A DNA stretch of 64,000 bases from positions 31,165 to 95,164 of IMG/VR virus record IMGVR_UViG_3300025010_000040, one strand, 5' to 3'. Every line of letters starts with the position of its first letter. The stretch's first letter is position 1. The DNA is from a virus. Made by a program: the position numbers and the translations under genes. Shown in pieces: positions 1 to 64,000 of the stretch. The notes beneath the pieces were generated by a model. That model was not told the origin of the DNA. It saw nothing but the letters and a program-made list of their open reading frames with translations, and did not search any database.

Positions 1-48
1 AGTTTTTATTATATATAATAAAATATTTAAATTTTAGGGGGTATAAAA

Positions 49-306
49 ATGGTAGGTAGAGGAACTGTGGGAGCTTTAAATAATTTAGTAAATGAATTTT
101 GTGAAGTGTCTGAAGACAAGTATAAAATAGTTAAGTTAAAAGAAAATATTAAATTCACTAGCAATTTTAAAGGAACAATTGAAGATTTAAAAAATGGTTT
201 ATTATATTTATTTGAAAAAAGCCATTCTGGTGATTGTCTTTGTCTATTGAATGATAGTCATTTAGTACTTGTTGATAGAAGAGATGTTTTAGATATAGTT
301 TGTTAG
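49..306 (+). CDS. Hypothetical protein, 85 aa
   Basis: I do not recognise this protein. The ATG follows a clear AGGGGG ribosome binding site six bases upstream. The protein is small and soluble, with two cysteines in the middle (GDCLCLL) and no membrane segment. It is the first gene of a + strand run and lies 37 bases before the DEAH helicase gene, so it is probably co-transcribed with it. The 48 bases before it are an AT-rich leader containing a TATATAATA stretch that could be a promoter. Confidence 0.6.
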   Translation: MVGRGTVGALNNLVNEFCEVSEDKYKIVKLKENIKFTSNFKGTIEDLKNGLLYLFEKSHSGDCLCLLNDSHLVLVDRRDVLDIVC

Positions 307-343
307 ATATATAATTTTATTGGGAGATGGAGGATGTAACTAA

Positions 344-2302
344 ATGAATGAGTTAAAAAAATTAGAATTACCAATTCATAATTATAGGGATGAAATTTTA
401 TCAGCTGTTAAAGAAAATCCTGTTGTGATTATTACAGCTGAAACGGGTGCAGGTAAATCAACTCAAGTACCCCAATTCCTTATGGAAGAGGGATATAGGG
501 TAGTTGTAACACAACCTAGAAGAATTAGTTGTACAACTTTAGCTTCAAGGGTAAGTGATGAGATTGGTTGTGAACTTGGAACTATAGTTGGATATCGTAC
601 AGCATATGATAGAAAATGTAATGATGATACTGAAATATTATTTTGTACGGATGGTCTTCAACTTGTTCGTGAAATAAATAATAATGGCTTAACAGATGTT
701 CTTATAATAGATGAAGTCCATGAATGGAATATTAATATTGAAACTTTAGTAGCATGGACTCATAAACAAATAGAAGAAGGATGGTCTATAAAAGTTATTT
801 TAATGAGTGCTACACTTGAATCTAATGAATTGGCATTATTTTATGGTGAAGATACACCTATTATAAAAGTACCTGGGAGACTTTTTAATGTAACAAGTCA
901 AGAAGATTCACACTATAGATTAATTTATAATATTGAAAACCTTGTTAAAGAAGGTCGTAATGTTCTCGTATTCTTACCAGGTAAAAAAGAAATCGAAGAA
1001 ACTTGTGATGAGTTAAAATATTCTCAAGCAATAGTTTTACCCCTTCATGCTGAACTTGATTTAACTGAACAAGAAAAATGTTTTTTAACTTATGAACAAC
1101 CTAAAGTTGTAGTTGCTACGAATGTTGCTCAGACTTCTATAACAATTCCAGATATTGATGCAGTTGTTGATTCTGGAGTAGAAAGAAGGGTTGAGCTCGT
1201 CGATAATATAGAAGGTTTATATTTAAAAGATATTAGTCAAGCGGACTGTTTACAACGTAAAGGTAGAGCTGGAAGAGTAAAAGAAGGTATTTATATACTT
1301 TGCTCGGATGTATCATTTAAAGAACGTCCAGTTTTCTCTATATCTGAGATAAATAGATCTAGATTAGATCAATTATTTTTACGCCTTGCTGTTGTAGGCA
1401 TTGATGCAACAAAACTAGAATTTTTCCATCAACCAAATATAGAAGATCTACTTGAAGCTAAAAGAACTCTCCATGTTTTAGGTGCCATGTTAGATGATAA
1501 AGTAACCACTATCGGTAGACTCATGGGAAAATTACCAGTATCAGTTCATATAGCTAGAATGATTGTTGAAGCCGATAAACTTGGAGTTGTTGATGATGTA
1601 ATAACAATTGCATCTATATTGGAAACATACACTGGAACTCTTCGTGATAGAAATGGTAGATGGTTATCTTTTACATCAGAACGTAAAAGTGATTTATTAG
1701 TAGAACTCGATCTATGGAATTTAGCACAAGGTAAATTAGCAAAAGACCTTCATGAATTCGGTATATTTAAAAAATCTTATTATAAAGCAAGAGAAATTCG
1801 TAATAAACTATATAAATCACTAAATGGATTAGTACAATTTGGCTCTAACGGTAAACGTGAATCTATTATGCAATCATGTGTTGCTGGTATGATAGATCAT
1901 GTATATTTTAATAGTTTCATCGGATACCAAAATAGTAAAGATACCATTGGGCGTAATATATCGAAAGATAGTGTTACTAATATTTATGGTGGGAGTAAAT
2001 TAATTGTAGGTCTACCAAAAGATATTCAATTTATTGGAAGATGGGGTAATAAATGTATTATAAATTTAGTTTCAATGTGTACGGAGATTGATGCAGAGCA
2101 ATTAATTAAAGTAGCCCCACAGTTTATCCAAATTAAAGAGGGTATCAATCCTTTTTATAGTGTTGAACAAGATTCATGTTATTCAACAAAAAGAATTTTG
2201 TTTAATGATCAATTAATTAAAGAAGAAATTGTTAAAAGTCCAGAACATGAAAAAGCAAGTGAACTTTTTATAAATTGGCTCGCTTGTAACATGGTTATAT
2301 AA
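344..2302 (+). CDS. DEAH-box RNA helicase, HrpA-like (SF2)
   Basis: This is an ATP-dependent SF2 helicase of the DEAH/HrpA type, which in bacteria and eukaryotes remodels RNA. Visible motifs are Walker A GAGKST at residues 35-40, motif Ia TQPRR near 56-60, DEVH at 123-126, SAT at 154-156, the ATNVAQTSITIP motif V region near 262-275, and QRKGRAGR (motif VI) near 305. The C-terminal half has the winged-helix/ratchet-like region of the family but is shorter than cellular HrpA (about 1300 aa), so it is a compact form of 652 aa. The start has a GGAGGA site nine bases upstream. Role in the phage (RNA turnover, translation control or intron RNA folding) is inference. Confidence 0.88.
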   Translation: MNELKKLELPIHNYRDEILSAVKENPVVIITAETGAGKSTQVPQFLMEEGYRVVVTQPRRISCTTLASRVSDEIGCELGTIVGYRTAYDRKCNDDTEILFCTDGLQLVREINNNGLTDVLIIDEVHEWNINIETLVAWTHKQIEEGWSIKVILMSATLESNELALFYGEDTPIIKVPGRLFNVTSQEDSHYRLIYNIENLVKEGRNVLVFLPGKKEIEETCDELKYSQAIVLPLHAELDLTEQEKCFLTYEQPKVVVATNVAQTSITIPDIDAVVDSGVERRVELVDNIEGLYLKDISQADCLQRKGRAGRVKEGIYILCSDVSFKERPVFSISEINRSRLDQLFLRLAVVGIDATKLEFFHQPNIEDLLEAKRTLHVLGAMLDDKVTTIGRLMGKLPVSVHIARMIVEADKLGVVDDVITIASILETYTGTLRDRNGRWLSFTSERKSDLLVELDLWNLAQGKLAKDLHEFGIFKKSYYKAREIRNKLYKSLNGLVQFGSNGKRESIMQSCVAGMIDHVYFNSFIGYQNSKDTIGRNISKDSVTNIYGGSKLIVGLPKDIQFIGRWGNKCIINLVSMCTEIDAEQLIKVAPQFIQIKEGINPFYSVEQDSCYSTKRILFNDQLIKEEIVKSPEHEKASELFINWLACNMVI

Positions 2303-2325
2303 AAATAAAGGAGTGTGATAATAAT

Positions 2326-3342
2326 ATGAATTTATCCTCTATAATAGTATACAATCAACAAATACAACTGAATGCCCGAAAATTTAATATTCAGGCAGGT
2401 GAAGACATTTTTCCAATAATGTCTAAATCTCAATGGAAAGAACACTTAACTAATCTATTAAATGGTGCAAGAAATTTATCAGAAATTATAGATTTAAGTA
2501 TTCTTCAGATTCCTCAATTAGATTCAGAATTAATTGAGATAATAAAAGAATTTAATCCTGATTTTATTACAGTTGACAATAATATTCTACATATAGAATA
2601 TGGTAAAGAAGATGATAAATACTATTGTCGAACTAATGTTGACGAAAATTTTGCACGTAATACTATATTAGATAATATAGTATTACCTGGAGGTCGTATT
2701 GTTGAAATTTATTGTAATAATATTTCAGCCAATAATTTTATAAATTTAGTAGAAAAAATCGAGGGTGAACGAATAAAAAGACGTTTATCTCAGATTTCAA
2801 CTAAATATGAAAAATGGACATCTAAATTAGACAATGTGTTGGAATGGATACCAGAAATTGGTTCCAAAGTTGAAATTACACGTAAGGATAATGGAAAGGG
2901 TGAACCAATCAACGGTTTTATAACATTGAAAATGGAACACAATGGGTGGACAAAATTTATTACAGAAGATGATAGATATAAAGTGATTGTTGATACCCAA
3001 AGTATTATTGAACAAATAATGAAATTATTTGTTGACGAGATTTTTACAATAAATAGAGAAGACCCATGGTACAAAAATGAAGGAAGCTTTTTTTCAAATT
3101 GGCGATTAACTGAATTGGGTCAACGATTGCTAGATAAATTTAATGAACTTGCTAATGTTGACTATATTGAAAACTTATCTATTAATAATATAATAGATAG
3201 GATTAATAATATTAAAGGTCTTATATCATCTACTAAAAATGAAATTGAATTTGGTGGAAAGGATAAAGCAATAAAAAATCTTAATAATTCTATAGAATTA
3301 TTAAGAGATTCTTTTAATGCAAGTAAATGTTATAAAAAATAA
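2326..3342 (+). CDS. Unknown protein downstream of the DEAH helicase, 338 aa
   Basis: No family recognised. It follows the helicase by 23 bases with its own AAGGAG site, so the two are very likely one operon and may act together. The protein looks soluble and mixed alpha/beta, with a helical, Lys/Asn-rich C-terminal third (about residues 275-338) that could form a coiled coil. The 3' end runs into the leader of the Nudix gene. Confidence 0.7.
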   Translation: MNLSSIIVYNQQIQLNARKFNIQAGEDIFPIMSKSQWKEHLTNLLNGARNLSEIIDLSILQIPQLDSELIEIIKEFNPDFITVDNNILHIEYGKEDDKYYCRTNVDENFARNTILDNIVLPGGRIVEIYCNNISANNFINLVEKIEGERIKRRLSQISTKYEKWTSKLDNVLEWIPEIGSKVEITRKDNGKGEPINGFITLKMEHNGWTKFITEDDRYKVIVDTQSIIEQIMKLFVDEIFTINREDPWYKNEGSFFSNWRLTELGQRLLDKFNELANVDYIENLSINNIIDRINNIKGLISSTKNEIEFGGKDKAIKNLNNSIELLRDSFNASKCYKK

Positions 3343-3361
3343 AAAAAGGGGCTGTTTTATA

Positions 3362-3796
3362 ATGTTATCCCATCAAGTTGCATCAGTTTTTATCATTAAT
3401 GATAAAAATGAAATTCTATTAATTAATCACAAAAAACTTATTGTTTGGCTTCCACCAGGCGGTCATGTTGAACATGAAAAAAATGAATTAATTCATCATG
3501 CTGCAATTAGAGAAGTGATGGAAGAGACTGGTGTTCATTTTAAGTTTATAAGTGGTGGGAAAGGTGATATGAATAAAGTATTAGGTTCATTACCTTTACC
3601 CTCATTTATTCAACTAGAAGATTTAGGCGATCATTATCATGAAGACTTTATTTATGTTGGACTATTTGTTTCAAATGATATACCTAAAGAAGCTACAGAA
3701 ATTAAATGGTTTAACAAAGAAAGTATTAATTCAATTAATACTTTTGAACATGTTAAAAGACATCTTCAAATAATTTGTAATAGATATTTTATTTAA
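3362..3796 (+). CDS. Nudix hydrolase
   Basis: A 144 aa Nudix-fold pyrophosphohydrolase. The Nudix box is visible around residues 33-58: PPGGHVE, then a two-residue-longer loop with the NEL acid, then AAIREVMEETG. Such enzymes hydrolyse nucleoside diphosphates linked to another moiety, including damaged or unwanted (d)NTPs. I chose the ATG at 3362 because the protein aligns with the family from MLSHQVASVF and an AAGGGG site precedes it; upstream in-frame codons have no support. Given the PurZ-like gene in this genome, a role in cleaning the purine nucleotide pool is possible but is only inference. It is followed by a strong terminator. Confidence 0.88.
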   Translation: MLSHQVASVFIINDKNEILLINHKKLIVWLPPGGHVEHEKNELIHHAAIREVMEETGVHFKFISGGKGDMNKVLGSLPLPSFIQLEDLGDHYHEDFIYVGLFVSNDIPKEATEIKWFNKESINSINTFEHVKRHLQIICNRYFI

Positions 3797-3802
3797 TAAA
3801 AA

Positions 3803-3832
3803 TAAAGGAGAGAAAATCTCCTTTATTTTTTT
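3803..3832 (+). terminator. Rho-independent terminator
   Basis: The hairpin TAAAGGAGA/TCTCCTTTA with a short loop is followed by a run of seven Ts directly after the Nudix gene. It closes the transcription unit that starts with the first gene of the window. Confidence 0.85.
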
Positions 3833-3947
3833 CGTATGTTTGTACTATTCATTTATATATTATATTAACATAATAGGATATAATACACACTAAAAATATA
3901 TATTAAATATATCTTATTAAAAAATAAAAAGAGGGGGAATTTTTTGT

Positions 3948-4700
3948 ATGAGTAGAAAGTTATTGGTTAGTATTATTATCTGTTGTTTATTATGTATTTG
4001 TGGAGGTGCTTTTGCTAATCAACCAATAATTAAGATTGATCTTATTACTAGGGACTTTTCATCAACCCCCCTAGTAAATGAAAATGGTACTTTATTAGCT
4101 CCAGCTAAACCTATTGCTGAAGCATTTAGGGGGACTGTTAAAGGTACTGTTAATACTTGCTATGTGTATATAAATCGTGGTAATAAATGTGTTGTTTTGA
4201 ATCCTACTAATATAGGGGAATATTATCTTCAAGAGGGTAAGTATGTTAAAAGTAAAGATACCTCAATTGCAGGACAAGTAATAAATGGAAATTTATATAT
4301 ACCTATAAGAGCTTATGTTGAAGCTCTTGAAGGTAGAGTTCTATGGGATGGAACTAAAAATACTGTAATGGTTTATACTGATTCTGCTGATGTTAACTAT
4401 TTTTTAAGTAAGCAAAAATTAGAACCATCCTCTAATCAAAATTCAGAATCTTCTAATGTAAGTGTATCAGAAAATTCACTAGATAGAAATGGTAATGAAA
4501 TCCAAATAGGAGATATTGTTTCATCTGGTGGATTTTATGGAAATGTGCAGCAAATAAATGGTAGTAGAATATTAGTTTATTGGGATAGTAAATCAGAATT
4601 CATTCCCGATAAAGATATTACTTTCTGGGCATCCATAAATGGAATTAGATATAAATCCAGTAATTGGGTTGATTCTAGTGGTGTATTAATAGAAAGATAA
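3948..4700 (+). CDS. Exported protein with copper-amine-oxidase N-terminal-like domain
   Basis: A 250 aa secreted protein. It has a typical Gram-positive signal peptide: MSRK, then a hydrophobic core to about residue 20, and AFA before the likely cleavage at residue 23. Residues 45-140 match the copper amine oxidase N-terminal-like (stalk) domain, including the hallmark pattern INGNLYIPIRAYVEALEGRVLWD. These domains bind or decorate the cell surface in Firmicutes; they do not themselves carry oxidase activity. After a Ser/Asn-rich linker (about 155-175) there is a small beta-rich C-terminal domain (GDIVSSGGFYGNV...) that could be SH3/KOW-like. The gene stands alone between two terminators. 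Its role in infection (surface change or superinfection exclusion) is inference. Confidence 0.8.
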   Translation: MSRKLLVSIIICCLLCICGGAFANQPIIKIDLITRDFSSTPLVNENGTLLAPAKPIAEAFRGTVKGTVNTCYVYINRGNKCVVLNPTNIGEYYLQEGKYVKSKDTSIAGQVINGNLYIPIRAYVEALEGRVLWDGTKNTVMVYTDSADVNYFLSKQKLEPSSNQNSESSNVSVSENSLDRNGNEIQIGDIVSSGGFYGNVQQINGSRILVYWDSKSEFIPDKDITFWASINGIRYKSSNWVDSSGVLIER

Positions 4701-4712
4701 ATTTTTATTAAT

Positions 4713-4747
4713 AAAAGAACTTTTAATTAAGTTCTTTTATTTTTTTA
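4713..4747 (+). terminator. Rho-independent terminator
   Basis: Inverted repeat AAAAGAACTT/AAGTTCTTTT followed by ATTTTTTT, just after the exported-protein gene. Confidence 0.85.
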
Positions 4748-4765
4748 GTATTATTATATATTTTA

Positions 4766-4778
4766 AATATATATTATT
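4766..4778 (+). promoter_or_regulatory. Candidate promoter element AATATATATTATT
   Basis: Exact copy, in + orientation, of the 13-mer that recurs upstream of many - strand genes. It lies just after a terminator and 85 bases before a small membrane-peptide ORF, which is where a promoter would be expected. The promoter role is inference from repetition and position. Confidence 0.4.
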
Positions 4779-4863
4779 TCATTGAATAAAATATTATTCC
4801 CACAATAAGGGGAAATAAATATACTTATTGTATATATCTAAGATGATATATTTAGGAGGTGTA

Positions 4864-4941
4864 ATGAATTTTATCTCATCATTCTCAATTTCGTTAATTT
4901 GTTTCTGTGTTCCATATATGTTTTTTAAACTTATATTTTAA
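4864..4941 (+). CDS. Possible 25-aa membrane micropeptide
   Basis: A short ORF with a very good ribosome binding site (AGGAGGTG just upstream of the ATG). It encodes a 25 aa peptide rich in Phe, Ile, Leu and Cys (MNFISSFSISLICFCVPYMF and so on), enough for one membrane span. It ends 12 bases before the next start. I cannot show it is translated; the strong ribosome binding site is the main support. Confidence 0.4.
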   Translation: MNFISSFSISLICFCVPYMFFKLIF

Positions 4942-4953
4942 GGGGGTATTAAA

Positions 4954-5394
4954 ATGAGTTCAATGAATACTCATCAATATGTAATTATAACTTTACCAAG
5001 TTCTATTTATGATTCTAGTAGGGAAGTGGCATCTTTATCATTAAAGAATTATATTTTTCAGTTTTGTCAAAAGCATGGAATTACTCCAGCTAAATTTCCT
5101 GTAGATATTTATAGCACATATAACAAATGTCCAGAATATTACTGTGATGGTAGTAACCCATTTGAAATTATTGATGCTAATTTCGATGGAATAAAGTTAA
5201 TTTCCAAAAAGGAAAAAGTTGAATTAGCTGTAGCCATTGAAACAAATTTACCATGTGAGAATATTGTTAGACTTTTTGAACTAAAAATTATTCAAGGGTT
5301 TTCAGTTCATGTTTTCGGCTCAATATTCCGTCATGATAACATATCGGGTTTATTAGCAAAGTTGTTCAAGATAATCAATGAAAAAAAGAAATAA
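4954..5394 (+). CDS. Hypothetical protein, 146 aa
   Basis: No recognised family. It starts after an AAGGGGG site. The protein appears to be a soluble alpha/beta protein with a Lys-rich C-terminus and four cysteines in the middle (KCPEYYC region near residue 53-58). It may share a transcript with the micropeptide ORF just upstream. Confidence 0.6.
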   Translation: MSSMNTHQYVIITLPSSIYDSSREVASLSLKNYIFQFCQKHGITPAKFPVDIYSTYNKCPEYYCDGSNPFEIIDANFDGIKLISKKEKVELAVAIETNLPCENIVRLFELKIIQGFSVHVFGSIFRHDNISGLLAKLFKIINEKKK

Positions 5395-5413
5395 AATTTT
5401 GTTCTTTGCCATT

Positions 5414-5485
5414 ATCCAACACTAATAAAAAAGTGTTGGATACATGAAAAGAATTATAACGCTTGCAAGTGCGAAAATACTTGCA
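5414..5485. repeat. Two inverted repeats between genes
   Basis: The first hairpin, TATCCAACACT/AGTGTTGGATA (5414-5441), is followed 22 bases later by a second one, TGCAAGT/ACTTGCA (5464-5485). Neither has the T-run of a normal terminator in either direction. They sit 48-120 bases before the next start codon, so they could be an attenuator, an operator or an RNA-stabilising leader. No function is shown by the sequence. Confidence 0.4.
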
Positions 5486-5533
5486 TCGTCATTGTAATTA
5501 AAAAATATTACTTTGACGTAAAAAGGAGGAAAA

Positions 5534-6061
5534 ATGAAAAATAATAGTTTTAAGAAATTAACAGAGCAAGAAAAGAAAGCAATGTTACTTGCTGTTATTG
5601 CCAAAAGAACTGAAGGTAAGTTAAGTAAAAGTCAGTTGGAATATATGGTTAGAGATATTCCAACAGATGTGCAATATAGCATTAAAGTAATAACTGATGC
5701 TAAAGAATTTGCAAAGGCTATTACTTTACCTGACTATGAAATGAAACATTCATGGGCAGGAGAAACAAAATGTAATGCTGAAACTAATATTTTATTAATT
5801 TCAGGTATAAAATTTGGTAGAACAAAACATTATCAATACCTTGATAATGGTAGTTTAACTAGTGAAGAAAAATGGAACTCTTTACCAGATTTTGATGTGA
5901 ATGAAATTCATGCAGTTGCAGTTAGTATTCGGTCTTTTAGTGATTATAACAATGAACACTACAACAATACTGATAATTTCATTTATATTTATATACCTTC
6001 TAACATGGCCTTTATTGTGTCAAAAGAAGTTCAATATATTCTTGATAATTTCTCTATTTAG
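5534..6061 (+). CDS. Hypothetical protein, 175 aa
   Basis: Not recognised. The start is preceded by AAGGAGG. The N-terminal 60 residues are charged and helical (KLTEQEKKAMLLAVIAKRTEGK), and the C-terminal half is beta-rich with many aromatic residues. It is followed by a small zinc-ribbon gene 65 bases downstream. Confidence 0.6.
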   Translation: MKNNSFKKLTEQEKKAMLLAVIAKRTEGKLSKSQLEYMVRDIPTDVQYSIKVITDAKEFAKAITLPDYEMKHSWAGETKCNAETNILLISGIKFGRTKHYQYLDNGSLTSEEKWNSLPDFDVNEIHAVAVSIRSFSDYNNEHYNNTDNFIYIYIPSNMAFIVSKEVQYILDNFSI

Positions 6062-6126
6062 TTTTCATCGGTTTGGTGTTATCCGTTAAACACTAAATAA
6101 AAATTTTAATAAAATGAGGTGATGAT

Positions 6127-6300
6127 GTGATTAAAAGAATGACATGTGATGACTGTGGTAATACATTTTCAACTAATACAGAAAATGTAAATGACCAAGG
6201 TATGGTTCTTGATGTTCAGTGTAAATGTGGTAGTTGGGAAGTTAATATAGCCAAAGATGAAAAAGTTGAACAAATACTTCCTAAACATTTAAGGAAATAA
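6127..6300 (+). CDS. Small zinc-ribbon protein, 57 aa
   Basis: A short ORF starting at GTG 6127 with a TGAGGTG site upstream. The protein has CDDC near the N-terminus (MTCDDCGNTF) and CKC near residue 37 (VQCKCGSW), a four-cysteine arrangement typical of small zinc ribbons that bind nucleic acid or proteins. It lies directly upstream of a terminator and of the UvsW-like helicase gene. Confidence 0.6.
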   Translation: MIKRMTCDDCGNTFSTNTENVNDQGMVLDVQCKCGSWEVNIAKDEKVEQILPKHLRK

Positions 6301-6312
6301 TCAGATTTAATT

Positions 6313-6351
6313 AATAAGAGAACTTTTTAATAAGGTTCTCTTATTTTTTTT
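6313..6351 (+). terminator. Rho-independent terminator
   Basis: Inverted repeat AATAAGAGAAC/GTTCTCTTATT with a T-run of eight, between the zinc-ribbon gene and the UvsW-like helicase gene. Confidence 0.85.
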
Positions 6352-6370
6352 ATACTAGGAGGTGTACTAT

Positions 6371-7810
6371 ATGAATATTATTAAGGCTAAACATACTTCA
6401 ATTATTATTCCTAATTATAATTTAGGTGATAATTTAACATTGGAACATAGTTTATCAGTTTGGAATGATAGTTATTATAGATATGATAATAAAGGCTTTT
6501 ATTATAATAAAAGCACTAAAGAATTATTATTACCAAGAGGTTTAGATTTAGGTTATTTAGAAAAAGTTTTTAATTTAAATATAGATATTGATTTTAAACC
6601 TGATCCATATGAAACAGTTTCATACAGATTAAAGGTAGAACCAAGAAATGATATACAAAGAAAATCTATTTGTTTTTTAATTGGAGAAGATGATTTTTCA
6701 TATACTAAAAAATATTCTCAGTTAGCTTTAAATTTAGGTACTGGGGATGGAAAAACGTATACTGTTATAGCATCACTTTCATTTATAAGAACAAAAGCTA
6801 TTATATTTACTCATGTTAATGAGTTAAAGAAACAATGGATAAAAGAGATTAAAAAATTTACTGATGTAATAGACTCTCAAATATGTAATATTAGTGGTGG
6901 AGCTACTATAAAAAAAATATTAAAATCCGATAAGCTACCTTATAAAATTTATCTTGTTAATCATAGAACCATTAATAATTATGGTGAAACACATGGTTGG
7001 GATAAAGTGACTGAATTATTTCAAAAGATTAAAGTTGGGGTTAAAGTTTATGATGAAGCCCATTTTGAATTTGATAATATAATAAAAACTGATTTACATA
7101 CTAATACTAAAAAAACTATTTATTTAACAGCTAATTTTGAGAGATCTGATTTTAAAGAAAATAAATTATTTAATTTATGTTTTAAGAATATTGCTAAGTA
7201 TGGTGTTGAAACAAGACATGAAAAAAGAAAGCATATTGTATATTTAGGTTTATTATTCAATAGTAAACCTGATATAGTTAACCAAGCTTCTATAAAGAAA
7301 AGACATGGATTTGATAAAAATACTTATATTGATTATCAAATAAAAAAAGGAAAGATATTTGATGTATTATTTTATATAATGTATTATTTTCATGATAAAG
7401 AAGGTAAGATGCTAGTATTATCTTCTAAAATAGAATCTACTGAAGTAATAGCAAAATATTTAAAAGAAGAATTTCCTGAAAAAACTGTAGGTGTTTTTAA
7501 TTCTACTATAAGTGAAAGTGATAAAATTAAAGCATTACAATGTGATATAATAAGTTCAACTCCTAAAAGTTTAGGAACTGGGTTAGATATACCTGATTTA
7601 AGATTTATTATTATGACAGAACCATATAGTTCATCTATAACAGCTAACCAAACATCTGGTAGATTAAGAGAATTATCTCCAGAAATATATACTTTTTTTA
7701 TTGAGTTGGTTGATACTGGATTTAATAAAGTTCATAGTATGTATAAATCTAGAATGAAAATATTTAAACAAAAATGTGCTAAATTGGTTCAATTAAAATA
7801 CACTGAATAA
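6371..7810 (+). CDS. UvsW-like SF2 DNA helicase
   Basis: A 479 aa SF2 helicase of the T4 UvsW/RecG-like phage group, which unwinds branched DNA and R-loops and links recombination to replication. Motifs seen: Walker A GTGDGKT near residue 123-129, DEAH near 228-231, the motif III-like LTANFE shortly after, and QTSGRLRE (motif VI) near 427-434. The N-terminal 110 residues fit the UvsW substrate-recognition region. I chose ATG 6371 with AGGAGG seven bases upstream rather than the earlier GTG at 6362, which overlaps that site. Its single-gene position after a terminator implies its own promoter or read-through. Confidence 0.85.
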   Translation: MNIIKAKHTSIIIPNYNLGDNLTLEHSLSVWNDSYYRYDNKGFYYNKSTKELLLPRGLDLGYLEKVFNLNIDIDFKPDPYETVSYRLKVEPRNDIQRKSICFLIGEDDFSYTKKYSQLALNLGTGDGKTYTVIASLSFIRTKAIIFTHVNELKKQWIKEIKKFTDVIDSQICNISGGATIKKILKSDKLPYKIYLVNHRTINNYGETHGWDKVTELFQKIKVGVKVYDEAHFEFDNIIKTDLHTNTKKTIYLTANFERSDFKENKLFNLCFKNIAKYGVETRHEKRKHIVYLGLLFNSKPDIVNQASIKKRHGFDKNTYIDYQIKKGKIFDVLFYIMYYFHDKEGKMLVLSSKIESTEVIAKYLKEEFPEKTVGVFNSTISESDKIKALQCDIISSTPKSLGTGLDIPDLRFIIMTEPYSSSITANQTSGRLRELSPEIYTFFIELVDTGFNKVHSMYKSRMKIFKQKCAKLVQLKYTE

Positions 7811-7814
7811 AATA

Positions 7815-7827
7815 AATATATATTATT
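7815..7827 (+). promoter_or_regulatory. Candidate promoter element AATATATATTATT
   Basis: Exact copy of the recurring 13-mer, 33 bases before the GTG start at 7860. This is the same spacing as for the - strand copies. Promoter role is inferred. Confidence 0.45.
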
Positions 7828-7859
7828 AAGTAGAATAAAAAATAAAGGGGTAGATAAAT

Positions 7860-8066
7860 GTGATTAATATTAAGAAAATTGAAGTATTAATGTATGAGAT
7901 GACAATTACAGCAGATGACATGTGTGAACTTTGGGAGATTATGAATACAATAAATAGAGGGGATTCAATAGGTACTGGTGTTATTAAGAGTGCTGAAAAA
8001 TTTTTTAATAAACTTGAGGATATTAGACCCGGTGGTGGCTTTGAACAAAGAAAATATGTAAAGTAA
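7860..8066 (+). CDS. Hypothetical protein, 68 aa
   Basis: No known family. Starts at GTG 7860 after AAAGGGG; the overlapping ATG at 7858 is followed at once by a stop. The protein is acidic and helical, with a Gly-rich C-terminus (RPGGGFEQ). The promoter-like element 33 bases upstream supports a real gene. Confidence 0.55.
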   Translation: MINIKKIEVLMYEMTITADDMCELWEIMNTINRGDSIGTGVIKSAEKFFNKLEDIRPGGGFEQRKYVK

Positions 8067-8115
8067 TAATTATATATGTCATAATATTTAATAAAAAATA
8101 GGAGGTTTATTATAA

Positions 8116-8697
8116 ATGAAACAATATCTTGTAACCTGCGGTATAATACCACAATCAGGTGAATGTAAATTTGGAGAAAAATGTACTCCTAAAATGTGCC
8201 CAAATTTTATACACAATTTATCAGATAAACAAAAAATTATTGAGATTATTAAACATCATGTTATATTTAGTGATGATGAACTATTTGAGGAACACCGATT
8301 TGTTGGTAAAGCTGCAAATGGTAAGTATTTTTATTTATGGGGAGAAAAATATCTTACTGATGGTTTAATACCAGTAATAAATCTTGGAAATACAGATAGT
8401 GGTATTATGTATTTTAATACTAAGGATGATGTTATCGAAGCATTTAATATTGTCCTTGAAATAATTGAATTTTCACAAAAAGAACTTCTTGGTAAAATAT
8501 GTTTTAATAAACATTCGATTAGTCATAAAGCTGTAATAATAAATAGTAGTATTTGTTATTTAGATGAAGAAACAAATGAAATAAAGGTAATAGATAATAA
8601 GTTAAATTCTTTACTCTTTTGTACCATTAATAATTTATATTATGAAAATTATTTAAATCTATTTATGAAACTTAAATATGATGACTTGTTACCATAA
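8116..8697 (+). CDS. Hypothetical protein with Cys-rich N-terminus, 193 aa
   Basis: Not recognised. The start follows AGGAGGT. The first 35 residues carry four cysteines (CGIIPQSGECKFGEKCTPKMCPNF), which may bind zinc. The rest is mixed alpha/beta with no membrane segment. It is closed by a terminator. Confidence 0.65.
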   Translation: MKQYLVTCGIIPQSGECKFGEKCTPKMCPNFIHNLSDKQKIIEIIKHHVIFSDDELFEEHRFVGKAANGKYFYLWGEKYLTDGLIPVINLGNTDSGIMYFNTKDDVIEAFNIVLEIIEFSQKELLGKICFNKHSISHKAVIINSSICYLDEETNEIKVIDNKLNSLLFCTINNLYYENYLNLFMKLKYDDLLP

Positions 8698-8706
8698 ATA
8701 TATAAA

Positions 8707-8748
8707 ATAATAAGTGATGATTATATAATCATCACTTATTATTTTTTT
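8707..8748 (+). terminator. Rho-independent terminator
   Basis: Long inverted repeat ATAATAAGTGATGAT/ATCATCACTTATTAT followed by seven Ts after the Cys-rich protein gene. Confidence 0.85.
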
Positions 8749-8825
8749 AGTATTTTTAACATAATACTTTATATATTATAAATACATATATAGAAAAGAT
8801 TTAGTTGTATTGGAGGTGAGATTAG

Positions 8826-9092
8826 TTGAAAGCAAAAATAGAAACAAAAATAGGTTTAAATAAAGATGAATATATTAAATTCTTATCATTAACTGAAATA
8901 AGTTCAGGTGAATGGATAGCACTAACTAATAACAATAGGGAATTAAGTATTACAGTAATTGATGGGAAAGAATTAACTGTTACTGTAAAAGAATCTAAAG
9001 AAATATTATTTAAAATAATATTTCGTGGATGTGTAAATAGAATAGTTCTTATTAGAAATCTATTACAATTACATGGATATAAAATTGCTTAA
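8826..9092 (+). CDS. Hypothetical protein, 88 aa
   Basis: No family recognised. The start is TTG 8826, placed by GGAGGTGAG upstream. A small alpha/beta protein with a basic C-terminus. A TTTATATATTATA stretch 46 bases upstream resembles the candidate promoter. This is the last gene of the + strand block and converges on the next - strand gene. Confidence 0.6.
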   Translation: MKAKIETKIGLNKDEYIKFLSLTEISSGEWIALTNNNRELSITVIDGKELTVTVKESKEILFKIIFRGCVNRIVLIRNLLQLHGYKIA

Positions 9093-9097
9093 ATTTA

Positions 9098-9125
9098 AAA
9101 GTACAGTGATTTTTTCACTGTACTT
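9098..9125. terminator. Bidirectional terminator between convergent genes
   Basis: AAAGTACAGTG/CACTGTACTTT hairpin with T-runs on both strands (the loop and right flank for +, the left flank for -). It separates the convergent genes ending at 9092 and 9136. Confidence 0.85.
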
Positions 9126-9135
9126 TATTTTTTTG

Positions 9136-9861
9136 TTAAATAATGAATATTGGACTCTGTTCTAAATGTGAAATATCTCGATATTTCTCAATCATTTCTT
9201 TTCTATCAGATTCAGCGTTAGACCATTCATCTATTTTTAAAGATATTGTACCATAAGCTGTTTGAATTTCATTATAATGCTTTAATGTATTATATAAGAA
9301 TCTTTTAATATCAATTAATGCTAATTCATAAAAACTTTCCCATTGTGTTGATGGTATTGTGGCCAGATTTGTAGTATGGGCTAACCCAATTTCAACATCA
9401 ATTTCACCATACATTGTTGCAAAATTATATAATACTAAAATATTAGGTTCTTGAAATTTAAATGTCATCGGTGGGGCAGCAACCGACATTAAATCAGCAC
9501 TAGCTTGACCTAACATTAATGATTCATATGTTGAAATTTCTCCATCAAATATTGGAGATGTATATCCATTAGAAAAAGATTTATTTTTAGGATTTACATT
9601 CTTTATCATTATAACTTTTTTATCACCAAAAATATCAGGTAATTTATAAGATGATTCACTGTAATTAGAATTTAAACAAGTTAGAGTTCTTATATCTAAA
9701 TTTAATTTCATTGTGTAAGGAAAGAATACACTATAAGATGTTAAAGACTTTAATTTAATAACATTAAACAATGTTTCATCAGGTTTTTCAAAAGGAAGAG
9801 CTAATCCATATATACCTAAATCCATTTTTATAGAAGTTAATAAATCACTAACATTTATCAT
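9136..9861 (-). CDS. Unknown protein, probably virion or head-neck related, 241 aa
   Basis: I cannot name the family. The protein looks globular and mainly beta, with no signal or membrane segment. It is encoded 23 bases after the prohead protease gene in the same operon, which in contractile-tailed phages often means a structural or assembly role. The start has GAGTGGTG upstream. Confidence 0.6.
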   Translation of the reverse strand: MINVSDLLTSIKMDLGIYGLALPFEKPDETLFNVIKLKSLTSYSVFFPYTMKLNLDIRTLTCLNSNYSESSYKLPDIFGDKKVIMIKNVNPKNKSFSNGYTSPIFDGEISTYESLMLGQASADLMSVAAPPMTFKFQEPNILVLYNFATMYGEIDVEIGLAHTTNLATIPSTQWESFYELALIDIKRFLYNTLKHYNEIQTAYGTISLKIDEWSNAESDRKEMIEKYRDISHLEQSPIFII

Positions 9862-9884
9862 TTTTTATCACCACTCTTATTTTT

Positions 9885-10715
9885 TTATAGTCTTGACATA
9901 AAATGAGTAATATCTCTTTTTATTTTATCCTCAATTTTTACAATAAAAGTAGAACCATTTTCTTTTAAAATCACATTTTTAAAATCAGATGTAACTTCCA
10001 TACTTTCACTTACAACTTCATATATATTAGAGACCAATTTAATATTCTTTGATTCAGTTTTGATAAAATCAACAATTTGTGATTCTTGAACTGTAGTTAA
10101 TAGATTTTCTTGTATAGTGTTACCACTAAGTTCAATATTTTTAATAATTTTTTTAATTGGAACTGAATCATCTCTATACGCTTTATCATGACTAGGAAGT
10201 ATAACCCAATCATATGTAACAACATGACCTCTACTATTAATTAACCCACCATTAGCTGTTTTAACAACTTTAGCTAATGCTCTTAGACTAAAAGCAGGTT
10301 CCATTCCCTGTAAGATAGATTTAGTCATATCTTTACCAAAATGGTCATTATCTAATGTCTCAATTCTTCCTCTTAATAAATTACCAGATAAATTAAATGA
10401 TAAAATTTTATGAGATGTTAATTTAGGATCAATTACTAATATACGTTTTGGATCATCTGATGTTGGATGACCTGCCTCACCACACCATGAGTTCTTTAAT
10501 ATTAATTCACTAATATGAGGAGCATTTAATGATTCCATCATAGGTTTATCAACATATAATCTCCCGTTTCTATTTTTTATATTAAACTCTTGTAATACTG
10601 TATCAAACTGTAAATAAAATAAATTATCTCTATTGATTGTTTTTAAATTTATTGGTTTAACTGGTTCTGAAACAGACTCCCTTATAAGATAAGCGACAAC
10701 TTCTTGTTTTTGCAT
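9885..10715 (-). CDS. Prohead core protease, T4 gp21-like
   Basis: A 276 aa maturation protease related to T4 gp21. It would cleave scaffold and capsid proteins inside the prohead. Seen motifs are KNRNGRLY near residue 44, GEAGHP (with the conserved His) near 78, and GMEPAFSLRAL (with the likely nucleophile Ser) near 144, in the usual order and spacing for the family. The start is set by AAAGGAG upstream. It is transcribed away from the virion module that begins at 10862, so its operon is divergent from its substrates. Confidence 0.85.
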   Translation of the reverse strand: MQKQEVVAYLIRESVSEPVKPINLKTINRDNLFYLQFDTVLQEFNIKNRNGRLYVDKPMMESLNAPHISELILKNSWCGEAGHPTSDDPKRILVIDPKLTSHKILSFNLSGNLLRGRIETLDNDHFGKDMTKSILQGMEPAFSLRALAKVVKTANGGLINSRGHVVTYDWVILPSHDKAYRDDSVPIKKIIKNIELSGNTIQENLLTTVQESQIVDFIKTESKNIKLVSNIYEVVSESMEVTSDFKNVILKENGSTFIVKIEDKIKRDITHFMSRL

Positions 10716-10861
10716 AATTATATAATCAACTCCTTTAAGTTATTTTATAGGTATTTTTAAATTATTGTTTTTGGTTGTTCATATAATTCTTATAAATAAA
10801 GTCTTTATTTGTAACACAAACAAATATTTAAATGAATATTTATAAAGGAGTGAATTAATTT

Positions 10862-12415
10862 ATGAATATAAACATAGATAGAGTTTTATCTAATGTAAAA
10901 GTTAATACTATTAAAAAAGAGTTTACTATTTTAAAAGAAAACTATTCGGCTGTAAATTCAATTAATTTTTTAAAGTTTGTACGTTCCCAACCTATTGATA
11001 CTATTTTTGAGAATTCTCAATATATATTTTCAGAATTAAGAGAAGGATATAAATTTTACAATAGAATTTTAAAATCCTTTGATTTATCATTAGAACAACT
11101 ACAAGTTCAACAAAATAAATTAAATGATTTTATAACTAAATGTAAAAATGAAAAATACAATAATAAAAATCATCTTATTTCACTTAATGAATCTATTGAG
11201 TTTATTAAATCGGAAATACAATATAAAAATAGTTTTGAATATTTAAAAGAATCCATTATTTATGATATTCATTGTAATTATCTTCAGCCAGTATTGGAAA
11301 ATAATATTAATGACATAATGGATGAAATTATATTAGATATAAATTATGAGCCTGAACTTTTGTCTGATTATCAAGCTCTTATTCAAAATATAGAAAAAAA
11401 TTATATATTAGTAACAGGAAAGAACTTTCCTTTAATTCTAACCAAAAACACTGTTCTTATTTTATCTATGGGTGGAATTATAGCTGGAACACTTCTTATA
11501 TTAGTTTTATCAATACCTTTGCTGATAGTTAATTCAATTATAGAAAAAAAATTAGATACTAAATATATTGAATCATATAAATATTGTATAAGGAAAGAAA
11601 TATCAAGATTGAAATTATCTAAAGAAGAGGATGTTAATAGAAAGAAAAATACTGATAAATATATTGACCAATTGGAATTGGCATATAAAAAATTAGATGA
11701 GTTTAAAGGTAGTAATATTATTAAAGAAAATACTGGTTCAGTAACAACTATAAATGAGGATGAAAATGATTTAACAACCACCATTTTAACTCAATTTATT
11801 GATACTTTAGTATTTGATGAAGAAGAAGATGACGAAACTGAAGACATGCAAATTGAATTAGAAAATTTTAATATTTTAATTAGAAATATAAGAAAATTAC
11901 AATCATTAAAAGAAAGAGAATATTTACAAGAAAGTTTAATTAATGATGCTAGTAGAAAGGTTGCTCATGCAGTTCGTTCTACAGGCAAATCTATAAGTAA
12001 TGCTGGTACTAATGTTAAAAAATCAACTAATAATGTTGTAGATGCTTTTAATGATACAATTGATAAATATAGAAAAATGCAAGCAAATGAAAGAAGAAAT
12101 AGAATTATTGAAGGTGGTTCTCAATTTACTTTAATGAAAATAATTAAATATGGTATTGCAGTTGGGGGAATTTGGGCTGTTTCACCAGCTTTAGCAGCTA
12201 TAGGTTTATTGGCTTCAATTGCTCTTGATATTAGAGCTGATGATAAAGCAAGAAAAAAAATTCTTGATGACTTAGAAGATGAATTAAAAATAGTTGAAGC
12301 TAAAATAGAAGATTCTAGAAATGATGAACAAAAAGAAAAAAAATATCAATTAATGAGAATTAAAGGTAAATTAGAAAAAGATATTGCTCGAATTAAATAC
12401 AGGTTAAATGATTAG
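10862..12415 (+). CDS. Large coiled-coil protein with hydrophobic segments, 517 aa
   Basis: No family recognised. Long charged helical regions (about residues 10-190 and 290-370) surround a hydrophobic segment near 197-228 (VLILSMGGIIAGTLLILVLSI) and a Gly/Ala-rich one near 425-450. The C-terminal 60 residues are again Lys/Glu-rich. It sits between the protease and the acidic scaffold-like gene, and is followed 14 bases later by that gene. This suggests a head-associated, possibly ejected or membrane-interacting virion protein. That role is inference. Confidence 0.7.
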   Translation: MNINIDRVLSNVKVNTIKKEFTILKENYSAVNSINFLKFVRSQPIDTIFENSQYIFSELREGYKFYNRILKSFDLSLEQLQVQQNKLNDFITKCKNEKYNNKNHLISLNESIEFIKSEIQYKNSFEYLKESIIYDIHCNYLQPVLENNINDIMDEIILDINYEPELLSDYQALIQNIEKNYILVTGKNFPLILTKNTVLILSMGGIIAGTLLILVLSIPLLIVNSIIEKKLDTKYIESYKYCIRKEISRLKLSKEEDVNRKKNTDKYIDQLELAYKKLDEFKGSNIIKENTGSVTTINEDENDLTTTILTQFIDTLVFDEEEDDETEDMQIELENFNILIRNIRKLQSLKEREYLQESLINDASRKVAHAVRSTGKSISNAGTNVKKSTNNVVDAFNDTIDKYRKMQANERRNRIIEGGSQFTLMKIIKYGIAVGGIWAVSPALAAIGLLASIALDIRADDKARKKILDDLEDELKIVEAKIEDSRNDEQKEKKYQLMRIKGKLEKDIARIKYRLND

Positions 12416-12429
12416 GAGGTGTTATTAAT

Positions 12430-13176
12430 ATGGATTTTTTTGATGTGTTATTAGAAGCTAAAAAATCTAAATCAACAAAAACACCATCTAAAAAAACTAT
12501 TAAAGTAGATAGTCCTTCAAATAAAACTACTGATTACTCAGATGATGTTAAAATTGATAACAAAGACGATAGTAAAGATGATGACAGTAATAATAAAGAT
12601 AATGATGTAACTGACTATACAGATGATGAAAATAATAAAGATGATAATACAACAGATTACACATCAGAAGATGTACAAAAAGATCCAACTGATAATCCTG
12701 ATGATAGCACAGATACAACAGATGAAAATACTGATGATAATATAGATGGTACTAATGATTATACTGATGAAAATATGGATGACAATACAGATGATTCATC
12801 TGATGATACTGATAATTCAGACTCAACTGATGAAAGTTCAGATGATGATAATAATGAAAAAATTAAAAATAATAGTTTATTAAAAGATTATTTAGATCTT
12901 TATTATTTAACAAAAAATACTATTACTAAATTATCAAATTTAGATAAGAGCGATATAATACTAAATAAAGTTTCAACACAAGTTATTTCAAATTTAAATA
13001 AAATTCAAAATCAAATATTTAGTTTTATTTTATATAAGTTTTCAAAAAATAATTATATAAATAACCTATATCAATATAACTATTTTATTGAAGCCTTTAG
13101 AATTAATATTGAAATGGTAAAAAAAATAAGCTTTTTTGTGACCAATAAACAAAACAAATATATAAAAAATCAATGA
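12430..13176 (+). CDS. Acidic repeat protein, likely prohead scaffold/core
   Basis: A 248 aa protein whose residues 20-140 are almost only Asp, Thr, Asn, Ser and Glu, with a repeated DYTDDEN/DYTSED/DYTDEN unit. The C-terminal 100 residues are helical and ordered in character (SLLKDYLDLYYLTKNTITKL). Location directly between the prohead protease region and the capsid gene matches scaffold/core genes of T4-type phages, which are often very acidic. Function is inferred from this position and composition, not from sequence similarity. Confidence 0.65.
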   Translation: MDFFDVLLEAKKSKSTKTPSKKTIKVDSPSNKTTDYSDDVKIDNKDDSKDDDSNNKDNDVTDYTDDENNKDDNTTDYTSEDVQKDPTDNPDDSTDTTDENTDDNIDGTNDYTDENMDDNTDDSSDDTDNSDSTDESSDDDNNEKIKNNSLLKDYLDLYYLTKNTITKLSNLDKSDIILNKVSTQVISNLNKIQNQIFSFILYKFSKNNYINNLYQYNYFIEAFRINIEMVKKISFFVTNKQNKYIKNQ

Positions 13177-13192
13177 GAGGAAGTGCCAAAGA

Positions 13193-14899
13193 ATGTACGA
13201 ATACTTAGATGACAATCAAAACCCGACGAGGGTAATTGGCTCGTTTACTATGGATAGAAATACAGATTTTAAAGACAATTTTAAAGCTCTTGTTGAAAAC
13301 TTCAAAGGACATTACAGTATTGACCCCATTGATGATTTACTTAAAATTTTAAAAGTTGATACCTTAAGAGAAGATTATAAAGACCAACTACTTGGTGATG
13401 TTGATACAGGACAGATTGATGATATGTATTATTCATTACATCCTCAAAAACTAAGTCAATTGTTTGAAAACACATGCCTAGAACTTATTAAAGAATCTTC
13501 GGACATCGGACAATTATCTCCGATTGTTGGTATTTCATTACCGGTACTTAAAAAAAATTATTTGGAATGTCATTCTAAAGATATTGTTATGACAGAAATC
13601 CCCACCAAACCAATTATTAAAATTGCGTTTGAAAGAAAATTTTTAAAAGATAAACCTGGTAATAAGTATTATATTCCTGAAATTTTTTATGATGGTTCTT
13701 ATGCGGATGTAGTTGCAAAAACTAAAGGTGCCGCTATTGTAAATACATGGTTTCCGGCAGATGAAGGAGTAACATTACCCTTCCAAGATTTACCGATTAT
13801 GAGATTGTCAGGTGGTTCTCTTGAAACAAGAGACAGTCTTGCTTATGATTTCTGTATTGAAGCTGTTAAAATGACTGTTGATGGTGAGGATAAAATCATT
13901 GATGGTTTAAATGTTCAGGCTGATTTTGGTTCCAACAACTCTTTTAACTATCGTGTTAAAACTGTAAATGCAGCTGGTCAATCTGTAGAAGATATAATTA
14001 CAGGTCAGGTGGATACCTATTCAGGTTCCGTATCTGTTGCGTGTACAAGTGGTAAAATAACTAAAGTGAGATTTGGTGGACACTTAAGTAATGAAAATAA
14101 CGTTGAAACCGTTGAACTGGATAAAGAAAGAGTGACCAAAGAATGGAAAATTCCTGATGGTCAAAGAATTAACACCGGTTTGACCATTGAGAAAATTAAA
14201 GATAACCGTGCTTTATTTAATACAAATCTAACTGCTGATATTATTACTGATATGAGTACGGTTTTGACTCATTTCGAAGACAGTAATATTCTACAGTTTT
14301 TAGATGACAGTTTTGGTAAATGGAAAGATAAAAAAGACCTACCTTTTGGTTATACTGGTGGTTTTGTCGAAACCTCTAGTTTTAACTGTTTCCCAACTTC
14401 AAGTGTTCACATTCCAATTTCACAATGGATTAATACTGAACTTAAGTTTTATTTGACTCGTCTTATTGATGAACTCAAAACAAAACTCAAAATCACCGAT
14501 ATGATGTTTGTTATTTATGGTAATCCAAGTAATATTACTTTGATTCAAGATAATGTTAAATGGGTTATAGATGAGGATACGAAAATCGGTGGAATTCAAC
14601 TTGAATACAAATTTGGTGTACTTACCGGTAATAAGAGTAGAGTTCACGTTGTAAGTTCATTGAAAGTTCCAAGGGAGAAAGGGCTACGTATTGTAGCATT
14701 TCCTCTGACTCAAGAAACAATTACATTCAAGCATTACAAATATAGTATGAACATTGAAAATGTTTACAGAAATCCAAATACTCCGCTGATTCCCAACATT
14801 ATGGGAACCTCCAGATATTTAACAACTGAAGTTCTTCCAGTTCAAGGTGGAATGACTTTGCTAAATAATGATTTCGGTATTAGTAAATACTCTTCTTAA
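13193..14899 (+). CDS. Major capsid protein (probable)
   Basis: A 568 aa protein in the capsid position. It follows the protease and scaffold-like genes and is followed by a strong terminator. Its codon choice and GC content are visibly richer than those of its neighbours, as expected for the most expressed virion gene. The C-terminal part (RNPNTPLIPNIMGTSRYLTT) and the central region rich in beta segments fit large HK97-fold capsid proteins of jumbo myoviruses. The N-terminal about 100 residues may be a propeptide removed by the gp21-like protease. Start: GAGAGGAAGTG before ATG. Confidence 0.75.
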   Translation: MYEYLDDNQNPTRVIGSFTMDRNTDFKDNFKALVENFKGHYSIDPIDDLLKILKVDTLREDYKDQLLGDVDTGQIDDMYYSLHPQKLSQLFENTCLELIKESSDIGQLSPIVGISLPVLKKNYLECHSKDIVMTEIPTKPIIKIAFERKFLKDKPGNKYYIPEIFYDGSYADVVAKTKGAAIVNTWFPADEGVTLPFQDLPIMRLSGGSLETRDSLAYDFCIEAVKMTVDGEDKIIDGLNVQADFGSNNSFNYRVKTVNAAGQSVEDIITGQVDTYSGSVSVACTSGKITKVRFGGHLSNENNVETVELDKERVTKEWKIPDGQRINTGLTIEKIKDNRALFNTNLTADIITDMSTVLTHFEDSNILQFLDDSFGKWKDKKDLPFGYTGGFVETSSFNCFPTSSVHIPISQWINTELKFYLTRLIDELKTKLKITDMMFVIYGNPSNITLIQDNVKWVIDEDTKIGGIQLEYKFGVLTGNKSRVHVVSSLKVPREKGLRIVAFPLTQETITFKHYKYSMNIENVYRNPNTPLIPNIMGTSRYLTTEVLPVQGGMTLLNNDFGISKYSS

Positions 14900-14910
14900 T
14901 ACAAATATAT

Positions 14911-14948
14911 AAAGATTATAGGTTAATAACCTATAATCTTTATTATTT
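14911..14948 (+). terminator. Rho-independent terminator after capsid gene
   Basis: Perfect stem AAAGATTATAGG/CCTATAATCTTT with TTAATAA loop and a T-rich tail. Confidence 0.85.
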
Positions 14949-14999
14949 ATTTCAAAGAACACTTTAGTAATATAAAACAATTGAAAGGATGGTTATAAA

Positions 15000-16238
15000 A
15001 TGTCAGATTCTATACTAAAAATAGTTGAAAATTGTTTTAAAGAAATAAAAGAAAAAGTAAATATTTTATCTAATTTAAATATAATTGAACGTAATATAAA
15101 TAGATTATTTGATTTAAATTTTAAAGTTAGTATTGTAGAAAATAATATTAATGAATTTTTTGGTATGAGTGTCTTTCCATCAACAAATCTTATTGATAAT
15201 GTTATTTTAGCAACATTTAAAAGAGATGTTAGAACACAATTAGATATTATAATGAAAATGTGGGGAGAAGAAAGAGATTGGTTTTTAGAAATAGATAGTA
15301 TATTATTATATGATAAAAATTTAAATGTTAATCCATCGGAAATTGTAGCTGTATTATTACATGAAATAGGCCATGTTATTCATTCTAATGAAGCACCACA
15401 AAGATTTGTTAGACTAGTTAAATATTCATTGATGAATATTAATTTTCATATTAGAGAATTATGTAAAAATGATACAATAAGAAAATTATTTTCATTAGCA
15501 CTAATTGAATCATGTATAACTAAAAACTTTAATATAATTCAATCTAATACAGAAGTTATTGCAGATAAACATGTAATAAAATTTGGTTATGGTGATTCTT
15601 TAAATAATTTTATTGATAAATTAATTACATCACAAAATAATAGATTAGTTGAAAGAACAGATAAAGATAAAGACATAGATGTGAAAATTATTATTAAATG
15701 GACAATAGATAATATTAGTGAATTAGAATTTAGGAAAAATAAATTAAGAAGTACAATACAAGCTGAAATGCTAGGCACATCAAGTATGTATATTAAATCA
15801 TATCTTAAAAAACTAGCTGTTATATTTTTTGGTGAACAAGGTGCTGATAGTTATAAACAGATCTTATCTGAACAATATTTTGTTGAAATGTGTAATTTAA
15901 GTAAAACAAAAGTTATTAAAGAATTCTTTGATAAGTTTGGTAAAATTAAAAAGATTCAACAAAGTGATATTGATATTCTCTTTATTGAATTTGATAAAAT
16001 GCAAAATAATAATGATAAAATTTACCTTATTGAATTAATTCATGATAAATTAGATACTATTAGTATGGCTTTAGAATGTATTAATAATAATGAAAAAGAT
16101 AGAGTTCAACAAAGTGAAACTACTCTTAAAGGATTTAAAACTCAATTAGAAAAGTTAAGATTACAAACTTTGAGTATTCATCTTAAAGAAAAAGAATATG
16201 GTTTATTTATTAAATACCCAAAAGGATATGAGGGTTAA
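15000..16238 (+). CDS. Zinc metalloprotease-like protein in the virion module
   Basis: A 412 aa protein with HEIGH at residues 121-125 (AVLLHEIGHVIH), the HExxH zinc site, and a downstream TEVIAD motif at 184-189. In gluzincins of the M48-like type, such a motif gives the third zinc ligand (Glu185) and the Asp (Asp189). The remainder is helical and charged. The gene lies between capsid and tail-fibre genes, so a virion-assembly protease or an injected protease is possible; neither is shown. The start at ATG 15000 follows AAAGGATGG. Confidence 0.72.
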   Translation: MSDSILKIVENCFKEIKEKVNILSNLNIIERNINRLFDLNFKVSIVENNINEFFGMSVFPSTNLIDNVILATFKRDVRTQLDIIMKMWGEERDWFLEIDSILLYDKNLNVNPSEIVAVLLHEIGHVIHSNEAPQRFVRLVKYSLMNINFHIRELCKNDTIRKLFSLALIESCITKNFNIIQSNTEVIADKHVIKFGYGDSLNNFIDKLITSQNNRLVERTDKDKDIDVKIIIKWTIDNISELEFRKNKLRSTIQAEMLGTSSMYIKSYLKKLAVIFFGEQGADSYKQILSEQYFVEMCNLSKTKVIKEFFDKFGKIKKIQQSDIDILFIEFDKMQNNNDKIYLIELIHDKLDTISMALECINNNEKDRVQQSETTLKGFKTQLEKLRLQTLSIHLKEKEYGLFIKYPKGYEG

Positions 16239-16289
16239 ATAAAAAATAATAAAGTTTATATTTTTTACATGGAGGTGTACAATAATTTT

Positions 16290-17960
16290 ATGAATATAAT
16301 TAGTCAGATTCAACATAGAAGGGATACTACAGCTAATTGGGAATTAAATAATCCTATATTAAATGAAGGTGAATTAGGAATAGAATTTAGAACTAATGGA
16401 TCTACAGGTGTTAAAATAGGTGATGGGACTAGTACATGGAATGATTTAGTATATATTAGTGCTGATGGTATTACAGTAGAAACACAGGAAGCTATTGATG
16501 ATATAGCTGGTGAAGGGAGAACTATTGAAACAGTTAAAGGATTAAGTGATATAGTTAGTAATCATTTGGATGATATTGCAAAAGTATTTAAATTGGCTAC
16601 AGAGCTAGGAATGGTGGATAATGACGAAACAAAAGCTGTTGCAAACTATGAAATTATTAATACTTTCCTAAATGGTGGAGAAAATAGAGTAATATTTTTA
16701 AATGGTGGTAAATTTTGGATTAGTGAAAAGTTAAGGTTAACTCTACCCCATACATCTATATTAGGAAACAATAGGGGTAAAAATCTTGATGTATCTTGTA
16801 TTGCTGGAAATTTTGCTGATACTGTAATTGAAGTGGCTATTATCTCGGGGGATAATGGCTCGTATATTCAAAACATAGCTATAGACGGTAATGATGTAGC
16901 AACAATGGGATTAGATACTGGAAACAATAATTTCCATGATAATTTGTTTGACGGAATTTATATTGATAATATCAATGGTGTTGGTTTTCATGTAGGTGAA
17001 AATAATTATTCATCCATTTATTACAGAATATTTACTGGAAGTGAATGCTCGGTAGGTTTACAATTAGAAAGTGAAGCAAATCAACAAAGTAGTTTTCGAG
17101 ATTGTAAATTTCTTGGAATTACTTATGGTGGTATTATTGGAACTGATGATAATGTAAAAGAAGAATTAAGATGTATTGATTTTTCAGGTTGTTTATTTAA
17201 TTCTCCTGGTACCCCGTTGAAATTTAACAAGTGTAGTTACGGGATAGAATTTCAAAGAACATGGGTGGAAAAATCTACTTCTGGTATATTATCAGACTAT
17301 TTGATAATTTTAGGTTCCATAGATACCAAGGCATCTGGCATAACATTTACTGACACACATTTCCAAAGTAATGCATTAACTAATTATACATTTCATTGGA
17401 AAAACGCAGATGCAATTAATTTTATGGGTAATGTAAAAATTAATAATAGTGTAAATGGGTTTATAGATGCAACTGGAGCAATTACAGTAAATTCAAACAG
17501 TATTTTTTTGGCAACTGGGGCACCAAATCCTACAACAGTAGTTAATGGATTAAAAATTTCACAATTGTTTAAGCTATACTTGGGTGATTCTGTTGTTACA
17601 GACCCTCAGTTTAAAACGTCTGTGTATATTGATTTAGATGCACAAACAGCTGCTTCACCAAACGGAGTTCTTATAAGATCAAGACGTAAGAGTGAAACAC
17701 AGGACAGAGTTTCACTAAAAGAATCAGGGTTATATTTTGGTGACGGATCTATTGCTGCTGATACTAGATTTGCAAGAAAAAGTGCAGGTGTGGGGGGTAT
17801 GGGAACAGGTCAACATTTTCAACTTGATGGTACTTGGGATGGTGGTCATTTTCTGATGGGTAATTATCATATGTGGATTGACGGGACCGGAAAACCAAGA
17901 CTTAAAAATGGTGCTCCGACGAGTGATACAGACGGAGTTATATTTAGTGCAATAGTATAA
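16290..17960 (+). CDS. Tail fibre/spike with beta-helix
   Basis: A 556 aa receptor-binding type protein. Residues 1-45 (ISQIQHRRDTTANW, EGELGIE, VKIGDGTSTWNDL) match the tropism-determinant/hyaluronidase N-terminal motif used to attach many phage fibres. Residues 110-400 look like a right-handed beta-helix of pectate-lyase type with repeated short strands and Asn/Gly turns. Whether it has enzyme activity cannot be told. I chose ATG 16290 rather than 16269 because the GGAGG site overlaps the first. The 3' two thirds has richer codon use than most of the window, consistent with transfer. Confidence 0.78.
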   Translation: MNIISQIQHRRDTTANWELNNPILNEGELGIEFRTNGSTGVKIGDGTSTWNDLVYISADGITVETQEAIDDIAGEGRTIETVKGLSDIVSNHLDDIAKVFKLATELGMVDNDETKAVANYEIINTFLNGGENRVIFLNGGKFWISEKLRLTLPHTSILGNNRGKNLDVSCIAGNFADTVIEVAIISGDNGSYIQNIAIDGNDVATMGLDTGNNNFHDNLFDGIYIDNINGVGFHVGENNYSSIYYRIFTGSECSVGLQLESEANQQSSFRDCKFLGITYGGIIGTDDNVKEELRCIDFSGCLFNSPGTPLKFNKCSYGIEFQRTWVEKSTSGILSDYLIILGSIDTKASGITFTDTHFQSNALTNYTFHWKNADAINFMGNVKINNSVNGFIDATGAITVNSNSIFLATGAPNPTTVVNGLKISQLFKLYLGDSVVTDPQFKTSVYIDLDAQTAASPNGVLIRSRRKSETQDRVSLKESGLYFGDGSIAADTRFARKSAGVGGMGTGQHFQLDGTWDGGHFLMGNYHMWIDGTGKPRLKNGAPTSDTDGVIFSAIV

Positions 17961-17980
17961 ATTAGGAGGTGTGAAACTTA

Positions 17981-18253
17981 ATGGGACTGATTCAAAGAGT
18001 TGAATTTGAAAATGGGCTTATAGCAGAAAATTGCTACCATAAAGTTGGAAGTGTAAGTCACGGTGATAATACCGGACTGATTGAATTATTATTATACAAA
18101 GATCAGCCTGCCAAAAATGATGGTAAACCAGTAATTGATAAAAAGTATTATGTGTTTATACCTTCAGTTGAGGACAATGCACCTAATGCTAAGAAGCAGG
18201 CATATTTGTATTTGAAAAGCTTACCAGAATTTACAAATGTTATTGATGCATAA
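17981..18253 (+). CDS. Small tail-fibre-associated unknown protein, 90 aa
   Basis: No family assigned. It follows the fibre gene by 20 bases with AGGAGGTG, so it is in the same operon, and may be a fibre chaperone or tip protein. It has higher GC than the flanking DNA, like the fibre gene. A terminator follows. Confidence 0.65.
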   Translation: MGLIQRVEFENGLIAENCYHKVGSVSHGDNTGLIELLLYKDQPAKNDGKPVIDKKYYVFIPSVEDNAPNAKKQAYLYLKSLPEFTNVIDA

Positions 18254-18308
18254 TAAATATATGATATACAACAATATATATGTTGACAAACCAAATATAT
18301 AAATTAAT

Positions 18309-18352
18309 AATATTAAAACTTATCTTTATAATAAAGATAAGTTTTAATATAT
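18309..18352 (+). terminator. Rho-independent terminator
   Basis: Long AT-rich inverted repeat with core AAAACTTATCTTTA/TAAAGATAAGTTTT, followed by AATATATTTTAA. It closes the fibre operon before terminase. Confidence 0.8.
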
Positions 18353-18400
18353 TTTAACATCTCAATAAATCATATATATATATTAAGGAGGTTTTATCAT

Positions 18401-19045
18401 GTGAAGAAACCATATATTTATGATTTAGAAACTAAGAATTTATCTTTTATACAAACGGCTAAAGATTTACATATACTTGGTATTAAGAATAATGTATTTT
18501 TTTTAAAGCTATATGATAAATCTTTAAAGAAAGTTGATCCCCATTCACCATTTTTAACAGATGATCAAATTATTAAAATTATTAATGAGTGTATGATTAA
18601 CCCTTGGTATTATTTAAGAGAGGTTGCAAGGATTCCAGATCAGGGTGGTCGTGGTATAAGTTACCAGTTAAATAGAGGTAATTTAGCATCTACTTGGTGT
18701 TATTTAAATGGTATAGACGACTATTTAGTATTACCAAGACAAATAGGTAAAACACAAAGTAAACTATGTATAATAAATTGGACATTTTTACTAGGTACTA
18801 CTAATTCACAATTTATGTTTTTGAGTTTAGATCAAACGGCCGCTAATGAAAATCTTGATAGGTTAAAAAAACAAAGAGATTTATTACCTCCTTATTTACA
18901 ATTTAAACTAGTAACTTCAGATGAAGGTAAAATTATTAAAGAAATTGATAATGTTAAAACTCTAGTTAACCCAGTTAATAATAATAAAATTGTAACTAAA
19001 CCTTCTGCTAAATCAACTGAAGCTGCTGAGAAAATAGGTAGGGGT
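18401..19045 (+). CDS. Large terminase, exon 1 (residues 1-215)
   Basis: The large terminase subunit is the ATPase-nuclease that packages DNA through the portal. The gene is split by a group I intron; exons 18401-19045 and 19432-20850 join in frame to 687 aa. Exon 1 holds the Walker A-like PRQIGKTQ at about residues 112-119. Splicing at 19045 joins IGRG to NTQPIQMYDEVEF, restoring the conserved stretch before Walker B; without splicing the frame meets a stop at 19079-19081. The start is GTG 18401 with AAGGAGG upstream; the overlapping ATG at 18399 runs straight into a stop. Confidence 0.88.
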
Positions 19046-19431
19046 AATTTTTTAGCCCCAACATATAGTAATATATGTTAAAAACTTCTTTAATTGTCGG
19101 GGAAGCTCTTAGAGCCTAAAACTACTAAATTAATATAGTAATATATTAATGGCTTGGACTAATCAACCAAGGTATAGTAATAAGGTTTTAGGATTGGGTG
19201 ATCCGCAGCTAAGATTCCTGTATACAGGAATAAAGTTCAACGACTATCCCATGGATCTAAAATGATCATTAGGAGTAGGGCTCAAGTGAGTGGGTGAAAA
19301 TCCCTTAAATCGAAATAGGAGACTCCTTATTATTTAATAATAAGGATGAAGATATAGTCTAGTATCCTAAGGAAATCTTAGGGAAGTTCATAAGAGAACT
19401 GCATAGATTAACGACCTATGTGAATATATCG
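19046..19431 (+). ncRNA. Group I intron in terminase gene
   Basis: A 386 nt self-splicing intron without an ORF. P1 forms between exon end GGGGU and intron GCCCC (19054-19058), with a U-G pair at the splice site. P7 is GACTAT (19242-19247) with ATAGTC (19354-19359), preceded by the typical AAGATATAGTC. It ends in G at 19431. The joined exons give an unbroken terminase. Its sequence is closely related to the other introns in the window, most clearly to the portal intron, which has the same length. Confidence 0.88.
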
Positions 19432-20850
19432 AATACTCAACCAATTCAGATGTATGACGAAGTAGAATTTACGAGTTATATTAAAACTATTATTGAAGCT
19501 GCTGCCATGGCGTTTAAAACGGCTTCAGACAATGCTAAGAGAAATAATGCCCCTTATTCAAGGTCCCTACTCTCAACTCCTGGTGATCTCGATACTAAAG
19601 CTGGACAAGATGCCATGGAAATAATTAGTAAGACATATAGATGGACTGAAAAATTTTATGATATGAAGATAGATGATGTTAAAGAAATTATAAAAAATAA
19701 TTCAGAAAATAGGATAGTTTATATTGAATATGAGTATAAACAATTAGGAAAAGATGAAGAGTGGTTTAATGATTCATGTGCAATAATAGGTAATAACCCA
19801 TTAAAAATTAAGAGAGAAATATTATTACAAAGAATGAGAGGTTCTTCTAATTCCCCATTTGAACCAGAAGATTTAGAACTTATTAGGGAAAAACAGGGTA
19901 AAATAATTGAAGAAATCTTTATTAATAAATTATTTAGATTAGATGTTTATAAACCATTAGTAAGAGATAGGATATATTTTATATGTGTTGACGTTTCTAA
20001 AGGTTATGGTCAAGATAATTCAGCCGTAGTAATATTAGACCCATATGAATTAAAACCTGTGGCAGAATTTGAATCGCCATATATAGGTGTAACTCAACTA
20101 AAGAATTTTTTATATACACTTGTTAAAAAATATTTACCTAGAAGTATTTTATGTATTGAAAGAAATGAAAATGGTGAATCTATATTAGATGGATTGAGAT
20201 ATACTGATATAATGCATAATTTATATTTTGATAAAGATAAAGATCCAATTGCCTCTCAATTAGATGATAGGATGGATAGTCAGGGATTTTTAAAACAAGA
20301 AGCTTTAAAACGTAAATTATATGGAGTATGGACTGGAACTAAATCAAGACAAGTGATGTTTAGTTTGTTAGAAACACATATTGCAGAGTATAAAGATAAT
20401 TTTATTTGTGCTAATATTATTAATGATTTATTTAAATTAGTTATGAAAAAGAATGGTAAGATTGAAGCTGAGTCTGGATTCCATGATGATTCTATTATGG
20501 CTTATTTAATAGGATTGTATGTATATTATCATGGTAATAATCTACACTATTTTGGTTTTGTTAAGGGTCAGTTACCTGATGAGGAAGAAAGAAATAAAGG
20601 ATTACAAACATATGATGAGATAATGGAAGAAATGCCTGATGAAGAAAGACAATATTTCAATGAAAGTTTTGGTTCTAAATCTATAGATGATTATCAACAA
20701 CATGTAATAGAAGAACTTAAAAGAGTACAAAAAGAACAAAATAGTTTAATTAATATGAGTGGAATGATGAAACCCTCAACATATGCAGAAGAATATGATA
20801 ATGATGAGAATGAAATATCATTAGATTTCTTTGATGAATTAAATAATTAA
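19432..20850 (+). CDS. Large terminase, exon 2 (residues 216-687)
   Basis: Carries Walker B (IQMYDE, residues 220-225), the ATPase coupling STPGD motif, and the RNase H-like nuclease with acidic residues in CVDVSKGYGQDNSA, LCIERNENGES and GFHDDSI. The intron sits only eight codons before the catalytic DE of Walker B. A terminator follows the stop codon. Confidence 0.9.
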   Translation, partial: NTQPIQMYDEVEFTSYIKTIIEAAAMAFKTASDNAKRNNAPYSRSLLSTPGDLDTKAGQDAMEIISKTYRWTEKFYDMKIDDVKEIIKNNSENRIVYIEYEYKQLGKDEEWFNDSCAIIGNNPLKIKREILLQRMRGSSNSPFEPEDLELIREKQGKIIEEIFINKLFRLDVYKPLVRDRIYFICVDVSKGYGQDNSAVVILDPYELKPVAEFESPYIGVTQLKNFLYTLVKKYLPRSILCIERNENGESILDGLRYTDIMHNLYFDKDKDPIASQLDDRMDSQGFLKQEALKRKLYGVWTGTKSRQVMFSLLETHIAEYKDNFICANIINDLFKLVMKKNGKIEAESGFHDDSIMAYLIGLYVYYHGNNLHYFGFVKGQLPDEEERNKGLQTYDEIMEEMPDEERQYFNESFGSKSIDDYQQHVIEELKRVQKEQNSLINMSGMMKPSTYAEEYDNDENEISLDFFDELNN

Positions 20851-20882
20851 TAATATAATGTGTTATTTAACACATTATATTA
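20851..20882 (+). terminator. Rho-independent terminator after terminase
   Basis: Stem TAATATAATGTGTT/AACACATTATATTA with ATTT loop, then a run of Ts. Confidence 0.85.
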
Positions 20883-20940
20883 TTTTTTACTAATTTAGTA
20901 ACATTGTTTTAATTATGAATAAAAAAGGAGTGTGATTAAA

Positions 20941-21714
20941 TTGAATTATGATGATGATGAATATATTAGAACTAGTGATTTAGATATAGAGATGTTATTA
21001 GCAGAATTACCATTTAATTTAACAAAAGAAAATATAATTGAACAAATAAATGATCCACTTTCCATTCAGGTTGATTATATAACTACATTAAAAGATAAGT
21101 GTGAAATTGTTAAACAACAGTTTAGTGATAATTCAGAAGTTATTAAAGAGATTGATATAAAATTGAGATCAGTTTTTGACCTTGTAATAAGAGAAATGAA
21201 TTATAAATTTAGTTTACATGCAAGTTTAGAACAAACTGATGAAGACATTATTAAAATGGGTGAGTCTTTATATACCTATTTAATATTAAGATATAAGAAA
21301 AATATTAGTAGGTTTATATTTAGATTTATATTAAAAAATAAGAAAGAACTTATTGAAAAATTTGATACAACTAAGAAAAAAGATATTACTTCATTGGCAT
21401 TAAAGAAACAATTTAAAAATAAAGATGATGTTATTTTAATAACATCATTACCTAATATTATAAAACATATTATGAATTTAGATATAGAACCTATTGAATT
21501 TTTGGATTATATATCTAAAGGTGAACATTATGATGCTAGTATTATTAAAGATTATATTCTATCAGGACAGATAATAGGTAATTTTATACCAAGATATTTT
21601 TATCTAATGATAGATGAATATGAACATATTATGGATGAAATTCAAACAGATATAAAATTAAAGTTGATAAATAAAATAAAAAACAATGAAGGGAAGAGGA
21701 TGAAAAATGAATAA
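20941..21714 (+). CDS. Unknown protein of the virion module, 257 aa
   Basis: No family recognised. It is mostly helical and acidic at the N-terminus. I place the start at TTG 20941, ten bases after AAAGGAG; the in-frame GTG at 20932 is too close to that site. The 3' end overlaps the next gene by eight bases, so translation is likely coupled. Position between terminase and sheath is that of neck or tail-completion proteins in T4-type order, but that role is only inferred. Confidence 0.65.
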   Translation: MNYDDDEYIRTSDLDIEMLLAELPFNLTKENIIEQINDPLSIQVDYITTLKDKCEIVKQQFSDNSEVIKEIDIKLRSVFDLVIREMNYKFSLHASLEQTDEDIIKMGESLYTYLILRYKKNISRFIFRFILKNKKELIEKFDTTKKKDITSLALKKQFKNKDDVILITSLPNIIKHIMNLDIEPIEFLDYISKGEHYDASIIKDYILSGQIIGNFIPRYFYLMIDEYEHIMDEIQTDIKLKLINKIKNNEGKRMKNE

Positions 21715-22681
21715 CCCATTGAGAAGGATTGATAATGAACCGTTAACATTAGATGGTGGTTTTGAAAGTACTAAACTTTTAGAAGTTAATAAAGACAAAG
21801 ACATTCTAAATATACTAGGAATTAAATCTAAGTTAAATAACTTTACTCAAATGAGAAATAAAATTGTTAATCAAAAAATATCGGTTATTAATAATAGTGA
21901 GGTAATTGATATTTTAAATGAGCGTACTAAAAATTTAACTGTTTTTCAAATCAAACGGTTAACTAATGAACAAGTTGAAGAGATTTATACTATCAATGGT
22001 GAGAAAGTTATTTTATCTATTGAAATGGATAATGAAGAAAAAAAGATTAGTTTCATGAGAGAATACTTAATATTTAATAAAGAAAGTTCAGAAGCATTAA
22101 GACAAATTGATAAATCTATAGAAACTTTTGAAAAAGAATTAAAAAAAGATGAGGATGAATTAAATAAGGTTATTAATGAATATGGAGATGTTCAAACACT
22201 TATTAAAAATCATCTTATTGATAATATTAATAAGTCTACGGATGAAAATATAAAAAATCGTAATATTAAAATTCTTGATAATTTTAATGATGCCTCCACA
22301 TTAAATATAATTTATGAACATTATAAAAATCAAAAAGTTCTAAATACTTTACATGATTATAAAATAAGAGCTGAAGGTATTTATAAGAATTATGTTAAGA
22401 CATGTAAACAATTAAGTATTAAATCGGACATAACTATTTTTGAGAATTTAGAAATGAAATTCCTACCTCAAAAATATCATAAATATCCGAATCTATTTTT
22501 ATTTGCAATTATTAGGTATTTTGCATATAAGAAAGATGACTGTAATAAATATTCTGATGGTATTTTTTTATCTCAGTTTATAGTGAATGTACAAAATCTA
22601 TTTTGTGATAAATTTAAAGATAGTGAAGAAAAACAATTATTTATTAATTCAATTATGAAAGTGTTAGATTTATTTTACTAA
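21707..22681 (+). CDS. Unknown helical protein of the virion module, 324 aa
   Basis: Not recognised. Residues 110-230 are rich in Lys/Glu/Asn/Ile with a heptad-like pattern, probably a coiled coil. It overlaps the upstream gene by eight bases and ends at a terminator, so the two form one unit and may act together in neck or tail assembly. Confidence 0.65.
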   Translation: MNNPLRRIDNEPLTLDGGFESTKLLEVNKDKDILNILGIKSKLNNFTQMRNKIVNQKISVINNSEVIDILNERTKNLTVFQIKRLTNEQVEEIYTINGEKVILSIEMDNEEKKISFMREYLIFNKESSEALRQIDKSIETFEKELKKDEDELNKVINEYGDVQTLIKNHLIDNINKSTDENIKNRNIKILDNFNDASTLNIIYEHYKNQKVLNTLHDYKIRAEGIYKNYVKTCKQLSIKSDITIFENLEMKFLPQKYHKYPNLFLFAIIRYFAYKKDDCNKYSDGIFLSQFIVNVQNLFCDKFKDSEEKQLFINSIMKVLDLFY

Positions 22682-22689
22682 TAAAAACA

Positions 22690-22745
22690 TTAGGATAAGG
22701 TTGTGAATTTTTAATTCACTTCCTTATCCTAATTTTATTTTTTAA
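22690..22745 (+). terminator. Rho-independent terminator
   Basis: Two-part stem TTAGGATAAGG/CCTTATCCTAA with inner GTGAATT/AATTCAC, followed by TTTTATTTTTT. Confidence 0.85.
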
Positions 22746-22761
22746 GGTGGGTGATATTTTA

Positions 22762-23493
22762 ATGATTGAAAAATTCTTAAGTGATGATGGAACAAATATA
22801 ATATTTAATGGAGAACAATTAATAGCGTATATACCTGAATTTTATTTTAAAAATGGTAAATTAGGTGAACATTTAGGTTCATCATTAAGAGTTTTTGGTT
22901 TATTTAATGTTAGGATGAATAATGGGGGTAGACTATCAAAACTTGAAACATTTAATTTACCTTCTATGATTTTTTTATTTCCATCGACAATAGAATACAA
23001 AACACTAAAATTAGTAGATGAACAAGAAGAAGAATGTTATATGGTGTTAAATTTTTTTAAAGGCGGAAAAATAACACCTAACAATATGTCACAAGATGCA
23101 ACTAATGTAGAATTATTTTTAGACCTTATATGTGGTGGTAAATTACCAGAAACAATTCCTTATAATCAAATAATTCAAATATGGCAAAAAAATTTAACTT
23201 TAAATAATATTAATTTAAATGTAACATCAACTGTATTAGAAGTTATTTTAAGTGAAATTTATCGTAATAAGAAAAAACCCGAAGAAACATTTGCTAAATT
23301 ATGGGGACGCAACCCAAATATATCTCAATATGAATATAAACGTGCTAATATTAGAGAAATTTGTGCTAGAAATTCTACTTTTGCTGCTTTAACGTATGAA
23401 GATATGGATGCTATGATAACATCATCTCTTAATATTAAGAATTATAATAGAGAGGAAACTGAATCCCCTATAGAAAAAATAATAAAGATGTAA
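22762..23493 (+). CDS. Unknown virion-module protein, 243 aa
   Basis: No family named. A globular mixed protein directly upstream of the tail sheath gene, therefore perhaps a tail-completion or sheath-terminating protein (inference). ATG 22762 is preferred because AAGGTGG lies 11 bases before it; the earlier GTG is inside that site. Confidence 0.62.
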   Translation: MIEKFLSDDGTNIIFNGEQLIAYIPEFYFKNGKLGEHLGSSLRVFGLFNVRMNNGGRLSKLETFNLPSMIFLFPSTIEYKTLKLVDEQEEECYMVLNFFKGGKITPNNMSQDATNVELFLDLICGGKLPETIPYNQIIQIWQKNLTLNNINLNVTSTVLEVILSEIYRNKKKPEETFAKLWGRNPNISQYEYKRANIREICARNSTFAALTYEDMDAMITSSLNIKNYNREETESPIEKIIKM

Positions 23494-23543
23494 TAATCAA
23501 TGAGAACAATTAAATAAAAAAATTCACAAGGAGGTTGAATACT

Positions 23544-25385
23544 TTGCCTGCAATCGGACAAATCATTCCTAAATATACACATCCTCATACAGAAACATTT
23601 ATTAATGATAATACTGTATTTGAGGAAATTGTTTCCGAACCAGAAAGTGGTATACGTTTTATTAACGTATTCGCTTCAGCAAAAGGACGAGATGGTGTTG
23701 TTTTAAAGAAAAAAACATACACTGATTATATTGAAGAGTATGGTAAACCAAACTATAAATTATTTGGCCAACCTGGTTATATGCCGTATGCTTCTTTAAG
23801 AACATTTCAAGCAGAGTGTAATTGTATGCGGATTATGCCGGAGGATGCCGCTTATGCGAATGTCGTAATTTTAGCTAAAGTTAAAGTTGATACATCTGTA
23901 GTTAATAGTCCAAAATTACTAATTAGGCATCAAGCAGTATCTCTTGTAGGTCTTACTGATGCAGCGGAGTTATCTGTTAAGGTGGAGCTATTAAAAGACA
24001 CTGATCCGGATGAAGATGATTGGTTAACATATCCTTTATTTGGTGTATATGTACTTGGTAGAGGTATTTATGGTAACACTTTAAGAATAAGAATGAGTGC
24101 ATCCCCACAAGCAGACATTGATAATGGGTATAAAAATTATCGTTTTGAAATTCTTGATAGTGATGGTGGTTTGGTACGTAAAGAACTATTTACTGGTAGC
24201 TTATTTACTGATGCCTTAGTTGGTTCAAATACTTTATTTATTGAAGAATTAATTAATGATTCTGAAACTGGAAGTAATAAAATTGGATTTTATGTATCTG
24301 ATAACTCTCTTAGTGAAATTCTTGACATGTATAATACTAGTGTTGCACCAGATGCTAATTTAACATTACAAACTTTTGATATTATTACAGCTCGCAGTAT
24401 GACTGCAACTACTTTATCTGATATAGTAATTTCAAAAACTGTCGATGATGTTTCTTTAGATGATGTATCAGGTATTTTACTTTCTGGTGGAACAGATGGT
24501 TCTTTTTCGATTGATGCTGATGCTGGAACCAGAGAAACAGCTATTGATGATGCTTATATTAAGGCATTTACAGAAAATAAAGTTCTTTTAAGTAAAAGAA
24601 GAACTCCAGCAGATTTAATACTTGATGCTAATTATTCAGATGATGTTAAAAGAGCTCTTATTAGTTTTATTACTAAAAGATATGACGCATATGGTTTTAT
24701 TGATGGTGGTATACTTGAAACTCCAACTGACGCTATATCATGGGCTGAGTCAATGGCATCTTTATCAGATAGAGTATTTTCTAAAGAGTGTAATCACTAT
24801 TATATAAAAGATCCATTTTCAGGTAAATCTATTCCCATGACAATAACATATTTTTATGCTAGTCAATTACCACTCCATTTTAAAACTAATGGTAATAATA
24901 TTCCATTCCAAGGTGAAAAATATGCTAAATTAACCGGTTTTGTTAAAAACTCTTTAAAACCAGTTATTGATGCTGATGATGATGATATAAAAGAAGAAAT
25001 ATATAATCTTAAAGTAAACTATTTCGAATGTATTGCAGAAAATACTTTTATCAGAGGAGTTCAAGGTACATCTCAAAATGTTTGGTCTGATTTATCAGAA
25101 GAACATAATATGCATGTTTTGTTAGAATTAAAAAGAAAAGTTGAAGCTTTAGTAGCTTCAAAATCATATAATTTTGCTGAAAAAGAAGATAGAGTTGAAT
25201 TTACGGAAATAGCTGAACGAATTTTTTCACCATATCGTGGTAAAAAAGTAAGAGAAATTGAAATATATTTTGATATGAATCCTTTTGAAGAAGAAAGAAG
25301 TATACTGCATTGCTATATGGCTGTTATTTATAAAACAATAGCTAAAAGAGGTATTATTGAAATTGATATCAACAAGAGGGTTTAA
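23544..25385 (+). CDS. Tail sheath protein
   Basis: A 613 aa contractile sheath subunit of the T4 gp18 type. Recognisable features are the N-terminal FASAKGRDGVV, the turn YGKPNYKLFGQPGYMPYASL, and the C-terminal RVEFTEIAERIFSPYRGKKVREIEIYFDMNPFEEER region that forms the conserved sheath core. The start is TTG 23544 (MPAIGQIIPKYTHPH), since the earlier TTG overlaps the AAGGAGG site. The gene precedes the tail tube gene, the usual order. Confidence 0.85.
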   Translation: MPAIGQIIPKYTHPHTETFINDNTVFEEIVSEPESGIRFINVFASAKGRDGVVLKKKTYTDYIEEYGKPNYKLFGQPGYMPYASLRTFQAECNCMRIMPEDAAYANVVILAKVKVDTSVVNSPKLLIRHQAVSLVGLTDAAELSVKVELLKDTDPDEDDWLTYPLFGVYVLGRGIYGNTLRIRMSASPQADIDNGYKNYRFEILDSDGGLVRKELFTGSLFTDALVGSNTLFIEELINDSETGSNKIGFYVSDNSLSEILDMYNTSVAPDANLTLQTFDIITARSMTATTLSDIVISKTVDDVSLDDVSGILLSGGTDGSFSIDADAGTRETAIDDAYIKAFTENKVLLSKRRTPADLILDANYSDDVKRALISFITKRYDAYGFIDGGILETPTDAISWAESMASLSDRVFSKECNHYYIKDPFSGKSIPMTITYFYASQLPLHFKTNGNNIPFQGEKYAKLTGFVKNSLKPVIDADDDDIKEEIYNLKVNYFECIAENTFIRGVQGTSQNVWSDLSEEHNMHVLLELKRKVEALVASKSYNFAEKEDRVEFTEIAERIFSPYRGKKVREIEIYFDMNPFEEERSILHCYMAVIYKTIAKRGIIEIDINKRV

Positions 25386-25422
25386 AAAGTTAATAAATTA
25401 TAATAAAGGAGTGAGAATATAG

Positions 25423-26247
25423 ATGCCAGATATTAATACACTACAAACTAATATTAAAAATAATACTAAAGATATGACATTGTATTCCTTATTTTTAGGT
25501 GGATTAAATGTAACCTCTAAAGCACTAGCACAATATGACCCATTAAAAACTGGATATGCGAGAATATTTTTTATAAAAATGCCTCCTTTTATGAAAACCA
25601 TTTTACCTGAAAAAACTAAACAATTTAAACATTTACTCGAATATGGATTCGTAGGGATAGATGGTTTGCAAAACATTTCAATGGAGTTTGAACAAGTTAC
25701 GGGTGGTTATGCCGGAAGACAATTTGAAATACCGACAGTCGCTAAGGATGAAACTAATAGTCTTACTGTTAAAGTATATGAACAAGCAGGTTCACCTGTT
25801 AGAGAATATACTGATATGTGGATTTCTGGTATTGCAGACCCATATACTGGGCTTGGACATTACCATGGTGCATTGGAAATAGCGAGTGCAGGATTAACAT
25901 ATTCTCAAGTAAATCATTCTGGGGAAGCAATTTATGTTGAAACTGACCCAACCGGTCGTAGTAATGGTATTGAGTATTCATGTCTATTATCTAATTTGGT
26001 ACCTAAAACTACAAAAATGGATCATTTTAATCAAGAGGCTGGTAGTCATCCAATTGTCCAGACTGATATTGAATTTACTGCAACCAGATATCAATCTCCT
26101 CAAATTAATGAAATTGCAAAAGCATTAGTTGCTAAATTTAAAATCCTTAGGGATTATTTAAGTTTTAATTCTCAATATACTATTACAGATGTAGCTAACA
26201 TGACAGTACCTAATATTAGTGATTGGGGTACTTCTGGTACAACTTAA
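25423..26247 (+). CDS. Tail tube protein
   Basis: A 274 aa protein placed directly after the sheath. It has features of gp19-type tubes: YARIFFIKMPPFM, then GIDGLQNISMEFEQVTGG, then FEIPTVAKDETNSLTVKVYE and MWISGIADPYTGL. It would form the inner tail tube through which DNA passes. Start: AAAGGAG before ATG. It is the last + strand gene of the virion module. Confidence 0.82.
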   Translation: MPDINTLQTNIKNNTKDMTLYSLFLGGLNVTSKALAQYDPLKTGYARIFFIKMPPFMKTILPEKTKQFKHLLEYGFVGIDGLQNISMEFEQVTGGYAGRQFEIPTVAKDETNSLTVKVYEQAGSPVREYTDMWISGIADPYTGLGHYHGALEIASAGLTYSQVNHSGEAIYVETDPTGRSNGIEYSCLLSNLVPKTTKMDHFNQEAGSHPIVQTDIEFTATRYQSPQINEIAKALVAKFKILRDYLSFNSQYTITDVANMTVPNISDWGTSGTT

Positions 26248-26252
26248 AAAAT

Positions 26253-26290
26253 ATTTATGTCTATACTGAATATTCAGTATAGACATAAAT
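26253..26290. terminator. Bidirectional terminator, perfect 38-nt palindrome
   Basis: A perfect palindrome centred on GAATATTC between the convergent tail-tube and portal genes. It abuts the portal stop codon. T/A-rich flanks allow termination on both strands. Confidence 0.8.
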
Positions 26291-26725
26291 TTATTGTTCA
26301 GTTGTTGCTTCATCAGGATTCTCTAATTTAAATTTTTCATACTCTAATTTAGAATCCTCTATCACTTCATCAAACATTCTCCAAGGTAACATAGGTAACA
26401 TTTCTCTTGATGCCTTATTCATAACAATATCTTTAATTTTATTATCTTTATCAGTTGGAGTAAGATTTTCACCTGTTGTTGTTTTTAACATAAATGCTAA
26501 AACTTGATCGGCGTTTGAAATTAAATCACTCATATTCATAGTATTTAATGCTTTTGGTAAATTTAAACTATATATAAAAGTTTCAATTATTTCTTGGGGT
26601 ATTTCAGTACTAGAAAATTTCATTACTTTTTTATAAAATTCAGTTATATTAGGGTTAAAATCAAGTTGATCACTTACAACTCTACCAATAAATTTAGCAT
26701 TAGCCATAACTAAAGTTTTGGCATA
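26291..26725 (-). CDS. Portal protein, exon 2 (residues 599-742)
   Basis: C-terminal exon of the portal. It begins with YAKTLVMANAKFIGRVV, which continues the GVPSVIMNYINEAD end of exon 1 without a gap. It reads to a stop immediately beside the bidirectional terminator. Confidence 0.82.
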   Translation of the reverse strand, partial: YAKTLVMANAKFIGRVVSDQLDFNPNITEFYKKVMKFSSTEIPQEIIETFIYSLNLPKALNTMNMSDLISNADQVLAFMLKTTTGENLTPTDKDNKIKDIVMNKASREMLPMLPWRMFDEVIEDSKLEYEKFKLENPDEATTEQ

Positions 26726-27111
26726 CGATATATTCACATAGGTCGTTAATCTATGCAGTTCTCTTATGAACTTCCTTATCTTTTGATAAGATACTAGACT
26801 ATATCTTCATCCTTATTATTTCTAATAAGGAGCTCTCCACTTCGATTTAAGGGATTCTCACCCACTCACTTGAGCCCTACTCCTGTTGATCATTTCAGAT
26901 CCAATGGGATAGTCGTTGAACCTTTCTCATAGTAATACTATGAGACTTGGCTGCGGATCATCTAATCTTAAACATTATTACCTTACTCAGGTTAATTACT
27001 CCTGACCACTTATACCATCGCTAATATAGTTTGGTAGTTTAAGATTTAAAGGCTTCCCCGACAATTAAAAGAGAATTGGTATTATAGATTGCTCTATAAC
27101 CTGACTAATAA
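26726..27111 (-). ncRNA. Group I intron in portal gene
   Basis: A 386 nt intron without an ORF. P1 pairs exon CUGAU with intron GUCAG, and P7 GACTAT with ATAGTC. It ends in G at 26726. It is a close relative of the terminase intron, in the opposite orientation 7.3 kb away. Splicing joins INEAD to YAKTLVMA; unspliced, the frame stops 16 bases into the intron. Confidence 0.88.
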
Positions 27112-28905
27112 ATCAGCTTCATTAATATAATTCATTATTACTGATGGAACTCCACTTCCATTAATATATGATGTTTTCAACATTTCCATTAAATCTGTAT
27201 TTAATTGTATGTCCTGACCTGCTAATACATCAAATTCTATACCCTTGTCTCCTGTTCTACCTACAGGAACAAAAATACCTTTAGCATGACCAATTTTAGA
27301 TACCATCGTATTATAATTCAGTAAATCCATAAAATTTATATCTCTTTCTTTCATAGTTCTAGCAACATCTTGTAGTTTATTAATAATATTTGCATCTATA
27401 CCAGAATTTTTAATATAATTAATTCTAGTATCATTAGATTTACTAATAATAGAAACCATTTTAAATATTAATAATGCCAGATAAAGCTTAGCATAAAATA
27501 ATGATTTCATTAATATGCTAGTACCTTCACCTTCTTCATTCTCATTGACAGTAAATTCAGTTATATAATCAACTGGTATAAATTGAAATTTTATTTTCTT
27601 CTTATACATTTCGTTATAAGATAGGCAGTTCATTATTAATTCTTTAAATTTAATATTTTCTTCTAAATATTTCTTATTAAATGCTTTAACAATCTTTTCA
27701 GTTAATTTAGTTAAAAACATATTTTCAAGTTCAGGTGTATTGAGATTCACTGTATTAACTCTTATTGTATTTATAAAAGGAGATTTAGTAATAGGTGATG
27801 ATTCATGTATATAATAATAACCTATAACATGTTCCATTATTTTAACTGGTATCATTTTTTTAGGACTAATTAATTTTATATAACAATCAGTTATATTATC
27901 AAAATTATTATTTTTATCTTTTTCTGTAGATATAGTTCCATCATTAAAAAATGAAGATATTGAATTAGTTCTATTTTTAGTCTTAGCGTTATTTTTAATG
28001 GCTTCTTCAACATTTTTCTTAAATTTTTCATCAGTAATAAGTTCCGATACATCTACACCTTCTAAAATAGGTATATGTACAACATCATTTTCAATCTCAA
28101 TGTCTTTAACTAAACTATTTATTTCATTTTTTAAAGATGATGGATTACTTTTAATATTACCTTCATTTTTTAATTCAGTTATAAAATTGTCATCAATAGA
28201 TTCAGTAATAGAAAATGTTGTTAATTCTTTATTTTTCTTATCATAAAAATTTTCAAATAGTTTTGAATATGGTACAGTATATGCATAGTACTTACCATAT
28301 TGTAGAGTTTTCGGTATAATATGATTCTTTAATTTATTTGCTAATTTAAATTTCTTTTCTAAATTTTCAACTAAAGAAATATAACTTTGTTTATCCTCTT
28401 CACTACAGTTAGAACTTTTAAATTGTAAATTTCTAGATATAGATTGAGTTACATCATCAGCTGTTACAATAGCATCCCTAGTTGCATTAACAGCTTCCTC
28501 CAATTCAAATAAATGACTACAGATTAAATCAAGGTCTTCATATAAAAGATTTTGATTTCTATATCTTTCATTAAAAAATTGAAATACAGCATTATCTTCT
28601 GCTGAAAATATATCTTCAATTTTTTTTATATTTGAAAATTGTTGATTGTCATAATCATTAAATAATTTTACTAAAAATGTTGAAACATCTTCACCAGTAA
28701 AATCAGTTAATTTTTTTATTTCATGATAAATAACATCATCAACTTGGTCTGATAATTTCTTTAATTCTTTTTCTCTTTTAGTATCATTAGAAAAAGTATT
28801 AAAAGATATTTTATCTATTAAATCCGTAAATAAAGAATTCAATTTTACTAAGGGCTTTTCAATTTTTTTTACAACTTTTTTTTTATCATCTTTTTCATTA
28901 CTCAC
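27112..28905 (-). CDS. Portal protein, exon 1 (residues 1-598)
   Basis: The portal is the ring at the capsid vertex through which terminase pumps DNA. The spliced product is 742 aa, large for a portal but with the expected layout. There is a charged N-terminal region, a central region with long helices (KLYLALLIFKMVSIISKS), then GIFVPVGRTGDKGIEFDVLAGQ and GSGVPSVIMNYINEAD, which resembles the portal crown/stem end of large myoviruses. Start GTG 28905 with AAGGGGTG upstream. The assignment rests on this C-terminal part and on its place beside tail and terminase genes. Confidence 0.75.
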
Positions 28906-28931
28906 TTATTCACACCCCTTATTATTTTTTA

Positions 28932-28964
28932 ATAAAAATACTAGGATATATTATATCCTAGTAT
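28932..28964 (-). terminator. Terminator (- strand)
   Basis: TACTAGGATATA/TATATCCTAGTA stem followed on the - strand by TTTTTATT. It overlaps the stop codon of the gene at 28958 and separates it from the portal gene. Confidence 0.75.
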
Positions 28965-29599
28965 TTAATACATGTATACTTATGAAATAAGTTAAAATAA
29001 TTAGTTTCTGATACTATTAAACTTTCAAATAAATTACTATTAATAATATCTTTAAAGTAAATATTATTTTTTATACTTTTTAACATTAATGGTATTAGTT
29101 TAGAAGTTAATCGTATTTTATAGTTATTCTCCGAAAAAGTAATAATATTCTTACTATTTAATTTTTTTATTATATCATCTGATAATATTATTTTATTAGT
29201 ATTATTAAATTCATTTATTTTATTTAGAGCTATTTTATATAGAATAACTAATTCTTTTGTTAATGAATTGATATTAGTTAAAGTTCCTATTTGAAAAACA
29301 TTATCACCTTTTTCATCTGTTAATAATATTTTGTCTTTTGAAATTGTTAAATATTTTATATGCTTTTTATTTTCTTGAATAACTTTAAATATATCCTTGG
29401 AATTTATACAAAATATTTGTTTTTCTTCAATCATACTAAAGACTTGAACATCCATTTTACCAAAATGTTCTCCATAGCTCAAATGTTTATCATCGTTAAT
29501 AAATAATATAGTACCATCAGAAAATATAAAATATTCTGTAGATACCTTTTTAGCTAATTGGTTAAATTCATTTATTTTATTTACTTCAATTTTATACAT
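28958..29599 (-). CDS. Unknown protein next to DNA polymerase, possible sliding clamp
   Basis: A 213 aa protein translated 11 bases after the polymerase gene, with AAAGGAG between them. It has a beta-rich pattern with repeated turns (FSDGTILFINDD, FSMIEEKQIFCI, LTISKDKILLTDEKGDNVF) that resembles clamp domains such as T4 gp45, and its length fits. I see no diagnostic motif, so the clamp idea rests on pattern and on gene neighbourhood only. Confidence 0.6.
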   Translation of the reverse strand: MYKIEVNKINEFNQLAKKVSTEYFIFSDGTILFINDDKHLSYGEHFGKMDVQVFSMIEEKQIFCINSKDIFKVIQENKKHIKYLTISKDKILLTDEKGDNVFQIGTLTNINSLTKELVILYKIALNKINEFNNTNKIILSDDIIKKLNSKNIITFSENNYKIRLTSKLIPLMLKSIKNNIYFKDIINSNLFESLIVSETNYFNLFHKYTCIKY

Positions 29600-29610
29600 A
29601 AAATACTCCT

Positions 29611-30165
29611 TTATACTACAAGTTTATTAATATAATAACTATTAACATCATTAATATCAATAATTAATTTACTCTTAGGTTTAATATTTAATTCCTCTTT
29701 TATAATAGAGTCTATTTCTTCTAACTTAGGAAGATTGAAAAATGCATGACCTAAACTATTCAAATCACCAGTTAACATATTATCTACAAATATTTTTCCT
29801 ATATCTTCTTTCTTACCCTTATCATCAATATCTTCAATATAATTAGGTAACTCTTTATTAGTTTCTATAATTAATTTACCTATCATAGAATTTGGTTCAA
29901 TATTAAAACAAATAATAATACTTGGATACATAGCAGAAAAATCCATATCAATAATATTATCAAATATAAATTTACTTTTTTTACCTAAAATTTCAATACC
30001 AACATGTGAGTTTAATAATGGATTAGCAACTAGTGCTCCTGCAAATTTTTCATCTTCTTCTTCCTCATTATTTTTAACTGATTCTACACCATATTGAATA
30101 TTATTGTTATTACCTATTATTAAACCTTGTTTATAAAATTCTATATATGCACGATTTTTTAAGAA
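29611..30165 (-). CDS. DNA polymerase B N-terminal part, exon 2
   Basis: Residues 418-601 of the spliced product. It starts FLKNRAYIEFYKQG and contains polymerase motif A, DMDFSAMYPSII, near residue 493. It then stops about 100 residues later (YYINKLVV). Motif B (KxxxNxxYG) and motif C (YGDTDS) are absent, so this gene cannot make a complete active polymerase by itself. The stop is followed directly by the ribosome binding site of the next gene, so no further exon is evident here. Confidence 0.85.
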   Translation of the reverse strand, partial: FLKNRAYIEFYKQGLIIGNNNNIQYGVESVKNNEEEEDEKFAGALVANPLLNSHVGIEILGKKSKFIFDNIIDMDFSAMYPSIIICFNIEPNSMIGKLIIETNKELPNYIEDIDDKGKKEDIGKIFVDNMLTGDLNSLGHAFFNLPKLEEIDSIIKEELNIKPKSKLIIDINDVNSYYINKLVV

Positions 30166-31272
30166 CGTATTATTCACATAGGTCGTTAGTCTATGCAGTT
30201 CTCTTATGAACTTCCTTATCTTTCAATAAGATACCAGACTATATCATTAACCTAATAATTTCTTATTGGGCTACTTCCTATTTCGATTTAAGGGATTTTC
30301 ACCCACTCACTTGAGCCCTACTCCTAATGATCATTTCAGACCCAATGGGATAGTCGTTGAACCTTTTACCTTTTTTCGTATTCTGTCAATAACATTTCTG
30401 ACGGCGTCATTATTTTTTAAAAATAATTTTTCTTTGATTTCTTTATTACTAAATCCCATTTTAATTAAAGAAATTATTTCTTCCTTTAATTCAATAGGAT
30501 ATTTTAGAGTAAAGTTAAAATCTTTTTTGGGTGGGAACTCATATTTTTTTGTTACATGTCTCCAAAATTTTTTATAATATAACTCTGTAATATATGACTG
30601 GCTTAAATCATATTTCAATGAAAGTTCTTTTGTAGTTTTCCCTTTCACTAAATCATTACAGATTGATATGATTAATTTTTTAGGATATTTATTAAAATGA
30701 CTCCGTTCCCCAATACAGGTTAAACCAATATCCCTAGCATGTATAGAATTATCTTTATGAGTTGACCATTCCAAATTATTAGAATAATTATTTTTTACAT
30801 TACCGTCTTTATGATTAACTACTGGAAGATTATCGGGATTGGGAATAAACGCTTTTGCGACTAATCTGCTAATTTGTCTTCTATATTGAATACCATTTAT
30901 ATATAAATTAACATATTCCCGTTTATTTTTAAATTCATTATTTTTTAATATTCTTCCAGAAACAGAATTTCTAACTCTACCAAGATCGCTAATTAAATAT
31001 TTAGTTTTAATATTATTAATTATAATCGGTCTAAAAAATTCAACATTAACTTTCATATTTTTCACCCTTTCTTTTTATTAGCGTCTAAAGAGTTTAAAAG
31101 GAATTTTGGCTGCGGATTACTCAATCCTAAAACCTTATTACTATACCTTAGTTAATTAGACTAAGCCATTAATATATCACTATATTAACTTAGTAGTTTT
31201 AGGCTCTAAGAGCTTCCCCGACAATTAAAGAAGTTTTCTATATATGTTACCACATATAGGGTCTAATAATTA
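30166..31272 (-). ncRNA. Group I intron with HNH gene in DNA polymerase
   Basis: A 1107 nt intron. P1 pairs exon GGUU with intron GACC, with a U-G pair at the splice site, and P7 is GACTAT/ATAGTC. It ends in G at 30166. Splicing joins VFRQTV to FLKNRAYIEF in frame. It carries an HNH endonuclease gene (30331-31056) whose 3' end overlaps the catalytic core. The last 117 nt examined (30173-30289) are identical to the partial intron at the right edge of the window. Confidence 0.88.
30331..31056 (-). CDS. Intron-encoded HNH homing endonuclease (NUMOD4-type)
   Basis: A 241 aa homing endonuclease. The N-terminal NUMOD4-like segment (KTKYLISDLGRVRNSVSGRILK) is followed by the HNH core LVAKAFIPNPDNLPVVNHKDGNVKNNY, then NLEWSTHKDN, then a C-terminal helix-turn-helix-like DNA-binding part (TTKELSLKYDLSQSYITEL). 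It would cut intronless alleles of the polymerase gene to spread the intron. Start ATG 31056 with AAAGGGTG upstream. The last codons lie in the intron core (GTTCAACGACTAT), so protein and ribozyme sequence overlap. Confidence 0.87.
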   Translation of the reverse strand: MKVNVEFFRPIIINNIKTKYLISDLGRVRNSVSGRILKNNEFKNKREYVNLYINGIQYRRQISRLVAKAFIPNPDNLPVVNHKDGNVKNNYSNNLEWSTHKDNSIHARDIGLTCIGERSHFNKYPKKLIISICNDLVKGKTTKELSLKYDLSQSYITELYYKKFWRHVTKKYEFPPKKDFNFTLKYPIELKEEIISLIKMGFSNKEIKEKLFLKNNDAVRNVIDRIRKKVKGSTTIPLGLK

Positions 31273-32523
31273 AACCGTTTGTCTGAATACTTTTTTATAA
31301 GTTGTTGCATTGGTATAAGAACGTTGATAAACATTATCAATATCGTTAACCTTCCTTTCAATACCTAATTGAAGTAAAACATCTTTAATATTATACATAA
31401 CAAATTTCTTATAATTTCTGTATGGTAAAGTTTTAATATTACCATCTTCAGCATAATCTAATTTTTTATCACTAATCTCTTTTTCTGCAACATAAGTAAG
31501 AGCATTGGAACGTAGTTCTGATCCTCCTTTTCGTAAACTCGCATACACTATCATTTGGTCTAAGAAAACAGTATAAGAAGATATTTTAAAATAGTCTCCT
31601 TTATTTGCTACTTTAAAGTTTCTCATATCCTTTACAAACATTAGTTCTTTTATGTTAAAATCAGGATGACACATTACCTCTTTTGGGTCTAAATCTAACT
31701 CTTTCATCCTAGCTATCATATACGGTACATCAAATCCGATATTCCATATCATTAGAAAATCTCGTTTAAGAGTATTTATTAATTTAAATGTATCTATTAG
31801 TAATTCACTTTCATCCTCATACATATAAATATTGTAATTTAGTTTCCCATATGATTCATCAAATGTATTATGAAGTTCTTCAATAAAATTATCTATATCT
31901 TTTTTAAATTCTTCTATTTGAGGATTATTTTCATTTTCTAAAAGAAAAGTAAAACAAGTATTAGTTGTTTCATCTATTAAAGTAATTGCATTGATAGGGC
32001 ATTCACCATCTTTAGGGAATCCAACTACTTCTATTGAATCAACCTCAATATCAAGATATGTTTTAGTTATAGGTTTAGGTTTATCATTATGATAATTTAA
32101 TAACCATTGTATTCTATACCAATTTTCAATATTATAATCTGAACCAAATACATATCTATATTTATGTAAATTATTAATAGCATATCTATTTCTGGTTTCT
32201 ATCTTTTGTTTAATATAAGTTAAATATTCTTCACCAGCTTGTTTAGCTATATAAAAAGGTAAGTCTTTATATTTGGCTCGGTGACATTCAGTTTCGTTTA
32301 AAGGACTAAATGATTTATTATGTTGAAAGTTTTTAAATTCTTCTTTTGTAAAATAAATTTCCATTTCAGGCTCATCTATAGTTAATATATGTTTCTCTCC
32401 AGTAGTTAAATCTTTATAAATAATGTCAAGACTGTCTTTATACTTTCTTTCCTTATTAGGATAATGATAAATTGTTTCTAAAAACATTATGTTATTACTT
32501 TTTATTTTTCCGAGAAAATTCAT
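31273..32523 (-). CDS. DNA polymerase B N-terminal part, exon 1 (exonuclease domain)
   Basis: Residues 1-417 of a family B replicative polymerase, T4 gp43-like. It contains the 3'-5' exonuclease: Exo I YLDIEVDS near residue 155, Exo II WNIGFDVPYM near 260-268, and Exo III YNIKDVLLQLG near 378-388. The acidic residues are intact, so proofreading should work. With exon 2 the product is 601 aa, against about 900 for T4 gp43; the rest of the palm and the thumb must come from another gene outside this window. The start has GGTGGTG upstream. Confidence 0.87.
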
Positions 32524-32653
32524 TCAATTCACCACCAATTCAAATATTTTTTATTTAAAAATTTGTTACTAAAATAATTGAAAGCTATCATTTTGGTACT
32601 GGCTATATTATATGAATTAATTAACAAAACACAATAATAAGGGGGTTGATATT

Positions 32654-33760
32654 ATGAATAAAAAATTATTTACTGTAGATATTAAAATACCTTTAAAAGA
32701 TAATGAATTATTAGAAGGAATTCGTTCTTTAACTACACCAATATATCAAAAGAATGAAAAAAATAATTCATTTACTTTATCTTCAATAAGTAATAATAAA
32801 AAAAAAGAAAAGAAAAAAAAGAATAAATTTGATAATATAGAATTAATGGCTGGTGGTGAAATAAAAAATATAGCAGATGACAATATTGAAAGAAATGAAG
32901 ATACAAATCTAATAGACATAGATGAATTACTTAGGGATGAGGATGATGATATAGGGAATTTGATTATTAATGAGCAAGGAAAAAATTATAAAAAATTAAA
33001 AGAGAAAGAAGATTATAAGAAAGAATTTGCTGAAGAGTTAATTCTATTATATAGATTATTAGATGAAACTAATGTATTTGGTAAAGAACTAGAAAAAAAA
33101 TATAAAAGTTTAGATGGGACTAAAGTTAGAGGTATTAATAAATTTGTTTTTGATTTAGGTTTATTAGTATTAAATTCTAAGCAAAGTAAATTAAATATAC
33201 TAAAAGAAATTTCATCAGTGAAAAAATCTATTATTGATTTGAAGATTAAGGCTGATGGTAAAAAAGATGCTGCTTTAAATACAATGACATCAGAACATTT
33301 AGCTTCTTCATATCTTAAAGCTGTTGTTAATCATGGTCGTTCTGATTTCATAAAAGAAATGAATAATAAAGATACTTATAGTGGAATAATAGAATCAATA
33401 AATTCAGATTCAGATGATAATAATATTGAAGGTTATAATGAAAAAGAATTTAGCAATTATAATGAGTACATTGCTTCAAGATTAGAAAAGGAAAATAATC
33501 CTTTTAGAAGTAGTGATGGTAGTAAATATATTGAGTATGAGAATTTAGAAGTAAAGCTTCATATAAAAAAATGTGTTGATACTGGTGAATGGGAATTTGT
33601 TGCATTAGATAAAGATAAACAACAAATATTTGATTATCCGGTACCAACTAAAAGAGATGTTGGTAAAATGAAATTTAGTCCTGATGGAACATATGCAACA
33701 GATTCAAGAGGAAGAAGTTATAGAGTAACAGAATATTTTTCTAGTATGAGTGATGAATAA
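32654..33760 (+). CDS. Unknown charged protein, 368 aa
   Basis: No family recognised. It has a Lys-rich low-complexity stretch near residue 50 (NNKKKEKKKKNKFDN), an acidic stretch near 95-110, and a C-terminal ordered domain ending in VTEYFSSMSDE. It is the only + strand gene between two - strand blocks, with AAGGGGG before the start. A divergent promoter region (32524-32653) lies between it and the DNA polymerase gene. Confidence 0.68.
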   Translation: MNKKLFTVDIKIPLKDNELLEGIRSLTTPIYQKNEKNNSFTLSSISNNKKKEKKKKNKFDNIELMAGGEIKNIADDNIERNEDTNLIDIDELLRDEDDDIGNLIINEQGKNYKKLKEKEDYKKEFAEELILLYRLLDETNVFGKELEKKYKSLDGTKVRGINKFVFDLGLLVLNSKQSKLNILKEISSVKKSIIDLKIKADGKKDAALNTMTSEHLASSYLKAVVNHGRSDFIKEMNNKDTYSGIIESINSDSDDNNIEGYNEKEFSNYNEYIASRLEKENNPFRSSDGSKYIEYENLEVKLHIKKCVDTGEWEFVALDKDKQQIFDYPVPTKRDVGKMKFSPDGTYATDSRGRSYRVTEYFSSMSDE

Positions 33761-33800
33761 AAAAATAATAGATATGGGAATTCCCATATCTATTATTTTT
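33761..33800. terminator. Bidirectional terminator, perfect 40-nt palindrome
   Basis: A perfect palindrome centred on GGAATTCC with A-run and T-run ends, so it works in both directions. It separates the + strand gene at 32654 from the - strand accessory block. Confidence 0.85.
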
Positions 33801-33805
33801 ATTAA

Positions 33806-33963
33806 TTAATAACAAGTTGATACTATTTTTAGAGCCTTTTCTAACCCTTTAATCATTCCCTGTAATTCTAAATCTTCAGGGTTCTCTTTTAGTTTAATAT
33901 CTAATTCTTTTTTTCATCTGTAATCTTTTCAATTACATTATCATATGCGATATCGGCAAACAT
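33806..33963 (-). pseudogene. Small ORF (about 52 aa) broken by one base in an A7 run
   Basis: An ATG at 33963 with AGGAGG ten bases upstream begins MFADIAYDNVIEKITDE, then stops at KKN. Adding one A to the A7 run (T7 on the + strand at 33908-33914) opens the frame through KELDIKLKENPEDLELQ to a stop at 33806, giving a plausible charged 52 aa helical protein. This is either a recent frameshift, a sequencing indel or slippage. It is the last gene of the operon headed by the gene at 33982. Confidence 0.5.
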
Positions 33964-33981
33964 TGACAAAAATACCACCTC

Positions 33982-34818
33982 CTATTTTTTAATAATTTCT
34001 TTCATTGTACATTCTAAACAAAGAATACCCAAACCTAATATATTAAACACAGGGATTGTTCTTTTATCACATTTTACACAATTATCAACCCCCATATATT
34101 GATGAAGTAACATACTTTTATCATAAAATAAAATAGGGAATAAATTAATTTTAGCTTCAGATAAAAATTTTTTAATACAATCTTCACAAAGAATATATTC
34201 TTGATTAGTATTATCTCGTATATGGTAAAATGATTCGGATATGCAATTACATTTAATTGCTCCCTTTTTAACAGGTTTATCTTCAATAAAAGCTTCCAAT
34301 AATTGTTCAGAGTTTTTCTTTACATATTCTCTAATATTAGTATTATTCATATTATTAAAAAACTTTACATGAAGGCTTTCATTTGTTCTAAACGGAAGGT
34401 ATGCTGATTTAATTTCATGATTATCATCTTCCTCATTTTTAATATAAAATTCTTCTATTCTCCATTTAAATATAGCAAGAATAACTTGTATCCATGAAAG
34501 CAATCCTGTATTTCTAAAATCATACCATTTAGTTAACTCATAGGTTTCTGAACCAATTTGTATATCAAAATCTAACTTCTCAGGAATATTTAGATATTCT
34601 TGATTTAAGAATTTAGTAACTTTTTCATAACCTCTAGTGTTACTTTCTTCACTAAATCCCCTATACTTAACTCTTTGTGGATATACTTTTGTTATTTCTT
34701 TGTCATCATTAATATTATCAACAATAGCCCAACCAAATACATGAAGATTCATATTCACATACCATAACATACCACTATCTCTAAATTCCTGCCACGCATC
34801 TTGAACTAACTTATCCAT
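33982..34818 (-). CDS. Protein with duplicated W-F-GLL-FGW module and zinc ribbons, 278 aa
   Basis: No named family known to me. Two similar modules are seen: WQEFRDSGMLWYVNMNLHVF plus GWAI near residues 8-33, and WYDFRNTGLLSWIQVILAIF plus KWRIEEF near 105-131. The C-terminal 95 residues have CNC, CEDC, CVKC and CLEC pairs, so two zinc sites. The gene at 35303 repeats the same two-module layout without the zinc part. The start is ATG 34818 (MDKLVQDAW) because GGGAGG lies just upstream. Confidence 0.65.
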   Translation of the reverse strand: MDKLVQDAWQEFRDSGMLWYVNMNLHVFGWAIVDNINDDKEITKVYPQRVKYRGFSEESNTRGYEKVTKFLNQEYLNIPEKLDFDIQIGSETYELTKWYDFRNTGLLSWIQVILAIFKWRIEEFYIKNEEDDNHEIKSAYLPFRTNESLHVKFFNNMNNTNIREYVKKNSEQLLEAFIEDKPVKKGAIKCNCISESFYHIRDNTNQEYILCEDCIKKFLSEAKINLFPILFYDKSMLLHQYMGVDNCVKCDKRTIPVFNILGLGILCLECTMKEIIKK

Positions 34819-34884
34819 TATTTTAAAACCTCCCATTTTTCTTTTGTATTAAAATTTATATTAATCGTATTATCAATATTAATA

Positions 34885-34930
34885 TTTGGATATTAAACTA
34901 TCAATTAGGATTGATAGTTTAATATCCAAA
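34885..34930. repeat. 20-bp perfect inverted repeat with 6-nt loop
   Basis: Arms TTTGGATATTAAACTATCAA and its exact complement, separated by TTAGGA. It lies in the 194 bp space between the genes at 33982 and 35013. Neither side has a clear T-run, so it is not a standard terminator. It could be a cruciform, a processing site or an mRNA 3' end stabiliser. Confidence 0.6.
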
Positions 34931-35012
34931 TTCAGAACTTTTTATCATTTTAAGTAAAGATCTTTTAATATTATTCACCAATACATTTTTATCTATTTAT
35001 ATGATAAGGAAA

Positions 35013-35225
35013 CTATTCACCGAATGCACCAAAAGTTAATATACTAGTAATAATAAAAGAAATTGCAAATAAAAATAAACCTGTAAAAATTTCAATTAAT
35101 ATTTTAAATACAATCAAATAATCATTATTTATCCATATTTCTTTTAATATAGGTATGGTTAAAAATATATTGAATAATGATATTATGCCAATAAACATAA
35201 TAAGAAATAATGAATCTTTTACCAT
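35013..35225 (-). CDS. Small membrane protein, 70 aa
   Basis: Two hydrophobic spans are visible (about residues 5-27 and 40-66), with a short polar loop IWINNDYLIV between them, so it is an integral membrane protein. GGAGATG precedes the ATG. Function unknown; small phage membrane proteins often affect lysis or exclusion, but nothing here decides that. Confidence 0.62.
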   Translation of the reverse strand: MVKDSLFLIMFIGIISLFNIFLTIPILKEIWINNDYLIVFKILIEIFTGLFLFAISFIITSILTFGAFGE

Positions 35226-35302
35226 TTTATTATGTCATCTCCTAATGAGAACATTTTATTGTTTTAAGTAAAGTTCTTTTAATATTATCAATTACTACAT
35301 TT

Positions 35303-35893
35303 TTATCCAATATAATCAGTCTTATCTATAATAGTTTTAAAATTTATTGGATAACAATAAAGTTTCATTATTGATTTTATTTTTATTTCTTTAATTTTAT
35401 TTGTTGTACCTGTTATAAAATCATCTTGCAATAAAAAACGGTGTCTATAATCAAATAACTTAATTCTAATTGGTAAAAATAAAATATTATCTTTATTATA
35501 ATAAATAAGTTCCCAACCAAAAGTTTTTAATACTGTATTGATATATTTCAATACTCCTGTATAAATAAACCCATACCAACAATTTTCCTCTTTATTAACA
35601 TATTTCGAAGTCTTTTTAGTTAATATGACTTCAATTATATTTTTATTCTTTTTATATTCTAACTCATAGTTAAAAATATTTTTATTTACTATTTGTAACA
35701 TATTACTTTCTATGAAGTCATTCCAAAGAATATTAATTGTTAGATTATCATATTTTGTTCTTTCATGCACTTTACATATATATTCCGGTGATTTAAATTC
35801 ATTAAACATTATTAACATATGATTATACCATAATTCTTTATACTCTTTAAGTAACTTATTTTCACATGTTTCTGTTTTTAATAAAAATTCCAT
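35303..35893 (-). CDS. Paralogue of the two-module W-F-FGW protein, 196 aa
   Basis: Shows the same two-module layout as the protein at 33982-34818: WNDFIESNMLQIVNKNIFNY near residue 42 and WYGFIYTGVLKYINTVLKTF plus GWEL near 90-112, then a segment corresponding to FLPFRTNESLHVKF of the paralogue (FLPIRIKLFDYRHRF). It lacks the zinc-binding tail. ATG 35893 is chosen because GGGGTG lies seven bases before; the upstream TTG overlaps it. Confidence 0.62.
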   Translation of the reverse strand: MEFLLKTETCENKLLKEYKELWYNHMLIMFNEFKSPEYICKVHERTKYDNLTINILWNDFIESNMLQIVNKNIFNYELEYKKNKNIIEVILTKKTSKYVNKEENCWYGFIYTGVLKYINTVLKTFGWELIYYNKDNILFLPIRIKLFDYRHRFLLQDDFITGTTNKIKEIKIKSIMKLYCYPINFKTIIDKTDYIG

Positions 35894-35916
35894 TAATAAA
35901 CACCCCAATATATTAT

Positions 35917-36332
35917 TTATTCTAAAGTTTTTACAAAATCAATTAATTTATTGATATATTCATCTCTTATACAAAGCATTAATTGAACAGTTTCATCATT
36001 TTTAAGCCAAATAAATCCTTTTTTACCTATTCTTTTAGATAACTCATCATAATATTCTTGACATTTATTAATCGTTTCCATTTGTATATCTTTCATGTCA
36101 TCTATTTTCTCATCTATAATAGGTTCATGAAAATATAAGGTATCATTTTCCTTACAATATCCACATATACAACCCCAAGGTTTTTCTGTTAAATTCATTA
36201 TTGACAACTTATATTTTACAGGTAAATCTAAGTTAGGTCCTATTCCCCACAAATATTATCAACATCATGATCATGAAATCTTTCATGAACTAAAACGGTG
36301 TTTTCATTTGTTGGAACTAGCTCATATTTCAT
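35917..36332 (-). pseudogene. Frameshifted gene with LTEKPWGCICGYC motif
   Basis: Two overlapping frames make one gene when compared with the paralogue at 36814-37059. Frame 1 starts at ATG 36332 with AGGGGATG and gives MKYELVPTNENTVLVHERFH and so on, stopping at 36240. Frame 2 covers 36252-35917 and holds NLTEKPWGCICGYCKENDTL plus a C-terminal helix. One extra base in the TTT or GGGG run near 36244-36254 would join them. The intact protein would be about 140 aa with a likely CxCxxC metal site. It may be a real mutation or a sequencing indel. Confidence 0.5.
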
Positions 36333-36360
36333 TTAATTCATCCCCTATATTATTCATATT

Positions 36361-36747
36361 TTAATTACCATAATCTATTTTTAAAAGTTTACCATTTTTA
36401 TATCCCCAATTATTTACCCCACAATCATCTAACATAAAATCTTTCATTTTATCATCTTTATATCTTTCTTCTATCATTTCAACAAATGGTAACCAAGAAT
36501 CATGGGGGTTATATCCATCTATAACAACAAAATCGACTTTTTCCATAATTAAAAACAATCCAAATCTATTACAATGATAAACTTTTGCTAAGTCTTTATG
36601 ACTGCCGGAAAAAATCTTTTCATTTAAATTATGAATTATTCCCCTTATAAAAAGATTATAATGTTTTATATTGGGTATTTTAATAACAAAATTCTTAAAA
36701 ATAAAAACTATTCTAGTGTTTCCTCTTTTATCAATATTAAAAAACAT
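36361..36747 (-). CDS. Small kinase-fold-like protein, 128 aa
   Basis: The C-terminus MLDDCGVNNWGYKNGKLLKI plus DYGN resembles the D-x-x-x-x-N...DYG catalytic and metal-binding segment of protein-kinase-like or aminoglycoside-phosphotransferase-like proteins. KNFVIKIP near residue 18 could be the ATP-lysine strand. It is far shorter than a full kinase domain, so it is either a minimal, degenerate kinase or a different fold. AAGGAGG precedes the ATG. Confidence 0.55.
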   Translation of the reverse strand: MFFNIDKRGNTRIVFIFKNFVIKIPNIKHYNLFIRGIIHNLNEKIFSGSHKDLAKVYHCNRFGLFLIMEKVDFVVIDGYNPHDSWLPFVEMIEERYKDDKMKDFMLDDCGVNNWGYKNGKLLKIDYGN

Positions 36748-36813
36748 TTTTTGCCTCCTTATTTATTAGGACAATCATTTTTTAGTTATAAATATCGGTT
36801 TTGTTAAGTTACT

Positions 36814-37059
36814 TTATATAATTTTTTTGATAGAGTCGTACATTTCTAATTTCATTCTCGTTATTTCATCCACATTATCATGTTCATGATAATATAATGT
36901 GTTATTCTCTTCACAATAACCACATATACAACCCCATGGCTTTTCAGTTAATGGTATGGTTAAAGTAATGAATTGTTTCATATCTCCAGGAGAGTTATTA
37001 CTAATAAATACATTAACTTTTACATTATAACTTCCGGGTGGTATCAGAAAATACTTCAT
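36814..37059 (-). CDS. Small protein with LTEKPWGCICGYC motif, 81 aa
   Basis: Contains PLTEKPWGCICGYCEENNTL near residue 36, shared almost exactly with the frameshifted gene at 35917-36332. CxCxxC suggests metal binding. AAGGAGA before the ATG and a promoter-like element 36 bases upstream support expression. Confidence 0.6.
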   Translation of the reverse strand: MKYFLIPPGSYNVKVNVFISNNSPGDMKQFITLTIPLTEKPWGCICGYCEENNTLYYHEHDNVDEITRMKLEMYDSIKKII

Positions 37060-37094
37060 AATATTTATTTCTCCTTTTTATTTATTCTTAATTT

Positions 37095-37106
37095 ATAATA
37101 TATATT
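37095..37106 (-). promoter_or_regulatory. Candidate promoter element (ATAATATATATT on + strand)
   Basis: One of the recurring elements, 36 bases before the start codon at 37059. On the - strand it reads AATATATATTAT. Promoter role inferred from repetition. Confidence 0.4.
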
Positions 37107-37169
37107 TTTATAATATTTAAAAATTATATATTTAATCTTGTAAATATTTATCTAAATAAGATAAATAAT

Positions 37170-37472
37170 TTATTTAGAGAAATACCCATTACATTTTTCA
37201 CACTTATAAATTTTTATATTACCATAACTTTTATGTTCTTTTTTTAGTGATGTTATGAATTTATATAATCTTGAACAGTTACACTGATTAAAACTCTTCA
37301 ATATTTGTAATTCTTTTTTATACCATGATAAACGTTTTTCTTCTCTTAGTAACATACCAATCCCTGAATCTGTAATATGACACCAAGAGTATTTAGATAT
37401 TTGGTAATGTGCATTTAATGATGTTTGAGTTTGCTCAATTTTATTTTCAAATATTTTAATAATTAAATTCAT
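37170..37472 (-). CDS. Small protein with C-terminal zinc ribbon, 100 aa
   Basis: Not recognised by family. The N-terminal half is helical; the C-terminal half has CNC (QCNCSRL) and CEKC (YKCEKCNGYF), enough for one zinc ribbon. GGGAGATGAGGG precedes the start. It lies 22 bases after the start of the SbcC-like gene region and may share its transcript. Confidence 0.58.
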   Translation of the reverse strand: MNLIIKIFENKIEQTQTSLNAHYQISKYSWCHITDSGIGMLLREEKRLSWYKKELQILKSFNQCNCSRLYKFITSLKKEHKSYGNIKIYKCEKCNGYFSK

Positions 37473-37493
37473 TTAATAAAACCCTCATCTCCC

Positions 37494-40154
37494 TTATTTA
37501 AAAATTATGTTTTTATTCTTATAATTATCTAATTCAACATTAGATGTTAGTATTAAATCAACTGGATAACTATCAAACATGTTATTATGTGTTATTAAGA
37601 ATATCTGTTCCGCTTTTATAATATCAAGCTGTATGTCTAGTATATTAAGAAACATAATTCTATTTTTTTGATCCAATGTGGCATCAATTTCATCTAATAA
37701 CATAATATTATATTTTTTTATAGATTGCTCTATTAGAGCAAAGGACAAAGCTATTGAAACAAAGCTTCTTTCTCCTTGAGATGTGTGAATAATATCATCA
37801 ATTTTCATATTATTTTTAATGTACGGAATCTTAAATTCCTTTTCATTAATTTCAAAATCATCTATTTCTAATTCACCTTTATATATAAAATCTAATAAAT
37901 TATTAACAATCATTTTAGTATTTTTTAAATATAATTGTATGAATAATAAGGGTATACCTTTATTAGATGATACTGATTCTTTGATTAGTGAAATTTCATC
38001 AAATTGTTCTTCAAGGATATTTCTTTCTTCATTTAATGATTTAAATTCCCTTATTTTAAATTTAATATTATTAATCTCATTTTCTATCTTCTTTATTTGT
38101 ACATCATAATTACTTATTTCTTTCTTATAAATATTTATCCTATTAAAATAAACTTCTGTTTCTTGAAGTTTATTTTTCTTATCTTTAATATATTTATCAA
38201 TTTCATCATATCTTTCTTCTAATAGTATTAACCCATTATTTAAAAATGTATATGATAAATATAGTTCTTTAGTATTATTGTATTTATCAATAGTAATATT
38301 TAATTGATTAGTATTATCTTTTAAATCACTTATTTGATTTTCTAATGACAAAATATCATCATTAATCTTATTTATTTCATCTTGTAATACTTTCAATGAT
38401 TTAGAATTCTTCTCTATAAAAATCATTTCTCTTTTAATTTCTTTAATTTTATCATTAATAGATAAATAATCTTCATAGTCTTCTAAAACACTAATATATT
38501 CAGTAATCTTCTCTTCATCAAAGAATGTAATATATTCCTTAATAGAATTAAGAAGATTATTAATATTGAAAAATTCTTCTGGTAATTTATCTAATAATTC
38601 TTTATTAGTCTTAATCAGTAAATAAATATAATTCATATTTTTACTAATAGAATCCATGGTTATATAATATTCTCTTCTAGTTTCAAGTTTATTATTTTCT
38701 TGGTTTAGTTTTTCAATAGGTGTTTCTGTTTTAGATGAATATCTATTATAAAAATTAATATATGGACATTCATTTTCTTTACAACCAGGAGTTTTAAACA
38801 TAACGAATAAACCTTTATTAGTAAAACCACTTTCATTAAGATTCATAAGTTTAATATTATTCTTATTTATCTTATCATCAATTCTAAGAATATTTTCTTT
38901 AATTATACCATCTAAATTACTCTTATTTATTATATGATTAATTACTTCAATTACAGCATTAGAATTAAAAGTATAAATATTAGAAATAATATTATTAATT
39001 TCTTGCATTAGTCTTAAAGCTCGTAATAGTTCTTCTTTGGTACATTTAGGATTAAAATCTCTAAATATTTTTTTATAATTACTTTGTTTATTATTTAATT
39101 CTATATAGAAATCATTTAGTTTAATATACTCAACTTCAGATATAAGATATTTTAATTCATTATCAAGTTCTTCTCTTTTTAAATAAAGTTTATCCAATTG
39201 AGTAATATAAAAACTAATCATATTTTTATTAGATTCAATTTTACTATTAGAATTATATATATTCTTATCTAATTCTTTTATATTATCAGAAACATTTCCT
39301 ATTATAATAAGATTCATTTTACTTTTTTTCTTTTTAATAGATTGAATTTCAATATGAATATCTTTTAATAACTCAATATGTGATTTTAAATCATTATTAA
39401 ATGATTCTATTGAATCGGGTATTATTGATTCAATAGTAGTATTATATTTCCATATTAAACCTATATTATTTTCTCTATGTTCCTTTAACTTATTTAACTC
39501 TAATTCTAACTTCTTTATTTCATTCTTTAATTCTTTAATATCAATAATTCTCAACTTATCTATTTTATCAACAACTGATTTTAACATAACTCTTAATAAT
39601 TTACTATCCTCATTTATCTTCTTATAAAATTGAGAATATATATCAATATCAGATAATAAATCTGATGTAAATCCTTTTCTTTCAGTTGCTTTCATATCAA
39701 TAAAATTAGTTACATTAGAACCTAATCTAATTAATTTTAAGAAATCTAATTCTAATAAAAATTCCATTAAAATACATTCTTTAAATGAGTTAACATTACC
39801 ATTAGGATTTAATTCAATATCATTCTTAGATATAAAGCTCTTAACGCTAATTCCATTTTTAGAATTAATGTAATGATGTTTAATTACGTATAAAATATCA
39901 TCATCTTTTATATGTATTTCCTTATAACCATTCTCACCTTCTATTATTAAATTAGTGTTATTTCTGACATCCATATTACCAGGATAAGGAAAAGGATGTA
40001 AATGACTTATTAAAGATGTTTTACCTGAACCATTATCACCTACTAATAAAATAACCCTATTTTTTGATTTAGATATATCTATTTCAATAGTCTTTCTTCT
40101 CATAGAAGAATATATACTAGCCATATTTTTTAAACATAAATAAAGTATTTTCAT
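37494..40154 (-). CDS. SbcC/Rad50-like (T4 gp46-type) recombination ATPase
   Basis: An 886 aa SMC-like ATPase, the partner of an SbcD/gp47-type nuclease in end resection and recombination-dependent replication. Walker A GDNGSGKT is at residues 39-46, followed by about 650 residues of coiled coil with a central Cys pair in GCKENECPY near 457-464 as a possible zinc hook. The ABC signature TSQGERSFVSIALSFAL is near 790, and Walker B MLLDEIDATLD near 818. The hook is CxxxxC rather than the usual CxxC, so its metal role is uncertain. No gp47-like nuclease is seen in the window. GGAGGTG lies before the start. Confidence 0.87.
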   Translation of the reverse strand: MKILYLCLKNMASIYSSMRRKTIEIDISKSKNRVILLVGDNGSGKTSLISHLHPFPYPGNMDVRNNTNLIIEGENGYKEIHIKDDDILYVIKHHYINSKNGISVKSFISKNDIELNPNGNVNSFKECILMEFLLELDFLKLIRLGSNVTNFIDMKATERKGFTSDLLSDIDIYSQFYKKINEDSKLLRVMLKSVVDKIDKLRIIDIKELKNEIKKLELELNKLKEHRENNIGLIWKYNTTIESIIPDSIESFNNDLKSHIELLKDIHIEIQSIKKKKSKMNLIIIGNVSDNIKELDKNIYNSNSKIESNKNMISFYITQLDKLYLKREELDNELKYLISEVEYIKLNDFYIELNNKQSNYKKIFRDFNPKCTKEELLRALRLMQEINNIISNIYTFNSNAVIEVINHIINKSNLDGIIKENILRIDDKINKNNIKLMNLNESGFTNKGLFVMFKTPGCKENECPYINFYNRYSSKTETPIEKLNQENNKLETRREYYITMDSISKNMNYIYLLIKTNKELLDKLPEEFFNINNLLNSIKEYITFFDEEKITEYISVLEDYEDYLSINDKIKEIKREMIFIEKNSKSLKVLQDEINKINDDILSLENQISDLKDNTNQLNITIDKYNNTKELYLSYTFLNNGLILLEERYDEIDKYIKDKKNKLQETEVYFNRINIYKKEISNYDVQIKKIENEINNIKFKIREFKSLNEERNILEEQFDEISLIKESVSSNKGIPLLFIQLYLKNTKMIVNNLLDFIYKGELEIDDFEINEKEFKIPYIKNNMKIDDIIHTSQGERSFVSIALSFALIEQSIKKYNIMLLDEIDATLDQKNRIMFLNILDIQLDIIKAEQIFLITHNNMFDSYPVDLILTSNVELDNYKNKNIIFK

Positions 40155-40177
40155 AAGTTCACCTCCAAAAATATAAA

Positions 40178-40214
40178 AAAATAATAGACTATATAAATAT
40201 AGTCTATTATTTTG
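40178..40214 (-). terminator. Terminator (- strand)
   Basis: AAAATAATAGACTATA/TATAGTCTATTATTTT hairpin with T-rich tail on the - strand, between the gene at 40234 and the SbcC-like gene. Confidence 0.78.
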
Positions 40215-40233
40215 TAGTTGATAATTTAAAAAA

Positions 40234-40560
40234 CTAATTTGAAATACTTCTAGAAATATAATCTATTTTTTTCAATTCCTTAGATGTTTTATTTAAAATG
40301 ACACTAATCCCATAAATAATATCAGATGAATTTAATAAAAAGGCTTTAACATCACGACTCTTAGATAAATCTACCATTAAAATATCTTTATCAAAATGTA
40401 ACGGTAACGAATCACTCCATGCTATATTATATCCATCATCATTTTTACAGACAGAAATAGGAACAGGGCTATTTATTACAAAATTACCAACAAGTGTGTG
40501 AGTAACTTTTAATAATTCTAATAAATTCTCAGCAGCTTTAATTATATTTTCATTTACCAT
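40234..40560 (-). CDS. Hypothetical protein, 108 aa
   Basis: No recognised family. Helical N-terminus (NENIIKAAENLLELLKV), a beta-rich middle and a Lys/Ser-rich end. AGGGGGT precedes the ATG. It follows the YopX-like gene closely, so they are co-transcribed. Confidence 0.6.
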   Translation of the reverse strand: MVNENIIKAAENLLELLKVTHTLVGNFVINSPVPISVCKNDDGYNIAWSDSLPLHFDKDILMVDLSKSRDVKAFLLNSSDIIYGISVILNKTSKELKKIDYISRSISN

Positions 40561-40569
40561 GGTGACCCC

Positions 40570-40881
40570 CTAATTTAAATTTAGTCTATTATTTTGATAT
40601 ATATTACCAACAATTTCACAAATTGAATTAACATCTTTTAATTGATAGCCTGCATAAAAGATACCATCTTTAAAAGTCACTGGTTTAATAGTTTCTTCTT
40701 TTTCTGAAAAGAAATTTTTATATTTCACTAAAAATCCACTATAAATTTTTTTACCATTTTTATCCCGTAATCCAGTATATAAAAGTTTCTTATGACTATC
40801 TGGGTTTAAAGTTAAACCTCTTCTTATATCAATAATTCTACCATCACAAGTTATTACACATTTATCTTTTTTCATATTCAT
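40570..40881 (-). CDS. YopX-like domain protein, 103 aa
   Basis: Residues 30-97 show the YopX pattern: LLYTGLRDKNGKKIYSGFLV early, and CEIVGNIYQNNRL at the end. YopX-type proteins are common in Gram-positive phages and plasmids; their function is unknown. There is no clear ribosome binding site near the first ATG, so the second Met (40875) is possible. Confidence 0.7.
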   Translation of the reverse strand: MNMKKDKCVITCDGRIIDIRRGLTLNPDSHKKLLYTGLRDKNGKKIYSGFLVKYKNFFSEKEETIKPVTFKDGIFYAGYQLKDVNSICEIVGNIYQNNRLNLN

Positions 40882-40933
40882 TTTTATTTATATACCAAAT
40901 AAGGAATTCAATATTCAAAATAAAGAACCTCCT

Positions 40934-41212
40934 TTATTCAACCGGAATTAAAATTACTGCTGGTATACCTCTAGGTTTATCGGGACATAAATCTTTCTCA
41001 GAAAACCCCTGTGCAATTAACTTATCCGACAATTTTCTGATATATATCCCACCAGAAGTTTTAGTAGTTTTATCAGGTAAATAAATACATTTTTTTATTT
41101 TTTCCAGTGGTTTTATATTCTCGGTACTTCTAGGATTGTTTCCTATGACAAGTATATCATTGTCATTGTAAGGTTTTAGTAATTTAATTAAATCTTTTTT
41201 TCTTATATACAT
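40934..41212 (-). CDS. Hypothetical protein, 92 aa
   Basis: Not recognised. Small basic protein with a Pro/Gly-rich C-terminus (CPDKPRGIPAVILIPVE). I place the start at MYIRKKDLIK (41212), since GGGGG lies just before it and overlaps the earlier ATG. Confidence 0.58.
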   Translation of the reverse strand: MYIRKKDLIKLLKPYNDNDILVIGNNPRSTENIKPLEKIKKCIYLPDKTTKTSGGIYIRKLSDKLIAQGFSEKDLCPDKPRGIPAVILIPVE

Positions 41213-41231
41213 ATTTTTTACCCCCATAAAT

Positions 41232-41666
41232 TTATTTTATTGAACTATTATATATACTAAAAACCTCTTTTACAATTTTATCAACTGTAGGAGAATTAAT
41301 TCTATTACAACTAAATTCAATTTCATATTCATCAGTAACTGGAATTTCTTTTAATTCTTTTTTATTACTGAAAATACTTAAAAATATGTTATGGTCTGTT
41401 CGTGTATTTTCTAAAATCATTGTATATCTTTTTGCATGATAAATATGTTTCTCTAAAAATCTACAAAAATATATTTTACTGGAAAAATAATCCCCTGTAG
41501 TAAAGTCTTTCATATTCTTTGCATATATAACTCTATTCTTTTCTAAATCTAAATACCAAAAATACTCAGTATTATCATTTAGAGGATAAATTCTCCAATC
41601 TTCTTTATAACCAAAATATTTATATATTAATTCCTGTAACTTAAAATATTTATCAAGTAATTTCAT
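41232..41666 (-). CDS. Hypothetical protein, 144 aa
   Basis: No family found. Aromatic-rich N-terminal half (YFKLQELIYKYFGYKEDW), then an alpha/beta C-terminus. AGGAGG stands directly before the ATG. Part of the - strand accessory run. Confidence 0.6.
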   Translation of the reverse strand: MKLLDKYFKLQELIYKYFGYKEDWRIYPLNDNTEYFWYLDLEKNRVIYAKNMKDFTTGDYFSSKIYFCRFLEKHIYHAKRYTMILENTRTDHNIFLSIFSNKKELKEIPVTDEYEIEFSCNRINSPTVDKIVKEVFSIYNSSIK

Positions 41667-41684
41667 TTTTCCTCCTCATTTAAC

Positions 41685-41837
41685 TTATATTTTAATATCA
41701 ATAACTAAACCACCATTACTATTTTCAGATGGTTTTTTATCCTTTTTTTTCTTTTTCTTTTCTACTTTCTTTTGAAACTTTTCTAACATATCAAATACAT
41801 CATCAATACAGAAATTATCAACGTCTATTTTAGCCAT
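41685..41837 (-). CDS. Small Lys-rich protein, 50 aa
   Basis: Start at MAKIDVDNFC (41837) because AAGGAGATG precedes it. An acidic N-terminal half is followed by a run of lysines (KVEKKKKKKDKKPSEN) and a short hydrophobic tail. It may bind nucleic acid. A promoter-like element lies 33 bases upstream. Confidence 0.55.
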   Translation of the reverse strand: MAKIDVDNFCIDDVFDMLEKFQKKVEKKKKKKDKKPSENSNGGLVIDIKI

Positions 41838-41869
41838 ATAAAACATCTCCTTTTTTATTTTATTTAAAT

Positions 41870-41882
41870 AATAATATATATT
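41870..41882 (-). promoter_or_regulatory. Candidate promoter element (AATAATATATATT)
   Basis: On the - strand it reads AATATATATTATT, 33 bases before the start codon at 41837. It is part of a longer near-repeat shared with 42648-42692, reading on into TTTTGTTGTTGAAATAATAA on the + strand. Confidence 0.5.
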
Positions 41883-41909
41883 CATATATGATTTTGTTGT
41901 TGAAATAAT

Positions 41910-41940
41910 AAAAAATAAAATCCAATAATTATTGGATTTT
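41910..41940 (-). terminator. Terminator (- strand)
   Basis: Palindromic stem AAAATCCAATAATTATTGGATTTT followed on the - strand by TATTTTTTATT. It ends the transcript of the gene at 41958 and is directly followed by the promoter-like element of the next gene. Confidence 0.82.
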
Positions 41941-41957
41941 ATTATATAATAAAATAA

Positions 41958-42608
41958 TTAATATTTCTCTAATAACTTACTAAATTTATTAACTAATAAT
42001 AAGGATAAATCTTCATCCTTTAAGTTAATGTTATTAGCCTCTTTGCCAAATAAATAAATTAAACGTGTGATACCAAACTCAGAAACCAATGAAGTTATTT
42101 TTTCTTTACTTTTTATTGATAAAGGAATTTTTATTTCTTTTTCAAATAAATTAAAAAATATCTCATCCTCTTTAGAAGGAGTATAGTACAGTCCATGAAT
42201 TGCCCAGTTTCTAACTATAGAAACAAAATAACCAAAAGTCTGTTTTTTCTCATCATCTTTTCTAGAAAATACATCTATGGCCGCTTCTAAATATTTAATA
42301 GGGTTAAGCTTACGTGAAGTAAGATAAAAATATAATTCTTTTATACCCTTAACTTCAATATCATGTTCATGAATATTTGGGGATATATTTTTCCTATAAT
42401 AATTTATTAAATGGTCTATTTCAGTACCAACTTTATCAACTTTATTCTGAGTATTATTTTTTGTCTGCATTCTACTCCATGCTGACCTAACTGTAGTGAT
42501 AAGTATATTCTTATCTTTTGAGAATTTCTTTAAACCATCCAATTTGTCATCTTCAACATATTTAATTAATTCATTTTTTAAATCATTCGTCCAATTAATA
42601 CGTTTCAT
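41958..42608 (-). CDS. Putative DNA-binding protein, 216 aa
   Basis: The N-terminal 50 residues (RINWTNDLKNELIKYVEDDK ... VRSAWSRMQ) look like a Myb/SANT-like or helix-turn-helix domain with its conserved tryptophans. Residues 100-150 (YLEAAIDVFSRKDDEKKQTF and then VRNWAIHGL) recall the DnaD-type replication-protein tail, but weakly. No function can be fixed. AGGAGATG precedes the ATG, and it is a single-gene unit with its own promoter-like element and terminator. Confidence 0.6.
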   Translation of the reverse strand: MKRINWTNDLKNELIKYVEDDKLDGLKKFSKDKNILITTVRSAWSRMQTKNNTQNKVDKVGTEIDHLINYYRKNISPNIHEHDIEVKGIKELYFYLTSRKLNPIKYLEAAIDVFSRKDDEKKQTFGYFVSIVRNWAIHGLYYTPSKEDEIFFNLFEKEIKIPLSIKSKEKITSLVSEFGITRLIYLFGKEANNINLKDEDLSLLLVNKFSKLLEKY

Positions 42609-42647
42609 TATCTACATCTCCTATTGTATTTTTAAATGAATTATATA

Positions 42648-42660
42648 AATAATATATATT
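42648..42660 (-). promoter_or_regulatory. Candidate promoter element (AATAATATATATT)
   Basis: Second copy of the long repeat unit; the 13-mer is exact and lies 39 bases before the start at 42608. Confidence 0.5.
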
Positions 42661-42692
42661 CATATATAATTTTGTTGTTGAAATAATAAAAA

Positions 42693-42724
42693 AATAAATC
42701 TAAGAAATTAATCTTAGATTTATT
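42693..42724 (-). terminator. Terminator (- strand), copy 1 of a repeated hairpin
   Basis: Stem AATAAATCTAAG/CTTAGATTTATT with loop AAATTAAT, followed on the - strand by TTTTTTATT. The same hairpin including the loop recurs at 43398-43429. Confidence 0.82.
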
Positions 42725-42731
42725 AAATTAA

Positions 42732-43346
42732 TTATATTTTTTCATGAAATTCTAAAACGGGTCTCCAACCAATATCAATTGATGAATATGCTGGCGGACA
42801 ATTAAAATAACCTAAGTTTTCACCATAACCATTAAATGAATATGTTGACCTTGGTTGAGAAAACATATTTGGTAACTTTTGACACCATGAATAAATATAA
42901 AGCCACTTTTTTAGTTCAGATTTATTAGAATTATTTTTTATAACTTCATCTATTTCAGGTATATTAAATTCATCAGGATCAAGTTTTTCACTACCATTCA
43001 TCATTAGTCTAAGTTTAGAATGTGGTAATGCTGAGCTAATATTAATAATTTTTTCACCATATACTAATCCATGTTCATGAAGGGTATCTATTGATATATT
43101 GATTAAAATAACTCTATCACATATTAAGATTTTTTTATAACCATTTTTAATAACATGCCATTTTAATTTATCCTGTTCATCAGACTCTAAGTTTCCAATT
43201 GTCCATTTAGACATATCAGGTAATGTTAAAAAGTCTGATATATCACTCTCTTCCCCTTTTTCAATCCATGGTCTCTTTGGTAAAGGTTGAATAACACCAT
43301 CTCTTAATAGTACACCTAAATTAGTAATTCCATGATATTCTAACAT
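42732..43346 (-). CDS. Hypothetical protein, 204 aa
   Basis: No family assigned. The C-terminus ends in GWRPVLEFHEKI, an ending also found in several unrelated phage proteins of Gram-positive hosts. The protein looks globular with a helical middle. AGGGGGTG precedes the ATG. Confidence 0.6.
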   Translation of the reverse strand: MLEYHGITNLGVLLRDGVIQPLPKRPWIEKGEESDISDFLTLPDMSKWTIGNLESDEQDKLKWHVIKNGYKKILICDRVILINISIDTLHEHGLVYGEKIINISSALPHSKLRLMMNGSEKLDPDEFNIPEIDEVIKNNSNKSELKKWLYIYSWCQKLPNMFSQPRSTYSFNGYGENLGYFNCPPAYSSIDIGWRPVLEFHEKI

Positions 43347-43397
43347 TTTACACCCCCTAAATATTTTTTTATTATTTATGTTATTTAAATAATAAAA

Positions 43398-43429
43398 AAT
43401 AAATCTAAGAAATTAATCTTAGATTTATT
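43398..43429 (-). terminator. Terminator (- strand), copy 2 of a repeated hairpin
   Basis: Identical in stem and loop to 42693-42724, now after the gene at 43439. Followed on the - strand by ATTTTTTATT. Confidence 0.82.
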
Positions 43430-43438
43430 AAATATAAA

Positions 43439-43918
43439 TTAAGTAATTTTATTATTAGCCGCTAATAAATACATTATTACATTTGCAGTAATTTCAGGGT
43501 CTTCAATATTAAACCCAGTTATTAATTCTATAGTTTCCATATAGTTTTTAAAATAAAAGTATTCTAAAAACTTAATTGCTTTTTTAGTAAATTCTTCTTC
43601 ATTTAATTTACTAACATTTTTCCAATTACGAATAATAACTTCAACAGTACGTTCAGGTTGATAATTTTCTGTTCCGAACCCACCATACCAACCTGAAGTT
43701 AAATAAGCAACTAAACCGGCAAATGAACTAGTTTTAATATTTTTAATTCCAGGATACTTTACAATTGAATAATAAAGAGCATTATTTAAAACAGAATTTC
43801 CATGTTCTTTATCTTCATTAATATTAGTACATTCTTTAGAATTTAATAAATTCAATACTTTATTTTCTTCAGTGGGATTATCAAAATATTTTAAAATAAT
43901 ATCTTCATTTAATAACAT
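43439..43918 (-). CDS. Hypothetical protein, 159 aa
   Basis: Not recognised. Mostly helical, with a Gly/Tyr-rich turn near residue 75 (GWYGGFGTENYQPERT). AAGGGGTTG precedes the ATG. It is the third gene of the operon headed by the PurZ-like gene, 20 bases after the previous one. Confidence 0.6.
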   Translation of the reverse strand: MLLNEDIILKYFDNPTEENKVLNLLNSKECTNINEDKEHGNSVLNNALYYSIVKYPGIKNIKTSSFAGLVAYLTSGWYGGFGTENYQPERTVEVIIRNWKNVSKLNEEEFTKKAIKFLEYFYFKNYMETIELITGFNIEDPEITANVIMYLLAANNKIT

Positions 43919-43938
43919 TATTAAAACAACCCCTTTTT

Positions 43939-44283
43939 TTAGTTTAAAGTACCTTTAATTTTTTCAATAAATATTTCAGCATCAACTAATAAGTCCTTTC
44001 TTAATTTAGCAAAAGAATTATTACGACCTATATTATACATATTTAATAATTCAGCTATAATCACTTTTTCTGATCTGTTATCAATATTCAGATTTTTAAC
44101 GGACTTTTCTAAATTAAGGAATAATTGGGAATATTCTGGATTATTTTTAAGTGTTACTTCAATATAATTTTTACTATTTAACTTCCCAATACAACCATCT
44201 AAATCATATTCATCAGGAATAAAGACATATAAGTATTCATCATTTTCATCAAATTCTTTATATAAAACCAATCCTTCCATCAT
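43939..44283 (-). CDS. Hypothetical protein next to PurZ-like gene, 114 aa
   Basis: No known family. Acidic, alpha/beta. The start is ATG 44283 (MMEGLVLYKEF region) because AAAGGAG lies just before; the ORF continues upstream without a site. It is 18 bases after the PurZ-like gene and so is co-transcribed with it, which makes it a candidate helper of purine metabolism, but nothing in the sequence shows this. Confidence 0.6.
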   Translation of the reverse strand: MMEGLVLYKEFDENDEYLYVFIPDEYDLDGCIGKLNSKNYIEVTLKNNPEYSQLFLNLEKSVKNLNIDNRSEKVIIAELLNMYNIGRNNSFAKLRKDLLVDAEIFIEKIKGTLN

Positions 44284-44301
44284 TAACACTCCTTTCATAT
44301 A

Positions 44302-45315
44302 CTATAATTCAATTAAAGTTTTTTTACCTGTACCAATATAATTAATCTTACAATTTATTTGGATTTCAAATTTTTGTATATACCTTTTAATAATATCCGA
44401 CACTACATCCGCCGATTCATTACATGTATAATCAATATAATCTAAATGATTCATAACAACTATATTTGGTTTGTTTACCATTATTGCTCTCTTAACAAGA
44501 TCTGCATCAAACTTACCAACTCTTCTTTTTCTTAATGTAGCTGATGTATATTCAGTTAAATCAATGTCGGACCCATATATAGGTAGTCTTTCCCATGATA
44601 TTTCATTTTCTAATGGACCTGAATTACCTCCAACTCTTATTGGAAAAGCTCGAATAACCATAATAATATTTTCGACATCAAATGGACTCATTCCAGATTC
44701 CATTAAAAATCCTGCCGCAGTTGTATCTCTGCTAGTACAATATGGGTAATTTTTAGAATGAATTGGTGATAAGTCGAACCCCTGTGTACCCTCAATAATA
44801 ACATGTTTACCTTCATCTAAAAGGCCTCTTAAATATGTTTTTGTATCACAAATATATTTTTTTATACAAGCACAATCTTTAGCAAAAGTTATATTAGATG
44901 TTCTTTTCAACCTTTGGATAACGGCTTGTCCTGTCCCACTTTCAGTAGAACCAATACTAAGCTGTAATCTATCTTCTCTTTCACTTATTTTCATACATTC
45001 ATCAATAATAACTGCAAATGGGTCTATTTTAAGATTATTGTTTTTAACCTGTGTTTTATTTATTTCTTGAAATAAAATACCCAAATCAATATACGAACCA
45101 CTAGGCAGTATACTAACAATATTTTCATCAATAGAAACAGTAGGTAAAATTCTTAATACAAACTCACCTTTATTTTCATCGACAACAATATGACCAGAGT
45201 TAGTCCCACCTACACGTACAACAGCAGAAGCTTTTAATTTCTGTGAGAAAAAATATGATACCTTTCCTTTACCCTCAGAACCATACTGCCCACCTACTAT
45301 AATAGAGATTGGCAT
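44302..45315 (-). CDS. purZ: PurZ-like 2-aminodeoxyadenylosuccinate synthetase
   Basis: A 337 aa member of the adenylosuccinate synthetase family. Cellular PurA joins aspartate to IMP; PurZ of Z-genome phages joins aspartate to dGMP on the path to 2-aminoadenine. The P-loop reads GSEGKGK, with Ser13 where PurA has its catalytic Asp13. The family His (NSGH, His42), EGTQG near 173, YPYCTSRDTTAAGF near 186-200, PIRVGGNSG near 223 and NHLDYID near 290 are all present. As I recall the known PurZ of Vibrio phage phiVC8, it shares the Ser in the P-loop, PYCTSRD and PIRVGG. It is shorter than PurA (about 430 aa), as PurZ is. GGGAGGT precedes the ATG. A PurA-like or other substrate use cannot be excluded from sequence alone. 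Confidence 0.88.
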   Translation of the reverse strand: MPISIIVGGQYGSEGKGKVSYFFSQKLKASAVVRVGGTNSGHIVVDENKGEFVLRILPTVSIDENIVSILPSGSYIDLGILFQEINKTQVKNNNLKIDPFAVIIDECMKISEREDRLQLSIGSTESGTGQAVIQRLKRTSNITFAKDCACIKKYICDTKTYLRGLLDEGKHVIIEGTQGFDLSPIHSKNYPYCTSRDTTAAGFLMESGMSPFDVENIIMVIRAFPIRVGGNSGPLENEISWERLPIYGSDIDLTEYTSATLRKRRVGKFDADLVKRAIMVNKPNIVVMNHLDYIDYTCNESADVVSDIIKRYIQKFEIQINCKINYIGTGKKTLIEL

Positions 45316-45393
45316 CTAGATACCTCCCTTTAATATATTAATACCTTTTAATACCATAAAAAATTTTATATGGTATTAAAATATAAAAACATA

Positions 45394-46113
45394 TTATTTA
45401 TTTTTTTCTTCTTTATCCCATGTAAAATAAATATTATATAATAAATCTACTTCTTCTTCACTTAATACTTCCCATCTACTTCTTTGTAATTTAGAAACCA
45501 TGTTTCTATAACACTTATCATTTTCTTTACACATATCGTCAGCTGTATCAATATCATCAATAATTTTCCATAAATGATATAGTTTTTCCCGATTATTAAG
45601 TGCTAAACAAATATCTTTAGCTTGATCAGGACTTTTACATTCGATTATTAAGTTATCATGTTCATCATAAATGTTATTAACATAATTCTTACCAACAACA
45701 TATTTACAAATTTTATTATCTATAAACCTTCCTTTACCTTTAATCAAATCTTTAATACATGTATACCTATAATTTAATTCTTTTCTTATTTCATAACATC
45801 TATTATTAATTTTAGAAAATATATCTTCCCACTTCTTATCGTACTCATATTTACTATTTTCATAACTATTTATAACTAAGGCGAGTTCACGTATAAGAAG
45901 TTGTATTTGTTCATTAGCTGGTATAATGGTATAAATATTTATTAAAGGAATTTTAGATTCATCATTTTCTTCAGGAAAAGTTGTATGTGCATAACAATAT
46001 TTAAAACTATTTAAGGGTTCATTAACAAATTGAACAACTACATTAATATCAGGATACAATTCTGTCATAACCTTATTTACAGTTTCAAACGGGTCATTAA
46101 CAATTTTTATCAT
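45394..46113 (-). CDS. Degenerate zincin-like protein upstream of purZ, 239 aa
   Basis: No function assigned. Residues 75-105 follow the pattern of phage-type small zincins, which read roughly LLxHELAHVxxxxxx..W..xFxxI. Here the motif is LLIRELALVINSYENSKYEY then KKWEDIFSKI, with both zinc histidines replaced (RELAL for HELAH). If homologous it should lack peptidase activity and may act as a binding protein. ATG 46113 is chosen for the AAAGGAGG just upstream; it overlaps the end of the previous gene by 17 bases. Confidence 0.6.
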   Translation of the reverse strand: MIKIVNDPFETVNKVMTELYPDINVVVQFVNEPLNSFKYCYAHTTFPEENDESKIPLINIYTIIPANEQIQLLIRELALVINSYENSKYEYDKKWEDIFSKINNRCYEIRKELNYRYTCIKDLIKGKGRFIDNKICKYVVGKNYVNNIYDEHDNLIIECKSPDQAKDICLALNNREKLYHLWKIIDDIDTADDMCKENDKCYRNMVSKLQRSRWEVLSEEEVDLLYNIYFTWDKEEKNK

Positions 46114-47038
46114 TACAATTTCCTCCTTTATTTTTGTTATATTCATGAAGATACTTAGCATTGTTTTTAGTAAGAGAAATTAATTGTCTAAAATTTTCTT
46201 TAGCTTTAAGATAATTTTCTCTTAATAATTGAAGTCTTTTCCATTTATCTTCATTCCATCCAAACTTTTTATTAAATTCTTTAAAAAATTCTAATTCACT
46301 ACATTCATCATCAGTATCTTTACAATCCCAACCACAAATAATCCCATAAATCCAGGCATCCTCTTTACATTCACTAAAATCTTTAGAACTAAATGATATT
46401 GTACGCTCTAAAGATTCAAAAGGGTTTTCATTAAGAGTTAAATCATCAATAGAACTAGCAAGAATATTAAGTTCCTCAGGATACATTTTAACATCTCTCC
46501 TTATTACAGATATTTTAATTTTTTCTTCTGTTATTATACCGTCTTCTAAAAGATTATGCAGTTTATCAAGATCGACATCTTCTTTCTGAACTTTAACTTG
46601 AATCCAATTTGGTTCATGTTTTCTATAGTCAAGAAAGGTTTTAGGCTCTTTACCTAAAACTTTTTTAAACATTTCTACAACCCTTTCACCAGCTGCCTTA
46701 CATTTAACAAATCCAGCAAGATCATAGCCAACCCCTCTTGATGAAAACCATTCTCCACCATTTTCAGGAGGGTTATCAGGTCTTACATAAGGGTGTGAGG
46801 GTATACCTTTTCTTGGATGTTCTTGTAAATTTGGATATATTGGTGGAGAACCGAAACCTATACAAGATTCTTTCACTCCGTCTGATAAAACTACAAAGAA
46901 TCCATCACATTCACCACATTTTACAGGATGTGAACCACCACCTGAAATAACAGTACCATAACAATACTCACATCCACAATGTACACAACCATATTGTTTA
47001 AAATTAGATGCACTTACAGCAATAATTTCATTACTCAT
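46097..47038 (-). CDS. Zinc-ribbon protein of unknown function, 313 aa
   Basis: The N-terminal 50 residues have CVHCGCEYC and CGEC, enough for a zinc ribbon. This is followed by a conserved-looking segment HPRKGIPSHPYVRPDNPPEN and SSRGVGYDLAGFVKCKAAGE, then a charged helical C-terminal half. I cannot name the family. Start at MSNEIIAVSA (47038) with AAGGAGATG upstream. The 3' end overlaps the next start, so translation is coupled. Confidence 0.62.
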   Translation of the reverse strand: MSNEIIAVSASNFKQYGCVHCGCEYCYGTVISGGGSHPVKCGECDGFFVVLSDGVKESCIGFGSPPIYPNLQEHPRKGIPSHPYVRPDNPPENGGEWFSSRGVGYDLAGFVKCKAAGERVVEMFKKVLGKEPKTFLDYRKHEPNWIQVKVQKEDVDLDKLHNLLEDGIITEEKIKISVIRRDVKMYPEELNILASSIDDLTLNENPFESLERTISFSSKDFSECKEDAWIYGIICGWDCKDTDDECSELEFFKEFNKKFGWNEDKWKRLQLLRENYLKAKENFRQLISLTKNNAKYLHEYNKNKGGNCNDKNC

Positions 47039-47058
47039 TATATCCATCTCCTTAAATT

Positions 47059-47406
47059 TTATACATAATTTTTTCTTTTTAATTGTTTCTGTTTAGCAAC
47101 ATTTATTCCATTAACATCATCCATCAGTAGTACTAATCCTAATATTCTAATTAGATTTCCAAGGTTTTCCCCTTTCCATAAATATAATCTAACATCATGT
47201 ATTTTATTACTGTTATCAGTTAATTTCATTTCAAGCTCTATATTTTCCGTAAAAAAGTTAAATATCTTGTTTAACTCAGAAATCGAATCAGTAACTAATA
47301 GATCATACTCCAATAAACTTTCTAATTCCCCATGACCATAAATACCAGATAAGTTATGATAATTATCATTACACAAAACATTCTTATGATTAACACTATA
47401 TAACAT
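47059..47406 (-). CDS. Hypothetical protein, 115 aa
   Basis: Not recognised. A hydrophobic stretch near residue 80-92 (NLIRILGLVLLMDDV) is too short and polar at the end for a firm membrane call; the C-terminus is Lys-rich. AAAGAGG precedes the ATG. Confidence 0.58.
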   Translation of the reverse strand: MLYSVNHKNVLCNDNYHNLSGIYGHGELESLLEYDLLVTDSISELNKIFNFFTENIELEMKLTDNSNKIHDVRLYLWKGENLGNLIRILGLVLLMDDVNGINVAKQKQLKRKNYV

Positions 47407-47426
47407 TTTTATTACCTCTTTATAAA

Positions 47427-48014
47427 TTAATCAATAACTTTAAAATCATAAAACACAAGATATTTATCAATACAAGTTGTAAAATCAGTTTTAATAATTT
47501 TACCATATGACCATTCTAAACAAATGTGTTTATCCATTTCAATAAAACCTTTTACTTTACAAAAAATATGGCTTAGATACCTAATAAAATCATTAAAAAG
47601 ATTTATTGGAGCATTAGGATGAGTATACTCAATCACTATTCCAGTACCAATAGATTTTTTTAATATTACATAAAAATCTGGATTAATAATAGGAAAAAAG
47701 TAAGGATGAGGATGGTCTCGTCCCTCAATAATAATTAACTTTTTAGATATATCTATAGTTCCATTAAAAATAGTTATAAAACAGGGGTAATAAATGATTT
47801 TAATATTTGGAATTTTAGAGAATTCCAAATATTTTAGTTTTGCTTCATGTGGAGTTAAAGCAATATCTAAACTAACAAATTTATTATTTTTGTCAACACA
47901 ATTTATAGTATAAAAAGTATCGTCTAATATTGTTTCTTCTGTCATATATTTCATTGAAACTGGTCGTAGTCCTAATTCCTTAATTATACTAGTGTCTTGT
48001 TGAAAATTATACAT
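47427..48014 (-). CDS. Hypothetical protein, 195 aa
   Basis: No family found. Alpha/beta protein with many aromatic residues (HPHPYFFPIINPDFYVIL near 100). AAGGAGGTG precedes the ATG, and it begins four bases after the previous gene ends, so they are one operon. Confidence 0.6.
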   Translation of the reverse strand: MYNFQQDTSIIKELGLRPVSMKYMTEETILDDTFYTINCVDKNNKFVSLDIALTPHEAKLKYLEFSKIPNIKIIYYPCFITIFNGTIDISKKLIIIEGRDHPHPYFFPIINPDFYVILKKSIGTGIVIEYTHPNAPINLFNDFIRYLSHIFCKVKGFIEMDKHICLEWSYGKIIKTDFTTCIDKYLVFYDFKVID

Positions 48015-48018
48015 TTAT

Positions 48019-48387
48019 TTACACCTCCTTGTTAGTCTTTCCTGTAATCTGTTCAAATATAATAGAAGTGCCAGTTATTTTAATAACAAATAAACTAAAA
48101 ATTCTATTACCAAATTGAATTCTAATTACATCTCTAACATCTATTTTATCTCTATTTCTAATAGAAGTAATAAAATTCGGATTAAATATTTCTTGTATAT
48201 CACCATTATCTTTTTTAACAAATAAAAGTTTATCTTTAAAATCTAATTCTTTAACTTCTTCATAAAAATCTATTACTTTTACAGCTCCACCACCTATACC
48301 ACTACTTTTACAGGCTTCAGAAATAGAAGTACCTCTAATCATTTCTACTTTACCATCTTTCCAATGTAATCTATAAATATTCATCAT
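48019..48387 (-). CDS. Hypothetical protein, 122 aa
   Basis: Function unknown. The N-terminal pattern IYRLHWKDGKVEMIRGTSIS and GIGGGAVKVIDFYEEVK resembles a small protein seen in many phages, a beta-hairpin plus Gly-rich turn; that module has no known role. GAGGAGA precedes the ATGATG start. Confidence 0.62.
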   Translation of the reverse strand: MMNIYRLHWKDGKVEMIRGTSISEACKSSGIGGGAVKVIDFYEEVKELDFKDKLLFVKKDNGDIQEIFNPNFITSIRNRDKIDVRDVIRIQFGNRIFSLFVIKITGTSIIFEQITGKTNKEV

Positions 48388-48414
48388 TTTTATTAAATCT
48401 CCTCTATAATTTAT

Positions 48415-49062
48415 TTAAAAATCTTTACTATCAATAATTATACTTTCTTTTAATGGGTTCATTTTATCAACTCCACTATCAAATATTTCTAACCTCCAAT
48501 CTATACCTAAAACTTCACACCATATCTTAAAATTAGATACAGACATTTTAGTATTATTATTTAATCCAGATTTTCTATTATTAAGAGCATAGTTATCTAA
48601 GAACTTACTCTTATAATTCTTTAAATTTATTTTCTTTTCAGTAATAATCTTTTTAACAGCCACTTTTAAAAAGTCATCTGTTGGTTTAATAGTTGGTGTA
48701 TATGTTTCAGTATTATTATTAATAATCTCAACATCATCGGGATTAGCAAAATTATCTTTATTTTCTTTTACTTTATCAAATAACCAATCAATATTTAATT
48801 CAGTGATATTATCTATACTATATATCTTTCTTTCTTTCTTACTTGGTTCAACAAATTTATATGTTCCGTTTTCTATATAAATACCTGGTTCTAAATCACT
48901 TTTAAGTTTATTAATCTTACCGTGAAATATATAAACTAAATCACCCTTTATATAAGCAAAACCAACTGTTAATTTATCATTATTAAAAAATGGTTTAACT
49001 TCATGTATTTCATCATCTTTTGTAAAGATACATCTTCCTAAAAATACTTTTACTTTAGGCAT
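48415..49062 (-). CDS. Hypothetical protein, 215 aa
   Basis: Not recognised. The N-terminal 75 residues are beta-rich, the middle is acidic and low-complexity (NNNTETYTPTIKPTDD), and the C-terminus is helical with conserved-looking Trp residues (WCEVLGIDWRLEIF). AAGGGGTTG lies before the ATG, with a promoter-like element 34 bases upstream. Confidence 0.6.
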   Translation of the reverse strand: MPKVKVFLGRCIFTKDDEIHEVKPFFNNDKLTVGFAYIKGDLVYIFHGKINKLKSDLEPGIYIENGTYKFVEPSKKERKIYSIDNITELNIDWLFDKVKENKDNFANPDDVEIINNNTETYTPTIKPTDDFLKVAVKKIITEKKINLKNYKSKFLDNYALNNRKSGLNNNTKMSVSNFKIWCEVLGIDWRLEIFDSGVDKMNPLKESIIIDSKDF

Positions 49063-49095
49063 ATATTACAACCCCTTATTGGTTTTTGTTATATA

Positions 49096-49108
49096 AATAA
49101 TATATATT
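49096..49108 (-). promoter_or_regulatory. Candidate promoter element (AATAATATATATT)
   Basis: Exact copy of the 13-mer, 33 bases before the start codon at 49062. Confidence 0.5.
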
Positions 49109-49134
49109 TATATATTAGGTTATTATAAAAAAAT

Positions 49135-49159
49135 AAAAGGGTGTAAAAACTACCCTTTT
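49135..49159 (-). terminator. Terminator (- strand)
   Basis: AAAAGGGT/ACCCTTTT hairpin followed on the - strand by TTATTTTTTTATAA; it overlaps the end of the gene at 49150. Confidence 0.78.
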
Positions 49160-49476
49160 AATAATATTTTTTCATCAGAAGCATACCAACAACCATTTTT
49201 AAACTCCAACCAAACTTTATTTGTCATAATTTCTCGTATAACATTTATTGGAATACGAGTTCCTGACACATATTTAGCAAAAGCTAAACAAAGAGTGACA
49301 TAACCAGGTTTTTTCTCTATATTAGCTTCTGTTATACTTTTTAACAAACCCAGATTAATTACCAATCTGGCTTTTCTACCCCGCATTACTTCATAATTAT
49401 GACTAGATACGATAGTACTAGAAACAGTATCAAAACTATCATCACTAAGATTTTTAACAATGTTGATTAAATTCAT
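49150..49476 (-). CDS. Hypothetical protein, 108 aa
   Basis: No family assigned. Start at MNLINIVKNL (49476) with GGAAGGTG upstream. Mixed alpha/beta, basic middle (RGRKARLVINLGLLK). The promoter-like element is 36 bases before the start. Confidence 0.58.
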   Translation of the reverse strand: MNLINIVKNLSDDSFDTVSSTIVSSHNYEVMRGRKARLVINLGLLKSITEANIEKKPGYVTLCLAFAKYVSGTRIPINVIREIMTNKVWLEFKNGCWYASDEKILLKG

Positions 49477-49512
49477 ATTTTTCACCTTCCATAAATTTAT
49501 TTATTTCTAAAT

Positions 49513-49525
49513 AATAATATATACT
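49513..49525 (-). promoter_or_regulatory. Candidate promoter element (AATAATATATACT)
   Basis: One mismatch from the consensus, 36 bases before the start codon at 49476. Confidence 0.45.
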
Positions 49526-49542
49526 TATAATTTATAAATATA

Positions 49543-49854
49543 CTAAAGTTTTATATAGTTATATTTATATGGAAGAGGATTAGAACTTTTTCTCTCGTTT
49601 TCTCTCAATATATTTAAAGCTTCATTAATTTCACTTACATTTAAAATATTTAAAATACGACGAGATAATTCCCAAAAATCACAATCGGTTAAAATAATTT
49701 TAGATTTAAGAAATTCGGAAAAATCATCGGAAATTCCGTAATAATCTATTTCATCTTTAAGAGTTGTTAAATCACAATTAGAACATTGATCTGAAAAAAT
49801 ACTACTGGGTGTATTAATTTTATGATCACACCAACTACAAATAATATCACTCAC
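49543..49854 (-). CDS. Small zinc-ribbon protein, 103 aa
   Basis: Two CxxC pairs close to the N-terminus (CSWC at 6-9 and CSNC near 24-27) make a zinc ribbon; the rest is helical. Start GTG 49854 with AAGGAGTTG upstream. Function unknown. Confidence 0.6.
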   Translation of the reverse strand: MSDIICSWCDHKINTPSSIFSDQCSNCDLTTLKDEIDYYGISDDFSEFLKSKIILTDCDFWELSRRILNILNVSEINEALNILRENERKSSNPLPYKYNYIKL

Positions 49855-49879
49855 TAATAATCAACTCCTTTTTTATATT

Positions 49880-50605
49880 TTAAAAATTAAAGAATTCTTT
49901 ATCTGATTTTGGTCTATATACAAAGCCTTTAACTTCTTCTTTATCTTTATTATTAACATCTGAAATAGGATGATACTTTTTAGTACTAATAGTAATATTA
50001 TTTAAATCTTCTCCCTTATCTAAACAACTCACATAATAATTTAATAATTGTTGTGAATATGTATATATATCAACTTTACTTAATGTATAAAATAATGATT
50101 CAAAAGCATCAATAGGTAATTCAATAAAATTATCACTATTATTTATATACATAATAACACCCTCATATGAAACTTCATTTTCATCATATATAATTGAAGG
50201 TTTTAATATCATTCTTTGATTTAAACCTAAGTTATAAATCTTTAATGTATATTTATCTACCATATCAGGATATATTACAATTTCTCCTTTAGAATTCATT
50301 GCAAATATTTCATCACCATATAGATTAGTTAACATAGTTTTAAAATTCTTTATTAACTGATATATATTACGTTGAGTAATCATAATAGATCTACTCTTAT
50401 CCCATTCTTCTTCTTTATTATTAATATCTAATGATAAATAAACTGATGGATTTAAAGTAAGATATTTAACCTTATTAAATTCAAATTTTTTATGATAACT
50501 TTCTAACTTATTATTTTTTTCTTGATATAATTTAACATTAATTTTTAAATTAAAATTTTTAACTGGTTGTAAAATAACTCTACTAATTCTTTGTACTTTA
50601 TTCAT
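49880..50605 (-). CDS. Hypothetical protein, 241 aa
   Basis: Not recognised. Beta-rich N-terminal half (KINVKLYQEKNNKLESYHKK), ordered throughout, no membrane segment. The last 30 residues are charged and flexible. AGGGTGATA precedes the ATG. A size and layout like single-strand or RNA-binding proteins is possible but not shown. Confidence 0.58.
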   Translation of the reverse strand: MNKVQRISRVILQPVKNFNLKINVKLYQEKNNKLESYHKKFEFNKVKYLTLNPSVYLSLDINNKEEEWDKSRSIMITQRNIYQLIKNFKTMLTNLYGDEIFAMNSKGEIVIYPDMVDKYTLKIYNLGLNQRMILKPSIIYDENEVSYEGVIMYINNSDNFIELPIDAFESLFYTLSKVDIYTYSQQLLNYYVSCLDKGEDLNNITISTKKYHPISDVNNKDKEEVKGFVYRPKSDKEFFNF

Positions 50606-50663
50606 TATATCACCCTAACAAATAAAATGCTCTATTATTAAGTTGAGGATGAAATAAAAAAAT

Positions 50664-50700
50664 AATAAAGTGATAAATATAAATAATTTATCACTTTATT
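50664..50700 (-). terminator. Terminator (- strand)
   Basis: AATAAAGTGATAAAT/ATTTATCACTTTATT hairpin with a T-rich - strand tail, after the gene at 50713. Confidence 0.82.
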
Positions 50701-50712
50701 AATCAATATTAT

Positions 50713-51171
50713 TTAGTTGGAATATGTGGGGTATATTGAAGTAATTGGTATATTACACATATAAAAATAATTTGCTAATTCAGGTGACAGTTCATAAATT
50801 TTTTCTATTATTTTTTCACATACTTCAATATTTTCATCAGAATTAGCAGATACTCCAATAATACGTCGTTTTTTATTTTCAGTAATAAAAATTGTATTAT
50901 TAATTTTTTCGTTGAAAATTATACTAATTCTTAATTCACCCAAAACCCAACTGTAACTTATCACAGGAACGTTTTTAAAATTACCACTTTCCTGTTTAGA
51001 TGTATAAAAATCATTTAAGTCACATTTAATTAATTTATCCCAATCAGGTAAATTGATAACATTCTGAATACAACTATAATACTGTTTTAAGATATTATTA
51101 TAGTCATCATCAGATATTTCCTCACTAATTATGGGTCCATTTAAAAAGTTAAATTGTTTTTTATTTGCCAT
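50713..51171 (-). CDS. Hypothetical protein, 152 aa
   Basis: No family found. Alpha/beta with a conserved-looking SYSWVLGELRISIIF segment in the middle. GGAGG precedes the ATG; a promoter-like element lies 37 bases upstream and a terminator follows, so it forms a single-gene unit. Confidence 0.6.
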   Translation of the reverse strand: MANKKQFNFLNGPIISEEISDDDYNNILKQYYSCIQNVINLPDWDKLIKCDLNDFYTSKQESGNFKNVPVISYSWVLGELRISIIFNEKINNTIFITENKKRRIIGVSANSDENIEVCEKIIEKIYELSPELANYFYMCNIPITSIYPTYSN

Positions 51172-51207
51172 TATAAAACCTCCAAATAAATTTATTTATT
51201 TCTAATT

Positions 51208-51220
51208 AATAATATATATT
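51208..51220 (-). promoter_or_regulatory. Candidate promoter element (AATAATATATATT)
   Basis: Exact copy of the 13-mer, 36 bases before the start codon at 51171 and just after the end of the RNA polymerase gene. Confidence 0.5.
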
Positions 51221-51244
51221 TAATATACATATTAAATTATTATA

Positions 51245-51541
51245 TTAAATATCTTCTTCTATACCATTCATTTTAATCTTAATATAAAAAAGATTTGTAT
51301 TTTCATTCTCCTTCCTTTTAACTTGAAATTTATTATTAATATCTCTTATAGATTTAATTCTATCTAAATATTCTTCTTTATTTTCATAATCAAGTGAAAC
51401 AAAACATTTATTTGGTTCGTCTTCTTTACGATAACTAAATAAATCTTTTTCAAATAAACATTTAAAACTCTCTGGTTCTCTTGAATCATCAAAGAATAAT
51501 CCATGAGTTTTACAGAATGGTGTTACAATACCTGAAGTTCC
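51245..51541 (-). CDS. RNA polymerase beta, N-terminal half, exon 3
   Basis: Residues 470-567 of the spliced product. It starts GTSGIVTPFCKTHGLFFDD, the segment that follows the NSDPRNVKS end of exon 2, and ends at a normal stop (NGIEEDI). The remainder of beta is encoded by the separate gene at 60078-62961. Confidence 0.85.
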   Translation of the reverse strand, partial: GTSGIVTPFCKTHGLFFDDSREPESFKCLFEKDLFSYRKEDEPNKCFVSLDYENKEEYLDRIKSIRDINNKFQVKRKENENTNLFYIKIKMNGIEEDI

Positions 51542-51925
51542 CATAATGTTCATATAGATAGTTAATCTATACAGTTCTCCTATGAACTTCCCTAAGCTTT
51601 CCTTAGGATATCAGACTATATCACCATCTCTATATAATAATATTTAATATAGAGAGTTACCTATTTCGATTTAAGGGATTTTCACCCACTCACTTGAGCC
51701 CTACTCCTAATGCTTATTTCAAAGCTAAAGGATAGTCGTTGAACTTTATTCTTATATATAATAAGAATCTTAGCTGCGGATCACTCAATCTTTTACCTTG
51801 TTACCATACCCTAGATAGTTAGTCTAAGCCATTATATTATTACTAATATAACTTGGTAGTAAAAGCTCTAAGAACTTCCCCGACAATTAAAGTAATTTTC
51901 ATTATAGATTATTCCATAATGTCCC
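51542..51925 (-). ncRNA. Group I intron 2 in RNA polymerase beta (N half)
   Basis: A 384 nt intron without an ORF, with the same core as the others (GACTAT/ATAGTC P7, GATCCGCAGC, CTCAAGTGAGTGGGTG). The 3' end G is 51542. Joining ...RNVKS to GTSGIVTPF keeps the frame. The P1 pairing I can draw is weaker (UCU with GGA) than for the other introns, so the 5' site is the least certain of the set. Confidence 0.8.
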
Positions 51926-52048
51926 AGATTTTACATTTCTAGGATCTGAATTGCCGCATACGTTAATATCGAGCTTCCCAATGTAAGATGGGTGAATATC
52001 ACGATATTTTTTTGATATCCTATTATCATTCTTGTTCCCAACACTATT
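51926..52048 (-). CDS. RNA polymerase beta, N-terminal half, exon 2 (123 nt)
   Basis: A 41-codon exon, residues 429-469. It encodes RISKKYRDIHPSYIGKLDIN, the counterpart of RDVHPTHYGR in bacterial beta, a universally conserved region near the active centre. It is too short to be found by ORF length and is flanked by two group I introns. Confidence 0.85.
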
Positions 52049-53020
52049 CGGTTTTTAATTCACATAGATCGTTAATCTATGCAGTTCTCTTATGAACTTC
52101 CTTATCTCTCGATAAGATAATAGACTATATCTTCATCCATTATATAATCAGTATAATGGAGTTTCCTATTTCGATTTAAGGGATTCTCACCCACCTACTT
52201 AGGCCCTACTCCTATTGTGTATTCCAACACTAAAGGATAGTCGTTGAACTTTATTGTTATATTAAAAAGTATAGTTTTTTGATATATGCACCCATGAAAT
52301 CCTTTTTTTTATTTTCCATATTAATCCATTGTATGCCATATTTATTTGTATATTTTTAGATAACATATTTAATTCCTCTTTTATTTCATAAGTGGAATAT
52401 TTCTTTTCTAATAAATTACATATATCATGAATTAATTTTGCTGAATATTTGTTATACACATGGGATTCACCCTTAGACGGATGTTGTAATCCTTTAATCC
52501 ATGAATGTTCAATATTCTCTTTAGGAGTAACCCATTCTAAATTCTTATAATAATTATTACCTTTAAAAGTATCCTTATGATTAATTTGAATAATTTTTTC
52601 ATTGAAAAATATTTTTAGTGGTAAAAAATAATATCCAACTAATCTGTGCACATAAAATTTTCTCCTTCTAGTATAAATAGCTACCAATGAACATCTTAAA
52701 TATCCATCTTTATCAACAAATGGTTTTATAAGTTTATCAGTTAGTTTATTTCTAACTCTACCATAATTACTAATTTCATATATGTCTTTTACATTATATT
52801 CTATAATGTCTTTCCATTCTTCTTCATGGGTTTGAATGTGTATTATCATTTAAAACACCTCTTAATATAACAATCTTAGCTGCGGATTACTCAATCCTAA
52901 AACCTTTTTACCATACCTTAGTTGATTAGACTAAGCCACTATATTGTTCCCAATATAGTTTGGTAGTTTTAGGCTATAAGAGATTTCCCGACAATTAAAG
53001 AAAACACAGGCCCTTAATTG
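52049..53020 (-). ncRNA. Group I intron 1 in RNA polymerase beta (N half), with HNH gene
   Basis: A 972 nt intron. P1 pairs exon AGGU with intron GCCU; P7 is GACTAT/ATAGTC; it ends in G at 52049. Splicing joins KLRYTIKG to NSVGNKNDNRISKKYRDIHP. It carries an HNH endonuclease gene at 52262-52849. Confidence 0.87.
52262..52849 (-). CDS. Intron-encoded HNH homing endonuclease (NUMOD4-type)
   Basis: A 195 aa endonuclease. The NUMOD4-like N-terminus (DIYEISNYGRVRNKLTDKLI) is followed by the HNH core VHRLVGYYFLP ... QINHKDTFKGNNYYKNLEWV and a helical C-terminal DNA-binding part. It would spread the intron into intronless RNA polymerase genes. AAGAGGTG precedes the ATG. It is related to, but clearly different from, the HNH protein in the DNA polymerase intron. 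Confidence 0.87.
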   Translation of the reverse strand: MIIHIQTHEEEWKDIIEYNVKDIYEISNYGRVRNKLTDKLIKPFVDKDGYLRCSLVAIYTRRRKFYVHRLVGYYFLPLKIFFNEKIIQINHKDTFKGNNYYKNLEWVTPKENIEHSWIKGLQHPSKGESHVYNKYSAKLIHDICNLLEKKYSTYEIKEELNMLSKNIQINMAYNGLIWKIKKRISWVHISKNYTF

Positions 53021-54304
53021 ACCTTTAATAGTATATCTCAGTTTACTAAAAAAGTCCATATCATTTATTTTATCATCAAATCTCAATAGTCCTGAATCAT
53101 GTAAATTCTGAATTAATATATCGCCTGGGAATTTAAATATTTCTTCAATATTTTCTAAAGTCATTTTATTACCTAAACTTATAACTCTATTCATTCTTTT
53201 ACTAAATGCTTTAGTTAATAAAGAAGCAATATATTCATTACATCTTAATCTTTTATTGTCTATAGATAAATTATCTTTCTTTCTTAATTCATCAAAATTT
53301 TGAATCATCCATCTGATAACTGAATAAACATTCTTTCGATGTTCATAGTCTATCTTCAATATATTCTTAGTAGTTTCATCTATTAATCTATCAAAGAAAA
53401 CTAAAGTATTTAATCCTTTTTCATAATAATTATAAGCCATAGTAGCACTTAAGCTACCGATACGTCCAACCCAATACTCTAAATCATTTAAAAATTCAAA
53501 ACTTAATCTATTATTAGAAACATTTATAATCATGAAAACTATACTCTGTACATATAGATATTTGTTAAAGAAGAATCTATTTACTTTTATTAATATTTTC
53601 TTATTAATACGAAAATATATATATTTGTCTAAATCTACTTCTGTTTCAGTAAATTCTATAATAGAATCTAGTGAGAAATATTTAAGTGTTTTTTCAACAC
53701 CCATTTTAGCAAAATAAAATAAAAGTACATCGACTTCTTTTCTAAACACAAATACCCCATAAGTATTAGCAGTATAAGTTTCTCCTTGAGTATCTGGATA
53801 TTCCTTTTTATTTCTTTTTAAAGATAATGGCATTAATGATTTAAGAATTAAATTCTGTTTGGTTGTATAAGTTGAACTATCAACAAGTTGATATATTAAG
53901 AAATATTTTTTACCTTTAATAGTGTAATAACCATTTTCATCTGGAATTGGTATTAATAATTTCTTAGTAAATAATTTACTCTTATTCTTACAATTTAAAT
54001 TAAATCTTAGTTTTAATTCCCCATATCGACTATCTTGTAAATACATATATTTTTCTGAAACTTTTTTATTTCCTTCTTTAGTTTGTTTAACTTTCTGTCT
54101 TGTTGATATATAATCATTGATATCAATCTTAGATTCATCATCAATGAATTCATATCCAAGAAATTTGATATTCTTAAGAATCTCTAATGATTTACAACTA
54201 TTAGCAATATAATGAATCAATTCATCATCATAATTATGATTAATTATATCATAGTTGATTCTTTCCTCATTTGGGTTATTATAATGAGTTATAAACTTCT
54301 TCAT
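53021..54304 (-). CDS. RNA polymerase beta, N-terminal half, exon 1
   Basis: Residues 1-428 of a 567 aa protein, the N-terminal half of a phage multi-subunit RNA polymerase beta subunit, as in phiKZ-type jumbo phages. The stretch LLIPIPDENGYYTIKGKKYF plus LIYQLVDSS matches the Rpb2/beta protrusion pattern of reading xINGxEK. The lobe and LRYTIKG precede the fork region in exon 2. Together with the gene at 60078 it would build one beta subunit. AAAGGTGG precedes the ATG. Confidence 0.85.
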
Positions 54305-54404
54305 ATAATTTTTTATACCACCTTTCTAGAAAAATATAATACTATAAACAATTTTTATCCAATAGGAAACCAATTAAGGCTTCCTATTGGATAATGTATA
54401 TTTT

Positions 54405-54770
54405 TTATTCCTCTTCATCCTCAGTGGTATTATCATCTTTAACCATGAGTTTAAATTCTTGACCAGGGATTAAGAACGGTGTGAAGTTACCTACTTTTTC
54501 ACCTTCATCATTTTCCCTATAAGAAATACCCATGTCAAACAGCTGCATTAAATTGATAGAAATATCTTCCCCAGCAGTTTTCTTTTCATTTAGATAAGCA
54601 ATTGATTGCTGTAAGAAACGATATGCAATCGTTGCAATTGCTGGTGCATGTGTAACATTAATGTTGTGTTCACTGATAAGAGCTTTATTTGCTCTTTCAC
54701 AAATTTTAGTAATTTCCTTCTGATTCTCTCTGATTTCCAAAAATACTGCATCATCCTTATTACTTGCCAT
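54405..54770 (-). CDS. Unknown helical protein, one copy of a repeated domain, 121 aa
   Basis: Contains the pattern ERANKALISEHNINVTHAPA plus IATIAYRFLQQSIAYL, which recurs twice in the next gene (54822-55367). The tail is acidic (DDNTTEDEEE). GGGGAGG precedes the ATG; this gene's codon usage is richer than most neighbours, suggesting high expression. Possibly a virion or DNA-binding protein; not known. Confidence 0.65.
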   Translation of the reverse strand: MASNKDDAVFLEIRENQKEITKICERANKALISEHNINVTHAPAIATIAYRFLQQSIAYLNEKKTAGEDISINLMQLFDMGISYRENDEGEKVGNFTPFLIPGQEFKLMVKDDNTTEDEEE

Positions 54771-54821
54771 AATAAATAACCTCCCCTTATTTTTTAATAC
54801 TAATATTTTGTTATTAGCATA

Positions 54822-55367
54822 TTAGTTTTTAATTTTATTAAATTTAAAAATGATATCATGTAATTTCATAGTCATAAATTCATCTTCTTTTGAGTACAGT
54901 TTTTCACTAAATTTGTATTCAAGAGCTTGACTTAAAAAAGCATGAACTATAGTGAAAATCGCATCAGATGAAGTGATATTGATATCAAATTTCATTAAAA
55001 GAATATCATTAGCCATATCACAAAGTTCATTATTCTTTTCATCAGTGTTTAATAAAATAGCAACTTCTGAATTAGTTTCCCGTTCAATATAATCATCATG
55101 AACAGGTTTTATTAAATAAATAATGTCTTGAACTTTACTATTCATATAGCAAAAAAGATTAATATCATCTAACTGTATTCTACTTTCTTTATTCTTTTCT
55201 CTATCAATTAAACCATGTAAAAAAGCATACACAATTGTAGCAACCGATGGATATAATAAAATATCTATATTATTTAATTCATATAATCTTTTAGATGTTC
55301 TCTTACAAATTTCTCTTTCAGAATCATTTATTTTTATTAACAAACAGTCCAGATCAATACTACTCAA
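54822..55367 (-). CDS. Unknown protein with two copies of the repeated domain, 181 aa
   Basis: Two tandem modules related to the protein at 54405: KRTSKRLYELNNIDILLYPS plus VATIVYAFLHGLI near residues 22-55, and DMANDILLMKFDINITSSDA plus IFTIVHAFLSQALEYK near 118-153. Start TTG 55367 with GGGGG upstream. The duplication plus the adjacent single-copy gene gives three copies in a row. Function unknown. Confidence 0.65.
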   Translation of the reverse strand: MSSIDLDCLLIKINDSEREICKRTSKRLYELNNIDILLYPSVATIVYAFLHGLIDREKNKESRIQLDDINLFCYMNSKVQDIIYLIKPVHDDYIERETNSEVAILLNTDEKNNELCDMANDILLMKFDINITSSDAIFTIVHAFLSQALEYKFSEKLYSKEDEFMTMKLHDIIFKFNKIKN

Positions 55368-55389
55368 CTGTCACAAAACCCCCTGTGTA

Positions 55390-57552
55390 TCAATTTTTTC
55401 TTTCATATTTAAATATTTTGTAAGCATCCTCTAATGTTACAATAGGTATATAATCTTTTTTAGCTTTATCAACTTTAGATGATTGAACACCTAAATCTTT
55501 TACAACTACCATATCAATCCCTTTATTATAATTATCAACAACTAGTATGTTTTTATCGTCAAGGAATTTTTCAAATTCCCTATCACGGATTTTAGTAAAA
55601 CATACTTTACCAATATATTCACGCAAATCTTCTTTTATAACTAATTCGGAACATAAGAAATTTATAAGTTCAATATTACTATTTACTCCTTTAATTATCT
55701 TTTCAGCTGTTTTATTTTTTATTCCTCCTATCATAGTTAATTTTTTTACATCATTATTTAAACATATATCTTTTAATTCATTCAAATAATATATATTTAA
55801 AATACGTTTAAATATTTTTCTCCCTATATCGGGTATCCCCAAAGAACCTAATAATTCATAGTTATAAACAGTTTTACGACTTTTAATACTATCAACTATT
55901 TTATTAAATATTTTTTCACCAAATCCTTTAAATAATAGGATTGTTTGTTTATGATCTTTAATAAAGTATAAATCTTTAATACTTTTTACAACACCTAATT
56001 CATATAATAATGTGATAATACCACTAGAAATATTAGGTATAGATATCTTTTCAGCATAATTTATAATTTTACCTATTTTTCTAGAATCACAATTTTCATT
56101 AACACATTTTAATATAGGATCTTTAACTAATGGTTGTTTACAATAACGACATTCTGTTGGAGTTTTAAATAGTTTACCTTTTTCATTTCTTTTACAAGTT
56201 TCATCTATAATTAAATATGGAATTACATCATACTTAATTATAACTTCATCACCTTTTCTTAATTTACGTTCTTCAAATGTATCTATAGAACCTAAAGAAA
56301 TATTAGTTATTGTATTACCATTTATTTTAACTGGTTCAATTATAGCAACAGGTGCTATTGAACCTAAAATACCAGTTGACATTATAACATCTTTAATTAT
56401 AGTTCTTTTTTGTTCAGGTGGTAACTTATATGCAACTTCAAATTTATTAATATTATTTTCTCTCCCAAGTTGTTTAATGGTATTTTCATTTGCAAGAGTT
56501 ATAACAACACCATCAATCGGGATACCATCTTTTCTAACTGAACGAACCATAGTTTCTATAACTCGTTCAATATAATCAAAGTCAGTAATATCTTCAATTA
56601 AACTAAATCCTATTCTACTATTTAAAATTGATGTAGCAAATTCATCACTTATTCTCTGATATTGAAGAGGTATTATTGTTAGATATTTTAAAAGATTTTT
56701 ATTTATATCTTTACTTGTATTAAGAATTGATGAAACTGCACTTCTTGAACTTTTTAATATTCTTTCATTCTTACAAAATTCTTCAAAATCAAAATCCTTC
56801 ATAATAATTTCTGTTTTTACACCATAGTCCTCATTAAATATCATAAACTCATATTTATTATCGTCACACATCATAACCTCTTTATAATATTTAATATCTA
56901 CAAGACCAAAATTAAATTTGATTCCATTAAATAAATCAGTTATATCTATTGCTTCATTATTATCAACATCACCTCTAGTTAAAACTTTGTCAGCTGTTTT
57001 TAAATTAGATTTAAATTCAAAAATACCAGATATACCATCATATTTTGGTGTCATTCTAGCAACTTTCTCAACATTATTTAACTTTCTCCCTAATTTATTT
57101 TCAATACCTTTTATCCAATCTTCTAAAGATTTTCTATTATCCTTTCCCTTATCTTTCTTTCTAATAAAATGAATTTTATCTAAAGTACCTCTTAAAGCTG
57201 GATAACTGTGATAACCTATTTTTCTATCTTTAACTTTATTAATAGGAGCACCAACAATTTCTTTCATTTGTAAGTCTTTGTTCAGTTCATATAATCTATC
57301 ATAATCTTCATCACTAACAGGAGAATCAACTTCACTATTATTATAAATATCTTGCAGTATCTTTATTATTAATTCAATAATAATTAAATCATCTGAATTA
57401 TAATTTTCAGTCCCACTTAATAAAATATTTATAATTCTATTAATTCCAATGGTATTTAATTTTTCTACAATCACTTCATAATCATCAAAAATATCTAATC
57501 TTTCAACAAAAATAACTGATAATGAATCAATAATATTTTTTTTGTCTAACAT
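55390..57552 (-). CDS. ligA: NAD-dependent DNA ligase
   Basis: A 720 aa LigA-type ligase that seals nicks using NAD. The Ia-like start SPVSDEDYDRLYELN lies near residue 79-95. The adenylation lysine is in TPKYDGIS (Lys170), followed by the nucleotidyltransferase core. The OB fold carries KLRKGDEVIIKYDVIP near 437. A four-cysteine zinc finger (CRYC ... CVNENC) lies near 463-490, then helix-hairpin-helix repeats (FGEKIFNKIVDS, LGIPDIGRKIF, IGGIKNKTAEKI), and the end looks like a BRCT domain. All parts are present. AGGAGG precedes the ATG. Confidence 0.92.
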   Translation of the reverse strand: MLDKKNIIDSLSVIFVERLDIFDDYEVIVEKLNTIGINRIINILLSGTENYNSDDLIIIELIIKILQDIYNNSEVDSPVSDEDYDRLYELNKDLQMKEIVGAPINKVKDRKIGYHSYPALRGTLDKIHFIRKKDKGKDNRKSLEDWIKGIENKLGRKLNNVEKVARMTPKYDGISGIFEFKSNLKTADKVLTRGDVDNNEAIDITDLFNGIKFNFGLVDIKYYKEVMMCDDNKYEFMIFNEDYGVKTEIIMKDFDFEEFCKNERILKSSRSAVSSILNTSKDINKNLLKYLTIIPLQYQRISDEFATSILNSRIGFSLIEDITDFDYIERVIETMVRSVRKDGIPIDGVVITLANENTIKQLGRENNINKFEVAYKLPPEQKRTIIKDVIMSTGILGSIAPVAIIEPVKINGNTITNISLGSIDTFEERKLRKGDEVIIKYDVIPYLIIDETCKRNEKGKLFKTPTECRYCKQPLVKDPILKCVNENCDSRKIGKIINYAEKISIPNISSGIITLLYELGVVKSIKDLYFIKDHKQTILLFKGFGEKIFNKIVDSIKSRKTVYNYELLGSLGIPDIGRKIFKRILNIYYLNELKDICLNNDVKKLTMIGGIKNKTAEKIIKGVNSNIELINFLCSELVIKEDLREYIGKVCFTKIRDREFEKFLDDKNILVVDNYNKGIDMVVVKDLGVQSSKVDKAKKDYIPIVTLEDAYKIFKYERKN

Positions 57553-57590
57553 ATTAAAGCCTCCTAAAGTTTTTATATTATGTTAAATAT

Positions 57591-57603
57591 ATAATATATA
57601 AAT
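57591..57603 (-). promoter_or_regulatory. Candidate promoter element (ATAATATATAAAT)
   Basis: Looser copy of the recurring element, 38 bases before the ligase start codon. Confidence 0.35.
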
Positions 57604-57611
57604 AAAAAATA

Positions 57612-57631
57612 AAGGTTATTATTTTAACCTT
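57612..57631 (-). terminator. Terminator (- strand)
   Basis: AAGGTTA/TAACCTT hairpin followed on the - strand by TATTTTTTATT, after the gene at 57646. Confidence 0.75.
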
Positions 57632-57645
57632 CATTTTATTTGTTT

Positions 57646-58653
57646 TTAATATCCTTGGTATCCTTCTTCAATTTTTTCTATAAAATTAATTTCATACTTG
57701 TTAAGTTTAAAGGTTTGTATTCCAATCCATGAAGAATAAGTTGGATAAATTTCTCCTTTGTGTTTAAATGCAGGAAACCTAAACCCTGTTTTAGTTATAA
57801 CTGTTAATAATTTACTATTTCTTTTTGTACTTTCATTTTTAATACTAGGGTATCCACCTTCATACAAAGAATATCCATCTACTACAATATAGTCCTTATA
57901 TTTAAGTTGTTTTGTAGTATAATATACTCTCATTAATAAACCAGAAACCAATTTAGCTTTAGTAGAAGATTTATATCTATCATAATGGTAATCCTTGGTT
58001 TTTCTATGAAGAACAAGTTTCTTTCCATTATCCATATAAGAAACAAATTCTCCATTTTCAAGTACAAATAATCTAATTTCATATTGTCTATTAGGATTTA
58101 CAGTAAATCTTGGGGTGGAACCAAAAATAATATGTGTATTTATAATTTTTCTATTAATAAAATCTAAAACAAAATTATATTTACCATATTTTTTATTACA
58201 ATTAAAATCAAATTTTGCAATATTTATTAAGGTGATTTTACAAGTTTTGTTTGCATAAAACATAAAACGGTCTGTTAAATTACTGACGGATTCAACTCTA
58301 TGAATAAAAACTTGCGGAAATTCATTTAAACTATTAATTTCTGTTATATTATATTTAAAAATTATTATATGATAACCTGGTTTAATCATAACTTTGGCTT
58401 GTTCATATTGATTAATTTTTTTTGTATTATTAATGTATTCAGTATCACTATATCCATCACGGGTTATACCAATTGGTCTATTAAACTTTTCATCTGTTAT
58501 TACCATAGCATATTCATTTGGTTTTACAAATTCAGTTAAAAAACAATTTTTTAATTTATTTTCGAAATAAATATTGTATTTTTTATTAACTTCTGTTGTA
58601 TCAAGTTCATATAAATTTAAATCAATAGGTTCATCAAGTGTATCAACAATCAC
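57646..58653 (-). CDS. Unknown protein, 335 aa
   Basis: Not recognised. A beta-rich globular protein with many Tyr/Lys residues and no membrane segment. Start GTG 58653 with AAAGGAGATG upstream. A terminator follows. Position beside replication and transcription genes gives no clear hint. Confidence 0.62.
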   Translation of the reverse strand: MIVDTLDEPIDLNLYELDTTEVNKKYNIYFENKLKNCFLTEFVKPNEYAMVITDEKFNRPIGITRDGYSDTEYINNTKKINQYEQAKVMIKPGYHIIIFKYNITEINSLNEFPQVFIHRVESVSNLTDRFMFYANKTCKITLINIAKFDFNCNKKYGKYNFVLDFINRKIINTHIIFGSTPRFTVNPNRQYEIRLFVLENGEFVSYMDNGKKLVLHRKTKDYHYDRYKSSTKAKLVSGLLMRVYYTTKQLKYKDYIVVDGYSLYEGGYPSIKNESTKRNSKLLTVITKTGFRFPAFKHKGEIYPTYSSWIGIQTFKLNKYEINFIEKIEEGYQGY

Positions 58654-58729
58654 AAAAACATCTCCTTTATTTTTATAAACTTTTCAAAATTGTTTATTTG
58701 TTATTATAATAATATATAAATGAAAAAAA

Positions 58730-58749
58730 TGAGGATTTAAGTATCCTCA
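58730..58749 (-). terminator. Terminator (- strand)
   Basis: TGAGGAT/ATCCTCA hairpin followed on the - strand by TTTTTTTCAT, after the gene at 58758. Confidence 0.8.
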
Positions 58750-58757
58750 ATGATTTT

Positions 58758-59912
58758 TTAAAATCTAGCACCTTTAAATAAAAGCTTTAAATAATCTTCA
58801 GAAACAAAAACATCACCAATATCTTTCATTTTTGGTATTTCTTTTTCTGGTTTAGGTTCAGAAGGTTGAATGGGAGTGAGAATGTCTAACGATTTTTTAT
58901 TTTCAGCTTTTTTCTTTTTAAACTTATTGTATTCCATTATAAAAATATCAGGTAGTCCTGATATACATGTATCATTAAACTTGGTTCTAACTGTAGCATA
59001 CCAAGTTAATGCCTCATTGTGTAAACTTTGAACAGTATTAGCATTAAATAAATTTTTATTTACTTTAAAGAAATTTAATAATTGTAATTGGTCAATTTCT
59101 TTTGAATTACTTAAAAAATCATTTATATATTTTTTAAGTAATTTTATATTACCTTCATTACAAATAATCAAAGGATTATTCTGTTTCTTAAAAGAAATTA
59201 CATCCTCAAGAATAATCCTTTTCATAATCATTAATACTGTTTTTTCTGATAAGCCATTAAACAATTTTTTTACATCTTCATCATCCGCAATATCACTAAA
59301 CGACTTTAATTTATCATTAACCGTTTTAATAACTTCGACATCATCCAATAATGACAATGATTTTATTAAATCATTATATTCGGTGCCCAGTTCAATCTTA
59401 AGTGCTACGCCTATATTTTTAATAAAGAAAGTTATCAATTCGTCTTTTACTAAATCTAGTGAGCAATTATTTAAAATTTCTTTTTCAATAAGGTTAACTT
59501 CTGGTTTTGTTGGTTCTATAACAGTAACAACGATTTTATCAACTTCGGTGGTATCTTGGGCTGAAGTTGTTGTTTCTTTTTTTTCATCACCGGTTTTTAA
59601 TACAAAACCAGTAGATAAATCATTGATTATATCATCGGTCTCAATAACAAGACCTTTAACATGTTCATTGACAAGTTCACTCATATTTTTAAACTCATCA
59701 ATGATATTGTTTTCATCTGAAAAATTTTCTTTCAAAAAAGTAATAACATTATCTTTTTCCCAAATTCCTCCAGGAACATGAATGTCATTAAGATAGGATT
59801 CATGTTCCTCAATAAATTTTTTAAATTCACCCTCTGTATTAACATCTGTTGGAAGATTGTCAAAAAGTTCTTTTAAAATCTCCATTTTTTTCTTACCTAG
59901 ATCACCAGCCAT
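58758..59912 (-). CDS. Unknown acidic protein, 384 aa
   Basis: No family assigned. Mainly helical and acidic. It has a Thr/Glu-rich linker near residues 112-130 (DEKKETTTSAQDTTEVDKIV) and a Pro-rich segment near 348-360 (PIQPSEPKPEKEIPKM). It has slightly higher GC than its neighbours. AAGGAGG precedes the ATG. A structural (virion) role would fit its composition but is not shown. Confidence 0.62.
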   Translation of the reverse strand: MAGDLGKKKMEILKELFDNLPTDVNTEGEFKKFIEEHESYLNDIHVPGGIWEKDNVITFLKENFSDENNIIDEFKNMSELVNEHVKGLVIETDDIINDLSTGFVLKTGDEKKETTTSAQDTTEVDKIVVTVIEPTKPEVNLIEKEILNNCSLDLVKDELITFFIKNIGVALKIELGTEYNDLIKSLSLLDDVEVIKTVNDKLKSFSDIADDEDVKKLFNGLSEKTVLMIMKRIILEDVISFKKQNNPLIICNEGNIKLLKKYINDFLSNSKEIDQLQLLNFFKVNKNLFNANTVQSLHNEALTWYATVRTKFNDTCISGLPDIFIMEYNKFKKKKAENKKSLDILTPIQPSEPKPEKEIPKMKDIGDVFVSEDYLKLLFKGARF

Positions 59913-60001
59913 ACATTTTACCTCCTTAAATTTATATTTTTTTTATAATATTTACATAAGAATGGAACATAGATAAATTGAATCTTTTATTTATCTATAG
60001 T

Positions 60002-60014
60002 AATAATATATATT
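60002..60014 (-). promoter_or_regulatory. Candidate promoter element (AATAATATATATT)
   Basis: Exact copy of the 13-mer, 89 bases before the start at 59912, farther than usual, implying a longer leader if used. Confidence 0.4.
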
Positions 60015-60039
60015 TGTAATGATGGAAATACGGAAAATC

Positions 60040-60071
60040 AATATACCGACATAATATTATGTCGGTATATT
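60040..60071 (-). terminator. Terminator-like perfect palindrome (- strand)
   Basis: 32-nt perfect palindrome centred on ATAATATTAT with stem AATATACCGACAT, then GATTTTCC on the - strand. It lies just after the RNA polymerase beta C-half gene. The T-run is short, so efficiency is uncertain. Confidence 0.65.
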
Positions 60072-60077
60072 TTATTA

Positions 60078-61066
60078 TTATATTTTAATATCAATAACAA
60101 ATTTTCCTTCATTAAATTTCCTTTTTTCAATCTCATCATCTATAAGTTTTTCAAAATCTCTTTTAGTTCCAACAAATACTTTATTTTCTTTATATTCATT
60201 AGTAATGTCAATTCTTCTTTTAATATCTTCAAATTTTTTATTATCAGTTAAGAAGAACTTTCCATTATAAAATTTACCTTCAAGATGTCCAGTATTAATC
60301 TTTATATCAAATAGGTCATTATTAAATTCTATACCTAATCCCATTGATTTTAAAAATACCGATAATATTTCAATATTTCTATTTTTAAAATTTGCTTTAT
60401 ACTTAAAATCTTTTATAGGATTTAATCTTGTCATTAAATTTTTACCTAAATCACGTCTACCTATAACTGATGACCTATAGAATAGATGTAGTTGAGCTAT
60501 TAGTTCAGTTGGAACCCCTATATTAGTATTAAGATTTTCATCAATACCTATTCTTATAGGAGTTTTAGAATAAAGTTCCTGGTGAGTTTTAGCTTTATTA
60601 GATTTTTCAGGTAATCCTTTTCTTGATAAAGTTCCAGTTGATCTAGCTGAAAAACCTTTCTTAGCTGTTTGCATTAATTTCATTACATACATATCTCCAA
60701 CTATTAATTTCTTCATCATTTTAATCTTTCTACCAAATCTATTTACATAAACATCATATTGTTCAATCCAATCATGTTCTTCATATAATTTAATAAGTTT
60801 ATCAAATAAGAATTCCTCTTCCCATAAAGGAGGTATATGAATAAATATACCTTCTTCAACTAAATTATTGAAAAATTCTTCCTTACCAATGATACTCAAT
60901 TTTCTTAAATATTCTCTTAACTTTTCTTCCTGGTCTTTATTAAAATAACTTATTATATTAAGAAACAAATCTTCTTTTTCTTTCATATTAGTCAGTGTTT
61001 GAATACGGTCCACTGTTCTATTGCATATAAACGTAATTGATTGTTCAAAAAGCTGGTATGAGTTTA
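60078..61066 (-). CDS. RNA polymerase beta, C-terminal half, exon 3
   Basis: The last 329 codons of the 750 aa product. It begins LNSYQLFEQSITFICNRTV, the counterpart of RMNIGQ in bacterial beta, and includes MKLMQTAKKGFSARSTGTLS and the following conserved clamp/switch region, then ends FVIDIKI. Confidence 0.85.
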
Positions 61067-61367
61067 CAATTGTTTTAGACCATATCTTCAGTCCTATAAA
61101 GAACTGCCTCCCGTTTCGGGTTTCCCCTACTCTACTCGCTTCTTCAGTTATAGATAAATTATAACTTATGCTTTCGATGGCCGTTGAGCACATTTCAAAT
61201 ATTACTATTTGAAACTTCGCTGCGGATTACTCAATTTTAAACCTTTTTACCATATCTGAGTAGTTACTTCAGCCCTTATCTATGTCACCATGATAAGTTG
61301 GTAGTTTAAAATTATCGAACTTTCCCGCAATTAGAGAGGTTTTAGATCGCCTAAACCTTACCAGTCC
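61067..61367 (-). ncRNA. Divergent group I intron in RNA polymerase beta (C half)
   Basis: A 301 nt intron, clearly different from the others outside the core. P1 is perfect: exon AUCGCU with intron GGCGAU, including the U-G pair. P7 is GGCCAT/ATGGTC, a compensatory change from GACTAT/ATAGTC of the other introns. It ends in G at 61067. It is the only phase-1 insertion: it splits a Leu codon between INR and NSYQLFE. Confidence 0.87.
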
Positions 61368-61482
61368 AGCGATTGATTACAGATATTGAATTAAATAGAA
61401 TATCAACACGCTCTCCAGTTTCTAAGAATGGCATTTCATTATCAGGTAATATTTTTGATATAACACCTTTATTACCATATCT
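61368..61482 (-). CDS. RNA polymerase beta, C-terminal half, exon 2 (115 nt)
   Basis: A 38-codon-plus-one-base exon. It encodes [20 protein letters not shown], then [18 protein letters not shown]. This is the active-site segment of beta (GRxGNKGVIS...DMPF...VDIxxNPLGVPSR in bacteria). It is flanked by two introns. Confidence 0.88.
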
Positions 61483-61812
61483 CGTTAAATTCACATAGAT
61501 CGTTAATCTATGCAGTTCTCTTATGAACTTCCCTAAGTTTCCTTAGGATACTAGACTATATCTTCATCCTTATATAAATAATATCTATATAAGGAGCTCT
61601 CCATTTCGATTTAAGGGAATCTCACTTGAGCCCTACTCCTAATGCTTATTTCAAAGCTAAAGGATAGTCGTTGAACTTTATTCCTCATTATAAGGAATCT
61701 TAGCTGCGGATTACTCAATCTTTTTATTATATAATAAAAAGCTCTAAGAGCTTCCCCGACAATTAAAGTAATTTTCTATATATGTTACCATATATAGGGG
61801 CTAAGCTACATA
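61483..61812 (-). ncRNA. Group I intron 1 in RNA polymerase beta (C half)
   Basis: A 330 nt intron without an ORF. P1 pairs exon GGGU with intron GCCC; P7 GACTAT/ATAGTC; it ends in G at 61483. It is shorter than its relatives because part of the CTCACCCACTCACTTGAG segment and the P2-side extension are missing. Splicing joins GQKITG to RYGNKGVIS. Confidence 0.87.
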
Positions 61813-62961
61813 ACCCGTTATTTTTTGCCCTACTTCTAAATAAGCATTTTTTTCAACTAAAAATTCTATTACTATATTAGAAAATACCGAGTTATTTTCT
61901 TCTCTCCACTTATACTTTTCATCTAATATATTCTTAGCTTTTCTCATATAAAAACTAACTTCTCTAGAATATTTAGAACCAGAATCAATTATCTGTTTAC
62001 ATCTTTTAAATATCTTCTCATAATAAACTAATTGCATTTTATAATATTTCATTATTTGTCTATTAAAATCATTTTCTTCTAATTCATCTAAAGTTTTATT
62101 ACAATAGATATCTATATCAATAATTTTACCTTTACCCTCAATAAAGAATAATACATCTGAAGTAAAATCAATCTTTCTAAGATTAGATTTCTTTAAATCA
62201 TATAACAATTGATTGTTATGAATTCTTCTCTTAGCACAAATTACCTTATCTTTAACATATTCATTTATATCAGGAAAAGTTTTATAATTATTACTATTGC
62301 CATAAATATTACAAAATATATCATTATCATTTAAAGAAACTTTAACTCTTTCAACTTCTGTTGAAACCATTCTTTTTGATAATGACTCAGAACAAACAAT
62401 AGCATCTTCAATAGTATTATTTTCTAAAAGGTACATAAATTTAACATTAGTACCATAACAATAATTCATATCATCATCATAAGATGTACTCTTATAAAGA
62501 ACTTCGCCTTTATTTATTGAATTACCAACTTCTTTATTATCAATATTATTGGTATTATACTTAAAACCATATCTTTCTGTTAAGTCTTCTACAGATTTCT
62601 TTTCTATAATATCATATTTATCATTTTCTTTATCATATACAAATAATAAATAAAATTGTTCTTCATTTTTATCATCTGTAAATTTACTTATTTTATCAAT
62701 AATAACACAATTATTTTTAACCTTTTTGAAACCAGTAGAATTCTTACCTACTATATTCTCATAATTAGTAAAAATTCTTGGAAACTCAGGTTCATTTAAA
62801 GTAACACATTGTTTCAAATGAGCAGTAAACATAACATTCCTTGATGAACTAATATATCCTGGATTAGTTAATAACGTCATCCCAAATATATCATCTTTAC
62901 CTTTAAATTCTTTTTCTTTCTCTTGTAGTATCTCTTTTAGTGACATTGTGGTTTTATACAA
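61813..62961 (-). CDS. RNA polymerase beta, C-terminal half, exon 1
   Basis: Residues 1-383 of a 750 aa product. It contains GYISSSRNVMFTAHLKQCV near residue 35 (bacterial beta: SRxxMxxxxQRQAV), EDAIVCSESLSKRM near 183 (bacterial: NFEDAIVISERL), and VGQKITG at the end. With the gene at 51245 it makes up one beta subunit, a split typical of phage phiKZ/AR9-type RNA polymerases. Start: TTG 62961 with AAGGAGGT; ATG 62946 is the alternative. Confidence 0.87.
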
Positions 62962-63051
62962 TAACTTTACCTCCTTATTTAAAAATTATTATAGAGAATG
63001 TATATTCATATAATATATAAATACACATTCTCTAGTTTTTATTATAAAAGT

Positions 63052-63513
63052 TTATGCCGCTTCTTTAAATTGTTTATCTTGTGATTTTTCTAATCTATCG
63101 CATAATTCAAAAATATTTAACAATTGACCATTTTCTTCTGGTTCAACATGTGATAATTGTTTTTCCAATATAGGTAATGATCTATTAAATAATTCATATC
63201 TTAATTTTTCATTAGTAAGAAATTCTTTTCTAAATTTCCTACTATCAAATTTAATATCTTTTACTCCTTCAATATATTTATAAGGATTACGTCCAGCAAT
63301 TAACTCATTATCTTCAGCAAATCTTAATTGAGTTAAAATTGGATCAAATCCAGTAGACTGATCATATATAAGATTTACAAATTGACCAGCTTTATTTGTT
63401 CTAGATTTTAAAAATTCAGCTCTTACACCAAAACCATCAAAACCATGTTCATCTTTTTTAAATTTTTCTGAACCTATAGCTATGAAGTTTATTAATAAAT
63501 TAGCATAATAAAT
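63052..63513 (-). CDS. RecA/UvsX-like recombinase, last exon
   Basis: The C-terminal 153 aa of a strand-exchange recombinase. Joined to the upstream exon it reads GGNAP-IYYANLLINFIAIGSEK, matching RecA GGNALKFYASVRLDI. It then has FLKSRTNKAGQFVNLIYDQS plus GFDP, where RecA has [21 protein letters not shown]. The C-terminus is acidic/helical. The N-terminal part with the Walker motifs lies beyond the right edge. Confidence 0.78.
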   Translation of the reverse strand: MYYANLLINFIAIGSEKFKKDEHGFDGFGVRAEFLKSRTNKAGQFVNLIYDQSTGFDPILTQLRFAEDNELIAGRNPYKYIEGVKDIKFDSRKFRKEFLTNEKLRYELFNRSLPILEKQLSHVEPEENGQLLNIFELCDRLEKSQDKQFKEAA

Positions 63514-63861
63514 CGTATATTCACATTAGTCGTCAGCCAATGCAGTTCTCTTCTCTTATGAACTTCCTTATCTTTCGATAAGATACTAGACTATATCTTC
63601 ATCCTTAATAAATTATTTATTAAGGAGTTACCCATTTCGTAAAGAACTTTTTAAGTTCACCCTACCATTATTGACTTGTAGGTCTACTCCTCAGTCTAAA
63701 TTAGACTTCATCAGATAGTCGTTGAACCTTTCTCATAGTAATAATATGAGACTTGGCTGCGGATTACTCAATCTTTTTATTATATAATAAAAAGCTCTAA
63801 GAGCTTCCCCGACAATTAAAGTAATACTAACATAATATTACTATTATGCCACCCTAAATTT
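63514..63861 (-). ncRNA. Group I intron in recombinase gene (second)
   Basis: A 348 nt intron without an ORF. P1 pairs exon CACCU with intron GGGUG; P7 GACTAT/ATAGTC; it ends in G at 63514. Its middle (63640-63710) has diverged from the common CTCAAGTGAGTGGGTG segment, giving a different P-helix sequence. Confidence 0.85.
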
Positions 63862-63876
63862 AGGTGCATTCCCACC
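63862..63876 (-). CDS. 15-nt microexon of the recombinase (GGNAP)
   Basis: Only five codons, Gly-Gly-Asn-Ala-Pro, lie between the 3' end G (63877) of one group I intron and the 5' site of the next. The peptide matches the RecA L2/motif region GGNALKF at exactly the place needed to continue into the next exon. The last five bases (CACCT) also pair with the downstream intron in P1. Confidence 0.78.
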
Positions 63877-64000
63877 CGTAAAGTTCACATAGGTCGTTAG
63901 TCTATGCAGTTCTCTTATGAACTTCCTTATCTTTCAATAAGATACCAGACTATATCATTAACCTAATAATTTCTTATTGGGCTACTTCCTATTTCGATTT
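63877..64000 (-). ncRNA. Group I intron in recombinase gene (first), 3' part, cut by window edge
   Basis: The 3' 124 nt of another intron, ending in G at 63877. Bases 63884-64000 are identical over 117 nt to the 3' part of the DNA polymerase intron (30173-30289), so this is a recent copy. The 5' part and any endonuclease gene lie outside the window. Confidence 0.85.

What the first reader, a model, noticed from the sequence alone, without database searches (positions are those of the whole stretch)
44302..45315. PurZ-type synthetase suggests a 2-aminoadenine (Z) genome
Seen: the P-loop is GSEGKGK, with Ser in place of the catalytic Asp of PurA, plus PYCTSRD, PIRVGGNSG and a length of 337 aa. 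Known: in PurZ of Z-genome phages this Asp is replaced and the enzyme uses dGMP. Inferred: this phage makes dZTP and may replace A with Z in its DNA. This would be a large myovirus with its own RNA polymerase, a setting I do not know as a described Z phage.
Basis: partly seen in the sequence, partly recalled or inferred. Interest (0 to 1): 0.9.

Follow-up and report, generated by a model that had tools for sequence, protein, structure and literature searches.

The report
Bacterial-type PurZ enzyme in jumbo phage
A giant phage carries a PurZ-like enzyme, the kind that makes the DNA base 2-aminoadenine, but its closest relatives are bacterial genes that sit beside a nuclease and nucleotide enzymes, so the phage probably borrowed one piece of a bacterial nucleotide system rather than having a fully Z-based genome.

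Summary
In detail: 44302-45315 is an intact 337-aa ORF, on the minus strand, of the adenylosuccinate synthetase family with Ser in place of PurA's catalytic Asp. It is PurZ-like, not PurA.

The inference of a Z genome is not supported. A tree places the protein inside a clade of bacterial genes (61% identity to a Fibrobacteria MAG gene), outside the PurZ/PurZ0 clade of Z-genome phages (AU p 0.001). No DatZ, MazZ, DutZ, DmtZ or DpoZ homologue was found in what is held of this phage and in a contig partly from a sister phage; 63 of 70 canonical phage PurZ loci show a partner gene within about 3 kb.

The unexpected result is the bacterial relatives. In the best 80 loci (17 named phyla) the Ser/Gly-type gene usually lies in a tight operon with a nuclease-kinase fusion, a dCTP-deaminase-fold protein and often a deoxynucleoside kinase. 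The searches I ran listed no paper on this operon. PurZ alone passed between bacteria and phages more than once.

Most likely the phage enzyme makes dZ nucleotides and serves counter-defence or partial base replacement. Activity and virion base content are untested.

The parts
44302..45315 (-). Ser-type adenylosuccinate-synthetase homologue (PurZ-like, NSGH-type), 337 aa
   Evidence: ORF; Pfam/PHROG; tree; residues; model
45323..45328 (-). Shine-Dalgarno-like GGGAGG, 7 bases before the ATG
   Evidence: sequence printed
40234..48387 (-). block of small minus-strand genes that holds purZ; in the syntenic stretch of the related 234-kb phage (L269) only one ORF of 222 aa stands between the flanking genes, and no purZ
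   Evidence: (the SbcC flank matched by eye); family scans of 8 of these genes
43939..44298 (-). next gene downstream (119 aa, 3-base gap), no family above its cut-off
45394..46161 (-). next gene upstream (255 aa), PHROG 23707 of unknown function, E 3.9e-6
61801..62961 (-). RNA polymerase beta subunit piece; lineage marker (PBS1/AR9/LPJP1/S6-like)
60078..61193 (-). RNA polymerase beta subunit piece
31270..32523 (-). DNA polymerase piece, PBS1-like
   Evidence: matches the PBS1 DNA polymerase; DNA polymerase I queries negative
29611..30177 (-). DNA polymerase piece with the family B motif DFSAMYPSII (motif recalled), split from the former by an intron-like repeat and an HNH-like gene
23535..25385 (+). 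tail sheath protein (myovirus)
   Evidence: matches PBS1 tail sheath

Best explanation
The gene encodes an intact PurZ-like ligase of bacterial type, not of the Z-genome phage type. Shown: Ser replaces PurA's Asp13; nearly all other active-site residues are kept; its nearest kin are genes in gut-type bacterial assemblies, which sit in a conserved operon (nuclease/kinase fusion, PurZ, dCTP-deaminase-fold protein, deoxynucleoside kinase); the phage carries PurZ without detectable homologues of these or of the partners of Z phages. Inferred from the nesting: the phage took it from bacteria. Inferred from PurZ enzymology: with GTP as likely donor (NHLD motif) it joins aspartate to dGMP, host adenylosuccinate lyase releases dZMP, and kinases make dZTP. 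Most speculative: the phage uses this to supply a product that protects it against the bacterial operon, or to place some Z in its own DNA, much as phages carry lone methyltransferases from restriction systems. Complete A-to-Z replacement is unlikely.
For: Family and residues: (S23 and T273 in S-2L numbering, both named as unique to PurZ in PMC8342488 section 8). Tree (quick search, SH-aLRT only): window with Fibrobacteria, Lachnospiraceae and Oscillospiraceae genes 97*, within a 43-row set of 39 bacterial, 3 phage and the window rows 95*. Held with canonical phage PurZ: rejected, AU p 0.001. Bacterial operon in the best 80 of 363 loci: nuclease cluster in 73, Dcd-like cluster in 76, kinase in 29; strictly, nuclease directly upstream on the same strand in 66, Dcd directly downstream in 61, all three contiguous in 51 of 80; 37 of 61 PurZ-Dcd pairs overlap. 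22 of 23 such genomes also hold a full-length PurA. Z partners within about 3 kb: 63 of 70 canonical phage loci, 0 of 9 NSGH-type phage loci, none at the window. Eight of the nine NSGH-type phage rows plus the window do not form one clade (AU p 4e-63), so PurZ moved between bacteria and phages more than once. Patchy in bacteria: 8 of 146 genomes of the genus group of Bradyrhizobium mercantei have a PurZ-type hit.
Against: No biochemistry. Substrate (dGMP, GMP, IMP or another) is inferred from few residues; the clade's own Ser at the A50 position lies in the base pocket and could change the substrate, and T53 and P336, which touch the phosphate donor in S-2L PurZ, are Ile and Lys in the window. 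By structure the model ties between P. horikoshii PurA (Z 44.1) and PurZ0 (Z 43.7). PMC8342488 (passage) regards some PurZ sequences under bacterial names as misannotated viral ones; here the three nearest loci are on MAG contigs of 24-76 kb, though others lie on contigs of 2-4 Mb. That the operon is a defence system rests on modularity, patchiness and a weak link to restriction-modification genes: N6-methyltransferase-like ORFs in 5 of 80 operon loci against 0 of 20 PurA control loci, not significant alone. The phage genome is incomplete, so partners could lie in unseen parts or be non-homologous; a Nudix gene at 3317-3796 could supply dGMP.
Confidence: 0.52

Rival explanations
1. True Z-genome phage: purZ plus host enzymes and non-homologous helpers replace all A by Z in a jumbo myovirus.
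For: PurZ-type Ser; kindred jumbo phages replace T by U (PMC8460666 passages; PMC12697855 abstract), so the lineage is prone to base replacement; S-2L PurZ can itself use up dATP (PMC8342488 passage); contig G001 has nucleotide genes (NrdD, thymidylate kinase, Nudix).
Against: Outside the PurZ/PurZ0 clade; queries with DatZ, MazZ, DutZ, DmtZ and DNA polymerase I of known Z phages find nothing at E<1 among 459 ORFs of contig G001; gene absent from the related 234-kb contig.
Confidence: 0.12
2. Ordinary metabolic gene: a PurA-like enzyme that tops up purine nucleotides (adenylosuccinate from IMP) during infection.
For: Fold equally close to archaeal PurA; GTP-type NxxD motif as in PurA.
Against: All 19 PurA rows carry the catalytic Asp, the window does not; PurA Gly at the S-2L T273 position is Thr here; 22 of 23 genomes with the gene keep a separate PurA.
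Confidence: 0.13
3. Other guanine-nucleotide chemistry: the NSGH-type enzymes use a different 6-oxopurine nucleotide (such as GMP) to make a signal or antimetabolite, and the phage carries it for the same or for an interfering purpose.
For: Clade-specific Ser in the base pocket, 78 of 80 bacterial rows, against Ala in all 49 other PurZ and all 19 PurA rows; P-loop kinase domains in the operon's nuclease protein and a dNK often nearby.
Against: V241, which is placed to keep out the ribose 2'-OH in S-2L PurZ, is conserved in 80 of 80, but it is also Val in PurA, so this is weak.
Confidence: 0.14
4. Inactive or decoy copy of a bacterial component that binds substrate or partner proteins.
For: Lone gene; T53, which touches the triphosphate in S-2L PurZ, is Ile and P336 is Lys.
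Against: Intact frame, catalytic residues kept (His42, Gln178, Thr194, Arg227, Arg265 invariant in 23 rows); Ile at T53 also occurs in 4 of 80 bacterial rows and Lys at P336 in 5.
Confidence: 0.06

Closest known systems
PurZ / PurZ0 of Z-genome phages (phiVC8, S-2L, SH-Ab 15497, Ghobes, Wayne)
   Same: Adenylosuccinate-synthetase family, Asp13 to Ser, Thr loop, 28-35% identity
   Different: Separate group in the tree, NSGH instead of NAGH, no partner genes found, a PBS1-like jumbo phage instead of DpoZ/PrimPol phages
Bacterial Nuc-PurZ-Dcd(-dNK) operon (no name found in the papers searched)
   Same: Same clade, 41-61% identity to the window protein, NSGH motif in 78 of 80
   Different: In bacteria it usually comes with nuclease/kinase and dCTP-deaminase-fold partners; the phage has purZ without them
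PurA (adenylosuccinate synthetase)
   Same: Fold (Z 44.1 to P. horikoshii PurA), NxxD guanine motif
   Different: Catalytic Asp lost; separate clade
dU-DNA jumbo phages PBS1, AR9, S6, LPJP1
   Same: RNA polymerase beta related to all four; terminase, sheath, DNA polymerase and ligase related to PBS1
   Different: PBS1 has no hit for the window PurZ (the others not tested one by one); contig G001 carries ThyX and thymidylate kinase, which argues against dU
DutZ of PurZ0 phages
   Same: The bacterial Dcd-like partner shares a dUTPase-superfamily motif with the Dut-like proteins of Ghobes and Wayne (about 39 residues, E 3e-5 among 17 sequences)
   Different: Overall closest in fold to dCTP deaminase-dUTPase (Z 17.4), with a long helical tail

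Membership tests
PurZ (2-amino-adenylosuccinate synthetase) as an enzyme type | Adenylosuccinate-synthetase fold and family | tested here: met
   PF00709 1.5e-50; model Z 43.7 to PurZ0
PurZ (2-amino-adenylosuccinate synthetase) as an enzyme type | Ser in place of PurA Asp13 | tested here: met
PurZ (2-amino-adenylosuccinate synthetase) as an enzyme type | Thr at the loop position (S-2L T273) where PurA has Gly | tested here: met
   window T, PurA 19 of 19 G
PurZ (2-amino-adenylosuccinate synthetase) as an enzyme type | Uses dGMP, gives dSMP | not testable with these tools
   needs an enzyme assay
PurZ/PurZ0 clade of Z-genome phages | Falls inside the clade of known phage PurZ and PurZ0 | tested here: not met
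   tree; AU p 0.001
PurZ/PurZ0 clade of Z-genome phages | DatZ/MazZ or DutZ/DmtZ or DpoZ partner genes | tested here: not met
   the genome of this phage is incomplete, and DUF5664 was not tested by name
Z-genome phage | Virion DNA with 2-aminoadenine in place of adenine | not testable with these tools
   needs LC-MS of virion nucleosides
PurA | Catalytic Asp13 | tested here: not met
PurA | Falls in the PurA clade | tested here: not met
   8 PurA rows one clade, 100*, window outside; the AU run for this was not finished
PBS1/AR9-like dU-DNA phages | Core genes of the lineage (RNAP, DNA polymerase, terminase, sheath, ligase) | tested here: met
PBS1/AR9-like dU-DNA phages | Uracil in virion DNA | not testable with these tools
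   needs LC-MS. Gene hints are mixed: PBS1 Ugi query finds nothing at E<1, PBS1 Dcd query finds a deaminase fusion; ThyX and thymidylate kinase are in contig G001, in a part that may belong to a sister phage
Anti-phage defence system (bacterial operon) | Match to described defence proteins | tested here: inconclusive
   No PADLOC match for the two bacterial PurZ scanned at E 0.01; nuclease hits dCTPase 1.3e-8 and PDC-S44 2.4e-6 over part of its length, kinase hits VakA 2.8e-5
Anti-phage defence system (bacterial operon) | Protects cells against phage | not testable with these tools
   needs a plaque assay

The most novel reading that the evidence does not exclude
Bacteria of many phyla run an immune system based on the Z nucleotide: the operon makes dZTP (PurZ, kinases, a DutZ-like hydrolase) as a self mark or poison, and an exchangeable nuclease acts on DNA that lacks or holds it. 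Jumbo and other phages answer by stealing purZ alone, so that they share the mark. The window gene would be such a stolen antidote, and Z chemistry would then be a bacterial invention used on both sides, not only a phage trait.
Probability: 0.25. Interest if true: 0.93.

Novelty: new variant of a known kind. Interest (0 to 1): 0.7.

Why it matters
2-Aminoadenine biosynthesis has been treated as a phage trait with a single PurZ origin; in the sections I read, PMC12884076 reports only four archaeal sequences beside the phage ones. Here the same kind of enzyme, with the same key residue change, lies in bacterial assemblies of 16 bacterial phyla and one archaeal phylum, usually in a tight operon and beside a separate PurA. 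That makes testable whether bacteria make dZ nucleotides, what for, and where the phage pathway came from. It also gives a concrete gene to test as a phage counter-measure in a giant-phage lineage already known for replacing T by U.

Tried and rejected
Double replacement (Z and U): considered because the lineage has dU phages. ThyX and thymidylate kinase in contig G001 and no Ugi-like hit argue against U; not excluded, since G001 is chimeric. Canonical PurA: rejected on residues and tree. One clade of lone phage PurZ: rejected (AU p 4e-63). Host identity: not determined. Fold search could not separate PurA from PurZ. PADLOC neighbour test: 137 families (25 shown) matched among 101 ORFs beside the operon, taken from 19 of 20 loci (one locus gave none), and 8 among 101 ORFs beside PurA (the first 101 of 161 control ORFs, from 13 of the 20 genomes); many of the 137 models must hit the same few methyltransferase genes (top counts: mad2 5 ORFs, MTase_I 4; control top count 1), so I count it as weak support only. 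An AU test of window with PurA did not finish. Restriction-site avoidance was not tested. The name DUF429 that I noted for the middle of the nuclease protein, and PolX-like for the alternative N-terminus, are recalled from motifs; Pfam gave no DUF429 match at E 0.1 for the two proteins scanned. The Dcd cluster of 76 loci includes some ORFs on the opposite strand, so the strict count of 61 is the safer one.

Full report
WHAT IS THERE. The reported gene is real: 44302-45315, minus strand, 337 aa, ATG start, ribosome-binding site GGGAGG. It matches PF00709 (1.5e-50) and PHROG 1211 (5.6e-69). P-loop GSEGKGK, PYCTSRD and PIRVGGNSG are as described. The model is confident (pLDDT 91.5) and has the adenylosuccinate-synthetase fold.

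THE PHAGE. The window is part of a 95,164-bp IMG/VR record, G000. 83 of 459 ORFs of the longer contig G001 match ORFs of Bacillus phage PBS1 (about 23-47% identity), among them RNA polymerase, DNA polymerase, terminase, sheath and ligase. The window is 99.96% identical to positions 21485-85485 of G001, a 249,853-bp contig. The right end of G001 (219-250 kb) is only 82-96% identical to the matching part of G000, so G001 joins two sister phages. A second sister fragment, G187, is 79-90% identical to G001 in pieces from 74.5 to 146 kb, which fits G001 being the window's phage at least that far. Statements about genes between 146 and 219 kb may concern either phage. PBS1 shows no hit for the window PurZ, nor does the related 234-kb contig G188; G187 has none either, but ends before this region. 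In G188 the place where the gene block lies holds one ORF and no purZ.

IS IT PURZ? On 158 aligned proteins, numbered as S-2L PurZ: position 23 is Ser in the window, in 72 of 80 bacterial rows (7 Gly, 1 gap), in all 58 phage rows, and Asp in all 19 PurA. Position 273 is Thr in the window and in 75 of 80 bacterial rows, and Gly in all PurA. Both are unique to PurZ according to PMC8342488 section 8 (read). The dGMP-pocket residues G22, N49, T132, Q190, T205, R240, V241 and R280 are kept in the window. T53 and P336 of the donor site are Ile and Lys. The window's NHLD resembles the guanine-binding NxxD of PurA, so GTP is the likely donor (inference). One residue sets this clade apart: Ser at position 50 (NSGH), in the window, in 78 of 80 bacterial rows and in 9 phage rows, against Ala in all 49 other PurZ rows and all 19 PurA.

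WHERE IT FALLS. A scan of 84,980 genomes gave 363 stretches that encode a relative of any kind; the best 80 were kept, 41-61% identical to the window protein over the best segment, against 28-35% for known phage PurZ. The three nearest lie on MAG contigs of 24-76 kb. In a tree of 86 rows, chosen from 158 (72 left out: bacterial, phage and PurA rows of the same groups), PurA is one clade (100*), known and other phage PurZ form a 24-row group (92, not starred), and the window sits with Fibrobacteria, Lachnospiraceae and Oscillospiraceae genes (97*) inside the bacterial group (95*) (quick search, SH-aLRT only). Joining the window to phage PurZ is rejected (AU p 0.001), and so is one clade of the window with eight of the nine NSGH-type phage rows (p 4e-63).

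THE BACTERIAL OPERON. Of the 80 loci, 73 carry an ORF of the large nuclease cluster, 76 one of the dCTP-deaminase-like cluster and 29 a deoxynucleoside kinase (Pfam RNase_H_2, AAA_18, DCD, dNK on one or two examples each). Strictly counted, the nuclease is directly upstream in 66, Dcd directly downstream in 61, and all three contiguous on one strand in 51 of 80; the median PurZ-Dcd spacing is a 4-base overlap. The loci come from 17 named phyla, one of them archaeal (3 loci without a named phylum), many as MAGs. In 22 of 23 genomes tested a full-length PurA exists besides; in the 23rd, a MAG, none was found. In the genus group of Bradyrhizobium mercantei 8 of 146 genomes have a PurZ-type hit: four at E 1e-122 to 1e-124 and four at about 1e-95; in two of the latter, which I read, PurZ (NAGH in the one printed far enough) follows a P-loop kinase in one ORF (by eye). 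The nuclease N-terminus has a DEDD-type exonuclease motif in 56 of 74 and a PHP motif in 4-5, the rest unassigned, while the middle and the kinase end stay constant in the 14 proteins aligned. Three planctomycete/verrucomicrobial loci have an AAA+-like protein in place of Dcd (by eye). The Dcd-like model matches dCTP deaminase-dUTPase (Z 17.4) and shares a short motif with the Dut-like proteins (DutZ) of PurZ0 phages, which hydrolyse dATP and dGTP. Exchangeable modules, patchiness and some restriction-modification neighbours suggest defence, but the neighbour statistics are weak: 5 of 80 against 0 of 20 loci with an N6-methyltransferase-like ORF; a type I methyltransferase cluster in 5 of 80; PADLOC.

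THE PHAGE COPY IS ALONE. HMMs of Dcd and nuclease find nothing in G001 at E 0.1; the kinase HMM finds the thymidylate kinase weakly, E 1e-4. Queries with DatZ, MazZ, Dut-like, NDT-like and DNA polymerase I proteins of known Z phages, PurB and Ugi find nothing at E<1 among its 459 ORFs, and Pfam scans of 182 further ORFs found no HD, MazG or DNA polymerase I family at E 0.001 (ORFs under 75 aa, those crossing piece borders, already named or scanned ones, and those beyond 225 kb were left out). As a control, the partner queries hit 63 of 70 canonical phage PurZ loci, which hold up to 3 kb on each side, and 0 of 9 NSGH-type phage loci. Contigs of 8 to 312 kb with 29-62% G+C carry NSGH-type PurZ. 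GC of the window gene is 30.8%; of seven other genes measured five have 23-24%, one 19.8% and one 30.5%.

MECHANISM. Shown: an intact, conserved, PurZ-like active site and a place among bacterial genes. Inferred from PurZ of phiVC8 and S-2L (PMC8342488 passages): aspartate plus dGMP gives dSMP, and host enzymes give dZMP and dZTP. Speculative: use as counter-defence or partial labelling. Full replacement would be expected to need removal of dATP, for which no gene is seen.

LITERATURE. Seen: PMC12884076 abstract, sections 4, 20, 24, 25, 26 and passages; PMC8342488 sections 8, 10 and passages; PMC12697855 abstract and first part of the results; PMC8460666 passages; all others as search listings only. 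Searches for PurZ alone (209 papers, 40 listed, most of them unrelated uses of the letters), with phages, with defence and with jumbo phages listed no paper on this bacterial operon or on PurZ in a jumbo phage. 'Jumbo' does not occur in PMC12884076. Subscription papers are mostly not covered.

VERDICT. Its Z-genome reading is one minor possibility. The more surprising fact is the bacterial PurZ operon among whose members the phage gene falls.

Noticed in passing
window 61057-61398, 61531-61822, 63566-63872 (-): Three group I introns (Rfam RF00028) around the RNA polymerase beta pieces; related 200-380-base repeats recur through contig G001 and at window 19081-19427, 26726-27069, 30173-30366 and 51549-51911, near split terminase and polymerase genes.
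   Followed up: partly
contig G001, pieces L011/L012 (120-160 kb): A polyphosphate kinase (four Pfam domains, best E 1.5e-67), two ORFs matching anaerobic ribonucleotide reductase NrdD and a radical-SAM protein.
   Followed up: no
G001 162550-166077: ThyX, dCMP-deaminase fusion and thymidylate kinase in a row, unexpected for kin of dU-DNA phages.
   Followed up: partly
G001 219-250 kb against G000 1-30.8 kb: The IMG/VR contig 3300025000_000053 appears to be a chimera of two sister phages, 82-96% identical where they overlap.
   Followed up: yes
L231, L233, L235: Planctomycete/Verrucomicrobia variant: PurZ followed by an AAA+-like protein of 730-870 aa; in L231 a PHP-like protein of the nuclease cluster lies on the other strand (by eye).
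   Followed up: partly
L294 and L295 (genus group of Bradyrhizobium mercantei): A P-loop kinase domain and PurZ in one ORF (549 and 654 aa, by eye).
   Followed up: partly
window 3317-3796 (+): Nudix hydrolase (the scan that held it has one Pfam NUDIX match, 1.6e-11) that could in principle turn dGTP to dGMP.
   Followed up: no
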